In this document: piece by piece, positions 1-64,000 of the stretch | Layout of the letters: each line of letters begins with the position of its first letter | Position numbering within the stretch: the first letter of the stretch is position 1 | DNA from: Acetobacterium woodii DSM 1030 | GTDB lineage: Bacteria; Bacillota; Clostridia; Eubacteriales; Eubacteriaceae | DNA length: 64,000 nt | Assembly (NCBI RefSeq): GCF_000247605.1 | Contig: NC_016894.1 | Coordinates: 806,001 to 870,000, forward strand | Direction of reading: 5' to 3' | The notes under the pieces: generated by a model | Databases searched by the model: none | What the model was told of the DNA's origin: nothing | Seen by the model: only the letters and a program-made list of their open reading frames with translations | Made by a program: the position numbers and the translations under genes

Positions 1-391
1 TATAGATATTGCTGGTGGAATCGGGAACAATTGTTTTTTGCAGTTGAACGTCTTGACCACTTTGCATTGCGGCAGTAAATCCGGCCGGAACTCGCAGGAT
101 GTATTCAACCTGTCTGAAAAACAAGGCATCCTGGATTTTTTGGGTGTCATCGGGAATGTCCACGAGGTTGGCATTATCACCCAGATAGCTTTTGAGGCCA
201 TCTATCAGAGGGGAGTCACCATCGTTGTTGAAAAAGGCAATATTGACCTTAACCTTGGTAAAATCAGTATCTTGGGGCGGGTTATAATTACTGCTGAGAA
301 GCAGTGCCAGAACCATAAAAACGATCAGGTAAATTAAAATCTGGTTTCGGTTTTTTTGAATTATTTTGAAAAAAGCTTTATAAACTTGCAT
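1..391 (-). CDS. ABC-2 type transporter permease, N-terminal part (runs off window)
   Basis: I translated this by hand on the minus strand. It opens MQVYKAFFKIIQKNRNQ, followed by a hydrophobic segment (about residues 18-34) and an extracytoplasmic stretch beginning YNPPQDTDFTKVKVNIAFFN. That layout, one TM helix then a large external loop, is the start of an ABC-2/YhgE-like permease. The ATG at 389-391 follows AAGGAGACAGAAAT, a good ribosome binding site. The gene overlaps the end of the upstream permease by 14 bp, so the two are co-transcribed and probably form a heterodimeric permease driven by the ATPase at 1517-2449. The coding sequence is open to position 1, so the remaining TM helices lie outside the window. 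The exported substrate cannot be read from this part. Confidence 0.8.
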   Translation of the reverse strand, partial: MQVYKAFFKIIQKNRNQILIYLIVFMVLALLLSSNYNPPQDTDFTKVKVNIAFFNNDGDSPLIDGLKSYLGDNANLVDIPDDTQKIQDALFFRQVEYILRVPAGFTAAMQSGQDVQLQKTIVPDSTSNIY

Positions 392-1505
392 ATTTCTGTC
401 TCCTTAAAACAAAATACGTAATGGAACTGAATAAAATCGTAAAACCACACAGCAACAGGATGTCAGTAAAAAATTGGGTATGGGTGTTGTAGTAATAAAG
501 GGCATAAAAACAATCAGTGATCAGGTTGACGGGATTAAGGTAGCTAAGGATCGGGGCTTTGGTCATGATAATATATTTCATGTCAGCAGACATCATTCCA
601 GCTAAAAAACACATCATCATGGTGGAACTGATCAAGATGCTGATCTTAAGCCCTTCACCTTTTTTGACGATGGCGCCGAGGCAGGTGCCAAAGGTAACGC
701 CGGTCAGACTTCCGATGACACAAGTTAAGGTTATATAGCCAAGCTGATTACCAAAACTGATGCCGAGAACACCAATTAAGAAAGCCAACAGCAGTAGCAG
801 TTCCAATAGCTGAACGGTTGTGGCAGCCAGAATTGATGAAAGAAAAACCGTTAGTTTTTTGGTGGGGGCGATATTAATGCGGGCGCCCACATCGGAGAGA
901 TCAGCTTGAATGGCGACGACCTCTTTAATCCCGAGAAAGCCGCCGTAAAAACAGGTCATGGCAATCAGGGTATAAAAATAATTAACAATGGGATCAGGGT
1001 TGGATTGACTGGCCGAGACGGCACTTAAGTATTCGGTTCGACTGGTAACACTGGCAAGAAGGCCGTCGCCCAGGGCCGCAGGATTTTGAGTAATAATGGT
1101 GCCGATAGTCGATGAGGACTGGATAAAATCATTTAAAAATTCCCGGATAATGGTTTGATTAAGACCCGATTGGTTGACCACCAGATTGAGATCAGGATCG
1201 AAATAAAGATAACCGTCGATTTGATTATCCTTGAGCAGTTGCTCGGCATCTGCTCGGGTCGTTTTTTGAACAACAAATAGATTATCAGCACTATCGAGGG
1301 CTTGAGTAAAATCGGCATTTTGATTGAGTTCCTCATTCTGCACGACGGCGACATTGACTTTTAGAAAATTATCAGAGCTGGAAAGGTTGGAAAAGGCCAG
1401 GTTGAAAAGCGTTGCCAAAAGAATGGGAAACACAAAGGTCCAAAACATCAGTTGTTTATCGTTAAAGATGCATTTGAGGCGATAATGATAATTAAATAAG
1501 AACAT
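378..1505 (-). CDS. ABC-2 type transporter permease
   Basis: This is a 375-residue membrane protein. One TM helix lies near residues 20-38, then an external domain of about 130 residues (LKVNVAVVQNEE onwards), then about five TM helices from residue 175 to the end, including the GGFLGIKEVVAIQADLS region typical of ABC-2 permeases. The family exports drugs, lantibiotics or lipids using a separate ATPase. The ATPase gene ends 11 bp upstream and a second permease overlaps downstream, so this is the middle gene of a three-gene export operon. A NarL-type two-component system is divergent from the operon, which fits a cell-envelope or antimicrobial stress exporter. The substrate is unknown. Confidence 0.85.
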   Translation of the reverse strand: MFLFNYHYRLKCIFNDKQLMFWTFVFPILLATLFNLAFSNLSSSDNFLKVNVAVVQNEELNQNADFTQALDSADNLFVVQKTTRADAEQLLKDNQIDGYLYFDPDLNLVVNQSGLNQTIIREFLNDFIQSSSTIGTIITQNPAALGDGLLASVTSRTEYLSAVSASQSNPDPIVNYFYTLIAMTCFYGGFLGIKEVVAIQADLSDVGARINIAPTKKLTVFLSSILAATTVQLLELLLLLAFLIGVLGISFGNQLGYITLTCVIGSLTGVTFGTCLGAIVKKGEGLKISILISSTMMMCFLAGMMSADMKYIIMTKAPILSYLNPVNLITDCFYALYYYNTHTQFFTDILLLCGFTILFSSITYFVLRRQKYASL

Positions 1506-1516
1506 CGTATTTTCTC

Positions 1517-2449
1517 CTAATCTCTGAGTTCTTTGCCGGTTATTTCCAGAAAAACATCGTTTAAGGTTGGCGGCTCAGAATAAATTTTACCGATGGCGAT
1601 ATTTTGGGTTTTTAGAACATCCAGAATCGCAATCAGGTTATTTTTCCCGCGGCTGGATTTAACTTCCAGTTGATGATCCATTAGTTCGGCGGTGATGATA
1701 TGCGGCAAGGCGGTAATTGCCGTTAGCTTGAGCCCTTCGGGATTAAGTAACTCAATTTGGATATGTTCGCCGGAGCGGATCATTTTTTTGAGTTCGTCAT
1801 TGGTTCCCATGGCAATGATTTTACCCTTATCCATGATCGCAATGCGACTGCAGATCTGCTCAATCTCCTCCATGTAGTGGGAAGTATAAATGATCGTGGC
1901 ACCTTGTTTGTTTAGCTTCTGAATGCCTTCGAGGATGTTGTTGCGGCTCTGGGGATCGACGGCCACGGTGGGTTCATCAAGAATGATCAACTTGGGCTTA
2001 TGGGCAATCCCACAGGCGATATTCAGACGCCGCAGCAGACCGCCGCTGAGTTTTTTAGGGTAGAATTTTTTAAAATCGTTGAGGCCTACAAAATCAATCG
2101 CTTCAGTCACCAGTTTCTTGCGGGTTTGTTTATCAGAAACATAGAGACCGCAGAAGTAGTCGATATTTTCATAAACGGTTAGTTCATCAAAAACAGCTAC
2201 ATTTTGCATCACAACTCCGATATTTCGCTTAATATCGTAAGCTTGCGGAGACATCGGCTGATCATAGATTTCAATCGTTCCTTTGTCGTATTTAAGTAGT
2301 GATAAAAGGCAGTTGATCGCCGTGGTTTTGCCGGAACCATTGGGACCCAGCAGTCCTAAAATTTCGCCTTCTTGTACTTCCAGATTAAAGTGATCAAGAG
2401 CAATGAGATCGCCGTAACGTTTAACCAGATTTTTTACATTAATGACCAT
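1517..2449 (-). CDS. ABC transporter ATP-binding protein (ABC-2 exporter, DrrA/CcmA type)
   Basis: This is a 310-residue nucleotide-binding protein. Motifs in order: Walker A GPNGSGKT (about residue 38), Q-loop VVMQN, signature KLSGGLLRRL, Walker B LIILDEPTVAVD and the switch histidine in YTSHYMEE. A C-terminal extension of about 80 residues is typical of the DrrA class. I start it at the ATG at 2447-2449, preceded by AAAGGAGAAATTATT. A longer frame reaches 2587, but those 46 extra residues lack a ribosome site and run through the likely operators. It should energise the two permeases downstream. Hydrolysis-competent motifs are all present. Confidence 0.9.
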   Translation of the reverse strand: MVINVKNLVKRYGDLIALDHFNLEVQEGEILGLLGPNGSGKTTAINCLLSLLKYDKGTIEIYDQPMSPQAYDIKRNIGVVMQNVAVFDELTVYENIDYFCGLYVSDKQTRKKLVTEAIDFVGLNDFKKFYPKKLSGGLLRRLNIACGIAHKPKLIILDEPTVAVDPQSRNNILEGIQKLNKQGATIIYTSHYMEEIEQICSRIAIMDKGKIIAMGTNDELKKMIRSGEHIQIELLNPEGLKLTAITALPHIITAELMDHQLEVKSSRGKNNLIAILDVLKTQNIAIGKIYSEPPTLNDVFLEITGKELRD

Positions 2450-2536
2450 AATAATTTCTCCTTTATGAATAGGCATAACCTTGCAACATCGGTTGGCCGT
2501 GTTTATTTTTGATGGTTTTATTTTACCCCACTGAAG

Positions 2537-2584
2537 GTCACGTTGTAAGTGACTTGTTTCCTGATTGGGTATGACAAATGTCAT
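2537..2584. promoter_or_regulatory. two inverted repeats in the divergent exporter/two-component promoter region
   Basis: GTCAC-gttgtaa-GTGAC lies at 2537-2553 and the near-perfect palindrome ATGACAAATGTCAT at 2571-2584. They sit between the divergent exporter operon and the histidine kinase gene. Dimeric NarL/LuxR-type regulators usually bind short inverted repeats of this kind, and the regulator gene is adjacent. Use as operators is inferred. Confidence 0.45.
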
Positions 2585-2672
2585 CATTTATGTTAAACTG
2601 ATTAAAATTTGCGGAATCAAAGCGTGGGGGATGCGATGGGATCTGAACATATCTTAAGAAGGTCTGGTTATA

Positions 2673-3737
2673 ATGAATAAGCTAATTGATAAACTGATTA
2701 TTTTTGGGTTCTGTTTGGCATTATACTTAACCACCGTTGATAACCCGTTTCTGATTGTGCCGGTTCTGGTAACGATCATTTTTGGCACCGCGTTAAGTTA
2801 TTTAAAAGAAGGTAAAGCGACAATCGGGTTGTTTGTTCTTTATGTGGTCATTTGTTTTGTTGAACCGGTTTATCTGATGTTTGTGCCGGTGATCTGTTAC
2901 GATATTCTGGTTTCTCCATACAAATGGTGGTGGACGTTGACACTTGTGCCGTTCTTTGTCGGATTTGCTCAACTTAATACGACTGCGGTGGTTTTAATTC
3001 CGATTTTTATAATGGTTGCTTATTTTTTAAAAAAACGGACGCTTACGCTGGTGAGATTAAAAAATGACTACAATTCACTTCGTGATACTACCAGCGAAGC
3101 AGCGCTTCAGCTGATTAAAAAAAATAAGATGATGATGGAAAAGCAGGATTATGAAGTGAAGTTGGCCACTTTATCGGAACGGAACCGGATCGCCAGGGAT
3201 ATTCATGACAATGTCGGACATATGCTTTCCCGGAGTATTTTGCAAATCGGTGCTTTGCTGGCCATCAGCAAGGACGAAACGACACGAGCAGGCCTGATGC
3301 AAATTAAGGAAACCCTTTCTGAAGCCATGGATAGTATCCGTAGTAGTGTTCATAATCTTCATGAGGAGTCCCTCGACTTGCAGGTTGAACTGCAAACGCT
3401 GATTAAAAATTTTGAGTTTTGCCCGGTGAAATTTGATTATGAAGTGGAATCCAGTTTAGATAAGGAAGCCATCTATTGTTTTATTGCGGTAGTCAAGGAA
3501 GCTTTTTCAAATATTATCCGACATTCCAATGCTACAGAGGTTGCAGTGACTGTGAGAGAACATCCGGGACTGCTTCAACTGATCGTTGAGGACAATGGAA
3601 CCGTTATTAAAAAGATTGGTAGCGACGGAATCGGATTGCAAAACATTAGCGATCGGGTGGCAACATTAAATGGTCATGTCAACATCACGAATGATCATGG
3701 TTTTAGAATTTTTATTTCGCTACCCAAAAAGACCTGA
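2673..3737 (+). CDS. sensor histidine kinase, NarL/DesK/LiaS type
   Basis: This is a 354-residue membrane sensor kinase. The first ~125 residues are strongly hydrophobic (about five TM helices) with almost no extracytoplasmic domain, as in intramembrane-sensing kinases. A linker coiled coil leads to the HisKA_3 motif ERNRIARDIHDNVGHM, phospho-acceptor His178. The HATPase_c domain follows with N-box VKEAFSNIIRHS, VEDNG and the G-box GIGLQNISDR. It should phosphorylate the response regulator encoded 77 bp downstream. It is divergent from the ABC exporter operon, so the pair probably senses envelope stress or the exported compound and controls that operon. The signal is not identifiable. Confidence 0.88.
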   Translation: MNKLIDKLIIFGFCLALYLTTVDNPFLIVPVLVTIIFGTALSYLKEGKATIGLFVLYVVICFVEPVYLMFVPVICYDILVSPYKWWWTLTLVPFFVGFAQLNTTAVVLIPIFIMVAYFLKKRTLTLVRLKNDYNSLRDTTSEAALQLIKKNKMMMEKQDYEVKLATLSERNRIARDIHDNVGHMLSRSILQIGALLAISKDETTRAGLMQIKETLSEAMDSIRSSVHNLHEESLDLQVELQTLIKNFEFCPVKFDYEVESSLDKEAIYCFIAVVKEAFSNIIRHSNATEVAVTVREHPGLLQLIVEDNGTVIKKIGSDGIGLQNISDRVATLNGHVNITNDHGFRIFISLPKKT

Positions 3738-3814
3738 TATTGGTGATTGTAAAACTAAATGTTAGGCAATAAATATTGTTTAGAAATAACAAAAATAGAA
3801 ACGCAGGGGGAACC

Positions 3815-4438
3815 ATGAAGATTGTTGTTGTTGATGATGACCGACTGGTGTGTGCATCACTAAAAACCATTATTGAATCGCAAGGCGGTATTGAAGTGAT
3901 TGGAATGGGTCACAATGGGCATGATGCCATTGCGTTGTATCGTCAGCTAAAACCGGATGTTCTGCTGATGGATATCAGAATGGAGGGAATGACCGGACTG
4001 GAAGCCGCCGGGGTCATTCTTGCGGAAGTAAATGAAGCAAGGATATTATTTTTGACGACTTTTTTGGACGATGAATATATTATTAAAGCGCTTAAAATTG
4101 GGGCAAAAGGTTATCTGATTAAGCAGGATTTTGAGAGCATTGTTCCGTCACTTCAGGCGGTAGCTGCCGGTCAAAGTGTTTTTGGTCAGGATATCGTGAC
4201 CAAAATACCGGGTTTGATGAATAACATCAGTCACCATGAGGCGGATCATTTTGAGTTAAGTGATAAAGAACGGGAACTTATTGATCTGGTTGCCCAGGGA
4301 CTGAGCAACCGGGAGGTAGCTAACAGCTTGTATTTAAGTGAAGGCACGGTTAGAAATCGAATCAGCATTATTCTGGAAAAGCTTGAACTTCGGGATCGAA
4401 CCCAACTAGCTATTTTTTATTATAAGAACTTAATTTGA
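3815..4438 (+). CDS. response regulator, NarL/LuxR family
   Basis: This is a 207-residue regulator: an N-terminal receiver domain (MKIVVVDDDRLV; acidic pocket Asp8-Asp9, phospho-acceptor Asp53 in LLMDIRMEG, conserved Lys in GYLIKQDF) and a C-terminal LuxR helix-turn-helix (ELIDLVAQGLSNREVANSL). I begin it at the ATG at 3815 because GCAGGGGG precedes it and the receiver fold starts there; the frame could extend 13 residues upstream. It forms a two-component system with the kinase just upstream and is the likely ligand of the inverted repeats at 2537-2584. Confidence 0.88.
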   Translation: MKIVVVDDDRLVCASLKTIIESQGGIEVIGMGHNGHDAIALYRQLKPDVLLMDIRMEGMTGLEAAGVILAEVNEARILFLTTFLDDEYIIKALKIGAKGYLIKQDFESIVPSLQAVAAGQSVFGQDIVTKIPGLMNNISHHEADHFELSDKERELIDLVAQGLSNREVANSLYLSEGTVRNRISIILEKLELRDRTQLAIFYYKNLI

Positions 4439-4541
4439 TTTTATAATTGGGAAAAAATCCGATCAGACGCAAAAAATCAAAGCCGGTGTCTTTGTTATAT
4501 TAACAAATGATTGTAGTAATAGAAGGGGCCAATAATATCTG

Positions 4542-6323
4542 ATGAAAGAAAACAGAAAGAAAACGGTAATTAAAAAATCTTCAGTCGGTTATGCGCAGTG
4601 CAGAATTATCCGGGATAATAACGGAAATTCGGTCGACTATCGGTTTATCAGTGTCAATGATTGTTTTTGGCAGTTGATGGGTTTGGAAGGCAGTGTGCTA
4701 ATCGGAAAAACGATCTTGCAGATTGACCCAAATACCGAAAAAGCCTGGATTGAGATATGTGGGAACGTTGCTTTATCGGGAGAATCGGAACAATTTGAGA
4801 GTTATTCATCTGATTCGGGGAAGTATGTTGAAACAACAATTTGCTCAACAAATATCGGCGAGTTCGCCATTATTATTGTTGATATCACAGCTCGGAAACA
4901 CTTAGAAAACGCTTTAAAGGAGAGTGAAAACCGCTTAATTGCGGCTCAAAAAATGGCCCATGTCGGGAATTGGGAATTGAATTTAGAGACCAAAAAAATG
5001 TGGGCTTCCGAAGAGGCTTTTAATTTATATGGCATCGATTATACATCTGAGTATATTTCCTTCGATTTGGCTCGAAAAAGTATTCTCCCGGCTTACCATG
5101 ACTTAATGGATCAAAGTCTTCAAAATTTGATTCAGCAAAAGGGAACTTATAATATCGAATTTGAATTAAAAAATCAAATGACCGGTGAATTACATTATGT
5201 TCATTCAATTGGGAGTCTTATTTTGAATGATGATGGAAAACCATGGAAAGTAAGCGGAACGATTCAAGATATTACCGAAAATAAATTAAAAGAAGAAAAA
5301 ATACAAAAACTCAATTTTTATGATCAGTTAACAGGCCTTTTCAATCGTCGATTTTATGAAGAGGAATTGATCAGAACTGATAAAAAAGAGAATCTGCCGT
5401 TGACCCTCCTAATTGGCGATGTTAATGGATTAAAGTTGATCAATGATTCATTTGGTCACGATATGGGGGATGCGTTGTTAAAAAAAGCAGCGGCAATAAT
5501 AATTGAAGGATGTCCGACTAATGCTGTCATCTCCAGAATTGGGGGAGATGAATTTGTAGTTTTATTACCTCGGACGAATGGGATTGAAATTGAGAAAATG
5601 ATCAAACGCATAAAGGCACGGGCGTTAATTGAGAAAGTTGGATCAATGCATATTTCAATTTCCTTTGGTTATGAGACGAAAGTGCGTGAGCATGAAAAGA
5701 TAAAAGAGGTGTTTAAAAAAGCTGAAGATCGGATGTATCACAACAAACTGTTCGAAAGTCCCAGCATGCGCGGGAAAACCGTTAAAACAATCATCAAAAC
5801 CTTATATGAGAAAAATAAAAGGGAAGAACAACATTCCCATCGCGTTTCTAAATTATGTGAAGAAATGGGAGAAGCGCTGGAATTATCAGAAATTAAAATT
5901 AATGAGCTTAAGACCGTGGGATTATTACATGATATCGGGAAAATAGCCATTGATGAAAAAATTCTAAATAAGCCCGGGAAACTTACCGCCGAAGAACAAA
6001 AGGAGATTGAACGTCACTCCGAAATCGGATATCGGATTCTGAGTACGGTGAACGAAATGGCTGAAATGGCAGAGTTTGTTCTGGCTCATCAGGAAAAGTG
6101 GGATGGGAGCGGTTATCCCAAAGGCTTAAAAGCAACAAAAATCCCATTTGAATCACGAATTATTGCGATTGCAGATGCCTATGATGCCATGACCAGCGAC
6201 CGGGTTTATCGCAGTAAAATGACAATAAAGATGGCGCTGGAAGAATTGTTGGCCAATGCCGGAACTCAATTTGATCCGGCATTGGTAGACTTATTTATTA
6301 AAAAAGTGGTGCTAAAAGAGTAA
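4542..6323 (+). CDS. PAS-PAS-GGDEF-HD-GYP cyclic-di-GMP turnover protein
   Basis: This 593-residue soluble protein has a PAS domain (about residues 15-120), a second PAS/PAC domain (about 128-255), GGDEF (about 265-415) and HD-GYP (about 420-590). The cyclase signature is intact (RIGGDEFVVLL, GGDEF at 334-338), and so is the phosphodiesterase signature (HDIGK with His463-Asp464; GYP at 524-526). It could therefore both make and break cyclic di-GMP, with the balance set by ligands of the PAS domains. There is no TM segment. It stands alone after the NarL-type system, 103 bp downstream. A ribosome-site-like GAAGGGG lies about 14 nt before the ATG, rather far, so the start is slightly uncertain. 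Confidence 0.9.
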   Translation: MKENRKKTVIKKSSVGYAQCRIIRDNNGNSVDYRFISVNDCFWQLMGLEGSVLIGKTILQIDPNTEKAWIEICGNVALSGESEQFESYSSDSGKYVETTICSTNIGEFAIIIVDITARKHLENALKESENRLIAAQKMAHVGNWELNLETKKMWASEEAFNLYGIDYTSEYISFDLARKSILPAYHDLMDQSLQNLIQQKGTYNIEFELKNQMTGELHYVHSIGSLILNDDGKPWKVSGTIQDITENKLKEEKIQKLNFYDQLTGLFNRRFYEEELIRTDKKENLPLTLLIGDVNGLKLINDSFGHDMGDALLKKAAAIIIEGCPTNAVISRIGGDEFVVLLPRTNGIEIEKMIKRIKARALIEKVGSMHISISFGYETKVREHEKIKEVFKKAEDRMYHNKLFESPSMRGKTVKTIIKTLYEKNKREEQHSHRVSKLCEEMGEALELSEIKINELKTVGLLHDIGKIAIDEKILNKPGKLTAEEQKEIERHSEIGYRILSTVNEMAEMAEFVLAHQEKWDGSGYPKGLKATKIPFESRIIAIADAYDAMTSDRVYRSKMTIKMALEELLANAGTQFDPALVDLFIKKVVLKE

Positions 6324-6330
6324 AATGATG

Positions 6331-6371
6331 CTCATGCAACCAGCTGCTTAATAAACAGTTTATTGCATGAG
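6331..6371. terminator. stem-loop between convergent genes
   Basis: CTCATGCAA at 6331-6339 pairs with TTGCATGAG at 6363-6371, and a second small stem (AATAAAC/GTTTATT) lies inside. It sits between the convergent GGDEF gene and the His-rich protein gene. T-tracts are weak, so a terminator role is plausible but not certain. Confidence 0.4.
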
Positions 6372-6410
6372 GTAATAATTTATAAAGCAAACCAATTAGT
6401 TGTAAGGTCG

Positions 6411-6878
6411 CTAGTTTGTGGAATGAGGGTTTATCGTCGAGACGGGAAAAATGCGATAAAGGATCGCTTCCAGCTGTTCCGGCCGGATACAAAAGACAAT
6501 GGCGACGCCTTCTACGTGGCAACGGCAACCTTCGCCATAATGTTTTTGGGAGTCGTCTTCAGTAATCGAAATCATGCAATTTTTTCCTTCAGAATTAAGA
6601 AAGGCCTTAATGTGGCCAATGATACCGCCCAGATTGGTGACTTCCGTAGCCACTTGTTTTAATAACGTGTCAAGGAGAAGCTGGGCTTCATCAAAGGGGT
6701 GATCAAGATCAAACTGATAGGAACCGACAATGCTGGTTTCATGGGTTTTTACCGTAATGGCTTGAGCCTCATGCTGATGTTCGTGGTGATGTTGGGGTTC
6801 AGAATGATGATGGTCATCATGACATCCGCATTGGCAGTTTTCATCATGGATGTGTTGGTGGTGATGTTCGGTGCTCAT
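6411..6878 (-). CDS. His-rich metal-binding protein
   Basis: This is a 155-residue protein whose first 36 residues contain 14 His and three Cys (Cys15, Cys17, Cys19), an obvious metal-binding tail. The rest is a compact domain (TSIVGSYQFDLDHPFDEAQLLLDTLL and GEGCRCHVEGVAIVFCI) that I cannot assign to a named family. The start codon overlaps the stop of the G3E GTPase gene (ATGA), so the two are translationally coupled. With the GTPase and a URO-D-fold methyltransferase-like protein upstream, it could store or deliver a metal such as zinc, cobalt or nickel. The metal is not determined by the sequence. AAAGGACC precedes the ATG. Confidence 0.75.
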   Translation of the reverse strand: MSTEHHHQHIHDENCQCGCHDDHHHSEPQHHHEHQHEAQAITVKTHETSIVGSYQFDLDHPFDEAQLLLDTLLKQVATEVTNLGGIIGHIKAFLNSEGKNCMISITEDDSQKHYGEGCRCHVEGVAIVFCIRPEQLEAILYRIFPVSTINPHSTN

Positions 6879-7495
6879 AAAAGGGTCCTTTCTGTTTCGG
6901 TTCGCAGCATGGCATCAAAAATGTTGGGTTCAATTGTTTGAGTCGCGCTGATACTAAAAATTTCGGCATGCTGATTAAACGTTTGGATTGAAGTTTTTAC
7001 CGCAGCTAAGGTGTCGATGTCAACCAAATCAGTTTTATTGATAAGAATGGTATCAGCATCCTCCAATTGCCCTTCCAACAGCATTTCCATTGGCCGCAGC
7101 AGTCGTTGCCAGCGCTTGGCGTCGGCAATACAAGTGACCTGGCAGTCAAGCTCCGGAAGCGATTGATTAATGGTTTTTCGGATATTACGCGGATAAGCGA
7201 CACCCGTGGCTTCCATGATCACAATTTCGGGATTAAAATCGCGGATGATATTATGAAGTCCAATCGTGAGTTCGCCGGCCATGGTACAGCAGACACAGCC
7301 GGAAAAGAGATTGGCAACCTCATAACCGCTGTTTTGAAGCATCTTATCATCGACACTGACTTCGCCAATTTCATTTTCCAGAATGACAACTTTGGTCATG
7401 TCCTCAAGCGTTTCCCCGACAATATATTTAGCCAGTTGAATAACAACACTTGTTTTTCCGGAACCTAAAAATCCACCTAAGATTATTACTTTCAT
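6875..7495 (-). CDS. G3E-family GTPase (CobW/HypB/UreG superfamily), short form
   Basis: This is a 206-residue P-loop GTPase. The Walker A sequence GGFLGSGKTS lies at residues 7-16, the family CxCC metal site SGCVCCTM has Cys67, Cys69 and Cys70, and the Walker B-like IVIMEATGVAYP and base-recognition NKTD (ILINKTDLVD) are visible. The ATG at 7495 follows AGGTGCAGAAA; a GTG three codons upstream is less likely. It lacks the C-terminal CobW_C domain of the usual ~320-residue COG0523 protein, so it is a minimal form. Family members load metals into target enzymes. Its operon partners, a URO-D-fold protein and a His-rich protein, suggest it serves the methyltransferase-like enzyme or a corrinoid activation step. 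Confidence 0.85.
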   Translation of the reverse strand: MKVIILGGFLGSGKTSVVIQLAKYIVGETLEDMTKVVILENEIGEVSVDDKMLQNSGYEVANLFSGCVCCTMAGELTIGLHNIIRDFNPEIVIMEATGVAYPRNIRKTINQSLPELDCQVTCIADAKRWQRLLRPMEMLLEGQLEDADTILINKTDLVDIDTLAAVKTSIQTFNQHAEIFSISATQTIEPNIFDAMLRTETERTLL

Positions 7496-7542
7496 TTTCT
7501 GCACCTGATTCTCTTGATTATTTGTTTTTAGAATTAATTTTT

Positions 7543-8559
7543 TTATTGATAGACCGTTTTGCTTAATTTTTTTGCCTCATCGGCAATCCAACCGTTTACT
7601 TCCTGAACTTTGGGATCAAAAAAATCCAGTGATTTAATCATCCCACTAAAGATAAAACCGCCGTCGGGAGCCAGTTCAGCAAAGGTATCCCGGACCGCCT
7701 GACGAACTTCTTCTTCATCAATAATCGGCCAGGTACTGGGCATGCTAAACTCAAAACCGCCATTGATAGCCAGTTTGGAGCCATATTTTTGTTTCATCCC
7801 AACCAGATCATTCTCCAACTGGGCAGGGTCCCAAACGCTTACACCAATATCGACCATTGCCGGCATTAAATCTTCGCAACGACCGCAGTTATGGTAAAAG
7901 ATCGGAACGTTTTCATCACGGACTAAATCAAGACATTTTTTATAACGCGGAACAAACATTTCTTCAAATACCTTAGGTGAGATGAAAGGATTCAGTTTTG
8001 AAGCAGTATCATCAAGAAGATAATAACCTTCGGGTTTGTAATAGTGAAGTAAGTTTTTAGTAATATAAAGAGAGTGCTCTAACATATAATCAAGTAGTTC
8101 TTCGACTTCTTCAGGTTCTTCATAAATAGCACACAAGCCCTCAGTAAAGCCCATAAAACCGATAAATTGCTGAAAGATATCAGCATAACCACTGAGTACA
8201 TAAGCGGTTTGATTGGGATCTTTAACATATTTTTTATAGTCTGCTTTGGCCGCAGCTTCCCAGTCAAAACCAGTATAGTCGGGGGCTTTAATAACATCCC
8301 GCCATTTGGTTATATCGGTCAGAATAAAATCATTGGGTTTTGGTAAAGCGGCAAAACTAACTTCTTCGCCGGTTACAAAAGTAACGCCCCAGGGGTCAAC
8401 GCCGCCGCCAGGACCTCTAAAACTTCCTAAAATACAAGGATCGGCCATCGTAATAAGCGGTTCGTCTGGACCTAAAAATGTTGAAACCGGTACATATTCA
8501 GGCATTTCGCCCCGGGCCACGCGTAAAAAGTTTTCCTTTTGAGTCAAATGTGCTGTCAT
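7543..8559 (-). CDS. uroporphyrinogen decarboxylase-family (MtaA/CmuA-like) protein
   Basis: This 338-residue protein has the URO-D fold: N-terminal LTQKENFLRVARGEMPEYVPV, central FEEMFVPRYKKCLDLV and the strand-loop FYHNCGRCEDLMPAM, where His-x-Cys matches part of the zinc site of MtaA-type methylcobamide methyltransferases. Members in acetogens move methyl groups between a substrate, a corrinoid protein and a carrier rather than making haem. It differs clearly from the two methyltransferase I proteins at 30578 and 41826, which have HHSDS at the equivalent place. No corrinoid protein gene lies next to it; a G3E GTPase and a His-rich protein follow instead. The start is supported by AAGGAGGACTAAT. 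The substrate is unknown. Confidence 0.78.
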   Translation of the reverse strand: MTAHLTQKENFLRVARGEMPEYVPVSTFLGPDEPLITMADPCILGSFRGPGGGVDPWGVTFVTGEEVSFAALPKPNDFILTDITKWRDVIKAPDYTGFDWEAAAKADYKKYVKDPNQTAYVLSGYADIFQQFIGFMGFTEGLCAIYEEPEEVEELLDYMLEHSLYITKNLLHYYKPEGYYLLDDTASKLNPFISPKVFEEMFVPRYKKCLDLVRDENVPIFYHNCGRCEDLMPAMVDIGVSVWDPAQLENDLVGMKQKYGSKLAINGGFEFSMPSTWPIIDEEEVRQAVRDTFAELAPDGGFIFSGMIKSLDFFDPKVQEVNGWIADEAKKLSKTVYQ

Positions 8560-8586
8560 ATTAGTCCTCCTTGAATGATTGAATTA

Positions 8587-8621
8587 TAAACTAGTTTAAT
8601 ATTCAAAATTGGTTTTGTCAA
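8587..8621 (-). promoter_or_regulatory. sigma-A promoter of the URO-D/G3E/His-rich operon, with overlapping palindrome
   Basis: On the minus strand TTGACA (8616-8621), a 17-nt spacer and TAAACT (8593-8598) form a good promoter. The 12-bp perfect palindrome TAAACTAGTTTA (8587-8598) covers the -10 box and could be an operator. The start codon is about 25 nt downstream of the predicted start site. Confidence 0.6.
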
Positions 8622-8989
8622 TAATTTTTGTAATAATATTTTTATTTACAATAATAACGATTACACAATGAAATAATAACCCTTTAAACAAAAATAGCTT
8701 AACTGAAATCACCGAAAACGGGATATTCGATAACGAATACTTAGAAATAAATTATGATTGATATTAAAAAGAACTAAAATTAATCTTAAAATATGAAATG
8801 CGACGGTATGTAACTAAAAAGATCGTAAATAACTTAACATAATCAGAATTTTGAAAATAAAAAGGCATATTGTATATCGTTGATACATCGCATATAATTA
8901 TTAGAACTGGCAAAGTGCTTGTTTGGCTTCTACGTCAAATAAACCGGAGATTTAATTAAATTTGAAATAATAAAATTAAGGAGACTATG
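8622..8989. other. AT-rich intergenic region before cardiolipin synthase
   Basis: No open frame or strong hairpin is visible. A short inverted repeat TATTCG-ATAA-CGAATA occurs near 8724-8739. The region must hold the promoter of the cardiolipin synthase gene, but I do not see a confident -35/-10 pair. Confidence 0.4.
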
Positions 8990-10516
8990 ATGAAAAGTAC
9001 ACCAAGCGGTTTTCAGAGTCGCTTTAGGTTAGTAATTAATCTGGTACTGATATTGTTGCAACTGACGGTTATTGGAATCATGATTCTGGGATTTTCTGAT
9101 GATGCAATAATTGCTTATTGGTTGTTTGAAGTGATAGCGGTACTGGTGGTATTAAATATCGTTTATCGCAGAAAATCAGCTGCTTATAAGATGTCCTGGA
9201 TCATTTTTGTGCTGGTCTTTCCAGCGATTGGGGTGATCCTTTATTTTATTTGGGGGCGACAGCATGTATCGAAAAAAGTTAAGGCCCGGTGGTTAGCAAT
9301 TAATAAAAACACCTATGCTAAGTTAGCTCAGAATAAGCAGGTATTTGCGGCAATTGAAGATTCTGGAATTAAAAAAGAAGTTGACCTGATTAACCGTTTA
9401 AGTGGTTTGCCGATTTGGGAAAACACCCAAACTCGCTATTTGAAACTTGGCGAAGAAATGCATCGAGCCAATCTGGAAGCAATTGAAACAGCGGAGAAAT
9501 TTATTTTTCTGGAGTATTTCATTGTCACCGGGGGAAAAATGTATGATGAATTAATGACGGCATTATTCAAAAAAGCGGCAGCAGGTGTTGAAGTGCGGAT
9601 CATGGTAGACGAAATGGGAAGCATTTCGACCCTGCCAAAAGATTTTTATGAGACCTGTGCGAAACACAAAATCCGCAGTATTCCGTTTAATCCCTTATCA
9701 GCATCGTTGTTTAGATTTATCAGTTATCGTGATCATCGAAAAATGACCATTGTTGATGGTCATGTAGCTATTTCCGGGGGCATCAACATTGGTGATGAAT
9801 ACATTAACGAAAAGCGCAGATTTGGACATTGGAAAGACATGGCAGTGCGGCTAGAAGGTGACGCAGTGCTTAGTTTTACCGTTATGTTTCTTAGTATGTG
9901 GGAATATTCAACCGGTGAAGTATCAAATCTGGAAAACTACCGCGGCACGAAAAAATATCCGCAAACAAAGGGATTGGTAATGCCTTTTTGTGACGGTCCC
10001 AATAATTTAAAAAATCCGGCCGAAAATACTTATATGAATATTTTTGCCAATGCGAAAGAATATGTTTATATTACAACCCCTTATCTTATTTTAGATACTG
10101 ATTTGACGAACTGTATTTTATTGGCAGCAAGAAGTGGTGTTGATGTGCGCATTATTACACCGGGAATTCCCGATAAAAAACTGGTCTATGCGACAACTCG
10201 GGCTTTTTATGGTGATTTGCTGGCTGAAGGGGTCAGAGTTTATGAATATTCACCCGGATTTATTCATGGAAAAGTTTTAATTACCGATGATCAGGTGGCA
10301 ATTATTGGTTCGATTAATATGGATTATCGAAGTCTTACCTGGAATTACGAATGCGGGACATGGATTTATGGTTCCCAAACTGTTTTTGACGTAAAAGCGG
10401 ATTTATTGGCAGTGATCGAAGCGAGTCGGGAAATTTGTTATTACGATTGGGAAAAAATATCATTTGCAAAAAAAATTGGTCAAGCGGTCCTAAGAATTGT
10501 CGCGCCGTTAATGTAG
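8990..10516 (+). CDS. cls: cardiolipin synthase (phospholipase D superfamily)
   Basis: This is a 508-residue membrane-bound enzyme that joins phosphatidylglycerol molecules into cardiolipin. Two N-terminal TM helices (about residues 18-38 and 42-60) and a third hydrophobic segment (SWIIFVLVFPAIGVILYFIWG) precede two PLD domains. The HKD motifs are HRKMTIVD (His249) and HGKVLITD (His426), both followed by the usual Gly/Asn-rich SGGINIGDEY and IGSINMDYRS. Length and layout match bacterial Cls. The ATG at 8990 is 6 nt after AAGGAG; an in-frame ATG at 8987 is possible. It appears to be a single-gene unit. Confidence 0.93.
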   Translation: MKSTPSGFQSRFRLVINLVLILLQLTVIGIMILGFSDDAIIAYWLFEVIAVLVVLNIVYRRKSAAYKMSWIIFVLVFPAIGVILYFIWGRQHVSKKVKARWLAINKNTYAKLAQNKQVFAAIEDSGIKKEVDLINRLSGLPIWENTQTRYLKLGEEMHRANLEAIETAEKFIFLEYFIVTGGKMYDELMTALFKKAAAGVEVRIMVDEMGSISTLPKDFYETCAKHKIRSIPFNPLSASLFRFISYRDHRKMTIVDGHVAISGGINIGDEYINEKRRFGHWKDMAVRLEGDAVLSFTVMFLSMWEYSTGEVSNLENYRGTKKYPQTKGLVMPFCDGPNNLKNPAENTYMNIFANAKEYVYITTPYLILDTDLTNCILLAARSGVDVRIITPGIPDKKLVYATTRAFYGDLLAEGVRVYEYSPGFIHGKVLITDDQVAIIGSINMDYRSLTWNYECGTWIYGSQTVFDVKADLLAVIEASREICYYDWEKISFAKKIGQAVLRIVAPLM

Positions 10517-10614
10517 CGCGGTGATGGTCAAAAGATTGCACAACAGCATTCTAGTGGTATTTGTCAACGGGGATTTTAATAACTGCTTCGAGGTTGCGTA
10601 AAAAGGAGAAAGAC

Positions 10615-11403
10615 ATGAAAATAGCTGTAATTCAAATGAATGTAGAATTAAAAAAACTTGACGCAAATTATCGTAAAGCTGAAAGTTGGATTAACAAAGC
10701 CGCTGCGGCGAAAGCCGATGTGGTGGTGCTTCCCGAAATGTGGAGCGGCGGTTTTTTGACTAATGTGATGGCCGAACGTTTAGCTGATGAGGATGGACAA
10801 CGGACAAAAGATTTTCTCGCGAAACTGTCAAAGAAATTACACATCAATATCGTCGGGGGTTCGGTGGCAACAAAGAAAGGGCAGGATTATTTCAATACCT
10901 GTTATGTTGCCAATCGCGAAGGGCGGATCATTGCTGATTATGATAAAGCACATCTTTTTAGTTTTGCCGGTGAAGATAAACGATTTGGGGCAGGGGAGCG
11001 GTTGGTTACTTTTTCGCTTGACGGAATTCCATGTGGCATTATCATCTGTTATGAGGTTCGCTTTCCCGAGTGGTCCAGAAAACAGGCGTTAGCCGGAACG
11101 AAGGTGCTTTTTGTACCGGCTGAATGGCCCCTGAAACGAGTTGGTCACTGGCGTATTTTAAATCAGGCCAGAGCAATCGAAAATCAGATGTTTGTGGTCG
11201 CCGTTAATGGCTGTGGCGAAGCATTAAAAGATCAACAAAATGGCGGAAATTCAATGATTATTGATCCACTGGGAGAGCTGTTGGCAGATGCGGGGACAGA
11301 ACCTGAGGAAAAAATGATTTTGGCTGATGTCGAGCCATCAGAATTGGAAAAAGTCAGGAATAACATGACCGTGTTTTTAGATCGGCGACCAGAGCTTTAC
11401 TGA
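10615..11403 (+). CDS. nitrilase-family carbon-nitrogen hydrolase (omega-amidase/MtnU-like)
   Basis: This 262-residue protein belongs to the nitrilase superfamily. The catalytic triad is visible as Glu41 (LPEMWSGG), Lys111 (YDKAHLF) and Cys145 (IIICYEVRFPE). The C-terminal FLDRRPELY resembles omega-amidase/MtnU-type members, which hydrolyse 2-oxo acid amides such as 2-oxoglutaramate. Exact substrate assignment is inference. The ATG at 10615 follows AAAAGGAGAAAGAC. The HTH regulator gene follows, and the glutamine-synthetase/glutamate-synthase-like operon begins 1.8 kb downstream. An amidase acting on glutamine-derived products would fit that neighbourhood, though common regulation is not shown. 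Confidence 0.85.
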   Translation: MKIAVIQMNVELKKLDANYRKAESWINKAAAAKADVVVLPEMWSGGFLTNVMAERLADEDGQRTKDFLAKLSKKLHINIVGGSVATKKGQDYFNTCYVANREGRIIADYDKAHLFSFAGEDKRFGAGERLVTFSLDGIPCGIIICYEVRFPEWSRKQALAGTKVLFVPAEWPLKRVGHWRILNQARAIENQMFVVAVNGCGEALKDQQNGGNSMIIDPLGELLADAGTEPEEKMILADVEPSELEKVRNNMTVFLDRRPELY

Positions 11404-11484
11404 TTGACGGTTACTAAGAATAGAATCGGTTTAGTAAAAGTCCAGTTATTTGAAAATGAAATGATAATTTTGGAGAGAGGTTAT

Positions 11485-12954
11485 ATGGCGCAGATTAATA
11501 CAAGAATAGGTTATTTAATGGATATGCTGGGAATTAGTGGGAAGGAATTGGCACTGGCAATTGGAACAGATACAACGGCGGTGAGTAAATGGCGGAGTGG
11601 TCAACGAAAATTGAAATATCGCTCTAAGTATAGTAAACGAATTGCCGCTTATTTTTTAAGTGAGCCGTACACATTTCAAAAACAGCGTATTATTTCATTG
11701 CTTTCTAACGATGGAATGACAAAAGAAAACAAAACGGATGATGAAATAATTGAAATGTTAAGCGTTTGGATGACGGTTGATTCATTAGAGATATTAGAAA
11801 GAGGCGCATTATCAGATCGTCAGAAATCAGAAACGCCGGTGGAAGTTTATTCTGGTTACGCCGGTTGGAAGCAAGCGGTTAAAATATTTTGGGAGACGGT
11901 GCAATTTCTGCCACCGGGACAGAAAATTTACATCGGCGATTTTGGCGATGTTCAATGGGATATTCTGGGGGCAGAGTCGGTTCGGGAAATGGTTAACAGT
12001 ATCAAACGGGTTATTGAGGCTGGTCATAAAGTGGTGATTATTGACAAAATGACGGACCAATATAAACCTTATATAGTGATTTTACGATGGCTGCCGATTT
12101 ATTTAAAAAAAGAAGTGGAAGTTCTTTATTTCCAAAAAGACTTAAAGGAATTTTACAAAAAAAGTATTTATGCGGTCGAAAATTATATTGCAATGGTAGG
12201 CATGAGTCTTGAGGAAGGCAATTGTGAAAACTTGACGATGCTTCACCGCGATTCGATCAGTGTCAATTTTTATCTTAAAATGGTGGAATCCATTGCCACA
12301 AAATCAAAACGGCTCATTTACACATCAAAATTGACCGATGTCATGAAAATGGTAAATCTGATGGAAGAAAATTTTAAACCCAATCAGTTAACGTATATGA
12401 TTAATCACTTGCCTACTTTTCGAAATATGCCGCTTCATTTACTTGAACGGATATTAGTTGCCAATGAGGTAAGTGGAGAAAAAATGGCAATTTGCTTAAA
12501 AGCGAATCGGAAACGCAAAGAATTAAGAGATAAATTCAATTATCGACAAATTTATGATCTTGATGCGATTGAAAAGGCATTGCAGCAGGAATATTTTATT
12601 GATTATGACTTATCCCAGGTTATTGGCAAAGAGGCGAAAATAGCCAATGCTTTTTTTAGAGAACAGCTGGAGTATATTTCAAAATTTAAAGCCAGTGAGA
12701 TCTACACATTGGTAATGACCTCATTTAAAGATTTGAATTTGAATATTGATAATACTGAAATTGTGGTGCAAGACGACAGTATTGTTATTGCCTGGAATTC
12801 CGAATATTATGATCGCCGGATGTATTGTAAAGAATTAACAGTGGTAGGGGGGTATTTTAATTATTTAAAAGAGATCTGGAACCAAATTCCGTTGATTGCT
12901 AAAAATGATGAATGGACCAAAAAGCAATTAAGAAGGATGTTGGACAAAGGATGA
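11485..12954 (+). CDS. large HTH (XRE-like) transcriptional regulator
   Basis: This 489-residue protein has an N-terminal helix-turn-helix (RIGYLMDMLGISGKELALAIGTDTTAVSKWRSGQRKL, split across residues ~5-45) of XRE/Cro type. A long C-terminal region of about 400 residues has no recognisable domain; it could be an effector-sensing part. The start is the ATG at 11485, preceded by TGGAGAGAGGTTAT; the reading frame extends 27 codons upstream without a good initiation site. It ends 270 bp before the amine/glutamate operon in the same orientation, with a strong promoter and a stem-loop between, so it is the best candidate for that operon's regulator. No homologue of known function comes to mind. 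Confidence 0.7.
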   Translation: MAQINTRIGYLMDMLGISGKELALAIGTDTTAVSKWRSGQRKLKYRSKYSKRIAAYFLSEPYTFQKQRIISLLSNDGMTKENKTDDEIIEMLSVWMTVDSLEILERGALSDRQKSETPVEVYSGYAGWKQAVKIFWETVQFLPPGQKIYIGDFGDVQWDILGAESVREMVNSIKRVIEAGHKVVIIDKMTDQYKPYIVILRWLPIYLKKEVEVLYFQKDLKEFYKKSIYAVENYIAMVGMSLEEGNCENLTMLHRDSISVNFYLKMVESIATKSKRLIYTSKLTDVMKMVNLMEENFKPNQLTYMINHLPTFRNMPLHLLERILVANEVSGEKMAICLKANRKRKELRDKFNYRQIYDLDAIEKALQQEYFIDYDLSQVIGKEAKIANAFFREQLEYISKFKASEIYTLVMTSFKDLNLNIDNTEIVVQDDSIVIAWNSEYYDRRMYCKELTVVGGYFNYLKEIWNQIPLIAKNDEWTKKQLRRMLDKG

Positions 12955-12989
12955 CAATTTTACGACAACTTTTTGTGAAAAATAATATA

Positions 12990-13018
12990 TTGACATAAAA
13001 TTAGCGTCAAGATATAAT
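12990..13018 (+). promoter_or_regulatory. consensus sigma-A promoter
   Basis: TTGACA (12990-12995), a 17-nt spacer and TATAAT (13013-13018) match the consensus at every position. Transcription would start near 13025, about 17 nt before a strong stem-loop. Confidence 0.75.
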
Positions 13019-13041
13019 AAACTCACTAAAAGAGTTGACGA

Positions 13042-13079
13042 AGGCGTCACATCAGGAAACTGATGTGACGCCTTTTTTT
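13042..13079 (+). terminator. strong intrinsic terminator or attenuator just after a promoter
   Basis: AGGCGTCACATCAG and CTGATGTGACGCCT form a 14-bp perfect stem with a GAAA tetraloop, followed by seven T. It would end a transcript of only ~55 nt from the promoter at 12990-13018, or act as an attenuator in front of the permease gene. It may also end the upstream regulator transcript. Confidence 0.85.
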
Positions 13080-13223
13080 CGTGAATGAATGAATCGTTTT
13101 TTATCGGGGCAGCTGCAGGTGCTCAAATAAAAAATAGAACACCTGATTCATTAAAGTTCATGAAAAAATTTGATGTCGCTGGACTGTCAAAGTTATTAAT
13201 AAAAAGAATAGGAGAAGCTTATT

Positions 13224-14639
13224 ATGAACGAAAAAGGAAAGTTAGGATTAGGTAGCGGCGTAGCCATATGTGTGGGACTCATTGTGGCAACGAGTTGTTT
13301 GTTATCACTGGGTGTCGGAATGGGATTAGCCGGCAAAGCGTTTATCATTCCGTTAATCGTTGTTGTTATTTTAAATGCCTTTATCGCGTTATCATTTTCA
13401 GAATTGCATACATTGATGCCAAATGTCGATGGCGGCGTGGGTCAATATTCGCTGGTTGGTTTAGGACCGGTGGCATCGATGATTTCAAATATTTCAGCTT
13501 ATGTAATTACGATGGTATTTGCTTCATCCGTTGAAATTGCGATGTGTGGGTTGGTATTAAATGAATTTTTTCCACAAATTCCGGCCGTTGCCATTAGTGT
13601 AATTGTGCTTGTGGTGATTGGGATTGTCAATCTTTTTGGAGTAGACTTATTCTCGAAGGTCCAAAACCTGGTCGTAATCCTGTTGATTGGCTCATTGATT
13701 GGAATGGGCATTATCAGCTTCTTTAAATTAGGAACCGGAACCGTGATTACAGCAGCCCAGCAAACAGCTCCAGCAATTACTGGAATTGGCGGGTTGATGG
13801 GTTTATCAGCGATTGCATTTTGGTTATTTATCGGGGTTGAATTTATTATTCCGGTGGCCAAAGATTTAAAGAATCCCAAACGTGACGTATTGCTTTCGAT
13901 GATATTGGCGTTAATATTGCTGTTTGTGGTACAGGCGGTATTGGGCGTTGGGATGACAAATTATGTCAGTCTGGATGTCCTGGCTTCAAGTGCAATGCCA
14001 CATATGGTTTTTGCCGAAGCGGTATTAGGAGATTTTGGGAAAGCCTGGATGGGAATTGTTACGCTGTTAGCCGGAATTAGTACCTTAAATACGGTCTTGG
14101 CAAGCAGTGCCAGAATTATCTGTGGAATGTCTGAAGAAGGTATGATGCCAAGTATTTTCAAAAAAATCAACAAAAAAAATGTCCCTGTTTTTGGACTGGC
14201 ACTGATGATGCTTGCTGATTTTGGGATTGTAGTAACCGGTTTTGCACAGTCAAATGCATTAACAAATTTGATTCTGGCAGCATCGTGTTTCTGGTTAATG
14301 TCGTATATTTTAACTCATATTAATGTGTTAGTGCTGCGTAAGCGATATCCGAATATGGAAAGAAACAAAAAGCTGGTTTTGATGGGAATTCCACAAATTA
14401 TTGGTATCTTAGGCAATATCTATATGATTTGGAATATTAGTTCGGACCCGGCTTCGCGACTGGCCATTTATCAAGTGTGCGGCGTATTGTTTGCGATCTT
14501 GGTAACGTATGCTCTGATCTGGGTGATTGGCGTTATGAAAGTAAAACCATTTGAACCAGTCGACATTGACAAAGTTAACAATGATGCAATCGAATTTGAA
14601 AAAGGAAACAAGAAAAGATTGGTTGAAGCAACCGAATAA
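13224..14639 (+). CDS. APC-family amino acid/amine permease
   Basis: This 471-residue protein has about twelve predicted TM helices and begins LGSGVAICVGLIVATSCLLSLGVGMG, the glycine-rich TM1 of the amino acid-polyamine-organocation superfamily. The conserved loop FIPVAKDLKNPKRDV, seen here as EFIIPVAKDLKNPKRD, is also present. It takes up amino acids or amines; the specific substrate is not readable. GGAGAAGCTTATT precedes the ATG. It is the first gene of a compact operon; the next start codon is 14 bp after its stop. Its position suggests it imports the substrate of the glutamine-synthetase-like ligase that follows. Confidence 0.88.
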   Translation: MNEKGKLGLGSGVAICVGLIVATSCLLSLGVGMGLAGKAFIIPLIVVVILNAFIALSFSELHTLMPNVDGGVGQYSLVGLGPVASMISNISAYVITMVFASSVEIAMCGLVLNEFFPQIPAVAISVIVLVVIGIVNLFGVDLFSKVQNLVVILLIGSLIGMGIISFFKLGTGTVITAAQQTAPAITGIGGLMGLSAIAFWLFIGVEFIIPVAKDLKNPKRDVLLSMILALILLFVVQAVLGVGMTNYVSLDVLASSAMPHMVFAEAVLGDFGKAWMGIVTLLAGISTLNTVLASSARIICGMSEEGMMPSIFKKINKKNVPVFGLALMMLADFGIVVTGFAQSNALTNLILAASCFWLMSYILTHINVLVLRKRYPNMERNKKLVLMGIPQIIGILGNIYMIWNISSDPASRLAIYQVCGVLFAILVTYALIWVIGVMKVKPFEPVDIDKVNNDAIEFEKGNKKRLVEATE

Positions 14640-14653
14640 TTGGAGGTAACATG

Positions 14654-16018
14654 ATGGGAAATGATCTATATACAGGGATGGAAAAACAAACAATAACGTC
14701 CATTAAAAAACAAATTGAAGAAAATAATGTAAAAATGATCCGTTTGGAATATACCGATATCTTGGGAATTAACCGCGGTAAACTGATGCCGGTTTCGATG
14801 ATTGATGAAATTTTTGGCGATGGCATTGCGTTTTGTACAGTCAGTTTGGCGATGGCATTTAATAACGATATCGTGAACTCAAAATATTTTTCCGAAACCA
14901 ATGATGATATGAAAGTGATTGGCGATCCGTCTACTTTTGTCATTTTGCCGCATTGTGATAAAACGGCTTTTGTGCTAGGTGAATTATATTATATGGATGA
15001 ACCGATGTTACAGGCACCACGAGAGTTTCTGAAAAAAATGGTTCAGGAATATCATAAACTGGGATTGGATCCAATTGCGGCCAGTGAGCTGGAATTTTAT
15101 GTTTATAATAAAGGTGAAAGTGGATATCAGGATCCTTACACCAAACAGCCCTGTACCTGTTATACCGCCAATAAGCGGATTGACCCGAAACGTTTTTTAT
15201 ATAAGTTGACCGAGACGTTCGAAACCATGGGTTTTAATGTTTTGTATATGAATCATGAATATTATCCGGGCCAATTTGAGTACAATTGGAAACATTCAAA
15301 AATTGTTCGAGCCGCCGATGAAAGTTCTGTCTTTAAAGCCTTGAGTAAAGATATTGCCGAAACCAATGATTTGATGGTGACTTTTATGGGGAAACCCAAA
15401 AATGCATCCGGTGGGAGTGGGTGTCACTTTCATATTTCTTTTAACGATATAGAAACAGAAGATAATGTCTGTCACGATAAAACCAAAGAAAATGACCTGG
15501 CCGATGTATTACGCTATTTTATTGGCGGTGTCATTAAACATGCCAAAGGTCTGACTGCTTTTTTAGCCCCGACGGTTAATTGTTATAAGCGTTATCAACC
15601 CGATTCTTTTGCCCCCATTTATATTGGTTGGGGTTACGATAATCGAACGACGTATATTCGCGTCCCTCAAGAACGGGGCAAAGCAACACGGATGGAAATT
15701 CGGGCCGGGAGTGCGGCATCAAACGCTTATCTGGCATTAGGGGGGATTTTGGCCGCAGGACTTGATGGCATCAAAAATAAGATTGAGCCGCCAGAGGTTG
15801 TTACGACTGATCTTTATCATGATACCGAAAAACAAAACGAACAAGTGCCGAAAAGCCTATTTAGCGCCTTGAAATGTCTGGAAGAAGATACCTGGCTGAT
15901 GGAACATGTCGGCAAAGAATTAGTGGATGTTTTTTTACAGCTGAAACGAAAAGAAATTGAAGAATATAAAAAATATGTTACCGACTGGGAATGGGACACC
16001 TATTCTTACCATATTTAA
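14654..16018 (+). CDS. glutamine synthetase-like gamma-glutamyl ligase (GlnT/GMAS/PuuA type)
   Basis: This is a 454-residue enzyme of the glutamine synthetase superfamily. The N-terminal beta-grasp part (RLEYTDILGINRGKLMPV) and the catalytic core are intact: SELEFYVY and HEYYPGQFEYN (metal-binding Glu residues), GSGCHFHISF (His), NCYKRYQPDSFAP, GYDNRTTYIRVP (Arg) and RMEIRAGSAASNAYLA. The C-terminal TDWEWDTYSYHI resembles the GlnT/PuuA/GMAS groups rather than housekeeping GlnA, which has an adenylylation loop here absent. The likely reaction is ATP-dependent ligation of an amine to the gamma-carboxyl of glutamate. In methylotrophs the homologous gene sits beside the same split glutamate synthase genes as here. 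Start ATG 14654 is 7 nt after GGAGG; ATG 14651 is also possible. The amine is unknown. Confidence 0.85.
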   Translation: MGNDLYTGMEKQTITSIKKQIEENNVKMIRLEYTDILGINRGKLMPVSMIDEIFGDGIAFCTVSLAMAFNNDIVNSKYFSETNDDMKVIGDPSTFVILPHCDKTAFVLGELYYMDEPMLQAPREFLKKMVQEYHKLGLDPIAASELEFYVYNKGESGYQDPYTKQPCTCYTANKRIDPKRFLYKLTETFETMGFNVLYMNHEYYPGQFEYNWKHSKIVRAADESSVFKALSKDIAETNDLMVTFMGKPKNASGGSGCHFHISFNDIETEDNVCHDKTKENDLADVLRYFIGGVIKHAKGLTAFLAPTVNCYKRYQPDSFAPIYIGWGYDNRTTYIRVPQERGKATRMEIRAGSAASNAYLALGGILAAGLDGIKNKIEPPEVVTTDLYHDTEKQNEQVPKSLFSALKCLEEDTWLMEHVGKELVDVFLQLKRKEIEEYKKYVTDWEWDTYSYHI

Positions 16019-16076
16019 ATCATAAACATTTAAGTCAGCATTAAAATATGGAGGAATAACAAGAAGGAGAAAAACA

Positions 16077-16973
16077 ATGTGTGGAATAGCGGGAATTATT
16101 AGTAAAGAACCAATGGATGTTTCATCCAATCTGTTGGGAATGTTAGGTTTAATACAACATCGGGGACCGGATGCCAGTGGGATTGCTATTTTCCCGAAAG
16201 ATGAGAAGATAACGTTACGAATATCGATGGATAAAGAAGAACGCGTGGCCGAGATTAGAGAAATTATCGGTAATTACGGGAAAATTTGCAATGAAAAATT
16301 GATTGCGGCGGGCGAAAGTATTCCGCTGGCTGAATATCGCCTCGAAATGGATAAGGATCAGGTTCAGCCACTTCATTTTGCAATAAATAAAGCCGAAGGT
16401 TTAGCAATCCACTCATTAGGTGATGGGATTAAGGTTTATAAAGAAGGCGGCTGTTTGCAAAATCTGACCGGAAAACATGAAATTGAAACAAAACTCTGTC
16501 GCCATGGCATCGGACATGTGCGAATGGCGACCGAAAGCGTTGAAGATATTAATGCGGCTCATCCCTTTGTATCGCCGTTTTATCCGGAGTTGGCGATCGT
16601 TCACAACGGGCAATTTACCAATTATTTTAAAATGAGGCGTTTTCTGGAGTCCAAAGGGGTTAAGTTTAAAACGATGAATGACTCTGAAGCGGCCAGTCAT
16701 TTAATTGCTTATGCGATGAACCAAAATGGCGGAAATTTGCAGGAGTCCCTGATATATGCGGCAGACCAACTCGATGGCATTTATTGTATTATTGCCGCAA
16801 CCGAAAATCAAATTGGTTTTGTTAAAGACAAGCTGGGAATTAAACCATTACTTTTAGTGGAATCCGATAAGTATATCATGTTAGGTTCTGAACAAATCGA
16901 ATTTTCGGCCGTTGACGAAGACCTTTTTGCAGAAGAAATGGAACCGGGAGAGGTGCGCGTATGGAATATTTAG
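16077..16973 (+). CDS. class II glutamine amidotransferase (GltB N-domain-like; GlxB/MgsA type)
   Basis: This is a 298-residue stand-alone class II amidotransferase. It begins MCGIAGIISK, so Cys2 becomes the N-terminal nucleophile after Met removal. The family motifs HRGPDASGIA, GIGHVRMATES and AHPFVSPFYPELAIVHNGQFTNY are present. It corresponds to the first domain of glutamate synthase and to GlxB/MgsA of the rhizobial glx and methylotroph mgs loci. It should hydrolyse a gamma-glutamyl amide and pass ammonia or an amine to the FMN subunit. The 3' end overlaps the next gene by 13 bp. It is well separated in sequence from the full-length GltB at 36731-41320. Confidence 0.88.
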   Translation: MCGIAGIISKEPMDVSSNLLGMLGLIQHRGPDASGIAIFPKDEKITLRISMDKEERVAEIREIIGNYGKICNEKLIAAGESIPLAEYRLEMDKDQVQPLHFAINKAEGLAIHSLGDGIKVYKEGGCLQNLTGKHEIETKLCRHGIGHVRMATESVEDINAAHPFVSPFYPELAIVHNGQFTNYFKMRRFLESKGVKFKTMNDSEAASHLIAYAMNQNGGNLQESLIYAADQLDGIYCIIAATENQIGFVKDKLGIKPLLLVESDKYIMLGSEQIEFSAVDEDLFAEEMEPGEVRVWNI

Positions 16974-17683
16974 ATTTAGCCAATGTTGAAAATGAACGGG
17001 TTAATTACCTGATAAAAGATAAATTAAAGGAATCTCACGATCTGGTGCTTCAAAATGTTAACTCCATGCACAATATCTGTGCCGGTTTATCGGGGACCTG
17101 TCATGTGACGGTTGAAGACAGCACTGGTTTGTATACCGGCAGTTTTTTGGAAGGACCAACGCTGAGAATTAAAGGAAATGTTGGTTGGTACGCCGGAGAT
17201 GACATGATGTCCGGTGAATTGATTGTCGAAAAAAACACCGGCTGCAATATTGGCGCCTATATTAATGGGGGAAATATCGTCATTTATGGCAATACCGGAA
17301 GTCGTGTTGGTTACGGGATGAAAGGCGGTAATATTATTGTCTGCGGATCGGCGGGAAGATGGGCCGGAATGATGGCCATGGGCGGTGATTTGATTGTTTT
17401 AGGAAGTCTTGGTAAAGAAGCGGGAGAATCAATGTATGCCGGGAAAATTTTTACCAGCGACCCGGAAGCCGAAACAAAAATGGGCGGTAATGTTTTTTAT
17501 GACAGCATCACCCCAGCAGAAATAGAAAAGCTGAATGGCTTATTTGCACAATATCAAATAGCCGCCGAGGCAAAAGACTTTCATGTTATTCGTCCGGTAC
17601 TCAGCGGGAGACATGAGTATGTCTTATTTAAACCGGATTTAAAACCGGAATTAGCACGAAAATATTCAGTAAAGCGAGGATGA
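16961..17683 (+). CDS. GXGXG-domain protein (GltB C-terminal domain-like; GlxC/MgsB type)
   Basis: This 240-residue protein is a right-handed beta-helix built of repeated Gly-x-x-Gly-x-x-Gly turns (GNVGWYAGDDMMSGELIV, GNTGSRVGYGMKGGNIIV, GSAGRWAGMMAMGGDLIV). This is the structural C-terminal domain of glutamate synthase as a separate subunit. It has no catalytic residues of its own and holds the amidotransferase and FMN subunits together. GGGAGAGG precedes the ATG by 8 nt inside the upstream gene. Its stop codon at 17681-17683 ends 5 nt before the next preferred start, so the three split glutamate synthase genes are tightly coupled. Confidence 0.88.
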   Translation: MEYLDLANVENERVNYLIKDKLKESHDLVLQNVNSMHNICAGLSGTCHVTVEDSTGLYTGSFLEGPTLRIKGNVGWYAGDDMMSGELIVEKNTGCNIGAYINGGNIVIYGNTGSRVGYGMKGGNIIVCGSAGRWAGMMAMGGDLIVLGSLGKEAGESMYAGKIFTSDPEAETKMGGNVFYDSITPAEIEKLNGLFAQYQIAAEAKDFHVIRPVLSGRHEYVLFKPDLKPELARKYSVKRG

Positions 17684-17688
17684 TGGGC

Positions 17689-18993
17689 ATGAGTGAGAAA
17701 AAACAAGTACCGATCCACAATGCGCCAAAGGCGACCTGGAACAAAGAAACATTATCAGAAATTGACTATAAAGCGGCAAATGGCAAGTATCGAATTCGTG
17801 GCTGTGGCACCCCAAGACCGATGCCCAAATTCGATGACTTATTAATCTTGCCATCACAATTGACCCGAATGCCGATTGATACCTATCGCGAAGACTGTGA
17901 AACACGAACGGTATTAGGGGCCCGATTTGCTAAAAAACCATTGGTTATCGAAACCCCGGTGATGATCGCCGGGATGTCTTATGGCGCTTTAAGCAAAGAA
18001 GCTAAAATTGCGCTGGCGAAGGCAACGCAATTAGTGGGAACTGTGATTAGCAACGGCGAAGGTGGGTTATTACCGGAAGAAATAGAGAATTCCTACCGTC
18101 AGTCGATTCAGATTCTGGCCAGTCGGATGGGTTTTACCCGAAGAAATATGGAAGTCGCGGATATGCTGGAAGTGCTTTATGGGATTGGTGCCAAACCCGG
18201 TTTATCCGGTCATTTGATGGGTGAAAAAATAACCAAAGAAATTTCTGAAATGCGACAAATACCGATCGGCATTGATTTGCATTCGCATCCGCGGGCCGGG
18301 GACGCTTTTGGTGCCGATGACATGATTGTCAAAATGCAGCAACTGCGCGAACTGACCGAATGGGAAACACCGATTTTTTGTAAAATTGCCGCCGGACGAG
18401 TTCGTGATGACATTAAAATTGCGATAAAACTTGGTTTTGATGGCATTATTCTCGATGGCTGCAGTGCTGGAACCGGGGCCGCCCCAGTAATGGCTGCCGA
18501 TCACCTGGGGATACCAACGATGCCGGCCTTAGTGCAGGCGGTTAGAACTTTAGAAGAAATGGGCGTCAAAGAGGAAATGAGCCTGATTGTCTCGGGCGGG
18601 ATTACCAATGGTGCTGATCTCGCCAAGGCATTAGCGATTGGTGCGGATGCAGTGGCAATTGGAACCGCGGCGATGGTAGCAATGGGCTGTCGGGTTTGTA
18701 TGAACTGCCAGACGGGGAAATGTGCTTTTGGTATCGGGACTCAAGATCCCGAATTGCGCGCGAAGCTGGATATTGATGAAGCGGCTGAACGGGTGGCCAA
18801 CTATATTAAAGCGATTACGGCGGAAGCGGTATTGCTGGCTAAATCAGCAGGAAAAACAAAACTAAAAAATCTGGAACGGGAAGACTTACGGGCATTGACT
18901 CTGGAAGCTTGTGCAATGACCGGGATTCCGCTAGTCGGGAGCGATCTGGTGATTGGTAAAGGATTTGGATTTTCCGCAGATAACGGCCTCTAA
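17689..18993 (+). CDS. FMN-binding glutamate synthase-like subunit (GlxD/MgsC type)
   Basis: This 434-residue protein matches the FMN/(3Fe-4S) central domain of GltB: GMSYGALSKEAKIALAKA, ISNGEGGLLPEE, ILDGCSAGTGAAP, SGGITNGADLAKALAIGADAVAIG. Its cysteine cluster CRVCMNCQTGKC is suited to an Fe-S centre. In the N-methylglutamate synthase of methylotrophs the matching subunit reductively joins an amine to 2-oxoglutarate. No gltD-like NADPH subunit lies beside it, so the electron donor is unclear and may be ferredoxin. I prefer the ATG at 17689, 8 nt after GAGGA; starts at 17680 or 17683 would overlap the ribosome site. Confidence 0.88.
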   Translation: MSEKKQVPIHNAPKATWNKETLSEIDYKAANGKYRIRGCGTPRPMPKFDDLLILPSQLTRMPIDTYREDCETRTVLGARFAKKPLVIETPVMIAGMSYGALSKEAKIALAKATQLVGTVISNGEGGLLPEEIENSYRQSIQILASRMGFTRRNMEVADMLEVLYGIGAKPGLSGHLMGEKITKEISEMRQIPIGIDLHSHPRAGDAFGADDMIVKMQQLRELTEWETPIFCKIAAGRVRDDIKIAIKLGFDGIILDGCSAGTGAAPVMAADHLGIPTMPALVQAVRTLEEMGVKEEMSLIVSGGITNGADLAKALAIGADAVAIGTAAMVAMGCRVCMNCQTGKCAFGIGTQDPELRAKLDIDEAAERVANYIKAITAEAVLLAKSAGKTKLKNLEREDLRALTLEACAMTGIPLVGSDLVIGKGFGFSADNGL

Positions 18994-19059
18994 AAATAAG
19001 AATATAAAGTAATGAACAAATCGAGACAATCGGAAACGAGGCAAGTGGGAGGCAGAAAG

Positions 19060-19377
19060 ATGCGTATTGAAGAACACCCGATACTGGGTAAAATAGAAAA
19101 AGGAAAAACGGTTATTTTTGAATTTGACGGGCAGCCAATGGAAGGTTACGAAGGCGAACCGATTGCTGCGGCCTTACGGGCAGCCGGCATCATGACCCAT
19201 CGGCATACGTTAAAATATAAAAAACCGCGCGGAATTTTTTGCGCAATTGGTCGATGCACCGATTGTGTGATGATTGTTGATGGAAAACCAAATGTCAGAA
19301 CCTGTGTGACACCTTTATTGGCCGGTATGAAGGTACAGACGCAGGATGGTGTGACAGCAAAAGCAGAATCCAACTAG
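19060..19377 (+). CDS. (2Fe-2S) ferredoxin-like subunit of an amino-acid dehydrogenase (HcnA/SoxA N-terminal type)
   Basis: This 105-residue protein has the fold and cysteines of the Fer2_4 family: CAIGRCTDC and VRTC, four Cys placed for one 2Fe-2S cluster. The same sequence forms the N-terminus of sarcosine oxidase alpha subunits and is a separate small subunit in hydrogen cyanide synthase and D-hydroxyproline or proline dehydrogenases. The ATG at 19060 follows GGGAGGCAGAAAG; a 16-residue extension upstream is unlikely. It lies 12 bp before the FAD/Fe-S subunit gene, with which it would form an electron-transfer chain. Confidence 0.85.
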   Translation: MRIEEHPILGKIEKGKTVIFEFDGQPMEGYEGEPIAAALRAAGIMTHRHTLKYKKPRGIFCAIGRCTDCVMIVDGKPNVRTCVTPLLAGMKVQTQDGVTAKAESN

Positions 19378-19389
19378 GAGATAAGCGAA

Positions 19390-20976
19390 ATGAAACGAGT
19401 TGAATTGATTGTAATAGGCGGTGGACCGGCTGGTTTGAGTGCCGCCATCGAAGCCGCTAAAACCGGAATGGACGTGGTTGTTTTTGATGAAAATGCTAAA
19501 CCAGGCGGACAGTTATTTAAACAAATACATAAATTTTTTGGATCAAAAGAACATAAAGCCAAAATAAGAGGTTATAAAATAGGCCAGGAACTTTTGGCGG
19601 AAGCGCAAGAAACGGGCGTTAAAGTCGTTTTAAAGGCAACGGTTATTGGTATTTATGAAGGTAAAGAAGTAACCGTAATGATTGGTGATGCCATTGAACA
19701 TTATAAAGCTGATACCATCATCGTGGCGACCGGGGCTTCGGAAAATATGGTGACTTTTCCGGGTTGGACATTACCGGGCGTGATTGGTGCCGGAGCGGCC
19801 CAAACGATGATGAATCTCCATGGCGTGAGGCCCGGCCAAAAAGTTTTGATGCTGGGTTCCGGCAATGTTGGATTAGTTGTTAGCTATCAATTGCTGCAAG
19901 CCGGGTGTGAGGTCGTGGCGCTGGTGGATGCGGCCAAACAGGTTGGTGGTTATGGCGTTCATGCCGCCAAGTTGGCCCGTTGCGGGGTTAACTTTTATCT
20001 TTCGCATACCATTGTCAAAGCAGAAGGGGAAGAACAGGTTACCGGTGTTACCATCGGAGCAGTCGATCAAAATTGGAAAGTGATTCCCGGTTCGGAGAAA
20101 CAGTTTGAGGTCGATACCATCTGTCTGGCCGTCGGTTTATCACCGATGTCGCAATTGCTTAAGGTTGCCGGGTGCAAGATGATCGACGATCCTAAACGCG
20201 GGGGAACGGTGCCAACGGTTAATCAATATGGTGAGACGTCAGTAAACGGTATTTTTGCCGCCGGTGATGTTTCCGGCATTGAAGAAGCCAGTTCAGCCAT
20301 GATTGAAGGACGTATTGCCGGTGCTGCCGCTGCATACGCCTTGGGTTATTTAACTAAAGAAGCGTTTGAAATGAAATTTAAAAACAGTGAAGATGCGCTT
20401 AACGCCCTCAGACAAGGCATGTTTGGACCTGAAAATAAAGGTCGAAAAGATTTAACGATGACTGAAGAAGGCATTTTATTATCCCAATCGTTACTAAAAA
20501 AGGGATATCTTGCTGAACCGGAAGTTACGGCTTTTCCAGGGGTTAAAACGAAAATAAAGGGAATTCATCCGGTTATTGAATGCACCCAGAATATTCCCTG
20601 TAATCCCTGTCAGGATGCCTGTGTCAAAGGATGTATAAAAATTGGTGATCATATCACAGCGTTGCCGATTGTTGGGGAAGATTCAGCGTGTAGCGGTTGT
20701 GGGATGTGTGTGGCAGCTTGTTCCGGACAAGCGATCTTTCTGGTCGATGAAAACACCGAAACGGGATACGCCAATATTACGATTCCCTATGAATTTTTAC
20801 CGTTACCTGAAAAGGGGGAACTGGGAAAGGCGCTTGACCGAAGTGGAACAGCCGTGTGTCAGGCGGAGATTGTGGGCATAAAAAGTGCCAAAGCCATGGA
20901 TCACACGAACCTGTTAACGATGAAAGTACCGGCAAATATGGCGATGACCGCGCGATTTTATAAGGCAATGGGGTGA
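19390..20976 (+). CDS. FAD/NAD(P)-binding Fe-S oxidoreductase, alpha subunit of amino-acid dehydrogenase
   Basis: This is a 528-residue flavoprotein. The dinucleotide-binding motif VIGGGPAGLSAAIEAA is at residues 6-21, a second Rossmann motif LGSGNVGLVVSYQLL is central, and NGIFAAGDVSG is the FAD-pyrophosphate motif. Unlike HcnB or the sarcosine oxidase alpha subunit, it carries a ferredoxin-like insert near residues 395-450 with eight Cys (CNPCQDACVKGC and CSGCGMCVAAC), enough for two 4Fe-4S clusters. Such an insert is found in anaerobe versions of the family and suggests electrons leave towards ferredoxin or a similar low-potential carrier. It sits between the 2Fe-2S and BFD-like subunit genes, 13 bp and 4 bp away. 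Confidence 0.85.
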   Translation: MKRVELIVIGGGPAGLSAAIEAAKTGMDVVVFDENAKPGGQLFKQIHKFFGSKEHKAKIRGYKIGQELLAEAQETGVKVVLKATVIGIYEGKEVTVMIGDAIEHYKADTIIVATGASENMVTFPGWTLPGVIGAGAAQTMMNLHGVRPGQKVLMLGSGNVGLVVSYQLLQAGCEVVALVDAAKQVGGYGVHAAKLARCGVNFYLSHTIVKAEGEEQVTGVTIGAVDQNWKVIPGSEKQFEVDTICLAVGLSPMSQLLKVAGCKMIDDPKRGGTVPTVNQYGETSVNGIFAAGDVSGIEEASSAMIEGRIAGAAAAYALGYLTKEAFEMKFKNSEDALNALRQGMFGPENKGRKDLTMTEEGILLSQSLLKKGYLAEPEVTAFPGVKTKIKGIHPVIECTQNIPCNPCQDACVKGCIKIGDHITALPIVGEDSACSGCGMCVAACSGQAIFLVDENTETGYANITIPYEFLPLPEKGELGKALDRSGTAVCQAEIVGIKSAKAMDHTNLLTMKVPANMAMTARFYKAMG

Positions 20977-20980
20977 TGAC

Positions 20981-21322
20981 ATGAATAAGATAATCGATCG
21001 TTCAATTGATTTAGGTCCATATTGGCCACAGGAAGACGATGATTTAATCATTTGTCGATGTGAAGAAGTTACTAAAGGTGAAATCAGAAAAGCTGTTCAT
21101 GAAGGAATGGTTACCTTAACTGAAATAAGACGGTATCTGCGAACCGGGATGGGTTTATGTCAAGGACAGACCTGTGCAAAACTGGTTAAAAATATCGTGG
21201 CCCGGGAACTCAAAATTGCGCCCAATGAATTGGAGAGCGCGGTATCGCGGGCACCGGCTCGGCCGGTAGAAATGCGCGTTTTGGCAAATGAAGTAATAAC
21301 CGGAGGTGAAAACCATGAATAA
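20981..21322 (+). CDS. BFD-like (2Fe-2S)-binding subunit
   Basis: This 113-residue protein contains the bacterioferritin-associated-ferredoxin-like motif: IICRCEEVTKGEIRKAV followed by GMGLCQGQTCAKLV, so Cys-x-Cys plus Cys-x4-Cys for one 2Fe-2S cluster. In heteromeric sarcosine, octopine/nopaline and D-hydroxyproline dehydrogenases this domain is usually fused to the C-terminus of the alpha subunit. Here it is a separate protein encoded 4 bp after the alpha subunit gene. Its 3' end overlaps the following flavoprotein gene by 8 bp, showing that all four dehydrogenase genes are one transcription and translation unit. Confidence 0.85.
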   Translation: MNKIIDRSIDLGPYWPQEDDDLIICRCEEVTKGEIRKAVHEGMVTLTEIRRYLRTGMGLCQGQTCAKLVKNIVARELKIAPNELESAVSRAPARPVEMRVLANEVITGGENHE

Positions 21323-22439
21323 TAATTCCGATGTTTTAATTATCGGGGGTGGGGTCATTGGTTGTGCAACCGCATATTATCTGGCTAAACAAGGCGTTAA
21401 TGTCACCGTTCTTGAAAAAAAACAGATTGGTGAAGGCGGGTCGAGCCGAAACGGCGGCGGGGTTCGGCAATCGGGTCGTGATCCGCGCGAATTACCGCTG
21501 GCAATGGCGGGGATTAAAAACTTATGGCCAACGCTTTCGGAAGAATTGGGGATGGATGTCGAATATTACAAAAAAGGAAATTTGCGTCTGGCTAAAACCG
21601 CGGGACACATTAAAATTTTAGAAGGTTTGACAGAGCGGGCGGTCGCCAAAGGGCTAGATGTCAAAATGATCGATGCCCAGGAAGTCAAAGCAATCTGTCC
21701 TTATTTATCCGATGAGGTGATTGGCGCCAGTTGGTGTGATACCGACGGTCATGCCAATCCGATGCTAACAACGCTGGCTTATTATAAAAATGCCCGACGA
21801 CTCGGGGTTCGGTTTATAACTGGCGAAAACGTGGTTGAAATTAAAAAAATCAGAGGAAAAGCCCGACAGGTGATTACCGAACAAAACATTTATGAGGCGG
21901 AACAGATTATTCTGGCTGCCGGTTATGAGAGCCGGGCGATTGCCAATACCGTGGGGATTGATATTCCCATGAATCGGGTATTGCTGGAAGCCCTGGCAAC
22001 GGAACCACAGGGAAAAATGTTTGAACAGATGCTGGGGACTGCGGAAGCTGATTTTTATGGCCATCAGAGCACCCACGGATCTTTTGTTTTTGGCGGTTCT
22101 TCGGGGTTTGATGCCTATACTTCAAATTTTGATACGCCGATAAATAACAGTCAAACAGCTGCTTGTATTTGTCGGGGAATCATCGGCTATTTTCCAATAT
22201 TGGCAGATGCAAAAATTGTTCGAACCTGGGCTGGATGGATCGACGAATGCGCTGATCACGTACCGGTGATCAGTTTTGTCGAAGAGGTACCGGGGCTTAT
22301 CCTGGCTTGTGCTTTTACCGGACATGGGTTTGGAATATCACCGATGGTAGGAACCCTCTTAGCGGAAATGATTGTGGATGGGAAACCATCCCTTGATTTA
22401 TATGAATTGCGTTATGATCGCTTCAAAACTAAATTATAA
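21315..22439 (+). CDS. FAD-dependent amino-acid oxidoreductase, beta subunit (DAO/SoxB/HcnC type)
   Basis: This is a 374-residue flavoprotein of the D-amino-acid oxidase family. It begins DVLIIGGGVIGCATAYYLAKQG (split motif, FAD-binding GxGxxG at about residues 11-16), has the flavin-contact SSRNGGGVRQSGRD, and a C-terminal AGWIDECADHVPVIS and FTGHGFGISPMVG. Such subunits oxidise secondary or D-amino acids (sarcosine, N-methylglutamate, proline, hydroxyproline) to imines. The true start is the ATG at 21315 after GGAGGTG. It is the substrate-oxidising partner of the three preceding electron-transfer subunits. The exact amino acid is unknown. Confidence 0.87.
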   Translation: MNNNSDVLIIGGGVIGCATAYYLAKQGVNVTVLEKKQIGEGGSSRNGGGVRQSGRDPRELPLAMAGIKNLWPTLSEELGMDVEYYKKGNLRLAKTAGHIKILEGLTERAVAKGLDVKMIDAQEVKAICPYLSDEVIGASWCDTDGHANPMLTTLAYYKNARRLGVRFITGENVVEIKKIRGKARQVITEQNIYEAEQIILAAGYESRAIANTVGIDIPMNRVLLEALATEPQGKMFEQMLGTAEADFYGHQSTHGSFVFGGSSGFDAYTSNFDTPINNSQTAACICRGIIGYFPILADAKIVRTWAGWIDECADHVPVISFVEEVPGLILACAFTGHGFGISPMVGTLLAEMIVDGKPSLDLYELRYDRFKTKL

Positions 22440-22450
22440 GGAGAAATAAC

Positions 22451-22852
22451 ATGGATTTTAAACGAATAAATTATTCATCGGGGGCACCGCTGGAAGACAA
22501 AGCGGGCTATAGCAGAATTGTCAAAGTGGGACCTTTTGTTTACGTCGGGGGCACAACTTCGGTACAGCCCGACGGAACGGTGTTTGGCGAAGGGGATCCT
22601 TATGCGCAAACAAAATACGTTTTGGAAAAATTGCTTAAATTAATGGCCGAAGCGGGTTCAAAAGCCAGTGAAGTGGTACGGGTTAAAGTTTATGCCACGG
22701 ATATGAGTCATTGCGGCGAAATTGTTCGGGCCTATTCGGAATTTTTTAAAGAGATTCGGCCATTGTGCACCGTTGTTGGGACATCGGGATTAAATCGACC
22801 AACTCAGTTGGTCGAAATTGAGTTGGACGCAATCATCGGGGCCGCAATTTAG
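22451..22852 (+). CDS. ridA: RidA-family enamine/imine deaminase
   Basis: This 133-residue protein belongs to the YjgF/YER057c/UK114 family: GPFVYVGGTTSVQPDG, VLEKLLKLMAEAGSKASEVVRVKVYATD and CTVVGTSGLNRPTQLVEIELDA, where the conserved Arg and Glu occupy the usual active-site places. RidA proteins hydrolyse reactive imines and enamines. Its place as the last gene, 11 bp after the amino-acid dehydrogenase beta subunit, fits a job in clearing the imino product of that enzyme. AAGGAGAAATAAC precedes the ATG. Serine dehydratase, whose 2-aminoacrylate product is a classic RidA substrate, follows 290 bp downstream. Confidence 0.9.
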   Translation: MDFKRINYSSGAPLEDKAGYSRIVKVGPFVYVGGTTSVQPDGTVFGEGDPYAQTKYVLEKLLKLMAEAGSKASEVVRVKVYATDMSHCGEIVRAYSEFFKEIRPLCTVVGTSGLNRPTQLVEIELDAIIGAAI

Positions 22853-22874
22853 CAGAATTATTTTATACTTATGA

Positions 22875-22951
22875 TTGACAAAATCAAAAATCTCAAATAA
22901 TATTATAATATTGATACGATCAGGCGAACATTTAAACCAGATGTTCGCCTG
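22875..22951 (+). promoter_or_regulatory. promoter-like sequence followed at once by a stem-loop
   Basis: TTGACA (22875-22880), a 17-nt spacer and TAATAT (22898-22903) resemble a promoter. CAGGCGAACAT (22921-22931) and ATGTTCGCCTG (22941-22951) form an 11-bp perfect stem soon after. There is no T-tract, so termination is doubtful. The rest of the 290-bp gap to sdaAB shows no gene. Confidence 0.4.
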
Positions 22952-23144
22952 AAACTATTTTAATATCATTCAGATAAGGGCTTTGGCTAAAATAGCTATA
23001 TGGTAAAAATGAATGTTCCAAAGGAATCGCTTTATTTGTGATTGGAAAACAAATCTAGCAGATGAAAGTTAAAAGCAGTTAAAATTATCTGAAACGACGA
23101 AAACCGGGTAAAATCAGTTTGAAATATAAATAACGGAGGAAGTC

Positions 23145-23813
23145 ATGAGTATATTTGATATTGTCGGGCCGATTATGGTTGGACCATCCAGTTCGCATAC
23201 AGCGGGAGCGGTTAAAATTGGCTATCTTTCGAAAAAACTAATGGGTGAAAAAATAAAGTCGGCGGAAATTTATTTACATGGTTCGTTTCGGACAACCGGA
23301 AAAGGCCATGGCACGGATCGGGCCATTGTGGCGGGATTGTTGGGGATGAAACCGGACGATATTCGCATTCCTGATAGTTTTGAATTAGCGGCGCAAGAAG
23401 GTATGACGTTTAAATTTGAAGGGATTAATCTGCGTAATGCTCATCCCAATTCGGTTAAATTAATTCTAAAAGGCGTGTCGGGAAGAGAACTGGAAATTTT
23501 AGCTTCATCTTTAGGCGGAAGTCGGATTAAAATCTGCCAGATTGATGGCTTAGAAGCAAATTTTTCCGGCGATTATCCAACTTTGGTTGTTCATAACCTT
23601 GATCAGCCAGGTCATGTCACCGAAGTGACATCAATGTTGTCACACAAATCGGTTAATATTGCCACGATGCAGCTTTATCGAAATCATCGCGGTGGTGATG
23701 CCGTTATGGTATTGGAATGTGACCAGGAAATATCACCGGAATCGATTTTATGGTTGGAACATTTAGAAGGAATCAGAAAAGTAACGTATCTCAGTCTGGA
23801 GGAAGCACCATGA
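23145..23813 (+). CDS. sdaAB: L-serine dehydratase, beta subunit (iron-sulfur type)
   Basis: This 222-residue protein begins SIFDIVGPIMVGPSSSHTAGA, the hallmark of the beta chain of anaerobic L-serine dehydratase, with HGSFRTTGKGHGTDRA next and a C-terminal ACT domain (LVVHNLDQPGHVTEVTSML, about residues 148-220) that probably binds an amino acid effector. With the alpha chain it converts L-serine to pyruvate and ammonia. GGAGGAAGTC precedes the ATG. The alpha subunit gene overlaps its stop codon. The enzyme would feed serine, made from glycine and methylene-tetrahydrofolate, into pyruvate; a link to the preceding operon is inference. Confidence 0.94.
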   Translation: MSIFDIVGPIMVGPSSSHTAGAVKIGYLSKKLMGEKIKSAEIYLHGSFRTTGKGHGTDRAIVAGLLGMKPDDIRIPDSFELAAQEGMTFKFEGINLRNAHPNSVKLILKGVSGRELEILASSLGGSRIKICQIDGLEANFSGDYPTLVVHNLDQPGHVTEVTSMLSHKSVNIATMQLYRNHRGGDAVMVLECDQEISPESILWLEHLEGIRKVTYLSLEEAP

Positions 23814-24679
23814 GTTTTACATCATTAAAGGAAATTGTTAGTCTGTCAAAATCATCGGGCAAACCCTTTTGGGAAATTGCCATGGAAGAAGAAATGCGTG
23901 ATAATCAGATCACCCGGGAGATTGCGCTGGAAAAAATGCGAAATCTCCTTGAGGCGATGAAAGCTGCTGATAAAAACTATGATGAAAAATTAAAATCGCC
24001 CAGTCAACTGGTTGGTGGAGATGGCGAAAAAATAACTCAGGCGCGTCTGAATAAAACTATCTTTTGCGGCGATTTTATGGGACAAGTAATGGAAAAAGCC
24101 ATAAAAATGGGTGAGTCTAACGCTTGCATGAAACGAATAGTCGCAGCCCCAACCGCAGGTTCTTGCGGGGTGATTCCGGCAGTTTTGTTAAGTTATCAAA
24201 AAGAACATCAAATTGATGAAGCAAAAATGTTGCAGGCCTTGTTTGTGACTGGCGGGATTGGTCAGGTTATTGCTCATCGGGCCTCGATTTCGGGGGCGAT
24301 TGGTGGTTGTCAGGCCGAAATTGGATCAGCCAGTGCAATGGCGGCCGGGGCAATGGTTTATCTTGCCGATGGCGATGCCGATGCGATTGTTCAAAGTGCG
24401 GCATTGGCATTAAAAAGCCTGTTGGGACTGGTTTGCGACCCGGTCGCCGGTTTGGTCGAAATCCCTTGTGTTAAACGAAATGTGATTGGGGCATTTAATG
24501 CCTTGGCGAGTGCCGATATGGCATTGGCCGGAATTTGCAGTCAAATTCCGCCCGATGAAGTAATCGATGCGATGCGTTCAATTGGCGATGTTATGCACAG
24601 CACTTTGAAAGAAACCGGCGAAGGCGGCGTTGCCGGAACGCCAACCGGCATCCGTATTGCTGAAGCATTAAAACAATAA
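23810..24679 (+). CDS. sdaAA: L-serine dehydratase, alpha subunit (4Fe-4S)
   Basis: This 289-residue protein carries the Fe-S ligands of the enzyme in CMKRIVAAPTAGSCGVIPA and CDPVAGLVEIPCVKRN, and the conserved EIGSASAMAAG, all intact. Those cysteines hold the catalytic 4Fe-4S cluster that binds serine. The start is the ATG at 23810, preceded by TGGAGGAAGCACC and overlapping the sdaAB stop (ATGA). A longer frame back to 23750 lies inside sdaAB and is not credible as the start. A strong terminator follows. Confidence 0.94.
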   Translation: MSFTSLKEIVSLSKSSGKPFWEIAMEEEMRDNQITREIALEKMRNLLEAMKAADKNYDEKLKSPSQLVGGDGEKITQARLNKTIFCGDFMGQVMEKAIKMGESNACMKRIVAAPTAGSCGVIPAVLLSYQKEHQIDEAKMLQALFVTGGIGQVIAHRASISGAIGGCQAEIGSASAMAAGAMVYLADGDADAIVQSAALALKSLLGLVCDPVAGLVEIPCVKRNVIGAFNALASADMALAGICSQIPPDEVIDAMRSIGDVMHSTLKETGEGGVAGTPTGIRIAEALKQ

Positions 24680-24693
24680 AAATAGGATCAAAA

Positions 24694-24727
24694 AAAGCAG
24701 GGGCTATTTGGCATCCTGCTTTTTTTA
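24694..24727 (+). terminator. intrinsic terminator after sdaAA
   Basis: AAAGCAGG pairs with CCTGCTTT, followed by T residues, 15 bp after the sdaAA stop codon. Confidence 0.8.
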
Positions 24728-24896
24728 GATGGCAGAGCAGAGCGAAAAGAAAAAATAAATAAAAGAATATTTGGGGTAGATCTGTTATTAAATAAATATG
24801 AGGGTACAAATACTACTGTAATAAACAACTGCGTAATTTCATATTAATCGTAGTATGATGTATGCAGTAAACGATTCCAAAAGGAGGAATAGTGAA

Positions 24897-26198
24897 GTGA
24901 AGAAAATGTCGAAATTGATGGCGTTGTTACTGGTGATGTTGATGGTATTGATGCTGATACCCGCATCAGCTTTTGCCGCTGAAGCGGTTCAGGAAGAACC
25001 AACCCTGGTTGTATTAGCGGTTGATGGGGGGGCGGCTGATGAAATCTTGACGACCGCAGTCGAAACACCGGCAGTCGAAACACCGGCAGTCGAAACATCG
25101 ACAGTCGAAACACCGGCAGTTGAAACACCGGCAGTTGAAACACCGGCAGTTGAAACACCAGCGGTTGAAACACCAGCGGTTGAAGCACCAGTAGTGGAAG
25201 GTTTGGCGGCTACGGAATCAGCCGTTCCAGTTGTCGCAGCGCCAGTGGTTGAAACCCAGGCGACTGAGCAAGAAGGAATTGAGGTTAAGGCCGTTCCAGC
25301 GTTGGGTTTATGGCGAGATTCGACTACTTTTATTGATGTGCTGCTTAATGCCATTGGGGCTGATTATTCATATGATGCAGTTACCAATGCATTGACACTC
25401 AATGATTTTGTTGGTCGGGAAATTGATGCTACCGATATGGGTAGCAATTTTGCCATGATTCTCAAGGGCACAAATATCGTGGCAACTGATATTGACAGTG
25501 CTATTGATGTGATTGGAAATTTGACAATAAGTGGAGACGGTGAACTGACAGCGATTGGTCAACACGTGGGCATTCATGTCTTAAATGGAGATATGGTGAT
25601 TAATGATGGTGGTATACAAGCAATAGCAATGGCAGATGTAGATGATGCCTACGGTATTCTGGTTGAAAATGGCAATTTAACAATCAATGACGGTTATATT
25701 GATGCGACAGCAATTAATACGGGAATTGGTCAAGCTTTTGGGATCTGGGCCGACAATGATCTGGTTGTTAATGGCGGTAATATTGATGTAGTTACCGATA
25801 CGGTCAGCGGACCGACTATTGGGATTGGTGCTGGCGATGATGCTATCTTTAATGGTGGATATACGACTGTCCGATCAAGTACCGAAACAGGTGTTGCAAC
25901 AGCATTGTTGGCAGATAGTTGGGTTATTATTCGTGGTGGAATTTTGGATCTTCAGGCTTTAGGTGGCGATGATCCATTAGCAATTTACGGTGCGCAAGGT
26001 GTCTATATCAGTCCGGAGTATGGTGATGTCGATCTTACTGCATCTCATTTGTATCTGGAACCACACTATAGTCAAGCTTCAACCAACCCTAAAACCGGTA
26101 GGCCGGATATGTCTCAGAGTGCATTAATGGCAGTAATGGGATTATTAGCCCTATTGGGGACAGCGTATCTAATTAAGCGAAAAAACGTTAATGCATAG
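24897..26198 (+). CDS. cell-wall anchored surface protein with VETPA repeats
   Basis: This 433-residue secreted protein has a signal peptide (VKKMSKLMALLLVMLMVLM, cleavage likely after ASAFA). Nine pentapeptide repeats of VETPA type follow, then a domain of about 260 residues rich in short Asn/Asp/Gly turns (GDMVINDGG, GNLTINDGY, NDLVVNGGN) that suggests a right-handed beta-helix, as in some carbohydrate-binding surface proteins. The C-terminus has NPKTG, a hydrophobic helix (ALMAVMGLLALLGTAYL) and IKRKN, a sortase sorting signal. I choose the GTG at 24897, 9 nt after GGAGG; an ATG further upstream would precede the ribosome site. Function is unknown; surface binding or adhesion is a guess. 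Confidence 0.82.
   Translation: MKKMSKLMALLLVMLMVLMLIPASAFAAEAVQEEPTLVVLAVDGGAADEILTTAVETPAVETPAVETSTVETPAVETPAVETPAVETPAVETPAVEAPVVEGLAATESAVPVVAAPVVETQATEQEGIEVKAVPALGLWRDSTTFIDVLLNAIGADYSYDAVTNALTLNDFVGREIDATDMGSNFAMILKGTNIVATDIDSAIDVIGNLTISGDGELTAIGQHVGIHVLNGDMVINDGGIQAIAMADVDDAYGILVENGNLTINDGYIDATAINTGIGQAFGIWADNDLVVNGGNIDVVTDTVSGPTIGIGAGDDAIFNGGYTTVRSSTETGVATALLADSWVIIRGGILDLQALGGDDPLAIYGAQGVYISPEYGDVDLTASHLYLEPHYSQASTNPKTGRPDMSQSALMAVMGLLALLGTAYLIKRKNVNA
25059..25193 (+). repeat. nine tandem 15-bp repeats encoding VETPA
   Basis: The unit is GTYGAAACACCGGCA with small variation (VETST once, VEAPV last). It lies in the region between signal peptide and folded domain and is probably a flexible, Pro-rich wall-spanning stalk that can change length by slippage. 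Confidence 0.9.
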
Positions 26199-26269
26199 GG
26201 TCGTTCACCATAAAAATAAGCAGGATTAGCATATAGCGATATTTAAGCGAATGAGATTAATAAAAATTT

Positions 26270-26310
26270 AAACGAATAAAACCACCGTAAAACGGTGGTT
26301 TTATTCGTTT
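26270..26310. terminator. bidirectional terminator, 19-bp perfect stem
   Basis: AAACGAATAAAACCACCGT (26270-26288), loop AAA, then its exact complement (26292-26310). A/T-rich flanks give T-tracts in both directions, between the convergent surface protein and deacetylase genes. Confidence 0.85.
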
Positions 26311-26334
26311 ATGACAGTTAGTCAGAGCGTTTAA

Positions 26335-27255
26335 TTATATCTGTAATTGGCGGGGGTAGGTATAATCATTTTCCATCGGTAAAAAAGTATAGCCTTCATC
26401 CTGGAGTGTTTCGATAACAGTTGGCAAAGCTGCTCGCGTTTGTTCTTTAAGTTCGGCATGACATAAAACAACCGAAACGTCGTGGTCATGGCAGCCGTTA
26501 ATAACGTTTTGAGCAATAACTTCGCTTGGCGGGGGATCAGCACAGCCATCGCCGGAAGAAACATTCCAGTCGCTATAATTCCAACCTTGATCAACAATAC
26601 CAAGTGCACAGGTTTCATTAGCATTTAATGAGCCGCCGGGAAACCGAAAGACATGACTGGTTTGCTCCAGGCCAGTGATCTTCATCTGATATTGATCCAG
26701 TTTATCAACATCTGCATAAAAATCATCCGGATTATTGTAGAGGCTGTAATCGTGGCTACTGGTGTGATTGGCAAGGGTGTGCCCCTCATCAACAATCCGA
26801 TTGTACATGGCTTTGGCACTTTCACCATCGTGAAGAGTGGTAAAGAAGGTACCTTTCACATTATAGGTATTAAGCAGATCTAAAACCTCTCCAGTACGCT
26901 CAGTAGGACCATCATCAAAGGTTAAAAAAATAACTTTAATTCCTTCGGTGTCATCAGTGCGAAGACGCGATTTAATATCAGCCAAGGGATCGTTTGCTTG
27001 AGCGGCTGGATTTTTTTTCAAAGTTTCTTTTATATTTTTACTATTCGTTGCTTTAGTGGTATTCGTTTCGGCAGTATTGACGGTTGAAGATGTTTGCAGA
27101 ATTTGCCGTTGCGCATTAAATGTTTCGGTCAATTTGGTTGTTAAAAAAAATAAAGTCATTATTGCCAGAATAATCAAAATCAGGCTAATAGCTGAGAATA
27201 CAATAAAACGGGGTAAATTTTTAATCCTTAATTTAGGGGGGGATTGTTTTTGCAT
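26335..27255 (-). CDS. membrane-anchored polysaccharide deacetylase (NodB homology)
   Basis: This 306-residue protein has one N-terminal TM helix (FIVFSAISLILIILAIMTLF, about residues 17-36), a Ser/Thr/Asn-rich linker of about 65 residues, then the NodB domain: LTFDDGPTERTG (catalytic Asp and metal Asp), ANHTSSHDY (metal His pair), HVFRFPGGS and VSVVLCHAE (final His). It should remove N-acetyl groups from peptidoglycan or another surface glycan outside the membrane. The ATG at 27255 is preceded by GAGGTGACA; a GTG at 27261 overlaps that site. It is a single gene. Confidence 0.88.
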   Translation of the reverse strand: MQKQSPPKLRIKNLPRFIVFSAISLILIILAIMTLFFLTTKLTETFNAQRQILQTSSTVNTAETNTTKATNSKNIKETLKKNPAAQANDPLADIKSRLRTDDTEGIKVIFLTFDDGPTERTGEVLDLLNTYNVKGTFFTTLHDGESAKAMYNRIVDEGHTLANHTSSHDYSLYNNPDDFYADVDKLDQYQMKITGLEQTSHVFRFPGGSLNANETCALGIVDQGWNYSDWNVSSGDGCADPPPSEVIAQNVINGCHDHDVSVVLCHAELKEQTRAALPTVIETLQDEGYTFLPMENDYTYPRQLQI

Positions 27256-27507
27256 TGTCACCTCGAAAATCTGGAATAAACCGGTATAAGAAACACCAGT
27301 TTGTGATTTTTGTTGATATTATTATTGTAGCAGAAAATTGAAAAAAAGGGTAATTAATATAATTTTTTTAATTTGAACGAATTATGAAGGGAATGCGTAT
27401 CGTCGAAAAAAGAGATTATCGGGGAATTGTATTTTTGGAAGACGTTAACAGGGTTGAATTAATGTGGATCTTATGATAGCCTATTTTTATTTGAAGGAGA
27501 CAAATAA

Positions 27508-28425
27508 ATGGATATTATGGTAGTAATCAGACAGATGCTGGAGCTGTTTCTGATTTTGACATTAGGTTATATTTCAGCCAAAAGAAAAATAGTCAGTCAG
27601 GAATTTGGGACGCAGCTTTCAAAATTTATTTTAAGCATCACCCTTCCTTGTATGATGATTGCTTCGGTAGCAACGATGCCGCATGATGCCGATAAAAAGG
27701 ATATCGTGATGATGTTCTTTATTTCGATCCTTTTTTATATTGTGATGCCATTTATTGCATATTTGATAACCAGGATCATTTTTGTAAAAAAAGAAGAACG
27801 TAATTTATATATGTATATGACCATTTGGTCTAATGTTGGTTTTATGGGTTTCCCGGTAATTGCTTCGATTTTTGGCGAAGGGGCGATTTTTTATGCAACC
27901 ATTTTTAATCTGATTTTTAATTTGAGCAACTTTACGTTAGGGATTATGCTGATGTCAAATGAAGGGCGAAAAGCCTTGAACATAAAGGCATTTTTGTCCC
28001 CGGGAACAATTTCGTCGATTATCGCCGTGATCATGTTTGCAGTGAATCTTCAATTACCGGTGCTCTTAAATGATACGTTAGATACGGTCGGAAGTACAAC
28101 GGCACCTTTGGCAATGATCGTTATTGGTATTGCATTGTCAGAAATTCCGGTCAGGAGTGTTTTTACGGAGCTTCGGTTATATCCCTATGTCATTATTAAA
28201 CAGCTTCTCCTGCCGTTATTCTCGTGGTTGATTTTAAGATATATAATAACAAGTCCCTATTTGTTGGGAATTGTAATTGTAATCATCGCCATGCCGGTAG
28301 GCACCTCGGCGGTATTGTTCGCAAACCGATTTGAAAATAACGTTGAACTTGCAACAAAAGGGGTTTTTATAACGACACTCGCTTCAATCGTGACCATACC
28401 GCTAATTAGTTATTTATTACTCTGA
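27508..28425 (+). CDS. AEC-family transporter
   Basis: This 305-residue membrane protein has about ten TM helices in the pattern of the auxin efflux carrier family: LELFLILTLGYISAKRKIVSQ at the N-terminus, SNVGFMGFPVIASIFGEGAIFYA in the middle and MPVGTSAVLFANRF near the C-terminus. Bacterial members move small organic anions such as malate or malonate. GAAGGAGACAAATAA precedes the ATG. The DUF2284 gene and a corrinoid/methyltransferase pair follow in the same direction, so it might move an aromatic acid used by that pair, but this is speculation. Confidence 0.82.
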   Translation: MDIMVVIRQMLELFLILTLGYISAKRKIVSQEFGTQLSKFILSITLPCMMIASVATMPHDADKKDIVMMFFISILFYIVMPFIAYLITRIIFVKKEERNLYMYMTIWSNVGFMGFPVIASIFGEGAIFYATIFNLIFNLSNFTLGIMLMSNEGRKALNIKAFLSPGTISSIIAVIMFAVNLQLPVLLNDTLDTVGSTTAPLAMIVIGIALSEIPVRSVFTELRLYPYVIIKQLLLPLFSWLILRYIITSPYLLGIVIVIIAMPVGTSAVLFANRFENNVELATKGVFITTLASIVTIPLISYLLL

Positions 28426-28544
28426 GTAGGGAAAATAAATTAAAAGTGATCTTCAAAGGAACGAAAGATGAAATTTTGGGGTTGATGTGGAGAAAAGCGT
28501 GAGGGTTGCTATTTTAATTAGATTCAATATAAGTTAATTTTAAT

Positions 28545-28618
28545 TTGCACTGTATTTCTAAGGCAAACTATGCTAGAATAGTTTACAATTTAGTGAAAAC
28601 TAAACTTAAAGTTTTCAC
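28545..28618 (+). promoter_or_regulatory. promoter with overlapping inverted repeat, and a leader hairpin
   Basis: TTGCAC (28545-28550), an 18-nt spacer and TATGCT (28569-28574) could be a promoter for the DUF2284 gene. AAACTAT-gctaga-ATAGTTT (28565-28584) covers the -10 box. GTGAAAAC (28593-28600) pairs with GTTTTCAC (28611-28618) just before the ribosome site. Confidence 0.4.
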
Positions 28619-28636
28619 AGTAAGGCGGAAAATATA

Positions 28637-29176
28637 ATGATCGAATTAGCAGAAGTTTTGGATTTGGCAAAAGAAAGTGGATTTACCAGAGCGGCAAAAT
28701 TGGAGATCGACTCCATTGATTTAAACCCGGAAGTTCGAAAAATGTGTGCTGACAATAAGTGCAACATTTATGATACAAACTGGGCATGCCCTCCGGGATG
28801 TGGGACCTTGGCAGAATGTGATGAAAAGGTTAGAAAATATAAATATGGTGTAATCGTTCAAACAACCGGAGAACTTGAAGACAGCTTTGATTTTGAAGGA
28901 ATGGAAGAAACTAAAGTAAAACATAATGCCAGTTTTGATCGCTTTGTTAATGTCCTGCATGATCAAGGCGTTAAGATGATGCCTTTAGGTGATGGCTGTT
29001 GTTCGATCTGCAAAGAATGTAGTTATCCGGATGAACCATGTCGTTTTCCCGATAAAGCTTTTTCATCGATGGAAGCGTATGGGATTTTGGTTAGTGACCT
29101 GTGTAAAGAAAATAATATGGATTATTACTATGGGCCTAATACGCTTACCTATGTCGGGTGTGTGTTATTCGATTAG
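28637..29176 (+). CDS. DUF2284 cysteine-rich metal-binding protein
   Basis: This is a 179-residue soluble protein with twelve Cys, including CADNKCNIYDTNWACPPGCG and GDGCCSICKECSYPDEPC, the pattern of the DUF2284 family (predicted metal-binding). The biochemical role is unknown. Such proteins are common in anaerobes and methanogens. It is followed by a terminator and, 645 bp on, by a corrinoid protein gene. A link to methyl transfer or metal supply is only inferred from this closeness. Confidence 0.8.
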   Translation: MIELAEVLDLAKESGFTRAAKLEIDSIDLNPEVRKMCADNKCNIYDTNWACPPGCGTLAECDEKVRKYKYGVIVQTTGELEDSFDFEGMEETKVKHNASFDRFVNVLHDQGVKMMPLGDGCCSICKECSYPDEPCRFPDKAFSSMEAYGILVSDLCKENNMDYYYGPNTLTYVGCVLFD

Positions 29177-29206
29177 AATAATCCTGTAATAAAAATAAAT
29201 ACTGTC

Positions 29207-29244
29207 AAAAAACCCAGTGATGTATAGCGTCGCTGGTTTTTTTT
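29207..29244 (+). terminator. intrinsic terminator after DUF2284 gene
   Basis: AAAACC-c-AGTGA pairs with TCGCTGGTTTT (one bulged C and one G-T pair), with a run of T at the end. Confidence 0.75.
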
Positions 29245-29820
29245 ATGGTTATAGAGCTGAATCGTAAATATTTATTGTTTTTTAAATGTAAAATTAATCA
29301 TTTGAGCAGAAGATTGTGATAAAATTAAATCAAAGAATAAAAGGAATTATAATAATATATATTATAATTAAATACAACTAAGTATCTAATTAAGAAATAA
29401 AAATACTTAAAGGTGGATGTTTTAAAAACATTTAATATTAAATGTTATCTTATTGTGGTGGCTTAAAGATGGACGATCAATAATTAGTAAAAATGCTTAA
29501 TTTTATAATTAATGGTTGACAGGAACTTTAAATTGGTTTAAACTTTTGTTAACTTGAAGATAAATACGATAAAGATCTGAAAGATTTGATGTAAGTGATT
29601 AGGATCAAAACTGAAATCGCTTACAAGATAAAACTGTTAAGCTGTTTTGCTAGCTGTAGTTAGATCAATTTAAGCAGCGACTTGATTAGAAAGCAGTTTA
29701 TCTGGTTATGAATAAATTTGGCCATTAGCGATCAAAGCGCACACACATCAGAATCGTTAATCAGAGCTGATATCGTTTGATATCAGAAATAAATAATAAA
29801 TTAACTTAGGAGGAAAAAAC
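29245..29820 (+). other. long gene-free region with promoter and leader of the first corrinoid module
   Basis: A promoter (TTGACA 29516-29521, 17 nt, TAAACT 29539-29544) would give a leader of about 270 nt. The leader contains a 10-bp stem, GTAAGTGATT (29591-29600) with AATCGCTTAC (29615-29624), and the element at 29737-29785. I see no open frame of note. The part before 29500 is very AT-rich and featureless to me. Confidence 0.55.
29737..29785 (+). promoter_or_regulatory. conserved leader element, copy 1
   Basis: GCGCACACAC (29737-29746), 21 variable bases, then AGCTGATATC-GTTT-GATATCA, whose TGATATC arms form a 7-bp stem (29768-29785). The hairpin ends 35 nt before the start codon. The same arrangement occurs before the second corrinoid gene at 43538-43587 while most of the two leaders differ. 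Confidence 0.6.
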
Positions 29821-30450
29821 ATGTCAAAAATTGAAGAAGTCAAAGCAAAGGTTGAAGCAGGAAAATCGAAATTAGTACCGGGTCTGGTCCAGGAAGCATT
29901 GGATGAAGGCAGTGCCCCAGGCGAAGTACTTCAGGCAATGGTCGACTCGATGGGCGTCGTTGGCGAAAAATTTTCATCCGGAGAAATTTTTGTTCCTGAA
30001 ATGTTAATTGCAGCTAAAGCCATGTCAAAAGGGGTTGAAGTACTTAAACCGTTGATGGTTGGCGATGGTTCGGCATCACTGGGGACCTGTGTGATCGGAA
30101 CAGTAGCGGGCGATTTACATGATATTGGCAAAAACTTGGTTTCGATGATGATCGAAAGTGCTGGTTTTGATATGGTTGACCTTGGCGTTGATGTTCCGGC
30201 GGATACTTTTGTTCAAGCAGTTAAAGATAATGAAAATGTAAAACTGGTCGCCTGTTCAGGTCTTTTAACCACAACAATGCCAGCTTTAAAAGAAGCGGTA
30301 AAAACGATCAAAGCGGCGTATCCGGATTTAAAAGTGATTGTTGGTGGAGCACCGGTTACACCGGAATATGCAACTGAAGTTGGGGCCGATGGTTATGCTG
30401 CTGATGCAGGTAGTGCGGCTGTAAAAGCTAAAGAATTAGTGTCGGCTTAA
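29821..30450 (+). CDS. corrinoid protein of a methyltransferase system, copy 1
   Basis: This 209-residue protein has a helical cap domain (about residues 1-85) and a B12-binding Rossmann domain with GDLHDIGKNLV (lower-ligand His100), SGLLTTTMPAL and VGGAPVT. It is the methyl carrier between a substrate-specific methyltransferase I and tetrahydrofolate methyltransferase. It differs from the copy at 42876-43505 at 16 of 209 residues. The methyltransferase I gene follows after 127 bp. AGGAGGAAAAAAC precedes the ATG. By resemblance to O-demethylase modules of acetogens (MtvC/Odm type) the methyl donor is probably a methoxylated aromatic, but this is inference. Confidence 0.92.
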   Translation: MSKIEEVKAKVEAGKSKLVPGLVQEALDEGSAPGEVLQAMVDSMGVVGEKFSSGEIFVPEMLIAAKAMSKGVEVLKPLMVGDGSASLGTCVIGTVAGDLHDIGKNLVSMMIESAGFDMVDLGVDVPADTFVQAVKDNENVKLVACSGLLTTTMPALKEAVKTIKAAYPDLKVIVGGAPVTPEYATEVGADGYAADAGSAAVKAKELVSA

Positions 30451-30577
30451 TAAGATACAGCGAATCAAATTATTAAAAGAAATACCCAAAAATCGATATT
30501 TTTTTGTTTGAAAATACTGATTTTTAGCGATCGTTTTCAAATTCATTTTACATTCCAAAATTCTAGGAGGTATTACG

Positions 30578-31555
30578 ATGTTAACAAAAAGACAAAATCT
30601 GTTGGAAACCATTAGAGGGGGAAATCCCGATCGTTTTGTAAAGCAATATGAATTTATGAATCTTGTTATGGAAGCACCTATTGGGGCGATGGTTGGTCCT
30701 GGTCAGACAATTAAAAATGGTTGGGGGATTACTTTTACCTGGCCCGAAGGTCAGTTGGGTGGATTTCCCGTTCATGATGATGAACATAAGGTTTTGAAAG
30801 ATATTACAAATTGGCGCGATCAAGTGACGGCACCGGCGATTGAAACCTCAGATGAAGCTTGGGCGGCAGCGGTTGCTCACGCCAATGCGATTGATCGTAA
30901 TGAAGAATTCGTGACGGCCTTTGTCGCACCGGGTATTTTTGAAATGACCCATCATCTGATGAGCATGGAAGATGCATTGATGGCACTTTATGAAGAACCG
31001 GAAGATATGCATGATCTGATTGACTATTTGGTTGAATATGAATTGGCTTATGCCAAAGAAATGACGCAACGCCTGCATCCGGATTGTATTTTCCATCATG
31101 ACGATTGGGGCAGCCAGATTAGCTCTTTTGTTTCACCGGAAATGTTTAATGAGTTTTTTTTACCGGCTTATAAAAAAATCTACGGATTTTATAAAGCTAA
31201 TGGGGTTGAACTTATTGTGCATCATAGTGATTCCTATGCGGCTAACTTGGTTCCCGCAATGATCGAAATGGGCATTGACATCTGGCAGGGTGTCATGACA
31301 ACCAATAACACACCGGAACTGATCAAAAAATACGGCGGTCAAATTTCTTTCATGGGCGATATCGACAGTGGTGTGATTGACTTCCCTGGTTGGACACCGG
31401 AGATCATTTTCGAAAAAACCAAAGAAGCCTGTGAGCGTTGTGGCAAATTGTATTTTATTCCCGGTGCCAGCCATGGTCTAAACTTTGGTTGCTTCCCAGG
31501 TGTTTATGAATCGAATGATGAAGCCATTGATAAAATGTCAAAATTAATGTTTTAG
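30578..31555 (+). CDS. corrinoid-dependent methyltransferase I, URO-D fold (O-demethylase type), copy 1
   Basis: This 325-residue protein has the URO-D/MtvB-like fold: LTKRQNLLETIRGGNPDRFVK at the N-terminus, FHHDDWGSQISSFVSPEMF in the centre, and LIVHHSDSYAANLVPAM at the place of the His-x-Cys zinc site of MtaA. The family removes methyl groups from substrates such as phenyl methyl ethers and places them on the partner corrinoid protein. Its partner is encoded 127 bp upstream. It is clearly paralogous to the protein at 41826-42809. AGGAGGTATTACG precedes the ATG. No activating protein or methyltransferase II lies next to it, so these must be shared from elsewhere. Confidence 0.87.
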   Translation: MLTKRQNLLETIRGGNPDRFVKQYEFMNLVMEAPIGAMVGPGQTIKNGWGITFTWPEGQLGGFPVHDDEHKVLKDITNWRDQVTAPAIETSDEAWAAAVAHANAIDRNEEFVTAFVAPGIFEMTHHLMSMEDALMALYEEPEDMHDLIDYLVEYELAYAKEMTQRLHPDCIFHHDDWGSQISSFVSPEMFNEFFLPAYKKIYGFYKANGVELIVHHSDSYAANLVPAMIEMGIDIWQGVMTTNNTPELIKKYGGQISFMGDIDSGVIDFPGWTPEIIFEKTKEACERCGKLYFIPGASHGLNFGCFPGVYESNDEAIDKMSKLMF

Positions 31556-31584
31556 ATCGAATAAATTGACTTGAATATTGCCAT

Positions 31585-31621
31585 AAAAACCGCTAAGGAT
31601 TTTATATTCTTAGCGGTTTTT
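31585..31621 (+). terminator. intrinsic terminator after methyltransferase I copy 1
   Basis: AAAAACCGCTAAG (31585-31597) and CTTAGCGGTTTTT (31609-31621) form a 13-bp perfect stem. Confidence 0.85.
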
Positions 31622-31685
31622 ATCGTCTTAACAGCAGGTGCTCGAAATTAATTAAAACAGTGAATCAAGTTTGGCTGAATAATAC

Positions 31686-31714
31686 TTGTCAGGAACGTCA
31701 TTAATTACTATAAT
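31686..31714 (+). promoter_or_regulatory. sigma-A promoter of DAHP synthase gene
   Basis: TTGTCA (31686-31691), a 17-nt spacer and TATAAT (31709-31714). The start codon lies about 85 nt downstream of the predicted start site. I see no T-box. Confidence 0.65.
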
Positions 31715-31805
31715 AAATACAAGTTTGGTTGTCACAGCTGAATTGGTTGAGAAAAAGTAATAAACAGGTATTAATGTGGCAGAAAAATAGTAAAAGGGGT
31801 AGTAG

Positions 31806-32834
31806 ATGAGTTTAGAATTAATCCAGGAAATTCCGTCGCCAAGTGAAATTTTTAAAATGATGCCACTGTCAGAAGCTGGTAAAAAAATAAAAGCCGAGCG
31901 TGATCGGATCGTTAAAAATGTTTTTGAAGGAAAAGATGACCGCTTTATTTTGATTATCGGGCCATGTTCGGCGGATAATGAAACAGCAGTGATTGATTAT
32001 GTTAGTCGGTTAAGCAAACTCCAAAAAGAGGTCGAAGATAAAATAATCATTATTCCCCGAATTTATACCAATAAACCGAGAACAACCGGTGAAGGATACA
32101 AAGGGATGCTTCATCAACCGGATGCCAATAAAAAGGCTAATATGCTGGAAGGCATTAAAGCGATTCGGCAACTGCATATCCGGTCAATTGAAGAAACCGG
32201 ACTATCCTGTGCGGATGAAATGCTTTATCCGGAGAATTATATTTATCTGGAAGACTTATTGACCTATGTGGCGATTGGAGCCCGATCGGTTGAAAATCAA
32301 ATTCATCGATTGACATCCAGTGGGCTGGAAATACCGGTAGGGATGAAAAACCCCACCAGCGGAGATATTACGGTAATGTTAAATTCGATTCAGGCAGCGC
32401 AGGCAGCACATACGTTTATTTATCGTGGCTGGGAAGTAAAAACAACCGGGAATCCGCTGGCACATGCAATTTTAAGAGGTTCGGTTGATCAGTATGGACG
32501 CAACTTTCCCAACTATCACTACGAAGATATTATGTATTTAATTAAATTATATGAAAAACGGGATTTTGCATGTCCGGCGATTATCATTGACTTGAATCAT
32601 GCGAATTCGAACAAGACGTTTAGTGAACAACCGCGAATTGCCCGGGAAGTGATCAGAAACCGTCATTATGATGATAATCTGAAAAAATATGTTAAAGGAC
32701 TGATGATTGAAAGTTATCTTGAAGAAGGAAGTCAACCGATTGACGGTGGAGTTTATGGAAAATCGATCACCGATTCCTGTTTGGGCTGGAAGGCTTCTGA
32801 AGATCTGATTCGAACGATTGCCGAAAAAGTTTAA
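31806..32834 (+). CDS. 3-deoxy-7-phosphoheptulonate (DAHP) synthase, class I
   Basis: This 342-residue enzyme joins phosphoenolpyruvate and erythrose 4-phosphate in the first step of aromatic amino acid synthesis. Family motifs: LIIGPCSADN, PRIYTNKPRTTGEGYKG, the GARSVENQ segment, KNPTSGD and IIDLNHANSNK. Length and an N-terminal extension match the AroF/AroG/AroH (type I-alpha) group. Feedback specificity cannot be told from what I can see. It is a single gene with its own promoter and terminator. Confidence 0.92.
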   Translation: MSLELIQEIPSPSEIFKMMPLSEAGKKIKAERDRIVKNVFEGKDDRFILIIGPCSADNETAVIDYVSRLSKLQKEVEDKIIIIPRIYTNKPRTTGEGYKGMLHQPDANKKANMLEGIKAIRQLHIRSIEETGLSCADEMLYPENYIYLEDLLTYVAIGARSVENQIHRLTSSGLEIPVGMKNPTSGDITVMLNSIQAAQAAHTFIYRGWEVKTTGNPLAHAILRGSVDQYGRNFPNYHYEDIMYLIKLYEKRDFACPAIIIDLNHANSNKTFSEQPRIAREVIRNRHYDDNLKKYVKGLMIESYLEEGSQPIDGGVYGKSITDSCLGWKASEDLIRTIAEKV

Positions 32835-32859
32835 GCGATAAAGTGATGCAATATGATTA

Positions 32860-32905
32860 AAAAAGTCATTAAGTACCTGGTTGTCAGGTGCTTAATGACT
32901 TTTTA
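32860..32905 (+). terminator. intrinsic terminator after DAHP synthase
   Basis: AAAAAGTCATTAAG-t-ACCTG and CAGGT-g-CTTAATGACTTTTT form a long stem with one internal mismatch. It is nearly symmetrical, so it can also act on the opposite strand. Confidence 0.8.
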
Positions 32906-33028
32906 TCAAAGCTCGTTTGCTTTTGGTTTCGGGAAAAGTAAAGCGGAATGAAAAGATATTTTATTTAAAACCGATTAAGTCATGAGAAATAATAAAATGA
33001 TCAATAAACAACAAGTTTAATTTAGCAA

Positions 33029-33811
33029 TTAATTCAGAAAAAGATGAATAATTAAACTAAATTTATCAGGGTACTGAAGCATTAAGGCATGACCTGCTTC
33101 AGCAATTAAAATGAGTTTAGAATTGGGAAGTTTACTGGCCAGATATTCAGAGTTTTCGGGCGGCAGAATCGAATCTTCAATTCCGTTAATAACAAGGGTT
33201 TCGTGGCGAAGGAAAGGGAGGCGGTTACAGCTGCCAGCCCATAGATTAATCGCTTCGGCCTGTTTTAAAATCGTATCGGGAGCGATTTTCCCTAAAGGTC
33301 GATGAAAGATCTCCCGGATTCGATCTTGATTGTTGCGGATCCAATTTTTAGGAAAAATAAGCCGTAACCACTCATGACATTGTTCCGAAGAAAGACTCAA
33401 GGCATTATTCAGTTTTGTAAGCACTTCGGGGTTGGGCGGAAAAATACCCGGATTACAAAGCGAGGCATAAAGGATCAGCTTATTGACTTTTTCAGGATGT
33501 CTAAGCGCTAATTCCTGAGCAATAGCGGCCCCCATCGACCAGCCAAGAACATGCGCTTTTTCAATATTTAAGGCGACCATCAATTCATAGGTATCTTCGG
33601 CAAATTGTTCAATCGTAAATTGTTTTTGGCCAATACTGGTTTCGCCGATACCACGGTTATCAAAAATAATGACCTTATATTGTTTGGCTAATGAGCGTAA
33701 AAAGCGTTCCTCCCAAAAGTTCAAGGTACAGCCATAGCCCATTATTAATAACAGCGGATAGCCATCGCCATAAATTTGGTAGTTCACATTGATATCTTCA
33801 ACTCTTACCAT
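33029..33811 (-). CDS. alpha/beta hydrolase
   Basis: This 260-residue protein has the alpha/beta hydrolase fold with nucleophile Ser92 in GWSMG, the oxyanion region MGYGCTLNFW, acid residue Asp in VINGIEDSILP and His in AEAGHALM. The DNRGIGETSIG segment is typical of the esterase/lactonase group that includes 3-oxoadipate enol-lactonase-like proteins. The substrate is unknown. AAAGGTATTATT precedes the ATG. It stands alone, facing DAHP synthase and divergent from the DUF389 gene. Confidence 0.82.
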   Translation of the reverse strand: MVRVEDINVNYQIYGDGYPLLLIMGYGCTLNFWEERFLRSLAKQYKVIIFDNRGIGETSIGQKQFTIEQFAEDTYELMVALNIEKAHVLGWSMGAAIAQELALRHPEKVNKLILYASLCNPGIFPPNPEVLTKLNNALSLSSEQCHEWLRLIFPKNWIRNNQDRIREIFHRPLGKIAPDTILKQAEAINLWAGSCNRLPFLRHETLVINGIEDSILPPENSEYLASKLPNSKLILIAEAGHALMLQYPDKFSLIIHLFLN

Positions 33812-34108
33812 AATAATACCTTTCTCTATAATAATGTAATCTCTTTATTAAATACCCAGAAAATGGGAATTTATTATCCGAATAGTATAAAAATTTTTTG
33901 ATTAATATTTGAGACTGATAAAATCAAGATATTTTCAAATAAAAAACTGATAAAATAATTATCAAAATTAATAAATAGCAATCAGACTGTTGTCTCAACT
34001 GGAATCCAGAACAATAATTTGATATAATCATTTCGAAATGAAGCAATTGTTTTTAGAACCGTGTGGGTAAAAAATTAGACAATTACGAAATAATGATGGG
34101 AGACAAAA

Positions 34109-35155
34109 ATGATCGAGTACTTTAAGGATCACATTTTTAACATTAAAAACGATCAAATGGATGCTGAAGCGATTCACGCGAGTATTGTTTCAGGGGTGCG
34201 TTTAAAAGGAGCGCCATTAATCATTCTTTTTTGTGCGATTATTATCGCCTCAGTTGGCCTGAATACAAATTCAACGGCGGTCATTATTGGAGCGATGTTG
34301 ATATCACCGTTGATGAATCCGATTATTGCAATGGGATACAGTATTGCAACCTATGATGGCGTGTTGCTTAAAAATGCATCACTAAATTTTGTAATTCAGA
34401 TAATGATTGCCTTAATTGGGGCGACTATTTATTTTAGTCTTTCGCCTGTTCATGAAGCGACGAGTGAATTGATCGCCCGTACCGGTCCGTCTTTTTTTGA
34501 TATGTTGATTGCTTTTTTTGGTGGCACCGCCGGTGTCATTGGGATAACCAGAAAAGAAAAAACCAACGTTATTCCCGGGGTGGCGATTGCGACGGCATTG
34601 ATGCCTCCGATGTGTACGGTGGGATATGGAATTGCCAATGGCAATATCGATTATGTTTTTGCGGCGGCCTATTTATTTTCAATCAATGCTTTTTTTATCA
34701 TTGTGGCAACCTTTGCATTTTGCAAGTTGTTGCAACTAAAGCAGGCAAACGTTGTAAAAGAACGATATAATGTCATAATCAAAAGAGGGATTATTATTGG
34801 TGTTATTTTAATTAGTATTCCGGCTGCGGTTTCGGCCATTTATGTTGGAACGGTAACAATTCAGGATAAAATAATTTATAGCAAGGTTGAATCGTTTGTG
34901 AATAACGAAGTCAATTCAACCGAAACAACAATAATGCGGGCGACGGTTGATCCGAATCTGAAAAAGATCAGATTAGATTTAATTGGAACCGAATATACAA
35001 GCGAACAGTTAGATGCTATTAAAGCCAGTATGAGTAAGTATGGTCTGGGAGAATATCAGTTAGAAGTCATTCAAGATATCCGAACAACGCTCTTTAACTA
35101 TTTTGAAAATGCAAATGGAAAAGGGATTCAAAAAGCTGATATTGTGATTGTATAG
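34109..35155 (+). CDS. DUF389 membrane protein
   Basis: This 348-residue protein has six or so TM helices in its first two thirds and the family signature GAMLISPLMNPIIAMGYS (residues ~60-77), then ATALMPPMCTVGYGIANG. A soluble C-terminal domain of about 90 residues follows. The function of DUF389 proteins is not settled; a transport role has been suggested. It is a single gene with a terminator shared with gltD. Confidence 0.85.
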   Translation: MIEYFKDHIFNIKNDQMDAEAIHASIVSGVRLKGAPLIILFCAIIIASVGLNTNSTAVIIGAMLISPLMNPIIAMGYSIATYDGVLLKNASLNFVIQIMIALIGATIYFSLSPVHEATSELIARTGPSFFDMLIAFFGGTAGVIGITRKEKTNVIPGVAIATALMPPMCTVGYGIANGNIDYVFAAAYLFSINAFFIIVATFAFCKLLQLKQANVVKERYNVIIKRGIIIGVILISIPAAVSAIYVGTVTIQDKIIYSKVESFVNNEVNSTETTIMRATVDPNLKKIRLDLIGTEYTSEQLDAIKASMSKYGLGEYQLEVIQDIRTTLFNYFENANGKGIQKADIVIV

Positions 35156-35181
35156 GATAAAAAAATAAAGAAGAAAAAAAA

Positions 35182-35221
35182 CAACCATAAACCGAGTTTA
35201 TAACAGGTTTATGGTTGCTTT
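35182..35221. terminator. bidirectional terminator between DUF389 gene and gltD
   Basis: CAACCATAAACC (35182-35193) and GGTTTATGGTTG (35206-35217) make a 12-bp perfect stem with A- and T-rich flanks, between convergent genes. Confidence 0.8.
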
Positions 35222-35231
35222 TATTTTAAGA

Positions 35232-36713
35232 TTATTTTGAGGTTGCTGTTAAATAGCGATGGCAGGCTTGGGCCGCTTCACGGCCTTCATTAATAGCCCA
35301 GACAACGAGACTTTGGCCTCGACGCATATCGCCGGCCGCAAAGATATTGTCAATATTGGTTTGATAAACACCATAATCAGCTTTGACATTGGAGCGGGCA
35401 TCGCGTTCCAGCCCCAATTGTTCGAGCAATTGGTCATCCGGTCCAAGGAAACCCATGGCTAATAAGACCAGATCCGCGGGAAGCACTTTTTCAGTTCCGA
35501 GAATTTCTTTCATGGTCATTCGCCCGGAGGCATCTTTAACCCATTCAATCTCGATAGTATGGACGGCGGTTACATGTCCATCAGCATCACCGACGATTTT
35601 TTTAGTGGTGGTACAGTATTGACGGGGATCACTGCCGTAAAGAGCAACGGCTTCTTCCTGACCGTAATCCAACTTATAGGTTTTTGGCCATTCCGGCCAG
35701 GGATTATTTTGAGCTCGGGTTTCTGGTGGTTTGGGCATAATTTCCAATTGTAATACGCTGTTACAGCCATGGCGGATGGAGGTGGCAACACAGTCCGTTC
35801 CGGTGTCACCGCCGCCGATAATGACCACGTGCTTATCTTTAGCAGAGGTATAATTGCCATCCGTCAGGTTGGAGTCCAGCAGACTTTTGGTATTAGCTGA
35901 TAAAAAGTTAATGGCAAAATCCACGCCTTTTAAATTTCGGCCTTCAACAGGCAGATCCCGGGGTTTAGTGGCACCGCCACATAAAACCACAGCATCGTAA
36001 TCTTTTTTGAGATCATTAACCGGATAATCTTTACCAACCTCAGTGCTGGTAACAAAGTTGATCCCTTCAGCTTTCATCAGGTCAATACGACGTTGAACCA
36101 CTTTAGTTTTATCCAATTTCATATTAGGAATGCCATACATTAACAGTCCGCCGACCCGATCCGCCCGTTCGTAGACGGTAACACGATGACCGGCTTTATT
36201 TAACTCAGCCGCACAGGCCAGGCCTGCCGGACCAGAACCGACGACTGCAATTTTTTTGTCGGTTCGGTTTTGCGGCGGATTTGGGGTAATCCAGCCTTCT
36301 TTAAAAGCCCGGTCAATAATGGTGCATTCATTGGTTTTAATGGTCACCTGTGGTTCATTCAGACCAACCGTACAAGCCCCTTCGCAGGGGGCGGGACAAA
36401 CGCGGCCAGTGAATTCAGGGAAGTTGTTGGTTTTAAGCAATCGGGCTAATGCCTCTTTCCATAAACCTTTATAAATCATATCATTCCATTCGGGAATTAA
36501 ATTGTGAATCGGACAGCCAGAGGCACCGCCGGCAATCATCATTCCAGAGTGACAGTAGGGCACGCCGCAATCCATACAGCGGGCACCCTGAATTTGTTGG
36601 GTCGCTTCAGGCAGTTCTAAATGAAATTCCTGCCAGTCTTTGATGCGTTCGAGAGGTTCCCGATCTTTGGGTACTTCACGTTTATATTCTAAAAATCCAG
36701 TTGATTTTCCCAT
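35232..36713 (-). CDS. gltD: glutamate synthase small subunit (NADPH)
   Basis: This 493-residue flavoprotein has the N-terminal Fe-S domain ([33 protein letters not shown]), then FAD motif [19 protein letters not shown] and NAD(P) motif [16 protein letters not shown], and [12 protein letters not shown] near the end. It supplies electrons from NAD(P)H to GltB for synthesis of glutamate from glutamine and 2-oxoglutarate. It lies 17 bp downstream of gltB, with GGAGGTAAACAATT before the ATG. This is the normal glutamate synthase, separate from the split version at 16077-18993. Confidence 0.95.
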
Positions 36714-36730
36714 AATTGTTTACCTCCTCT

Positions 36731-39700
36731 CTAATTTCCGCTTACCCGGGACAAATCCCGGTTATTTTCTTGAAAAGCTGCCATTAAGGCCTCATCACCG
36801 GTGAGTCCTTGAGCTTTAACGCGTTCCATGGCATCTTGCATGCGTTTGAAATCGCGTGGTAATACCTTAGTAAATTGTTTGTTATAATTGTCAAAATCAT
36901 CAAGAATTTTTTGGGCCAAAGCGCTGTTGGTATAATCCCGATGTTTTTCAATTAATAATTTAAGTTCCGATAATTCAACCGCGTCAGTGATTTTGACCAG
37001 ATCGACCATTTCCGCATTACAGGATTCGCAAAAAGATTCATCCAGATCTAAGACATAAGCAATTCCACCGGACATTCCGGCGGCAAAGTTTCGACCGGTT
37101 TTTCCAAGAATGACAACTTTTCCGCCAGTCATGTATTCACAACCATGATCACCAACCGATTCAACTACGGCGGTGACACCGCTGTTACGAACACAGAATC
37201 GTTCGCCGGCAGCGCCGCCAATATAAGCTTCACCTTTAGTCGCACCATAAAAAGCGACATTACCAACAATGATATTTTCGGCTGGAACAAAGGTTGCTTC
37301 TTTGGGTGGATAGATGACCATTTTCCCGCCGGAAAGGCCTTTGCCAAAATAATCATTGGCATCGCCTTCTAATTTGATCGTGATGCCGTTGGGAATAAAG
37401 GCCCCCAGACTTTGACCGGAGGAACCAGTCAGATTAAGAGTTATGGTATCTTCCGGTAAACCTTCTTCACCATAACGCTTAGACACTTCATTACCAATAA
37501 TGGTACCAACAACCCGGTTAACATTTCTGATGGTCGTTGTAATGGCTACTTTTTCGCCGCGTTCCAGTGCCGGTTGACATTGTTCCAACAGCTCGGTTAA
37601 GTCCTTGGATTTTTCAATGTTGTGGTTTTGGGCGATCTGACAATATAAACCGCCGCCTTCAGGGATTTCGGGCTGGTAGAGAATGTTTGAAAAATCCAAT
37701 CCTTTTGTTTTCCAATGTTCAATGGCATGATCCATTTCCAGTTTATCCGAACGGCCGACCATTTCATCGATGGTTCTAAAACCAAGTTCGGCCATGATTT
37801 CCCGGAGCTCCTGAGCAATAAACTTCATGAAGTTAACAATATGAGCAGGATCGCCGGTAAAGCGCTTGCGTAGTTCCGGATTTTGGGTAGCGACGCCAAC
37901 CGGGCAGGTATCCAGATGACAAACACGCATCATAACACAACCGAGAATAACCAGTGGAGCCGTTGCAAAGCCGTATTCTTCAGCACCTAATAAGGTTGCC
38001 ACCGCCAGGTCTTTACCAGTTAAAAGTTTACCATCGGTTTCCACTTTAACCCGGGTTCTTAAATTATTAAGGACCAGCGTTTGGTGCGTTTCAGCCAGAC
38101 CTAATTCCCAGGGAAGACCGGCGTGACGAATACTGGTTCGCGGTGAAGCACCGGTACCGCCGTCATAACCGCTGATCAAAATGACATCGGCTTTGGCTTT
38201 AGCAACCCCAGCGGCAATAGTGCCGACACCGACTTCAGAAACCAGTTTGACATTAATGCGGGCTTCGCGGTTGGCGTTTTTGAGGTCATGGATCAGTTCG
38301 GCCAAATCTTCAATCGAATAAATATCATGATGAGGCGGTGGGGAAATGAGTCCCACACCAGGGGTAGAAAACCGCGTTTTGGCAATCCAGGGATAAACTT
38401 TTCGTCCCGGAAGCTGACCACCTTCACCTGGTTTTGCCCCTTGGGCCATCTTTATCTGAATTTCTTGGGCACTGGACAAGTAATAGCTGGTAACGCCAAA
38501 ACGTCCGGAAGCGACCTGTTTGATGGCACTCAGGCGGGAATCACCATTGGCCAAAGGAATATGGCGTTCCGGATCTTCGCCGCCCTCGCCGGTATTGCTT
38601 TTACCACCGATTCGGTTCATCGCGATGGCTAAACATTCATGCGCTTCGCTACTTAAAGAACCATAAGACATCGCGCCGGTTTTAAAACGGGTACAAATGC
38701 TTTCGACTGATTCAACCTCATCAAGGGCGATCGGCTGACGGTTTTTAAAGGTCATCATCCCTCTTAAGGTGCAAGCTTTTTGACTTTGTTCATTAATCAG
38801 GCTAGTGTATTCCTGATACGTTTTATAATCACCGTTTCGGCAGGCGGTTTGCAATTTGTAAACTGCTTCCGGGTTATACGTGTGAAACTCGCCATCAGCC
38901 CGCCATTGAAAATTGCCGCCGGACTCAAGCGTATTTGGGTCGGAAAAGGGATTGGCATAAGCTTCGTCGTGACGCATCTGAGATTCTTGCGCAATTTCGT
39001 TTAGTCCAAGACCTTCGATGCGGGAAGGGGTTCTGGTGAAGTATTTGTTAATCACATCAGAGTTGATGCCAACCGCTTCAAAAATCTGCGCGCCATGATA
39101 ACTTAAAATGGTTGAAATACCCATTTTTGAAAGTACTTTAATAACCCCTTTGCTGACCGTTTTGATATAAGTTTTGATTGCTTTTTCAACGGTTACGTCG
39201 GTTAATAAACCTCTTTTGATCAGATCTTCAATTGTTTCAAAGGCCAGATAAGGATTAACGGCGGTAGCCCCGTAACCGATCAGAACCGCAAAATGATGGA
39301 CTTCGCGTGGTTCCCCGGATTCGATGATTAAACTGATTTTGGTCCGGGTCAGATTTTGAATGAGGTGTTGATGAAGTCCTGAAATTGCCAATGCCGAAGG
39401 AATCGGCAGCATTTCAGCATTAACCCCGCGATCTGAGAGGATTACGACACGCGCACCATTTTCGATGGCAATATCAGCTTCGGCGAAAAGATTATCAAGG
39501 GCTTTTTCTAAGCCTTCACCACCGCTGTTTTTGGGAAATAAAGTTGATAGGGTAACAGCTTTAATTAACGGATCATCCAATTCTTTTATTTTTTCTAAAT
39601 CATCATTGCTTAAGATCGGGACATCCAAACTAATTTGATGGCAGCTTTCTGGCAAGGGATTGATAAGATTGCCTTCACCGCCAACATAGACGCCTGTTCC

Positions 39701-41320
39701 GGTGATTAGTTCTTCACGCAGCGCATCAATCGGTGGGTTAGTTACTTGGGCAAACATTTGTTTGAAATAATTAAAAAGCACCTGCGACTTATCGGATAAG
39801 ACCGCTAATGGAATATCATTACCCATGGCTCCGATCGGATCAACGCCGTCTTTAGCCATGGGGATAATCATTGTTTTCAGATCCTCATAGGTGTAACCAA
39901 ATGTCTTTTGACGTTGAATCAAGGTTTCAGAGTGGGTGATGTTTTTGATTTTGGGTTCAGGTAGCATATCGAGGGTGATATTATGTTCGGCAAGCCATTT
40001 GCCATAAGGCTGCTGGCAGGCAACGGAATGTTTTAAATCTTCATCATTGATAATTTCCCCTTTTTCAGTGTCAATCATCAACATTCGCCCGGGTTTCAAA
40101 CGTTCTTTACAGAGAATGTTTTCGGGGGGAATATCCAACACGCCAACTTCAGAAGAGAGAATAACCATGTCGTCTTTAGTTACGTAATAACGAGAAGGCC
40201 GCAGACCATTTCGATCAAGCACGGCGCCCAGTCGGATGCCATCAGTGAACGCAATCGCGGCGGGGCCATCCCAGGGTTCTAACATGCGGGAATGATAATT
40301 ATAAAATGCTTGCTTTTCAGGACTCATCGTTTTATGTTTAGCCCAGGGTTCCGGGATCATCATCATCGCACTATGTGCCATTGAACGTCCGGTTAAACTT
40401 AAAAACTCAAAGGTGTTATCAAAGATAGATGAATCACTCCCATCAACATCAACAACGGGGAACGTTTTTTCCAATTCATTACCAAATAGATCACTTTGGA
40501 GCAATGATTGACGGGCATACATCCAGTTAACATTTCCGCGGAGAGTGTTGATTTCACCATTATGAATGACATAACGATTAGGATGGGCGCGTTCCCAACT
40601 GGGAAAAGTATTGGTACTGAAACGGGAATGAACCATCGCAATTGCGGTGGTCACATCGGGATCACGCAAATCCAGATAGAATTCACCGACTTGATCTTCG
40701 GTGAGCATGCCCTTGTATACGACGGTTCGAGAAGAAAAACTGGCGGCGTAAAAAGACAAACCTTGTTTTTTAGTGATTTTTTCGACCTGTTTTCGGATGG
40801 TGTAGAGTTTTCGTTCGAAATCCATCGCATCGGTAATTTGGGGGTCTTTTTTAATAAATACCTGTTTAAGAAAAGGCATGCTACTAACGGCAATTTTTCC
40901 CAAATCACAAAGGTTGTAGGGAACATCCCGCCAACCAAGAAGGGTTTGACCTTCTTGTAAGATCACATCCGCCAATATCTGCTCACATTGTTTTCTTGCT
41001 TCGGCATCAGTGGGCATAAATAACATTCCCAAGCCATAATCGCCTGGTTCGGGAAGCGTGAAACCTTCTTTCGGCGTTACTTTTTTAAGAAATTGGTGGG
41101 GGATCTGGATTAGAATTCCGGCGCCATCGCCGGTGTTTTGTTCAGCACCACGTCCGCCGCGGTGTTGCAAATTAATAAGTGTTGTTAAAGCTTGTTGAAC
41201 GATATCGTGTGATTTTTTTCCTTTGATATGGACAATCGCCCCAATACCACAGGCGTCATGTTCAAAAGTGGGATCATAAAGTCCCTGCTTGGGTGGTAAA
41301 TTAGTGAATTTCATACGCAT
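36731..41320 (-). CDS. gltB: glutamate synthase large subunit
   Basis: This 1529-residue protein has all four domains in order. The class II amidotransferase begins CGIGAIVH at about residue 24, so a short propeptide precedes the nucleophile Cys; it continues to residue ~430. A central domain lies at about 470-770. The FMN/3Fe-4S synthase domain lies at about 830-1200, with [10 protein letters not shown] and the cluster [15 protein letters not shown]. The GXGXG domain lies at about 1260-1460. All hallmark motifs are intact. AGGAAGGTTAAA precedes the ATG. It forms an operon with gltD and is the standard ammonium-assimilation enzyme. Confidence 0.96.
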
Positions 41321-41740
41321 TTTAACCTTCCTCAGAATAATCTTTTGTAATATACGGAATATAATTGCGAGTAAAGGAGTTCGAAAATTATATTCATATT
41401 AACGATTCAAATTAGTGTATCTGACTATATCACATCTATTTAATCAGGCACAAACGATATTTTTTAAAATAAATTAAAATTGTGCCGAATTATGCAAGAA
41501 GGGATATGGTTTTATAATTATACTATAAAGCTAGATAATTAACAAAAAAATTTCCATGATTATATCACGAAATTAGCATAATTTTAAGTGTTTTATTCAA
41601 AAAAAGTTCTCAAAAGTGTTTTTTATTGACGATCAGTTGTTTGTCATAGAAATAACAAATTAAAGGATTGTTTTTTTATGGTGGCAATTCTTTAGGGAAG
41701 GTGTCAAAGTAACTTTTAATAATAGTTTACATTGGCTGTA
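41321..41740. other. AT-rich region upstream of gltB with probable promoter
   Basis: On the minus strand TTGTGC (41448-41453), an 18-nt spacer and the extended -10 TGATATAGT (TATAGT at 41424-41429) form a plausible gltB promoter. GGCACAA (41447-41453) and TTGTGCC (41480-41486) are inverted repeats around the -35 box and could bind a regulator. I see no gene in the rest. Confidence 0.45.
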
Positions 41741-41800
41741 TTAAAATAGCTCTATTTCAGTCCCTAAACCAAAGGTTCAAGTTGAAATAGAGCTAGTGTA
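41741..41800 (-). terminator. intrinsic terminator after methyltransferase I copy 2
   Basis: TAGCTCTATTTCA (41747-41759) and TGAAATAGAGCTA (41783-41795) form a 13-bp perfect stem with a 23-nt loop; the minus strand continues ATTTTAA. Confidence 0.7.
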
Positions 41801-41825
41801 TAATTATATAAGATTGAAAGAGTGG

Positions 41826-42809
41826 TTAGAACATTTCCTTGCTGAGTTGGTCAATAATTTCACTAGTTGCTTCATAAACACCGGGGAAGGAACTAATGTT
41901 TAATCCCTGACTCAAATTTGGAATAAAATACAGTTTACCGCATTCTTCACAAGCTTTTTTTACATCGGCGTAAATCAGTTCTCGGGTCCAGCCAGGGAAA
42001 TCAACTCGGCCACTATCAACATCGCCCATAAATGTGATTTTTCCGCCATATTGCTTAATCAGTTCCGGGACATTGTTGGTGGTCATAACACCCTGCCAGA
42101 TATCGATGCCCATTTCAATCATTTCGGGAACTAAATTAGCGGCATAACTATCGCTATGGTGAACAATTAATTCAACGCCATTCGCTTTCCAGAAGCCATA
42201 AACTTTTTTGTAAGCCGGTAAAATAAACTCATCGAACATTTCCGGGGAGATGAAAGATGAACGTTGACTACCCCAGTCATCATGATGGAATAAGGCATCG
42301 GGATGAATGTGATCAATCACTTCTTTAGCATAAGCCAGTTCATATTCAACAATGTAATCAATTAAGTCATGCATATCTTCAGGCTCTTCATATAAAGCCA
42401 TTAAAGCGTCTTCCATGCTCATCAGATGATGGGTCATTTCAAAAATTCCCGGAGCACAAAAAGCGGTTACGAATTTATCATTACGGTCAACGGAATCGGC
42501 ATGGGCGATGGCTGCTGCCCACTCTTCATCGGAATAGAAAACAGAAGGTGCTTTGACACTTTCGCGCCAATTTGTGATGTCTTTTAAGGCCTTATGTTCG
42601 TCGTCGTGCATCGGGAAAGAACCAATTTGATCGGCGGGCCAATCAAATGTAACCCCCCATTTATTTTTGATGCGTGTTCCCGGCGCCGGCGCCAGGGGAA
42701 GATCCATTGGTGCTTCCATAATTAGTTCCATAAATTCATATTGATTAACAAAACGGTCAGGGTTTCCGCCGTTTATAACTTCCATCAAATTTTGTCTTTT
42801 GGTTAACAT
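41826..42809 (-). CDS. corrinoid-dependent methyltransferase I, URO-D fold (O-demethylase type), copy 2
   Basis: This 327-residue protein is a paralogue of the one at 30578-31555 and has the same landmarks: LTKRQNLMEVINGGNPDRFVN, FHHDDWGSQRSSFISPEMF and LIVHHSDSYAANLVPEM. The main differences lie in the N-terminal substrate-facing part (LPLAPAPGTRIKNKWGVTFDW against GAMVGPGQTIKNGWGITFTW), which suggests a different methyl donor. It is encoded 66 bp after its corrinoid protein, with AGGAGGTAATTACC before the ATG. The donor is probably a methoxylated aromatic; this is inferred from the family. Confidence 0.87.
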   Translation of the reverse strand: MLTKRQNLMEVINGGNPDRFVNQYEFMELIMEAPMDLPLAPAPGTRIKNKWGVTFDWPADQIGSFPMHDDEHKALKDITNWRESVKAPSVFYSDEEWAAAIAHADSVDRNDKFVTAFCAPGIFEMTHHLMSMEDALMALYEEPEDMHDLIDYIVEYELAYAKEVIDHIHPDALFHHDDWGSQRSSFISPEMFDEFILPAYKKVYGFWKANGVELIVHHSDSYAANLVPEMIEMGIDIWQGVMTTNNVPELIKQYGGKITFMGDVDSGRVDFPGWTRELIYADVKKACEECGKLYFIPNLSQGLNISSFPGVYEATSEIIDQLSKEMF

Positions 42810-42875
42810 GGTAATTACCTCCTAAGTTTTTGGATATGATTTTTTAATTTTAACTATTTTATCGCAATTGAATAA

Positions 42876-43505
42876 TTAAGCAGTGGCCAATTCTTTAGCT
42901 TTAACGGCGGCACTGCCGGCGTCTGGGGCGTATCCGTCAGCACCAATTTCGGTAGCATATTCTGGCGTTACGGGAGCTCCTCCAACAATCACTTTTATTT
43001 CGGGACAAGCGGCTTTAACAGTGGCTACGGCTTCTTTTAAAGCGGGCATGGTCGTGGTCAAAAGACCGGAGCAGGCGACCAACTTGACATTGGCATTATC
43101 TTTGACGGCTTGAACAAAGGTGTCAGCAGGAACATCAACGCCAAGGTCAACCATATCAAAACCGGCACTTTCAATCATCATTGAAACCAGATTTTTGCCG
43201 ATATCATGTAAATCTCCGGCTACGGTTCCGATGATACAGGTACCCAGTGAGGCGGAACCATCCCCAGCCATAAGTGGTTTTAAGACATCGACTCCTTTTG
43301 ACATCGCTTTGGCGGCAATGAGCATTTCCGGCACAAAAATTTCACCGGATGAGAATTTTTCGCCAACGACGCCCATGGAATCCACCATTGCCTGGAGAAT
43401 ATCACCAGCGGCACTGCCTTCGTCAAGAGCTTCCTGAACTAATCCGGGGACCAGCTTCGATTTTCCGGCTTCAACCTTTGCTTTGACTTCTTCAATTTTT
43501 GACAT
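42876..43505 (-). CDS. corrinoid protein of a methyltransferase system, copy 2
   Basis: This 209-residue protein has the same layout as copy 1: helical cap, then the B12-binding domain with GDLHDIGKNLV (His100), SGLLTTTMPAL and VGGAPVT. Sixteen substitutions, mostly conservative and clustered in the last third, separate the two, so they are distinct but probably able to use shared activating and tetrahydrofolate-methylating enzymes. TAGGAGGAAAATAAC precedes the ATG. It is the first gene of a two-gene operon with its own promoter and, apparently, a TetR-type operator. Confidence 0.92.
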   Translation of the reverse strand: MSKIEEVKAKVEAGKSKLVPGLVQEALDEGSAAGDILQAMVDSMGVVGEKFSSGEIFVPEMLIAAKAMSKGVDVLKPLMAGDGSASLGTCIIGTVAGDLHDIGKNLVSMMIESAGFDMVDLGVDVPADTFVQAVKDNANVKLVACSGLLTTTMPALKEAVATVKAACPEIKVIVGGAPVTPEYATEIGADGYAPDAGSAAVKAKELATA

Positions 43506-43537
43506 GTTATTTTCCTCCTATTTATATAGTATATTTG

Positions 43538-43587
43538 TGATATCCGATAGATATCAGCTTTGATCAATGATCACCACGTGTGTGCGC
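43538..43587 (-). promoter_or_regulatory. conserved leader element, copy 2
   Basis: Read on the minus strand: GCGCACACAC (43587-43578), 21 bases, then AGCTGATATC-TATCG-GATATCA with the same TGATATC/GATATCA stem (43556-43538), ending 32 nt before the start codon. Compare the element at 29737-29785. Confidence 0.6.
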
Positions 43588-43773
43588 AGCAATCATTAAT
43601 AAACACGTTTATTAATGGGCTTACTTTGCTGATGCGTATTGATAAGATGTCTTAAATTCAAACGATAACCAAGCTTTATTGCTATATTTTGGATTGCTGT
43701 TCGCGTTGATTTATTGTTAGCGATTGCAGTAACTATCCGGTCAAGATAACGGTTTACGATGGATAAAAGAAAC

Positions 43774-43822
43774 AATTGCTTGTAAGCAATTTTAATATAT
43801 ATTATCAGATTCAAAAAGTCAA
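43774..43822 (-). promoter_or_regulatory. sigma-A promoter with operator-like palindrome at the start site
   Basis: On the minus strand TTGACT (43817-43822), a 17-nt spacer and TATATT (43794-43799). The palindrome AATTGCTT-gt-AAGCAATT (43774-43791) lies right after the -10 box, over the expected start site, where a repressor would block transcription. The TetR gene is next door. The leader to the corrinoid gene would be about 280 nt. Confidence 0.65.
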
Positions 43823-43895
43823 CAAAATTCGTAAAAAAAATAATTAATATTAAATTAGTCGATACGTAAACGATTAAATCACGCTAAAAAATAAA

Positions 43896-43945
43896 AATAA
43901 GAAGATCAAACAATTGTTTGCAAACAATTGTTTGATCTTCTTATT
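43896..43945. terminator. 50-bp perfect palindrome downstream of the TetR gene
   Basis: Bases 43896-43920 are the exact reverse complement of 43921-43945, with no loop. Inside it the 14-bp palindrome CAAACAATTGTTTG occurs twice in tandem (43907-43920, 43921-43934). It lies 21 bp after the TetR stop codon. It may be a terminator, a pair of operators, or both. Confidence 0.6.
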
Positions 43946-43966
43946 CACCGGATAGTGGCCTAAGCG

Positions 43967-44644
43967 CTAATCTTCTACCGGGGTGTAAAGATAACTTTTT
44001 ACTTTTTTTAATTGTGGAAATTCTTTCAGCAAACGATCAATGGTGCTGGTGGCGGAGCTGATCAGGGACTTGAGCAGCAGGGGATTGTTGCTGATTTTTA
44101 AAGAATAAAACATTTGATTAATACTTAAATCAAAAAGTTCTTCTTTGGTAAGGAGAATTTCTTTTTCAAATTGCTTGATCGTCAGTGCTCTGATTACTCC
44201 AAAAGATGCGGTAACCGCATAATCACAAAGAATATTTTTATCCGCTTCTTCGATTTGATCATTCTGATCAACCAGCGTTTCATAAAGCACATAAAGATTT
44301 CCGGCACGAGTTGCTTTTTCAAGTAAGTCAAACTTGTTCATTTCATAAATAAAACGATCATAGTGGGGATCAATCTCAGTTAAACTAAAATGTAATTTGA
44401 AAAACGTAATCAGTTGTAACAGTTCGTCTTGGGAGGAAAGATAGTTAAGGATATGAGAGTAAAGTGTCTCATAATTATTATTGAGCATATCACTGGCAAT
44501 AATATCTTTGGTTTTAAAATAATAAGTAACCAGACCCAGATTAACGCCAGCTTCCCTGGCAATAAGGGTGTTGGGGGTATTCTCATAGCCATTTTCCAGG
44601 TAGAGACGTTTGGCAGTATTGTATATTTTATCTCGTGTATTCAT
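43967..44644 (-). CDS. TetR-family transcriptional regulator
   Basis: This 225-residue protein has the TetR DNA-binding domain at the N-terminus (RDKIYNTAKRLYLENGYEN and IAREAGVNLGLVTYYFKTKD, residues ~3-50) and a long helical ligand domain. The start is the ATG at 44644, preceded by GAGGATAACCTGATT. It is upstream of, and in the same direction as, the second corrinoid/methyltransferase operon, 460 bp away. A palindrome sits on that operon's predicted start site, so the regulator probably controls it in response to the methyl donor or a breakdown product. This is inference from position. Confidence 0.85.
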   Translation of the reverse strand: MNTRDKIYNTAKRLYLENGYENTPNTLIAREAGVNLGLVTYYFKTKDIIASDMLNNNYETLYSHILNYLSSQDELLQLITFFKLHFSLTEIDPHYDRFIYEMNKFDLLEKATRAGNLYVLYETLVDQNDQIEEADKNILCDYAVTASFGVIRALTIKQFEKEILLTKEELFDLSINQMFYSLKISNNPLLLKSLISSATSTIDRLLKEFPQLKKVKSYLYTPVED

Positions 44645-44748
44645 AATCAGGTTATCCTCATTCTTTTTGATAGTATAATCATAGCACAATAAATCCAAGG
44701 ACGTCCATGTTTAAATGAGAGCATCGATAAAATAGCAAAAACAGCAGA

Positions 44749-44778
44749 AAAAAAATCTGCATTAAATTAACGCAGATT
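44749..44778 (-). terminator. intrinsic terminator of the membrane protein gene
   Basis: On the minus strand AATCTGC-gttaatttaat-GCAGATT is followed by a run of T. It lies about 70 bp after the stop codon at 44850. Confidence 0.75.
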
Positions 44779-44849
44779 GGGGATTGAAATATGATTACGG
44801 GATTGTATTCAGGGTTATATTAAGCAATAAGAAATTTTTTTCTGGGGGG

Positions 44850-45341
44850 TTATTTTTGATCATCAGGTTTTTCAGTGGGTTCTTCATCTTTGGAAAGGGC
44901 TGGGGTTTCTGGCTCATTTTCGGAGCTTTCAGAATCTGGTGATTCGATAACGGCTTCGATTTCATTTATTTCTACGACATTAACGGGTAAAGATTCAATA
45001 CTAAGTTCGTCAATCGTTGGTTGAGTTAATAATGCCGATTGATCCATGAAATTTGAAATCTTTTGAAAAATAAAACCGGTACAAAATAATAGCATCGAGA
45101 TACCGCCATAAACGCCGAAACCTTCAAACAGTGCCGGTAACAACTGTGATGGTAATAATTGAGCATTCACTGCACTGGCCTCATAACCCATTGCCAGAGC
45201 TTGTGTCATGGTCGTGTTATAGATCATGATACTGTTAATTAAAAACGCTGCACCTAAAAGGGCAACAATGGAACCGCCAATATAAAGAACAAGGGAGATT
45301 TTGTTTTTCTTGTTTTGAGTTGAAATATTTTCAGTTTGCAT
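44850..45341 (-). CDS. small membrane protein with acidic C-terminal tail
   Basis: This is a 163-residue protein that I do not recognise. Two TM helices are clear (SLVLYIGGSIVALLGAAFLI, about residues 18-37, and GVYGGISMLLFCTGFIF, about 83-99) with a roughly 45-residue external loop. The last ~60 residues are Glu/Asp/Ser/Pro-rich (SPDSESSENEPETPALSKDEEP) and probably cytoplasmic and disordered. The ATG at 45341 is preceded by GGAGAATATTCATT; a 29-residue extension to 45428 lacks a ribosome site. It is divergent from the phosphate permease gene. Function unknown. Confidence 0.65.
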   Translation of the reverse strand: MQTENISTQNKKNKISLVLYIGGSIVALLGAAFLINSIMIYNTTMTQALAMGYEASAVNAQLLPSQLLPALFEGFGVYGGISMLLFCTGFIFQKISNFMDQSALLTQPTIDELSIESLPVNVVEINEIEAVIESPDSESSENEPETPALSKDEEPTEKPDDQK

Positions 45342-45531
45342 AATGAATATTCTCCGTTTCTGCCTCTTTAGGCAATTGATTGATACAAATTTTAATAAAA
45401 GGAAAATGTTGGAGCGCTCAACAAACAAATTCTAGCACCCGTAACCTGATAATTTCCTTAATATTAAGATTTTATAAGATTTTTATTTTATTTGGAAGGA
45501 GACGAATTTTATTCCAATTTGAGTTCTTGGA

Positions 45532-45560
45532 TTGCATGTTATTAAATTTGTTGATATAGT
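45532..45560 (+). promoter_or_regulatory. sigma-A promoter of the pit operon
   Basis: TTGCAT (45532-45537), a 17-nt spacer and TATAGT (45555-45560) with an extended TGA before it. The predicted leader is about 105 nt. Confidence 0.6.
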
Positions 45561-45597
45561 AAGAAAAATAAATTGTAAAAAATTATTTTATAGGCAG

Positions 45598-45635
45598 TTG
45601 CGAAACTGGGCCTAAAGCTCACGGCATTTTCGCAA
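45598..45635 (+). promoter_or_regulatory. structured leader before the phosphate permease gene
   Basis: TTGCGAAA (45598-45605) pairs with TTTCGCAA (45628-45635). Inside, TGGGC (45607-45611) pairs with GCTCA (45617-45621), leaving the asymmetric bases CGGCA on the 3' side. The shape recalls a small riboswitch or protein-binding hairpin, but I cannot match it to a known class. Confidence 0.4.
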
Positions 45636-45672
45636 TTATCTAAAATTATTTTAAAATAAGAGGAGTTGGGGA

Positions 45673-46719
45673 ATGATACTGGTAAGTACAACAACTATTT
45701 TAGTTCTGGTCATTTTAATCGGACTCATTTTTGCTTTGACCAATGGTCTTCATGATGCGAGTTCAGTCGTCGCGACATTTATCAGTTGTGGAGCCGCAAG
45801 CCCAAAACAGTCAGTTATTGTGGCATCCGTTTTTGGTTTGCTGGGAGCGATGTTTGGTGGAAATCTGGTCGCCGACGCCATTTCTGAGTTAATCGATTTG
45901 CCCACTGATACAGCGTTATTAACGGTCCTATTCGCGGCTATTTTTGGCGCTGCGTTATGGAATTTAATCACCTGGAAATTAGGGTTGCCGTCAAGTTCTA
46001 CCCATGCCTTAATTGGCGGAATTATTGGTGCCGTGATAGTGTCATCGGGGTATCAACATGTTTTGTGGGGATGGTCGGAATTAGTGGGAGCGAACCATCA
46101 GGTGACAGGAATAGTAAAGGTAATTGCCGCTTTGCTGTTGTCACCGGTACTGGGATTTGTAATTGCCTTTCTAATTGAAAAACTGTCAAAACTATTGCTG
46201 AGAAATTCAAAAGTTTCGCTTAATAAACGGATTAAGCAATTGCAATGGCTAATTGTTGGAGGACTTTCATTTAGTCATGGTTCCAATGATACCCAAAAAA
46301 TAATTGGCATCTTCACGCTAGCTTTGGCCGCCTGGAGTGGAGCGACGATTCATTCGGCACCCATTTGGGTTAAAGCGAGTGGCGGTCTGGTTATGTTTAT
46401 GGGAACAATGCTGGGCGGTTGGAGTATTATGAAGACATTGGGGCGGGGGATTTTTGACATTAAACCACTGCACAGTCTGAATTCGCAACTGGCATCAGTG
46501 AGCTCGATTCTGGGGGCAACCTTAATTGGGGCGCCAGTTTCAACAACGCATGTGGTGGTAGGAAGTATTATGGGCGTTGGCGCCGGCGATGAATACAAAA
46601 TGGTGCATTGGGGAATTGTTAAAGAAATCCTAATAGCCTGGTGTATCACCATCCCCTTAGCCGGTTTGGTTTCAGCCATTATTTACACTGTGATTACGGC
46701 TTTATTCAAAGTAATTTAG
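45673..46719 (+). CDS. pit: Pit-family inorganic phosphate transporter
   Basis: This 348-residue membrane protein has the duplicated PiT signatures: LTNGLHDASSVVATFI (here ALTNGLHDASS) near residue 25 and SFSHGSNDTQKIIGIFTLAL near residue 200, plus GAPVSTTHVVVGSIMGVG and LPSSSTHALIGGIIG. It imports phosphate, probably as a metal-phosphate complex, driven by an ion gradient. GAGGAGTTGGGGA precedes the ATG. The DUF47/PhoU-like partner follows 119 bp later, the usual arrangement. A structured leader precedes it. Confidence 0.93.
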   Translation: MILVSTTTILVLVILIGLIFALTNGLHDASSVVATFISCGAASPKQSVIVASVFGLLGAMFGGNLVADAISELIDLPTDTALLTVLFAAIFGAALWNLITWKLGLPSSSTHALIGGIIGAVIVSSGYQHVLWGWSELVGANHQVTGIVKVIAALLLSPVLGFVIAFLIEKLSKLLLRNSKVSLNKRIKQLQWLIVGGLSFSHGSNDTQKIIGIFTLALAAWSGATIHSAPIWVKASGGLVMFMGTMLGGWSIMKTLGRGIFDIKPLHSLNSQLASVSSILGATLIGAPVSTTHVVVGSIMGVGAGDEYKMVHWGIVKEILIAWCITIPLAGLVSAIIYTVITALFKVI

Positions 46720-46838
46720 CAGTTGATCAATACGTTTTAAACGTTTGAAGCAGTTTCCAACGAAATATTTTTATCTTGGTGGTAGTTATAAATTTGATTA
46801 TGATTCAGTTGTCTGAATCAAAAGAGGGAGAAAAAATT

Positions 46839-47462
46839 ATGGCAAACAAAAATATTATTGATCGCATTTTTCCAATAAAATACCATTTTCATCAAATGCT
46901 GTTTTTGCAGTCACAAAGCAATGCTTTAGGGGTGGATGCATTATTTTGCTGGCTAAAAAGTGGTTCGGAAAAAGATAGCCAGGCGTTAAACAAACACGTC
47001 AAAAAAGCCGATGAAATCCGAATGGAAATGGAAAAAAATCTGACCGAGGCATTTGTCACCCCTTTTGACCGGGGGGATATTTATTCCATCTCGGTGGGGA
47101 TGAATCGGGTTTTAAAATATGTGGAATCGACGTTAATATCGATGAAAGCTTTTAATGTAGAAGCAAATAATACCATTGTTAATATGGTCGAGCAATTAAA
47201 AACAGGAGTTGATGTTTTTGCTGAAGCGGTTAATAATTTAGAGAAAAATCATGGAAAATCTGAAGCCGCCGTTGTAACAATGAGAGCAACCCATCGTGAG
47301 ATTGAAAAGCTTTATATTGATGGCATGTTTTTTGTTTATGCCGGTTCGGATCCGATGGAAGCCATCAAAAAACGGGAAGTATATCATCATATTAAAGATG
47401 CCTCAACCAATCTGGAGGAAACCGTGGATGTTCTTCATCGGATCATCGTGCGGTTGACTTAA
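46839..47462 (+). CDS. DUF47 (PhoU-like) Pit accessory protein
   Basis: This 207-residue all-helical protein belongs to DUF47, relatives of PhoU that accompany Pit transporters and are thought to control them. Seen here: KYHFHQMLFLQSQSNALGVDALFCWL at the N-terminus (split helix), EKNLTEAFVTPFDRGDIYSIS, the family hallmark, and HHIKDASTNLEETVDVLHRIIV at the C-terminus. The start is the ATG at 46839 after GAGGGAG; the frame extends 21 codons upstream without support. A candidate structured RNA lies just after its stop. Confidence 0.9.
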   Translation: MANKNIIDRIFPIKYHFHQMLFLQSQSNALGVDALFCWLKSGSEKDSQALNKHVKKADEIRMEMEKNLTEAFVTPFDRGDIYSISVGMNRVLKYVESTLISMKAFNVEANNTIVNMVEQLKTGVDVFAEAVNNLEKNHGKSEAAVVTMRATHREIEKLYIDGMFFVYAGSDPMEAIKKREVYHHIKDASTNLEETVDVLHRIIVRLT

Positions 47463-47480
47463 AGGTGTCAACAAACGACC

Positions 47481-47651
47481 GTACCGATCAATTGTTAATC
47501 TGTTGCATGCACGCCATTCAGACAGTTGCAATCGAAACTTTGGCTAAAAATAGCTTTTTCGCGGCAACTGTTCGCCTTGAGGCACATAACATGATCGAAC
47601 AATTGTCGGTACTACGTTATTTTTGAAGTCTATTTAGATAGGCTTTTTTTT
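47481..47651 (+). ncRNA. candidate structured RNA with its own terminator
   Basis: Bases 47481-47612 fold into a rod. The outer stem pairs GTACCGA (47481-47487) with TCGGTAC (47606-47612) and AATTGTT (47490-47496) with AACAATT (47598-47604). TGTT (47501-47504) pairs with AACA (47588-47591). An inner 8-bp stem pairs ACAGTTGC (47522-47529) with GCAACTGT (47564-47571), and a further stem and loop lie inside. The right side of the central open region can form GCC-TTGA-GGC (47574-47583). An intrinsic terminator, AGTCTAT-ttag-ATAGGCT plus a T-run (47627-47651), follows. No promoter is obvious, so it may be a processed 3' end of the pit operon or an independent small RNA. I cannot assign a known family. 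Confidence 0.5.
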
Positions 47652-47764
47652 ATTTTGGCCTTTCATTAGTGTAAGGCAGCGCTGAAATTATGTAAGGTTA
47701 ATCGATGGCAGCTAGAAAAACAGCATGATAGAATTAGCTTAAAGTAAATGATTGGAGGCGTTTT

Positions 47765-48532
47765 ATGCCAGTATTAAAAGTAACAGAGGTTAGAAAAATA
47801 TATGGTTCAAAGCAAGGTGGCAGTGTGTCAACGGCACTCAATGGCGTTAGTTTTGAAATTGAAAAAGGTGAATTCGTTGGGATTATGGGTCCTTCCGGAG
47901 CAGGAAAGTCCACCCTGTTAAATGTGATTGCGACAATCGATACGGTAACGGCGGGAGAAATTTCGATTGGCGGGCAGGATATCGGTAAAATAAAAGAACC
48001 GGAGCTTTCGGATTTTCGCAGAAGTAAACTGGGTTTTATCTTCCAGGATTACAACCTGCTGGATACCTTAACTTTAAAAGAAAACATTGCCCTGCCGTTA
48101 ATTTTATCTAAAAAAAATCTCCCGGAAATTGAGCAGACCGTTAATCATGTCGCCACTGAATTGGGAATTGAAAATTTTTTAGGCAAATATCCTTATGAAG
48201 TATCCGGCGGTCAAAAACAACGGGCATCCGCGGCCCGAGCGATAGTTAACGCCCCCGAGCTGATTTTGGCAGATGAACCAACCGGTGCCCTGGATTCCAA
48301 ATCGTCAAAAGATCTGCTACAATGCATGCAGCGATTAAATCAAAAAAATCAGGCAACAATCATGCTGGTTACCCATGACGCCTTTGCCGCAAGTTTTTGC
48401 AAACGGATTATTTTTATCAAGGATGGCGTTTTGTTTATGGAGATATTCAATACTGGCACCAGAAAGGAATTTTTTGACAAGATCTTAAAAGTCCTGTCGG
48501 CGTTGGGAGGGGATAACAGTGAACTTTTTTAA
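47765..48532 (+). CDS. ABC transporter ATP-binding protein, BceA/MacB-like
   Basis: This 255-residue ATPase has Walker A GPSGAGKST (residues ~44-52), Q-loop FIFQDYNLL, signature VSGGQKQRASAARA, Walker B LILADEPTGALDS and the His of LVTHDAF. This set, with the FtsX-like permease that follows, is the BceAB peptide-antibiotic detoxification transporter type. GGAGGCGTTTT precedes the ATG. The permease gene starts 14 bp before its stop, so the two are coupled. The kinase/regulator pair encoded downstream completes the module. Confidence 0.92.
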   Translation: MPVLKVTEVRKIYGSKQGGSVSTALNGVSFEIEKGEFVGIMGPSGAGKSTLLNVIATIDTVTAGEISIGGQDIGKIKEPELSDFRRSKLGFIFQDYNLLDTLTLKENIALPLILSKKNLPEIEQTVNHVATELGIENFLGKYPYEVSGGQKQRASAARAIVNAPELILADEPTGALDSKSSKDLLQCMQRLNQKNQATIMLVTHDAFAASFCKRIIFIKDGVLFMEIFNTGTRKEFFDKILKVLSALGGDNSELF

Positions 48533-50537
48533 TCTAGCCATCAATAATATCAAAAAGAAATTCGGGAGTTATTTAATTTATTTAATCAGCACCATTTTTG
48601 CGGTGACTATTTTTAGTATTTTCTGCTCAATCTATTTCAATCCGCAATTCTCCGGATATCGCTTTGGTACGGGTAAGATGACTGTTTTATTCAAAGCCGC
48701 GGCTATTGCCATTGCTTTATTTTCTTCGGTTTTTGTTTTGTATTCCAATCAATTTTTTGTCAAAACACGAAAAAAAGAAATCGCCATTTATTCGCTGGTG
48801 GGGATGAAAAAAAGTCAGATTGGACGGATGATGTTTTATGAAAATATCATCATGGGACTGATCGCAACCGCTTGCGGGATTATTTTGGGAGTGGTGTTTT
48901 CACGTTTTTTTTCGATGATCTTATTAAAACTGATGGCCGATGGAACAGCGGTGACCTTTTCGATTCAGTGGCAAGCAATTTTAACAACGGTGGTGGTCTT
49001 TTTAGTTTTATTTATGATCAGTTCGCTAAATGCCTATGGGATTATTTACCGCTATAAACTGATCGAATTGTTATCCGCAAATAAAAAAAGTGAAAAACTG
49101 CCAAAGTACTCGGCAATTGGTGGAATCTTAGCAATCGTCTTGATTAGTCTGGGCTATACGATTGCGATGGTCATGAATGTTAATGAAGGGGGGCTTCAGT
49201 TGATGACCCCGGCACTGGTTATTTTAGTTTGTGTTGTCATCGGGACATTGCTGCTTTTTAAAAACTTTATTCCCATGACCATGTTGGCACTGAAAAAAAA
49301 TAAAATCGTTTATTACAAAACCGAAAATATTATCAGTATCTCCCAGATTGTCTATCGGATTAAAGCAAATTCTAAAATGCTGAGTTTTATCGCCATTACC
49401 TGTGCGATTACAATCACGATGATGAGTGCAACCTTCTCGATGTACCAGGCCTTGGGAAGTATAGTTCCGTATTACTCGCCATTTTCATATATGTGTAAAA
49501 ATATCGATGATCAGCAGTTTAATGAGATGCTTGAAGTGATAAAACAGACCGGCGAAGTTAAGGCGACAGCGACCAATCAGTTTGAAATTATAAAAATACA
49601 GCTTCAGAATGATGGCTATTCAACTGAAACGGATAATAACCCAGGAATGACGGTTGATGGCTATATTATGTCGCAAAGCGCATATCGTTCTATCATTAAG
49701 GATACAAAAGTTGAAACAGGCACGTTTCATAATATAAAAACAGATTTCAATATGGATTTAAAAGATGGTGAAGGCTATTTTATTGATGGCAATACCAAAA
49801 AAGATTATTGCGAAAATCTAACCGGGAGTGCGATGAATCTGCAATTTTTAAATAAAACCGATTCATACAATATTGTGGGAGTTTCCTTGCATAAATATAT
49901 TGGTTTTCTGGATTTATATTTAAAACCAACGCTGGTTTTAAATGATGCGACCTATAAAAAGTATTTGGAACAGGCAGGGGTTGGTGATATAGTGAATTTT
50001 ACCGGGATTATGTTTGACAATCCGGCGGGTTCTGAACAAACGGTCGCAGCTTTGAATAAAATCATCCCCGAGAATAGCCAATCCAGCAGTACCATGGGCA
50101 TCGCCAATCTGAGTTATATTGGTGTCTACAAATCGATCTTTTCATTGTATGGTGCTTATGTATTTATCGGATTATTTATCGGCATCTTGTTCTTACTTGC
50201 TTCTGGCAGTATTATGTATTATAAACAAATTATTGAGGCTCAGGAGGAAGTGAACCGTTATGACATCCTCAAGAAAATCGGGATGAGCAGGGATGAGATA
50301 AAAAAATCGATTGCTAGACAATTGGCGATCGTGTTTGGATTGTCGCTAACTGTGGGGCTGTGGCATTCCACCTTTGCTTTATTGACCTATAACCGAACGA
50401 TGGATCTGGCGGGAAAAGAGTTGCCGACGATGATCAACGCTGGTATTATTGTGGGAATCTACATTATCATCTATTGCTTTTTTTATTTTTTATCGGTCAA
50501 TAGTTATATGCGGATTGTCTGGGGACGTAAAAAATAA
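48519..50537 (+). CDS. FtsX-type ABC transporter permease, BceB-like
   Basis: This 672-residue membrane protein has the BceB layout of ten TM helices: one near the N-terminus, three around residues 55-175, two more at about 200-255, another at about 290, then a large external domain (about residues 305-535) and three C-terminal helices. The external domain of BceB proteins recognises cell-wall-active peptides and signals to the kinase. It starts with GTG at 48519 after GGGAGGGGATAACA. FtsX-like segments (RKKEIAIYSLVGMKKSQIGRM and NRYDILKKIGMSRDEIKK, each shortened here) are present. The peptide recognised is unknown. Confidence 0.9.
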   Translation: MNFFNLAINNIKKKFGSYLIYLISTIFAVTIFSIFCSIYFNPQFSGYRFGTGKMTVLFKAAAIAIALFSSVFVLYSNQFFVKTRKKEIAIYSLVGMKKSQIGRMMFYENIIMGLIATACGIILGVVFSRFFSMILLKLMADGTAVTFSIQWQAILTTVVVFLVLFMISSLNAYGIIYRYKLIELLSANKKSEKLPKYSAIGGILAIVLISLGYTIAMVMNVNEGGLQLMTPALVILVCVVIGTLLLFKNFIPMTMLALKKNKIVYYKTENIISISQIVYRIKANSKMLSFIAITCAITITMMSATFSMYQALGSIVPYYSPFSYMCKNIDDQQFNEMLEVIKQTGEVKATATNQFEIIKIQLQNDGYSTETDNNPGMTVDGYIMSQSAYRSIIKDTKVETGTFHNIKTDFNMDLKDGEGYFIDGNTKKDYCENLTGSAMNLQFLNKTDSYNIVGVSLHKYIGFLDLYLKPTLVLNDATYKKYLEQAGVGDIVNFTGIMFDNPAGSEQTVAALNKIIPENSQSSSTMGIANLSYIGVYKSIFSLYGAYVFIGLFIGILFLLASGSIMYYKQIIEAQEEVNRYDILKKIGMSRDEIKKSIARQLAIVFGLSLTVGLWHSTFALLTYNRTMDLAGKELPTMINAGIIVGIYIIIYCFFYFLSVNSYMRIVWGRKK

Positions 50538-50653
50538 TTTCTAATTTGCCGTGATCCCGTTATAATATAATTTAACAAAGCTGTTTATTTTTAGCAGTCC
50601 GTGAGGTATGGGACAATTAATTATGAAATTTAAATAACAACCCTTTCTTGCTT

Positions 50654-50681
50654 CGCAACTGGTTTTTTATCACCAGTTGCG
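50654..50681 (+). promoter_or_regulatory. inverted repeat upstream of the response regulator
   Basis: CGCAACTGGT (50654-50663) and ACCAGTTGCG (50672-50681) form a 10-bp perfect stem. It lies 55 nt before the TTG start. It lacks a trailing T-run, so an operator or leader hairpin is as likely as a terminator. Confidence 0.4.
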
Positions 50682-50735
50682 GGGCTCATTGTGTTATGGC
50701 AAAAGGCTGGGGTATTTATGGAAAGGGTGAAATTA

Positions 50736-51407
50736 TTGTTTAAAATATTATTAATTGAAGACGACAAAAAAATAGCGGACATTGTGGTGGAAAATTTGAT
50801 TAAAGCTGGGTATGATTCTACCGCAGTCACTGATTTTTCGGATATTTTTCCTGAATTTATGACATTTAAACCGGATTTGGTCTTATTGGATATCATTTTG
50901 CCATTCTATGATGGGTATTATTGGTGCGGACAGATCAGGCTTCTTTCAAAAGTTCCGATTATTTTCATTTCATCCAAAAGTACCGACATGGATATCATTA
51001 TTGCCACCAATATGGGGGGCGACGATTATCTGGTCAAACCATTTTCCATTGATATTCTGCTGGCTAAGCTAGCCGGGCTTTTAAGACGCACTTATTCCTA
51101 TGATAACTCGGAAATGGATATTATTTCCCATCAAGGACTTATTTTTAATATCGGCAGTGGAGTGGTATCCGTCAATGCAAAAAGTGCTAAACTCACTAAA
51201 AATGAAGCCCAGATTCTGGGATTGTTATTAAAAAACCGCGGCAATACGGTCAGTCGCGAAAGAATCATGCGGAGTCTCTGGAAAGATGCCAGTTTTATTG
51301 ATGACAATACCCTGACGGTTAATATCACCCGACTTAGAAAAAAGCTCAAGGATCTCGGCCTGGAAAGTTATATTGAGACCATCAAAAATTTAGGTTATAA
51401 AATATGA
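50736..51407 (+). CDS. OmpR-family response regulator, BceR-like
   Basis: This 223-residue protein has a receiver domain (FKILLIEDDKKIADIV; phospho-acceptor Asp52 in LVLLDIILPF; conserved Lys in DDYLVKPFS) and an OmpR winged helix (residues ~125-223, ending SYIETIKNLGYKI). I place the start at TTG 50736, 9 nt after AAAGG, because the receiver fold begins there as in BceR; an ATG at 50718 would add six residues. It overlaps the kinase gene by 4 bp (ATGA). It should switch on the transporter genes when the BceAB-kinase complex meets its peptide. Confidence 0.87.
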   Translation: MFKILLIEDDKKIADIVVENLIKAGYDSTAVTDFSDIFPEFMTFKPDLVLLDIILPFYDGYYWCGQIRLLSKVPIIFISSKSTDMDIIIATNMGGDDYLVKPFSIDILLAKLAGLLRRTYSYDNSEMDIISHQGLIFNIGSGVVSVNAKSAKLTKNEAQILGLLLKNRGNTVSRERIMRSLWKDASFIDDNTLTVNITRLRKKLKDLGLESYIETIKNLGYKI

Positions 51408-52429
51408 CACTTAAAGATTATTTAGCGGATAAAAAATATTTGATCTTTGTATACAGCATCACGGTTTTGTTTACCGGAATTATGATAGCCATTGGGGAAT
51501 CGGTTGCCGTGAATCAATCTAACGGTTTGTATGTTGTTGAAGTATCCTTGCTTTTGTTCATAATTTATCTCGCGGTTGATTTTATCCTCAAAAACAAATA
51601 TTATCAGCGGTTAAAAAAAATATCCGATCGCGAGGGCTTGGATTGGGTGAATTCTCTGCCAGCACCAATTAGTTCCGAACAACGGATTTATAATGAACTG
51701 TTGCAAAAACAATATCTGGCCATTAACAAAAAACTAAATGAATATCAAACAAAAGGGATTGAAAATCGTGAATTCATCACCATGTGGGTTCATGAAATAA
51801 AAACACCGATTGCGGTAGAAAAACTGATTATTGAAAACAGTCTGGATCATCCCTCTGAAGAAGTGCTTTACAGTATCATGGACGAGATTGATAAAATTGA
51901 AGATTTTGTTCAAATGACATTGTTTTATTCCCGGACGGATGATTTCGCACAAGATTATCTCATCAATCGTATCAACCTGAAAAAGGTTGTTAATGAAGGT
52001 ATTAAAAGAGAGTTTTCAAGCATTACTAATAAAAAATTGAAATTGCAATTAAAAAATTTGGATTGGCAAATTGATTCGGATGAAAAATGGTTGGGTTTTA
52101 TGGTCAAACAAATTCTCGACAATGCCATCAAATATTCGGTGACCGATGGAGAAATCAGTATTTATGGAGAGGCTCATGAAGCGGAAGTGATATTAATCAT
52201 TGAAGACGAGGGTGCGGGTATAAAAGAAGAGGATATCCGACGGGTTTTTGATAAAAATTTTACCGGCAGCAATGGCCGTAAATCTGTTACCGCTACTGGA
52301 ATGGGGTTGTATTTGAGTCAGAAAATTGCCCGCAAACTGGGCCATCGAATCACGATTTCTTCTGACTCGGGAAAGGGGACAAAGGTGATTATCCATTTTC
52401 CTGTCTGGAATGATTTTTATGACGTTTAG
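51404..52429 (+). CDS. sensor histidine kinase, BceS-like
   Basis: This 341-residue kinase has two TM helices (about residues 14-32 and 41-60) with almost no external loop, the layout of intramembrane-sensing kinases that rely on a BceB permease for detection. The H-box is WVHEIKTPIAVEKL with His130; the ATP-binding domain has QILDNAIKYSV, IEDEGAGI and TGMGLYLSQKIA. It is encoded immediately after its response regulator. The four genes 47765-52429 make one BceAB-RS module. Confidence 0.92.
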   Translation: MTLKDYLADKKYLIFVYSITVLFTGIMIAIGESVAVNQSNGLYVVEVSLLLFIIYLAVDFILKNKYYQRLKKISDREGLDWVNSLPAPISSEQRIYNELLQKQYLAINKKLNEYQTKGIENREFITMWVHEIKTPIAVEKLIIENSLDHPSEEVLYSIMDEIDKIEDFVQMTLFYSRTDDFAQDYLINRINLKKVVNEGIKREFSSITNKKLKLQLKNLDWQIDSDEKWLGFMVKQILDNAIKYSVTDGEISIYGEAHEAEVILIIEDEGAGIKEEDIRRVFDKNFTGSNGRKSVTATGMGLYLSQKIARKLGHRITISSDSGKGTKVIIHFPVWNDFYDV

Positions 52430-52611
52430 TTGATCGGTTTGACCGAAAAAAATATTAAAATATTTAAGTTTTGACTGAAATAATGGCGGAATATAACTAA
52501 TTTATGTTAATGTAATATAGAACAGATTAAAAAGGAAACCCTGAAGGTAAAAATTATATAAAATAAGGAAAATTTCAATGATCGATATCGGGATTGCGAA
52601 GGGAGGACAAC

Positions 52612-54429
52612 ATGAATAAGAGCATAAAGGGAATAATACGATGGTTAGCAATAACGATGATTTTTTTTATGGTGTTTCCATCCGGGATACTGGCAGAAGC
52701 TTTGGTTAATCGCGTGAATCAAGCCAGTGAAACGGAAACGCAGGACAATCAGAGCGCCCCGCTAAACGAAACGTCGTCACAAGGAAACGAAATAACACCT
52801 CAAATTGAAACCCTTGAACAGCTACCAAAGATTAATCAAGACGAAAACCTGGATCAGCAAATTGTTGTTATTTATAAAAACAGCGGTACCGATAATATTA
52901 AAGAACTGTCATTGACGACTGCTGCGGTGGTTTCGGGGGAGCAGGTATCAAGTCGGGTTGACTTACTTAAAGTAAGTGATCAAACAAATGCCGATGCCGT
53001 GGTCGCGGATCTGAAAGAAAACCCCAATGTTCTGGCCGTAAGCAAAAATGATAAAATTGAGGTGTCTGACCTCCCCAATGATCCTTATATTGTGGATGGG
53101 TCCGAATGGCAATTTCAACGAATTGGCGCCGATCAGATATGGGATAAGGTTTTAAACCGGGAGCCGGTGGTGGTGGCGGTTATTGATACCGGATTAAATG
53201 TCAATCATCCCGATCTGATCGGCAAAACGGTGGCAGGTTATGACTTTGTAACCAATCAGAATAATGTCGTGGATTTTGCCGGGCACGGAACTGCCGTGAG
53301 TGGCTGCATTGCAGCGACGGCTAATAATGGCGTTGGTGCCGCCGGAATTGCCGGATTATCGAATATAAAAATTGCGCCTTATCGAGTTGGTGGTGAGTAT
53401 CCTGGGGATACTCAGTTGGATGTCGCTTATATATGTGCGGCGTTACTGAAAGCCGCCGAGCGACCGGAAGTCAAAGTAATCAATTTAAGTTTTGGTGGAT
53501 ATGGGACCTTTCCAGCTTTGGCAGCGGCAATTAATGAGGCGATTGGTGCGGGAAAAATTATTGTGGCGGCGGCCGGCAATGAGGGCGAGTCATGGAATGC
53601 CAAGGTTGGGCAATATGCCTATCCGGCGTCATATGACCATGTGATTTCAGTAGGAGCTACCAATAAAGACAATACCCGGGCTTCTTTTTCGCAATTTAAT
53701 GATCAGGTTGATTTGTGTGCACCAGGAAAATCAGTATTGACAACGGCTAAGAACGGCGGGTATGAATATGTTAGCGGGACATCTTTTGCCAGCCCGATTG
53801 TCGCCGGTGCTTGCGCAGTGTTACTGGCGGAAGATGCCAGTTTAAATAGCGAAGCGGTCGAAAAAATTTTAAAAACAACGGCTCTGGATCTGGGAAAAGC
53901 AGGAAATGATCCTTATTATGGCAGCGGATTGGTTCAGTTGAATACGGCGATTGCTGCAATTACCTCAACGGCCACAGTGTCCAGCACTTATCGGACCCAT
54001 GTTCAGAATATCGGCTGGCAAGGGTGGCGAAAGGATGGGCAGATCAGCGGAACATTTGGTCAAGCCCAGCGAATGGAAGGTATCGAAATAAAAATCGATA
54101 ATGGCGGGGCCGATATCGGCGTTAGCTATCAGACCACTGTTCAGAATATCGGTTGGCAGGGGTGGAAAAGTGATGGGCAAACAAGCGGGACCGCAGGTCA
54201 ATCGCTTCGTTTGGAAGCGATTCAAATTAAATTGACCGGCAGTGATGCGGCTAATTACGATATTTATTATCGCACGCATGCACAAAATTACGGTTGGCTG
54301 GATTGGGCTAAAAATGGTGAGAGTTCGGGAACTCAGGGAAAATCGCTAAGACTGGAAGCGATCGAAATAAGAGTGGTGCCAAAAGATGATCCGGCACCAG
54401 GTTCAACCGAGCGACCATTTGTTAATTAA
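52612..54429 (+). CDS. secreted subtilisin-like protease with three C-terminal ChW repeats
   Basis: This 605-residue protein has a signal peptide (residues 1 to ~30), a Gln/Glu/Asn-rich region and a propeptide (about 75-150), then a peptidase S8 domain. The triad is Asp192 (AVIDTGLNVNHPD), His225 (GHGTAVSGC) and Ser391 (GTSFASPIVAG), with the oxyanion Asn in AAAGNEGES. Three repeats of about 48 residues with conserved Gly-Trp (NIGWQGWRKDG, NIGWQGWKSDG, NYGWLDWAKNG) follow; these are ChW repeats, common in clostridial surface proteins. It ends without a sortase signal, so attachment, if any, is by the repeats. GGGAGGACAAC precedes the ATG at 52612. Confidence 0.92.
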   Translation: MNKSIKGIIRWLAITMIFFMVFPSGILAEALVNRVNQASETETQDNQSAPLNETSSQGNEITPQIETLEQLPKINQDENLDQQIVVIYKNSGTDNIKELSLTTAAVVSGEQVSSRVDLLKVSDQTNADAVVADLKENPNVLAVSKNDKIEVSDLPNDPYIVDGSEWQFQRIGADQIWDKVLNREPVVVAVIDTGLNVNHPDLIGKTVAGYDFVTNQNNVVDFAGHGTAVSGCIAATANNGVGAAGIAGLSNIKIAPYRVGGEYPGDTQLDVAYICAALLKAAERPEVKVINLSFGGYGTFPALAAAINEAIGAGKIIVAAAGNEGESWNAKVGQYAYPASYDHVISVGATNKDNTRASFSQFNDQVDLCAPGKSVLTTAKNGGYEYVSGTSFASPIVAGACAVLLAEDASLNSEAVEKILKTTALDLGKAGNDPYYGSGLVQLNTAIAAITSTATVSSTYRTHVQNIGWQGWRKDGQISGTFGQAQRMEGIEIKIDNGGADIGVSYQTTVQNIGWQGWKSDGQTSGTAGQSLRLEAIQIKLTGSDAANYDIYYRTHAQNYGWLDWAKNGESSGTQGKSLRLEAIEIRVVPKDDPAPGSTERPFVN

Positions 54430-54525
54430 AAAACAAAGAATAAAATTATCTGAATAAACCGGATTAATCGGGGTATATAAAAAACTATGAAGTTTTCAAA
54501 TCATTAATGAAAGGAGTAGCTGGAG

Positions 54526-54783
54526 ATGATTATTACGTGGGATAATATTAGTGAAGTAAATCGACGGATAAAAGAACAAGAATTGACATACAAAGTCCAT
54601 TTAAGCGATGCCTGTGGGGGGCAGAGTATGTGGATTGAGTCCACGGACAAAGAGAATCGTTTTGATAATCTGGAGGCGTTAAATGAGCTGGTAAGAAATT
54701 ATTTTACGGAAATTAATGCCGAAATTGAATTCAGTTGGGATAAAAAATCTTTTTGGTCTAAAGATCGTTCTCAGATTTTTTAA
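54526..54783 (+). CDS. small conserved-looking protein with a DAC motif
   Basis: This 85-residue soluble acidic protein (ITWDNISEVNRRIKEQELTY at the N-terminus, split) contains HLSDACGGQSMWIES. The Asp-Ala-Cys tripeptide brings to mind the small RDAC family, but I am not sure of membership. AAAGGAGTAGCTGGAG precedes the ATG. It lies 96 bp after the protease gene and before a strong bidirectional terminator. Function unknown. Confidence 0.65.
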   Translation: MIITWDNISEVNRRIKEQELTYKVHLSDACGGQSMWIESTDKENRFDNLEALNELVRNYFTEINAEIEFSWDKKSFWSKDRSQIF

Positions 54784-54809
54784 ACAAAATTTTTAGGAAA
54801 GACCATTAT

Positions 54810-54872
54810 AAAAAATAACAAAACCACAATTCGAAGCAGCACCGCTTTCGAATTGTGGTTTTGTTATTTTTT
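54810..54872. terminator. bidirectional terminator, 26-bp perfect stem
   Basis: Bases 54810-54835 are the exact reverse complement of 54847-54872, around an 11-nt loop. The stem overlaps the stop codon of the sigma-54 activator gene (54864) and ends transcription from both sides. Confidence 0.9.
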
Positions 54873-56288
54873 GATGTATTTTTTGACCAGACGATAGGCT
54901 GTTGTTTGACTTAATCCCAAGTTTTCAGCCAGATCGTTAGTATTGCCATAAAGTTCAAAATAGTCTTCGATAATCCCGCGCTTATAGTTTTCAACAAGGT
55001 CGTCAAAAACAATTTTATTTTTGATCGTCGTTTTTTTAGAAAAGTATAAAGCTAATTGTTCCGGTAATTTATCAATACCAATGACACTACCCAGGCTCAT
55101 CACCGCCATTTGTTCGACCGCATTTTTTAACTGGCGGACATTGCCCGGCCAATCATAATGAATCAGAGATTCAATGACCGGATTAGAAAAAACTTTATTC
55201 TGATGATATTTTTTATTATAGCGTTTTAAATAATATTGAGCGATCGGGAAAATATCATCACGTCGTTCCCGAAGCGAAGGAATTGTTTGCGTAATGCCGT
55301 TAATTCGCCAATATAAATCTTCACGGAAGGTATTTTTGGCGACTAGTTCAGCTAAATTTTTATTGGTGGCGGTAATGATGCGGGTGTTGACAGTTTTCGA
55401 TTCCAGCCCACCAACTGAGGTAAAACGCTGATTTTCCAGAAAATCAAGGAGTTTGACCTGGATGTTGGGGAGTAATTCACCGATTTCATCTAAAAATAAA
55501 GTGCCGTTATTGGCCATCTCGACCAGCCCTTTTTTTCCTTTGGGACTGGCTCCGGTGAAAGCATAGGGAACATAACCAAAAAGTTCGCTTTCAATGAGGT
55601 TATCAGGGATCGAGGCACAGTTGATCGAAATGAAGGGATTGGCTTTTCTGGGACTGCAATCGTGAATAAATTTGGCAATCATACTTTTGCCGACACCGCT
55701 TTCTCCTAATAAGAGAATCGGGATGTCCGATTTAGAGGCCTTTTTTAATTTATGGAGGGTTTGATAAAGAATATAACTGCGACCAACAATATTATTGTCG
55801 GCTTTAGTGCGCTCATCCCGGGAACGTTTTTTTTCTTTTACTTCACTGACTAAGATATTTTCGGTTTCCGGATTCTGATAATCCAAATCAAATTCGACAA
55901 ACGATTCGCGTTTTAAGGTATTGTAAACAAGCATTGTAAGTTCGGTTTCAGAATTATATAAAGGTGACGTAATGGTGATATGTTCCTCATCGGTGAGCAG
56001 TGAACGTTGTCTGGAAATGATGGTTCGTTTTTTTTCAATGGCAGCGGCGGTTGAAGGTGGGGTCCAAAAGCCTTGAAATGAGGTTAGAAAATTAAGTTTC
56101 CACATTTTTTCGGCGGAAATACCATGATATTCCAGACAAGCCGGATTGGCATAAAGAACCTTCCCATCCTTATCGGTAACGGTCACTTCAATAAAACTGT
56201 TTTCCAAAATCTCCAAAAAAAACTCACTGGAGAGCGTTTTCAAATAATCTAAATATTCCTGACTATGATTGAATTTATTTATTTGCAT
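54864..56288 (-). CDS. sigma-54-dependent activator with PAS domain (regulator of the betaine operon)
   Basis: This 474-residue protein has a PAS domain (about residues 20-125; VTDKDGKVLYANPACLEYHG), an AAA+ domain (about 168-400) and a C-terminal helix-turn-helix (NDLAENLGLSQTTAYRLVKK). The AAA+ motifs are Walker A GESGVGKS, Walker B GTLFLDEIGEL, arginine-finger FREDLYWRI and the sigma-54 contact loop, here YAFTGA with Tyr replacing the first Gly of GAFTGA. It is divergent from mtgA, which has a -24/-12 promoter, so it very probably activates the glycine betaine operon, with the PAS domain sensing the inducer. AAGGAGTACC precedes the ATG. Confidence 0.9.
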   Translation of the reverse strand: MQINKFNHSQEYLDYLKTLSSEFFLEILENSFIEVTVTDKDGKVLYANPACLEYHGISAEKMWKLNFLTSFQGFWTPPSTAAAIEKKRTIISRQRSLLTDEEHITITSPLYNSETELTMLVYNTLKRESFVEFDLDYQNPETENILVSEVKEKKRSRDERTKADNNIVGRSYILYQTLHKLKKASKSDIPILLLGESGVGKSMIAKFIHDCSPRKANPFISINCASIPDNLIESELFGYVPYAFTGASPKGKKGLVEMANNGTLFLDEIGELLPNIQVKLLDFLENQRFTSVGGLESKTVNTRIITATNKNLAELVAKNTFREDLYWRINGITQTIPSLRERRDDIFPIAQYYLKRYNKKYHQNKVFSNPVIESLIHYDWPGNVRQLKNAVEQMAVMSLGSVIGIDKLPEQLALYFSKKTTIKNKIVFDDLVENYKRGIIEDYFELYGNTNDLAENLGLSQTTAYRLVKKYIKK

Positions 56289-56434
56289 GGTACTCCTTGA
56301 TCACATATTTGTGAATTAATTTTAGTATTTTAATGAATTATCTTACATTTGCTTAATGACAGTGAAATCAATCGTTTGCATTATCTATATCTGATGATAA
56401 ATCAAAATTCGTTGATTAACAAGAGCAAAAAAAG

Positions 56435-56459
56435 ATATTTTCCCAAAAATGGGAAATAT
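56435..56459. promoter_or_regulatory. candidate activator-binding site upstream of the sigma-54 promoter
   Basis: ATATTTTCCC-aaaaat-GGGAAATAT is an inverted repeat about 100 bp upstream of the -24/-12 promoter, the usual distance for a sigma-54 activator site. Binding is inferred. Confidence 0.5.
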
Positions 56460-56547
56460 TGGTCAGCTTTTTCAAATTTGAAAACCTTTAAATATATAGA
56501 AATGACTAAAATCCTTTAAAATAACGAAGATTCTGAATAAATTGAGT

Positions 56548-56563
56548 TTGGCATGATAATTGC
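56548..56563 (+). promoter_or_regulatory. sigma-54 (-24/-12) promoter of the mtg operon
   Basis: TTGGCATGATAATTGC has the invariant GG (56550-56551) and GC (56562-56563) exactly 12 bp apart, matching TGGCAYR-N4-TTGCW closely. Transcription would begin near 56575, giving a leader of about 180 nt to mtgA, in which I see no other clear element. Confidence 0.88.
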
Positions 56564-56754
56564 GTTATCTAATATCACAAGTTGAAATGGCCTTTCACAA
56601 GTAGTAAAAAAAGGGGAGGAATGGTATTAAGCGTAATCGTTTATAAAAAAAGCAAATGTTAAAGAAAAGGTTTTCTTAAAAACACGTAATGAGGGGATTA
56701 GATTTTAGATGGATACATTTTATGCGAGTAGCTTATTTATTTATGAAGGAGTAA

Positions 56755-57678
<924 letters not shown>

Positions 57679-57719
57679 AACTTTGAACCAAATCTAAAAT
57701 AAGAGGAGGAGTAACTAAA

Positions 57720-59282
57720 ATGCAAGAAAAAACGACAAAGAATCGAACAGTGTTGTATGTTTCAGCAGCAATTGCTATTGTTTTCGTATTAGCTAGTATG
57801 CTTTTTACTGAAGGTACAACAGCCGTATTTAATCTGTTAAATTCATTTATTACAACGTCTTTTGGATGGTTGTATTTATTGGCAGTCGGAATCTTTATTG
57901 TGTTTGCCATCGGTGTTGCCATCAGTCCATTTGGGAAAATTATATTAGGTAAGGATGATGATAAACCTGAATTTACTAACTTCCAATGGTTTTCAATGTT
58001 ATTTGGCGGTGGGATGGGAATTGGTTTGGTGTTCTGGTCGGTATCGGAACCGATTATGCATTATCTAAGTCCGCCCATTGGAGAAGCGGGAACTCAGGCA
58101 GCAATGGAAACGGCCATGCGAATCACCTTCTTCCACTGGGGCTTACATCCATGGGTTGTCTTTGCAATTGGCGGTTTGGGACTGGCGTACTTTCAGTTTA
58201 GAAAAGACTTACCATTCCTGATCAGTTCGGCTTTCTATCCATTAATTGGCGAAAAAATACATGGACCAATTGGTAAAACGATTGATATTCTGGCAGTTTT
58301 TGCAACAATTTTTGGAGTAGCAACAAGCTTGGGCTTTGGAGCAACTCAAATTGCCACTGGTTTGGAATATATATGGGGAATTCAATCCTCACCAATGATG
58401 ATTTCGATCATCATTGCGGTGATGACAGCCATCTTTACTTTAGCAACAATATCAGGACTACATAAGGCGATGCAACTCGCAGCTAATTTAAAAATCTGGC
58501 TTTCGATTGGATTCATGGTTTTTATCTTTATTTTTGGCGGTAGCGTATTTATCTTAAATAATTTTACGAATTCATTAGGTGCTTATCTGCAGAATATTGT
58601 TGGTCAAACCTTCTGGATGGGGAACGTTGAATGGTTAAACGGCTGGACTGTCTTCTATTGGGCATGGTGGATTGCCTGGGCTCCATTTGTTGGACAGTTC
58701 GTTGCACGGGTATCGAAAGGCAGAAGTATTCGCGAATTTATTTTAGCCGTATCCTTACTTCCTTCCGGGTTTTCTCTGATTTGGATTGCAATTTACGGCG
58801 GTGCAGCCTTTAATTTAAATGCAATCTCCGGTGGCGCAATCGAAGCGGCAGTTGGTGCTGATTATACCACCGCACTATACGCTCTTTTACAACAATTGCC
58901 ACTCTATGGTATTACGTCAATCCTAGCGATTTTCCTGATTTTAATCTGCTTTGTTGGAGCAGCGAACTCAGCAACCTATGTTTTAGCGATGCTGACATCA
59001 GACGGAGATATGGATCCGGACAAAAAAATAAGAGGCGGCTGGGGTATTGCCCAGGGTCTAATCACCATTATGTTAATCCTTGTGGGTGGAACTTCAGCTT
59101 TAACAGTTATAAAAACAGCTTCAATTGTGGCAGCCTTCCCCTATATGTTGGTTATGATTGTGATGTGTTTTAGTATTCTTAAAGCTTTGAAAACAGATTA
59201 CGCCGAAACCCAGCTATTGAAAAATAAAATCGGTATTGATATTGACAACGGACAAACGCCAGTTGTGGATGTTCAAGAATAA
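57720..59282 (+). CDS. BCCT-family betaine transporter, first copy
   Basis: This 520-residue membrane protein has twelve TM helices and the BCCT signature around residues 300-335: GWTVFYWAWWIAWAPFVGQF (the Trp-rich betaine site), then ARVSKGRSIREFI. GMGIGLVFWSVSEP near residue 95 is also typical. It imports glycine betaine or a related quaternary amine, using an ion gradient. It lies between mtgA and mtgB with AGGAGGAGTAACTAAA before the ATG, so uptake and demethylation are expressed together. Confidence 0.93.
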   Translation: MQEKTTKNRTVLYVSAAIAIVFVLASMLFTEGTTAVFNLLNSFITTSFGWLYLLAVGIFIVFAIGVAISPFGKIILGKDDDKPEFTNFQWFSMLFGGGMGIGLVFWSVSEPIMHYLSPPIGEAGTQAAMETAMRITFFHWGLHPWVVFAIGGLGLAYFQFRKDLPFLISSAFYPLIGEKIHGPIGKTIDILAVFATIFGVATSLGFGATQIATGLEYIWGIQSSPMMISIIIAVMTAIFTLATISGLHKAMQLAANLKIWLSIGFMVFIFIFGGSVFILNNFTNSLGAYLQNIVGQTFWMGNVEWLNGWTVFYWAWWIAWAPFVGQFVARVSKGRSIREFILAVSLLPSGFSLIWIAIYGGAAFNLNAISGGAIEAAVGADYTTALYALLQQLPLYGITSILAIFLILICFVGAANSATYVLAMLTSDGDMDPDKKIRGGWGIAQGLITIMLILVGGTSALTVIKTASIVAAFPYMLVMIVMCFSILKALKTDYAETQLLKNKIGIDIDNGQTPVVDVQE

Positions 59283-59316
59283 AAAAGTACAAAATTTAGA
59301 AAAAGAGGTATTTTAA

Positions 59317-60747
59317 ATGTTACCAAAATTTGATGTTTTAACGGACGAACAAATTAATAAGATTCACAAAAACAGCTTAAAAATTCTCCAGGAAATTGGA
59401 GTTGAGTTTTCTTATGACCCGGCTATTGAAGTTTTGAAAAAACATGGTCAACGAGTTGAAGGTCATCGAGTCTTTTTTGATCCGGATTTTGTCGAAGAAA
59501 TGGTGGAAAAAGCACCGGCCGAATTTACTTTACATGCTCGGAATCCAGAACACAATCTGGTTTGTGGCGGAGAAAGTATCATCTATATGCCGGGTTACGG
59601 AGCTCCTTTTGTCTATGATGCCGATGGTGGAAAACGCGATGCGACGATGGCAGATTACGATAATTTTGTAAAATTAGCCGGGGCCAGCAAAAACATGCAC
59701 ATGACCGGTGGCACGGTTGTTGAACCAACCGATGTTGAGGATGAAATCAGACATTTAAAAATGGCTTATAGTCATATTATCAATTCAGACAAATGTTTTA
59801 TGGGCAGTTCATCAGGTTATGAACATGCTAGAGATTCGATTGAATTAACAGCATTGCTTCATGGTGGTTTAGACGTAATTAAAGAAAAACCGGCTTTGAT
59901 TTGTTTGATCAATTCGGTAACTCCGTTAAAATACGATGATCGGATGCTTGGCGGGCTGATGGCTTACGCTGAGACAGGGCAAGCCATGGTTATTGCTTCA
60001 CTAGTTATGGCCGGTTCAACTGGTCCAGCCACGATGGCAGGAGCCTTATCGTTACAAAATGCTGAAGTATTGGCAGGAATTACCCTGGCTCAATGCGTTA
60101 ATCCCGGAACCCCAGTGGTTTATGGATCAACTTCGGCAATTACCGATATGTCAACCGGTTCACTATCAATCGGAAATCCTGAAAACGCTTTATTCACTTC
60201 TGCAAGTGCTCAGTTTTCACGATTCTACGGAGTGCCTTGTCGTGGTGGTGGCGGATTAACCGATGCCAAAACCGTTGATGCGCAGGCTGGTTACGAATCC
60301 ATGATGGTGCTTTTTGCAACCAGTACAACAGGAGTAAATTTTGTCCTTCATACCGCCGGGATTCTTCAATATTATATGGCCATGTCTTATGAAAAGTTTA
60401 TGGTTGATGATGAAATTGCCGGGATGATATTACGTTATCTGGATGGTTTTGATTGCGACAGCGATGAAAAAATGGCTTATGATGTGATTGAAAAAGTAGG
60501 TCCTGGTGGACATTTCCTGACCCAGAAACATACCCGGAAAAATTTTAAAACCGAATTTTTCAAACCGCAACTCAGTGATCGTCAATCCTTTGATGGATGG
60601 TCGAAAGATTCATTGGATACCAATCAACGGGCAAAATTAAAATGGCAAGAAGTGCTGGCTAATTATACCCCACCGGAATTGGATCCAGCAGTAAAAGAAA
60701 AAATTGAAGCATTTATCGCAAACCGATCAAAAGAATTACTTAAATAA
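59317..60747 (+). CDS. mtgB: glycine betaine:corrinoid methyltransferase (non-pyrrolysine MttB family)
   Basis: This 476-residue protein is an MttB superfamily member without an in-frame stop, so it lacks pyrrolysine and belongs with MtgB (glycine betaine) and its relatives (proline betaine, carnitine) rather than trimethylamine MttB. Seen: LTDEQINKIHKNSLKILQEIG (split), PGYGAPFVYDADGGKRDA, GGGGLTDAKTVDAQAGYESMM (split) and HTAGIL. It moves one methyl group from the quaternary amine to the corrinoid protein MtgC, leaving dimethylglycine if the substrate is betaine. AAAGAGGTATTTTAA precedes the ATG. Substrate choice within the family cannot be settled by eye. Confidence 0.9.
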   Translation: MLPKFDVLTDEQINKIHKNSLKILQEIGVEFSYDPAIEVLKKHGQRVEGHRVFFDPDFVEEMVEKAPAEFTLHARNPEHNLVCGGESIIYMPGYGAPFVYDADGGKRDATMADYDNFVKLAGASKNMHMTGGTVVEPTDVEDEIRHLKMAYSHIINSDKCFMGSSSGYEHARDSIELTALLHGGLDVIKEKPALICLINSVTPLKYDDRMLGGLMAYAETGQAMVIASLVMAGSTGPATMAGALSLQNAEVLAGITLAQCVNPGTPVVYGSTSAITDMSTGSLSIGNPENALFTSASAQFSRFYGVPCRGGGGLTDAKTVDAQAGYESMMVLFATSTTGVNFVLHTAGILQYYMAMSYEKFMVDDEIAGMILRYLDGFDCDSDEKMAYDVIEKVGPGGHFLTQKHTRKNFKTEFFKPQLSDRQSFDGWSKDSLDTNQRAKLKWQEVLANYTPPELDPAVKEKIEAFIANRSKELLK

Positions 60748-60774
60748 TAAATACAATATAAAAAGGAGAAAAAA

Positions 60775-61425
60775 ATGAACCCAATATTTGAAGAAATTAA
60801 AGATGCAATTGTCGATGGTGATGAGGATTTAGCAATCGAACTGGCAGAAAAAGTAGTTGCCGAAAAAATTGATCCGGTTCAGGCAGTACAGCAGGGATTT
60901 ATTAAAGGGATTGAAGAAGTTGGGGCCGCATGGACCAGTGGTGAAGCTTTTCTGCCCGATGTAATGATGGCTGCAGATGCTATGAAAGCGGGAATGGATG
61001 TACTGGAAGAAGTGCTGGCGGCCGGCGAAGGCGAAGGGGCCTATGAAGATAAGGGCAAAATCGTCCTTGGTACCGTTGAAGGTGATATTCACGATATCGG
61101 AAAAAACATTGTCGGAGCACTGTTGACTTCAGCCGGCTTTAAGGTTTATGATATTGGTATCGACCAAAAAGCCGAAGATTTTGTTGCCAAAGCTGATGAA
61201 GTTGGAGCAAAGATCATTGCAGCAAGCTCATTATTGACAACCACAATGCAATCACAAAAAGTTTTGGTTGAATATTTAGATGCAAATAAACTTCATGACA
61301 AATTTAAGGTGATTATTGGTGGCGGACCGACAAGTAAAAAGTGGGGAGAAGATATCGGTGCTGACGGTTGGGCTGAAACTGCCGATGAAGCAGTGTTATT
61401 ATGCCAGCAATTGTTTAATAACTAA
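60775..61425 (+). CDS. mtgC: corrinoid protein of the betaine methyltransferase system
   Basis: This 216-residue protein has a helical cap domain (about residues 1-88) and a B12-binding domain with EGDIHDIGKNIVGALL (His106 as lower ligand), SSLLTTTMQS and IIGGGPTS. It accepts the methyl group from MtgB and donates it to MtgA. It is only distantly like the two corrinoid proteins at 29821 and 42876, which match each other. AAAAGGAGAAAAAA precedes the ATG, 27 bp after mtgB. Confidence 0.93.
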   Translation: MNPIFEEIKDAIVDGDEDLAIELAEKVVAEKIDPVQAVQQGFIKGIEEVGAAWTSGEAFLPDVMMAADAMKAGMDVLEEVLAAGEGEGAYEDKGKIVLGTVEGDIHDIGKNIVGALLTSAGFKVYDIGIDQKAEDFVAKADEVGAKIIAASSLLTTTMQSQKVLVEYLDANKLHDKFKVIIGGGPTSKKWGEDIGADGWAETADEAVLLCQQLFNN

Positions 61426-61465
61426 AAAAAAATTATGATACAATTATAAATGAAGCTTTGAACCA

Positions 61466-61497
61466 AAAGCGCCAAAATCTGATGATTTTGGCGCTTT
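61466..61497 (+). terminator. stem-loop between mtgC and the second transporter gene
   Basis: AAAGCGCCAAAATC (61466-61479), loop TGAT, GATTTTGGCGCTTT (61484-61497): a 14-bp perfect stem, then ATAC with few further T. It is probably a partial terminator that lowers expression of the downstream transporter, or a processing stem that protects the mtgC message. Confidence 0.65.
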
Positions 61498-61517
61498 ATA
61501 CAAAGGATGTGAAGATA

Positions 61518-62984
61518 ATGGTATTTTACGTTTCAATTATACTTATTCTATTGTTCCTCGGTTTTGGTTTTTTATTACCCGGGGAATTATTAACGGAAAC
61601 CAATTCATTGTTTGGATTCATCACCAATGATTTAGGTTGGTTTTACCTGTTAACTGTTTTGGGAATTTTAATATTTACACTGTATCTGGCGTTTAGCAAA
61701 TACGGAAATATTCGGTTGGGAAGTGATGATGATCGCCCCGAATATTCTAATTTCTCCTGGTTTGCGATGTTATTCAGCGCCGGAATGGGGATCGGCCTTG
61801 TTTTCTGGGGTGTTGCCGAGCCTGTTTTTCATTATGCGCAACCACCATTAGGGATTGAACCGTTATCGACCGAGTCGGCAATGATGTCTTTTCGATATGC
61901 TTTTTTACATTGGGGGCTACATCCATGGGCGATTTATGCCATTGTGGGTTTAGCTTTGGCATATGCAACCTTTCGTAAAGAACTGCCATGTTTGATTAGC
62001 TCGACCTTATATCCTATTTTTAAAGAAAAAATTAATGGTCCGATCGGAAAAGTGGTTGATATACTGGCCCTTATTTTAACCGTTATTGGAGTGTCAACTT
62101 CGCTTGGAATGGGGGCATTACAAGTAAACAGCGGTTTAAATACGCTGTTTAATATTCCCAATACGATCACTTCTCAAGTTGTGATCATTGCGATTATAAC
62201 GGTTTTATTTTTAATATCGGCATCAACCGGATTAGATAAAGGAATCAAGATACTCAGCAACACGAATATTATTATTGCCGTGTTGCTTTTGCTATTTGTT
62301 TTTTTCTTTGGACCGACAGTGTTTATTATTAATACCTTTGTTGTCAGTTTAAGTGGTTATATCCAGAATATTCTGCCAATGAGTTTAGCTTTAACTCCTT
62401 TTGAAAATGATCCCTGGATTGGCACTTGGACGATCTTTTATTGGGCCTGGTGGATTTCATGGGGGCCTTTTGTTGGTACTTTTATTGCCCGAATATCAAA
62501 AGGGCGAACAATAAAAGAGTTTATTTTGGGGGTTATTATCGTCCCCGCAATATTTTGTTGTATCTGGTTCGCTGTTTTTGGAGGAACTGCTTTACATTTC
62601 GAAATATTTGATGGCATTGATATTGTCTCACCGATTATGGCAGATCAGGCGGTGGGCTTATTTGCAACTTTTTCTTATCTTCCAATCGGAAAAATAATTT
62701 CATTGATTGCGACCTTATTAATCACGACCTTTTTTGTTACTTCGGCGGACTCGGCAACATTTGTAATTGGCATGTTTTCCCGAAATGGTGACTTAAATCC
62801 GGATAATAAGATAAAAATAATGTGGGGTGTTGTCTTGTCATTAATGGCAATCGTATTGCTTTTTAGTGGTGGGCTGGTAGCAATGAAAAACACGTCGATT
62901 ATCATGGCATTACCGTTTCTATTCATCATGATTTTGATGTGTCGGTCACTATATTTGGCTTTAAAAAATGAAAGTAAACGTTAG
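61518..62984 (+). CDS. BCCT-family betaine transporter, second copy
   Basis: This 488-residue protein has twelve TM helices and the BCCT signature GTWTIFYWAWWISWGPFVGTF followed by ARISKGRTIKEFI (each shown only in part of the full motif). It differs considerably from the copy at 57720, for instance in the Trp-rich segment and in the absence of the C-terminal extension, so it may prefer another betaine or have another affinity. The ATG at 61518 follows AAAGGATGTGAAGATA; the frame runs 20 codons upstream through the stem-loop, which argues against an earlier start. Confidence 0.9.
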   Translation: MVFYVSIILILLFLGFGFLLPGELLTETNSLFGFITNDLGWFYLLTVLGILIFTLYLAFSKYGNIRLGSDDDRPEYSNFSWFAMLFSAGMGIGLVFWGVAEPVFHYAQPPLGIEPLSTESAMMSFRYAFLHWGLHPWAIYAIVGLALAYATFRKELPCLISSTLYPIFKEKINGPIGKVVDILALILTVIGVSTSLGMGALQVNSGLNTLFNIPNTITSQVVIIAIITVLFLISASTGLDKGIKILSNTNIIIAVLLLLFVFFFGPTVFIINTFVVSLSGYIQNILPMSLALTPFENDPWIGTWTIFYWAWWISWGPFVGTFIARISKGRTIKEFILGVIIVPAIFCCIWFAVFGGTALHFEIFDGIDIVSPIMADQAVGLFATFSYLPIGKIISLIATLLITTFFVTSADSATFVIGMFSRNGDLNPDNKIKIMWGVVLSLMAIVLLFSGGLVAMKNTSIIMALPFLFIMILMCRSLYLALKNESKR

Positions 62985-63197
62985 CTTGATTTTGGGGAGA
63001 ATAAAATATTCGTTATAGTAAACATTAAATGATACAAACGATTATAAGGGGATTGCCATTTCAAATAAATATTGTTATGATAGTGATGATTTGATGATGC
63101 TTATTTTGAATAGTGATGAACTGTTTGTAGTAACTATTTTTCGAGATGGGGTAATATCTGAGTATGATCAAAAATTGTAAGAAGGGTGAATTTGCAG

Positions 63198-64000
63198 ATG
63201 GAAAAAGAAAATCAGGTTGGCAAATCAAAATCAATTAAGTTTAGATTATTGATTGTGCCATTAATTTGTGTGTTTTGTGGCGTTGTTCTAATTGGATTAA
63301 TCTCTTCCTATTTATCCAGAGAAAGTTTACTGACTGAAATGAGAGAAAATGGATTTGCTTCTTCACAGCGATTTGTCAACCGAATAGAAGGTAATCAAGA
63401 AGCGGTTAAAACCATGAATGAAATGATGGAAACGCAAATCCGTAGCATTGGCAATATTCTAATTGGCAATCGAGATAAAATTAATGATGCTTATCTAACC
63501 CAACTTGCCGCAGAAACGGGAATTGATCATATTTATTGGTATAACTCAACCGGAGAAATTATCAATGCCGCGAATGGCGAATATCTGGGATGGCAAGCGA
63601 CAGTTGGGGATCCAATTTACAATTTTATGATGAGTGGTGCACCAGAACTGATGGAAGAAATCCGCAAAAGCACCGAGTCGGACGAAACCTTTAAATACGG
63701 ATATGTGAGAAGCAGCACTGGCGAATTTGTTCAGGCTGGGGTTACCGCAAATCGGGTATTGGAATTGACTGAAAAGTTCGATTATCAGGCCTTAATTGAC
63801 GAATTGGCATCGGATGAAAGTGTTGTTTATGCCAGCTTTATCAATAAGGATTTAATTGATGTTGCCGATAGCAATAAGGATGATGTTGGAGTCAGTTATC
63901 AAGATGATGAAAACATCAAGAAAGTGGCAATTGATGGTGAAATGAGTGCCAATGAATATTACTATCAAGCAGCAGCGGCCAATGTTTATAATGTTATGTA
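63198..64000 (+). CDS. membrane sensory receptor with Cache-type domain, N-terminal part (runs off window)
   Basis: I translated this by hand; 267 residues lie in the window with no stop. A short cytoplasmic start (MEKENQVGKSKSIKFR) leads to one TM helix (LLIVPLICVFCGVVLIGLI) and a large external region with ESLLTEMRENGFASSQRFV and IYWYNSTGEIINAANGEYLG, the look of a double-Cache sensor. Such N-termini belong to chemotaxis receptors, sensor kinases or diguanylate cyclases; the output domain is outside. GAAGGGTGAATTTGCAG precedes the ATG. It follows the betaine genes and might sense one of their substrates, which is a guess. Confidence 0.75.
   Translation, partial: MEKENQVGKSKSIKFRLLIVPLICVFCGVVLIGLISSYLSRESLLTEMRENGFASSQRFVNRIEGNQEAVKTMNEMMETQIRSIGNILIGNRDKINDAYLTQLAAETGIDHIYWYNSTGEIINAANGEYLGWQATVGDPIYNFMMSGAPELMEEIRKSTESDETFKYGYVRSSTGEFVQAGVTANRVLELTEKFDYQALIDELASDESVVYASFINKDLIDVADSNKDDVGVSYQDDENIKKVAIDGEMSANEYYYQAAAANVYNVM

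Follow-up and report, generated by a model that had tools for sequence, protein, structure and literature searches.

The ten contiguous genes at 13224-22852 of the window (the 64,000-nucleotide stretch of the Acetobacterium woodii DSM 1030 genome analysed here) appear to encode an oxygen-independent system for the uptake of an amine and the removal of its nitrogen, with glutamate as a carrier. We give this reading a probability of roughly 55%. In the route that we infer from gene content and order, residues, clades and an exchange of partner genes, the ligase would use ATP to couple the amine with the glutamate gamma-carboxyl, and a MgsABC-like trio would shift the amine to the alpha position, yielding an N-substituted glutamate. 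A four-subunit flavin/Fe-S dehydrogenase would then oxidise the amine-side N-C bond, possibly passing the electrons to ferredoxin, and the imine would break up into glutamate and an aldehyde, so that the amine nitrogen would end in glutamate. The amine is probably not methylamine but a larger one, and the role of the operon is probably nitrogen supply. The first-pass annotation, which proposed an N-methylglutamate-like pathway, is partly supported.

Layout of the operon

All ten genes lie on the + strand, and neighbours overlap or are at most 66 bases apart (Table 1). The first-pass annotation named every one of them but counted nine; the permease, ligase, GATase, GXGXG, FMN and Rid genes and the four dehydrogenase genes make ten. 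For the first [2Fe-2S] gene, the most likely start is at 19060, with GGGAGG in front; the ORF from 19012 is probably too long. No aldehyde-processing gene is found among the genes of the operon, which counts against the amine-carrier reading.

Table 1. Features of the operon and its flanks (window coordinates)
Feature	Position	Strand	Basis
Regulator-like protein, 490 aa, upstream of operon	11482..12954	+	
Sigma-70-type promoter-like site	12990..13018	+	12/12 consensus letters; consensus match only
Terminator-like hairpin and T run, after the promoter-like site and ahead of the permease gene	13040..13075	+	
APC-family permease, 471 aa	13224..14639	+	PF13520, PF00324
GS-fold gamma-glutamyl ligase, 455 aa, predicted amine ligase	14651..16018	+	PF00120; own clade
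Class II glutamine amidotransferase (GATase) subunit, MgsA-like, Cys2 start	16077..16973	+	PF13522; MCGI start, HNG motif
GXGXG subunit, MgsB-like	16961..17683	+	PF01493
FMN subunit, MgsC-like	17680..18993	+	PF01645; clade with MgsC, 98/97
[2Fe-2S] dehydrogenase subunit (Fer2_4)	19060..19377	+	PF13510; aligned to MgdC 10-100
FAD/pyridine-nucleotide-type alpha subunit, 528 aa, two added 4Fe-4S-type motifs	19390..20976	+	PF07992
BFD-like [2Fe-2S] subunit (sarcosine oxidase alpha A3-like)	20981..21322	+	PF04324, PF17806; aligned to MgdC 520-584
Catalytic DAO-type flavoprotein, 377 aa from GTG 21306 (ATG at 21315), Arg-X-Trp motif RTW	21306..22439	+	PF01266
Rid-family protein, 133 aa, Cys for canonical Arg	22451..22852	+	PF01042; PDB alignments; 12-row alignment
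Terminator-like hairpin	22920..22952	+	

The upstream regulator-like protein had no NCBIfam or Pfam match at the thresholds used, and its AlphaFold model is poor (mean pLDDT 57.6). A homologue lies directly 5' of the permease gene in four loci (L035, L036, L037 and L100) and is absent from three (L038, L039 and L041). Comparison of the window with L100 showed that both hexamers of the promoter-like site, and the first hairpin region with its T run, are retained in these two sequences; this hairpin is possibly an attenuator, and the one behind the Rid gene probably marks the operon end. An Rfam scan of the window gave no matches at gathering thresholds.

Conservation and distribution

A search for the same gene order in other anaerobes, suggested in the first-pass annotation, found the order ligase-GATase-GXGXG-FMN-2Fe2S-FAD-BFD-DAO-Rid intact in six of ten further loci (Anaeromicropila, a Lachnoclostridium MAG, two near-identical Syntrophomonas MAGs, Halanaerobium polyolivorans and one other Acetobacterium genome); the remaining four (L037, L040, L042 and L043) are interrupted by contig ends. 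Together with the window, the order is identical in all seven intact loci, which come from four families, and this conservation goes far past chance. The ten-gene system is rare: counting the A. woodii genome itself, the FMN orthologue occurs in 2 of 19 Acetobacterium genomes and, with the threshold set at E<=1e-200, in 3 of 398 genomes of the phylum. The dehydrogenase was found in 15 of the 19 Acetobacterium genomes searched, at 33 places, 23 of which were inspected as loci. One such locus, L093, is a second one in the A. woodii genome, and its permease matches that of the window at 62%; if our reading is right, this genome has two versions of the amine-carrier system.

The ligase and the Mgs-like subunits

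The window ligase has Cys in place of the GS residue Asp50' and Phe in place of the flap Glu. Among the nine ligases aligned, the Asp50' position is A or C in all, confirming that the GS ammonia residue is lost, and the flap position is F in eight and L in one; the GSI rows of the same alignment have D and E (3/3). PMC7948447 gives both residues a part in GS catalysis and describes them as likewise absent from GmaS. The GmaS residues Lys30, Tyr147, Glu179, Glu186, Asn188 and Arg312 are retained in 9/9 ligases, while Gln175 is replaced by Tyr and Asp177 by Asn in all nine, and Phe stands at the Trp300 position in the window. Since Asp177 is said in that source to deprotonate the amine, the Asn counts against the amine-ligase reading. 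In AU tests, grouping with ordinary GS, the outcome named at the outset as contradicting the proposal, was rejected (p 0.0013), and so was a common clade with GmaS (p 0.0096), which excludes GmaS sensu stricto. The ligase forms its own clade, and its earlier assignment to the GMAS/GlnT family is not supported.

The trees cover the ligase, the DAO protein and, of the Mgs-like trio, the FMN subunit. The FMN subunit falls in an 18-row clade with MgsC (98/97), with the GltS-type rows outside, in agreement with its earlier description as Mgs-like rather than glutamate-synthase-like. A single clade of the window, MgsC and L048 FMN subunits was not rejected (p 0.35). It should be noted that the test against glutamate synthase (GltS) is marginal (AU p 0.038), with long branches and with GltS rows labelled by us, not by annotation. 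The window shares with the N-methylglutamate pathway a three-part MgsABC with an MgsC-clade FMN subunit.

The dehydrogenase and the Rid protein

The MgdC/SoxA-type alpha chain is matched along its length, in the same order, by three of the dehydrogenase subunits up to the point given below, and the enzyme corresponds to a sarcosine-oxidase alpha-beta core divided over four genes. The alignment to the MgdC-type chain stops at residue 584 of 987, the folate half being missing; no SoxD or SoxG family matched any of the ten genes in Pfam; and in all eight copies inspected the alpha subunit has two Cys motifs, beginning at residues 398 and 434. The non-standard dehydrogenase of the first-pass annotation, lacking the folate half and SoxD- and SoxG-like genes and carrying two added 4Fe-4S motifs, is therefore borne out. 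The solved chain nearest to the DAO protein is 1y56_B, listed as 'sarcosine oxidase', which we take to be an archaeal proline dehydrogenase beta subunit. PMC4575208 names the Arg-X-Trp motif for the flavin opine dehydrogenases, which are enzymes of N-substituted amino acids. With RTW in the DAO protein, an FAD alpha and a [2Fe-2S] gamma subunit, the window has the features of the flavin opine/proline/hydroxyproline dehydrogenase family, although the motif is not specific because SoxB-type rows have it too.

The canonical RidA Arg, presumably Arg105, is Cys in the window Rid protein and is missing from that position in 12/12 aligned Rid rows; it is Arg in two of the three solved chains shown, and the nearest chain, 3i7t, has Thr. 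The earlier proposal that the Rid protein clears the imine is weakened because of this replacement.

Exchange of partners beside the dehydrogenase

Among 30 loci with the same dehydrogenase, 21 have an ornithine-cyclodeaminase (OCD)-family protein instead of the ligase and Mgs genes, 7 have the ligase and Mgs genes, and none has both. The best DAO tree requires two partner changes, although its starred branches compel only one; the Mgs-linked DAO rows as one clade were rejected (p 0.0008). At NCBI the OCD-family protein is called 'tyramine oxidase subunit B' (NF004848, 592 bits), a database label that was not found in our literature search, among the matches listed. The second-best NCBIfam model, below its cut-off, is SbnB (179 bits), whose substrate is presumably an N-substituted glutamate; 'ornithine cyclodeaminase family protein' reached 136 bits and ornithine cyclodeaminase 65. 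We read the ligase with Mgs and the OCD protein as exchangeable ways of loading an amine on an amino-acid carrier, the latter probably joining the amine to a keto acid with NADH in place of the ligase and Mgs steps; OCD proteins could also act after the dehydrogenase, not before. The first-pass annotation had named, as a result that would contradict it, a dehydrogenase acting on an amino acid unrelated to the ligase product, and this has become less likely because the partners exchange beside one dehydrogenase.

Fe-ADH and polyamine-type ABC (PotABCD-like) genes accompany the same set in L094, L169 and L171, and P-II proteins lie beside the permease in both loci tested. In L046, the one of the microcompartment (BMC) loci L044, L045 and L046 that was covered by the Pfam scan, an Mgs-type cluster occurs with a ligase-like protein, an opine-dehydrogenase-family protein, PduL, acetate kinase and an acetylating acetaldehyde dehydrogenase (676.6 bits, cut-off 620.1). 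In a literature search on microcompartments with opine dehydrogenase and glutamate synthase, opine dehydrogenase appeared in none of the matches listed.

Alternative explanations

We counted for the amine-carrier reading the ligase residues, the MgsC clade, the MgdC alignment, Arg-X-Trp, the partner exchange, the SbnB score, the Fe-ADH and polyamine-type neighbours, P-II and the L046 cluster. Against it we counted, besides the missing aldehyde-processing gene and the Asn at the Asp177 position, the Rid protein without its Arg, the non-specificity of Arg-X-Trp, the marginal FMN test, the single forced partner change, the standing of 'tyramine oxidase subunit B' as a database label and the chance that OCD proteins act behind the dehydrogenase. 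A true N-methylglutamate pathway with a replaced dehydrogenase, in which methylamine would pass through N-methylglutamate and feed the cell's one-carbon route as formaldehyde or methylene-folate, appears unlikely. It is favoured by the Mgs-like FMN clade and by the lack of an MtmB match in the A. woodii genome (the control, Methanosarcina acetivorans, matches), because of which no known pyrrolysine route for methylamine is present and, for monomethylamine in this genome, the earlier contrast with corrinoid methylamine methyltransferases falls away. The position of the ligase outside the GmaS clade, the replaced Gln175/Asp177 and the missing folate half speak against it, as does an ammonium transporter in four of eight GmaS-type loci viewed (L047, L061, L076 and L077), where the window has an APC permease. 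None was seen in L048, L058, L059 and L060, whose gene lists are incomplete, and the contrast is weakened because L048 has an APC permease too. Looking in the literature for an N-methylglutamate route in anaerobes or acetogens led nowhere, and a search by presumed locus tags matched no paper; searches on N-ethyl- or N-alkylglutamate gave, among the matches listed, only 'gamma-glutamylethylamide'.

There is a similarly small chance that glutamate carries an amino acid or a diamine rather than a simple monoamine, giving an opine-like N-carboxyalkyl glutamate for a flavin opine dehydrogenase. The likeness of the DAO protein to the opine, hydroxyproline and proline dehydrogenase group, the opine-dehydrogenase-family protein in the BMC locus, the PotABCD-like genes and the APC permease, a family often carrying amino acids, fit this; amino acids, however, can be deaminated without ATP, and aldehydes are suggested by sister loci, in which Fe-ADH and acetaldehyde dehydrogenase genes lie nearby. 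It is improbable that proline or some other free amino acid is the dehydrogenase substrate, with the OCD partner making proline from ornithine and the operon halves being mere neighbours: 1y56_B and the plausible pairing of OCD with a proline dehydrogenase agree with it, whereas the joint occurrence of the halves in all seven intact loci, the OCD protein scores and the mutual exclusion of partners in 30 loci do not. Ordinary GS/GOGAT is ruled out by residues and trees, and a nitrogen-assimilation variant of it with an HCN-synthase-like amino-acid dehydrogenase is very improbable, given the lost GS residues, the rejected GS grouping and the FMN subunit outside the glutamate-synthase-type rows, even though both halves are similar at family level.

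More tentatively, the amine-carrier reading may extend to a general strategy of anaerobes, in which an ATP-driven ligase-Mgs module and an NADH-driven OCD-family module would feed one four-subunit dehydrogenase yielding aldehyde and amino acid, with a third version, in a microcompartment with opine dehydrogenase, making acetate and ATP. The amine would first be made an N-substituted amino acid because the dehydrogenase would handle only alpha-amino acids.

Comparison with known systems

To our knowledge, little is understood of how anaerobes use primary amines beyond corrinoid methyl transfer and the cobalamin-dependent route for ethanolamine. If verified, our reading would make a trick of aerobic methylotrophs one case of a wider oxygen-free amine chemistry built from exchangeable modules, related bacteria appearing to load the amine with another enzyme while cutting it off with the same one, and would give proteins labelled 'tyramine oxidase subunit B' a testable function.

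The putrescine Puu pathway (PuuA, PuuP) likewise has an APC permease and, for the amine, a gamma-glutamyl ligase of GS fold, but the permeases are 20% alike over 276 residues, and the Puu pathway has no Mgs step, its amide being hydrolysed at the end. The OCD-RidA-DAO plasmid loci have their trio in 5/5 inspected and an APC permease in 3/5 stretches; they share with the window a DAO and a Rid protein beside an amine-linked label (NF004848), and differ in a DAO of another clade, in having no adjoining ligase or Mgs genes, and in APC permeases not close to that of the window. The flavin opine, D-hydroxyproline and archaeal proline dehydrogenases and HCN synthase (alpha-beta-gamma), likened here by domains and by the motif named in PMC4575208, share the Arg-X-Trp DAO, FAD alpha and small [2Fe-2S] subunits; the window differs by its separate BFD gene and by two 4Fe-4S-type motifs in alpha. 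The N-methylglutamate pathway (GmaS, MgsABC/GlxBCD, MgdABCD) has in common with the window a ligase, a three-part Mgs with an FMN subunit of the MgsC clade, and a sarcosine-oxidase-family dehydrogenase. The window differs from it in an own-clade ligase (Tyr175/Asn177), an APC permease and a Rid gene, and in a dehydrogenase without the folate half, SoxD and SoxG and with two added 4Fe-4S motifs.

Gene content and distribution of the operon

The ten genes of the run, namely a permease gene and a cassette encoding the ligase, the Mgs trio (GATase, GXGXG and FMN proteins), the four-subunit dehydrogenase (2Fe2S, FAD alpha, BFD and DAO proteins) and Rid, form a real conserved operon, as the first-pass annotation had proposed, although it counted nine genes while naming ten. 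Searching the genome collection with the ligase yielded nine loci. The ligase-to-Rid stretch is whole and in the same order in five of them (Anaeromicropila populeti, a Lachnoclostridium MAG, two Syntrophomonas MAGs whose loci are near copies of each other, and Halanaerobium polyolivorans), and the remaining four are interrupted by contig ends. Another genome of the genus (L100) has one more complete copy, and with the window all seven intact loci share the order and include the Rid gene. The permease falls outside the fixed core: that of Syntrophomonas is just 36-37% identical with the core order kept, and next to the Halanaerobium copy no permease was detected.

The distribution of the cassette is sparse and scattered. 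The FMN orthologue is present in 2/19 genomes of the genus, and searches among the relatives of the other carriers turned up no genome beyond the known ones: 1/344 genomes in the order of Anaeromicropila, 1/198 in the phylum to which the Spirochaetaceae locus belongs, 2/63 in the class of Syntrophomonas, and 4/101 (two being of the BMC type) in a sample of the Halanaerobium phylum at E<=1e-105. Titles and abstracts among the matches listed in the open-licence PubMed Central literature do not describe the operon.

The promoter-like site and the first hairpin (Table) are both largely retained in L100, the sole other genome of the genus with the operon, and the stretch 12990-13075 may be an attenuator of the operon or encode a short RNA belonging to it. 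The amidase gene upstream has a 76% identical copy at the same place in L100. The L-serine dehydratase genes were not found in the stretches L035, L036, L038, L039, L041 and L100, and are therefore probably unrelated to the operon. The protein encoded beyond them, judged from its sequence, resembles a sortase-anchored surface protein.

Table. Coordinates of the features (window positions unless indicated)
Feature	Position	Strand	Remarks
Nitrilase-family amidase	10615-11403		Adjoins regulator; NF033621 148 bits vs cut-off 355
Promoter-like site	12990-13018	+	12/12 consensus letters; ahead of operon
Strong terminator-like hairpin + T run	13040-13075		~20 bases past promoter-like site, before first gene
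Run of ten genes	13224-22852	+	Operon
Second hairpin	22920-22952		Probable end of operon
L-serine dehydratase beta + alpha genes	23145-24679		Downstream of operon, past hairpin
Predicted protein	24855-26198		Long VETPA repeat; NPKTG motif ahead of hydrophobic C-terminus
Further GS-like ligase	8353-9744 of L099 (G000:C1, ~774 kb)		Adjoins C45-family acyltransferase/hydrolase

One dehydrogenase with two proposed loading systems

The genome of the window contains a second dehydrogenase set (L093), with a DAO protein 73% identical, a Rid and a permease 62% identical, in which an ornithine-cyclodeaminase-family (OCD) protein takes the place of the ligase and the Mgs trio. This protein scores 592 bits with NF004848 (cut-off 362), a model labelled 'tyramine oxidase subunit B', and below cut-off with SbnB (179), alanine dehydrogenase (149), the ornithine cyclodeaminase family (136) and, lower in the ranking, ornithine cyclodeaminase (65). 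The substrate of SbnB is an N-substituted glutamate.

A dehydrogenase search of 120 relatives gave 33 copies in 22 genomes; 23 of the 33 copies, including those of the window, L093 and L100, were examined. Across 30 dehydrogenase loci, a non-random sample that includes near copies, the partner is OCD in 21, ligase plus Mgs in seven, neither in two (L095, which ends at a contig edge, and L155, with an aminotransferase) and both in none. The best DAO tree requires two partner changes, one sufficing in 2% of 200 bootstrap trees, and a single clade of all Mgs-linked DAO rows is rejected (p 0.0008); the starred branches compel just one change. On the basis of these partner changes, one type of dehydrogenase has probably been coupled to two loading systems more than once. 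In the simplest case, the common product of both systems would be an N-substituted amino acid.

The ligase and the Mgs trio

The ligase had been labelled as belonging to the GMAS/GlnT family, a label that the tree does not bear out. In an alignment of 26 GS-fold proteins that included the solved GmaS of Rhodovulum, the nine rows of the window's type form one clade (100/99), separate from those of GmaS (100/99) and GSI (100/99). Constraining the nine with GmaS is 23.7 log units worse (p 0.0096), and with GSI 22.2 log units worse (p 0.0013); both groupings are thus rejected and the ligase is neither. Six rows have long branches, and the tree does not settle the branching order among the clades (GmaS with GSI at 88/57). 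According to PMC7948447, GmaS is without the ammonium-binding Asp50' and flap Glu304 of GS, and its named catalytic residues are Asp177, Glu186 and Arg312. In the window's clade, the Asp50' position is Ala or Cys (9/9), the flap Glu position is Phe (8/9) or Leu (1/9), and Lys30, Glu186, Asn188 and Arg312 are retained (9/9); Gln175/Asp177, present in 9/9 GmaS-type rows, are Tyr/Asn. The ligase thus looks like an amine ligase with an altered pocket. The further GS-like protein of L099, with Tyr/Cys at the Asp50'/flap Glu positions, is a further candidate amide ligase of Acetobacterium woodii.

The FMN subunits of the seven cassette loci group at 100/100 inside an 18-row clade (98/97), which also holds six proteobacterial MgsC/GlxD, three BMC-linked and two other Bacillota proteins. 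Outside it are nine glutamate-synthase rows (assigned by length and similarity), the second FMN subunits of the three BMC loci, and L049. A tree constrained to unite the cassette rows with seven of the glutamate-synthase-type rows has p 0.038, and the program warned of long branches, so support for the split from glutamate synthase is moderate. The GATase retains the Cys start and the HNG motif.

The dehydrogenase and Rid

A Rhizobium N-methylglutamate cluster encodes a SoxA-like alpha chain of 987 residues. Dehydrogenase subunits 1-3 match, in order, its residues 10-100, 170-414 and 520-584, and apart from two matches of 7 and 13 residues its folate half does not align. The catalytic DAO protein shares 26% identity with the corresponding SoxB-like chain, and its closest solved chain is 1y56_B, entered as 'sarcosine oxidase' and the beta subunit of an archaeal proline dehydrogenase. 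It contains the Arg-X-Trp motif, also present in SoxB-type rows. According to PMC4575208, this motif is where FMN putatively binds in flavin opine, hydroxyproline and proline dehydrogenases. All eight alpha subunits compared have two 4Fe-4S-type motifs, suggesting one-electron transfer.

Rid proteins without the canonical Arg are not known to have the usual imine deaminase activity. In the window's Rid that position is Cys, where Arg occurs in 2/3 PDB chains shown in the alignments and Thr in 3i7t, the closest solved chain; the Arg is absent from all 12 Rid rows aligned. Imine hydrolysis is thus no more than a putative role of this protein.

The amine

The operon logic of the first-pass annotation is largely right, apart from the ligase label and its focus on methylamine, neither of which holds. 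The neighbour genes, those of the microcompartment locus L046 described below included, fit the conversion of an amine bigger than methylamine into an aldehyde. Polyamine-type ABC genes (PotD model 246 bits against a cut-off of 582) accompany the set in L094, L169 and L171, together with the gene of an iron alcohol dehydrogenase. Five plasmid loci of aerobes were examined among the matches listed (25 of 764 matching records); all five have the OCD-RidA-DAO trio, and the same stretches include an aldehyde dehydrogenase (3/5) and an APC permease (3/5) that has no close kinship to that of the window. The 119-aa proteins adjoining OCD-locus permeases are of the P-II family (2/2 tested), which points to nitrogen supply. 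Counting against the amine-to-aldehyde reading, the window's operon has no aldehyde gene.

Related loci

L044, L045 and L046 (G260, G011 and G097) are microcompartment-type loci with an Mgs-type enzyme that has two FMN subunits. L046, the only BMC locus covered by the Pfam scan, encodes near its Mgs-type cluster a ligase-like protein, an opine-dehydrogenase-family protein (closest solved chain 1bg6) and an RnfC-like protein, and also an acetylating acetaldehyde dehydrogenase, PduL, acetate kinase and shell proteins. These loci possibly represent an undescribed amine-using microcompartment. Two Bacillota loci, L047 and L048, combine a ligase with the full GmaS signature, an Mgs trio and DAO, L047 additionally having ETF subunits and an ammonium transporter; these N-methylglutamate-like sets with an ETF-type dehydrogenase are like that of the Cupriavidus plasmid locus L061.
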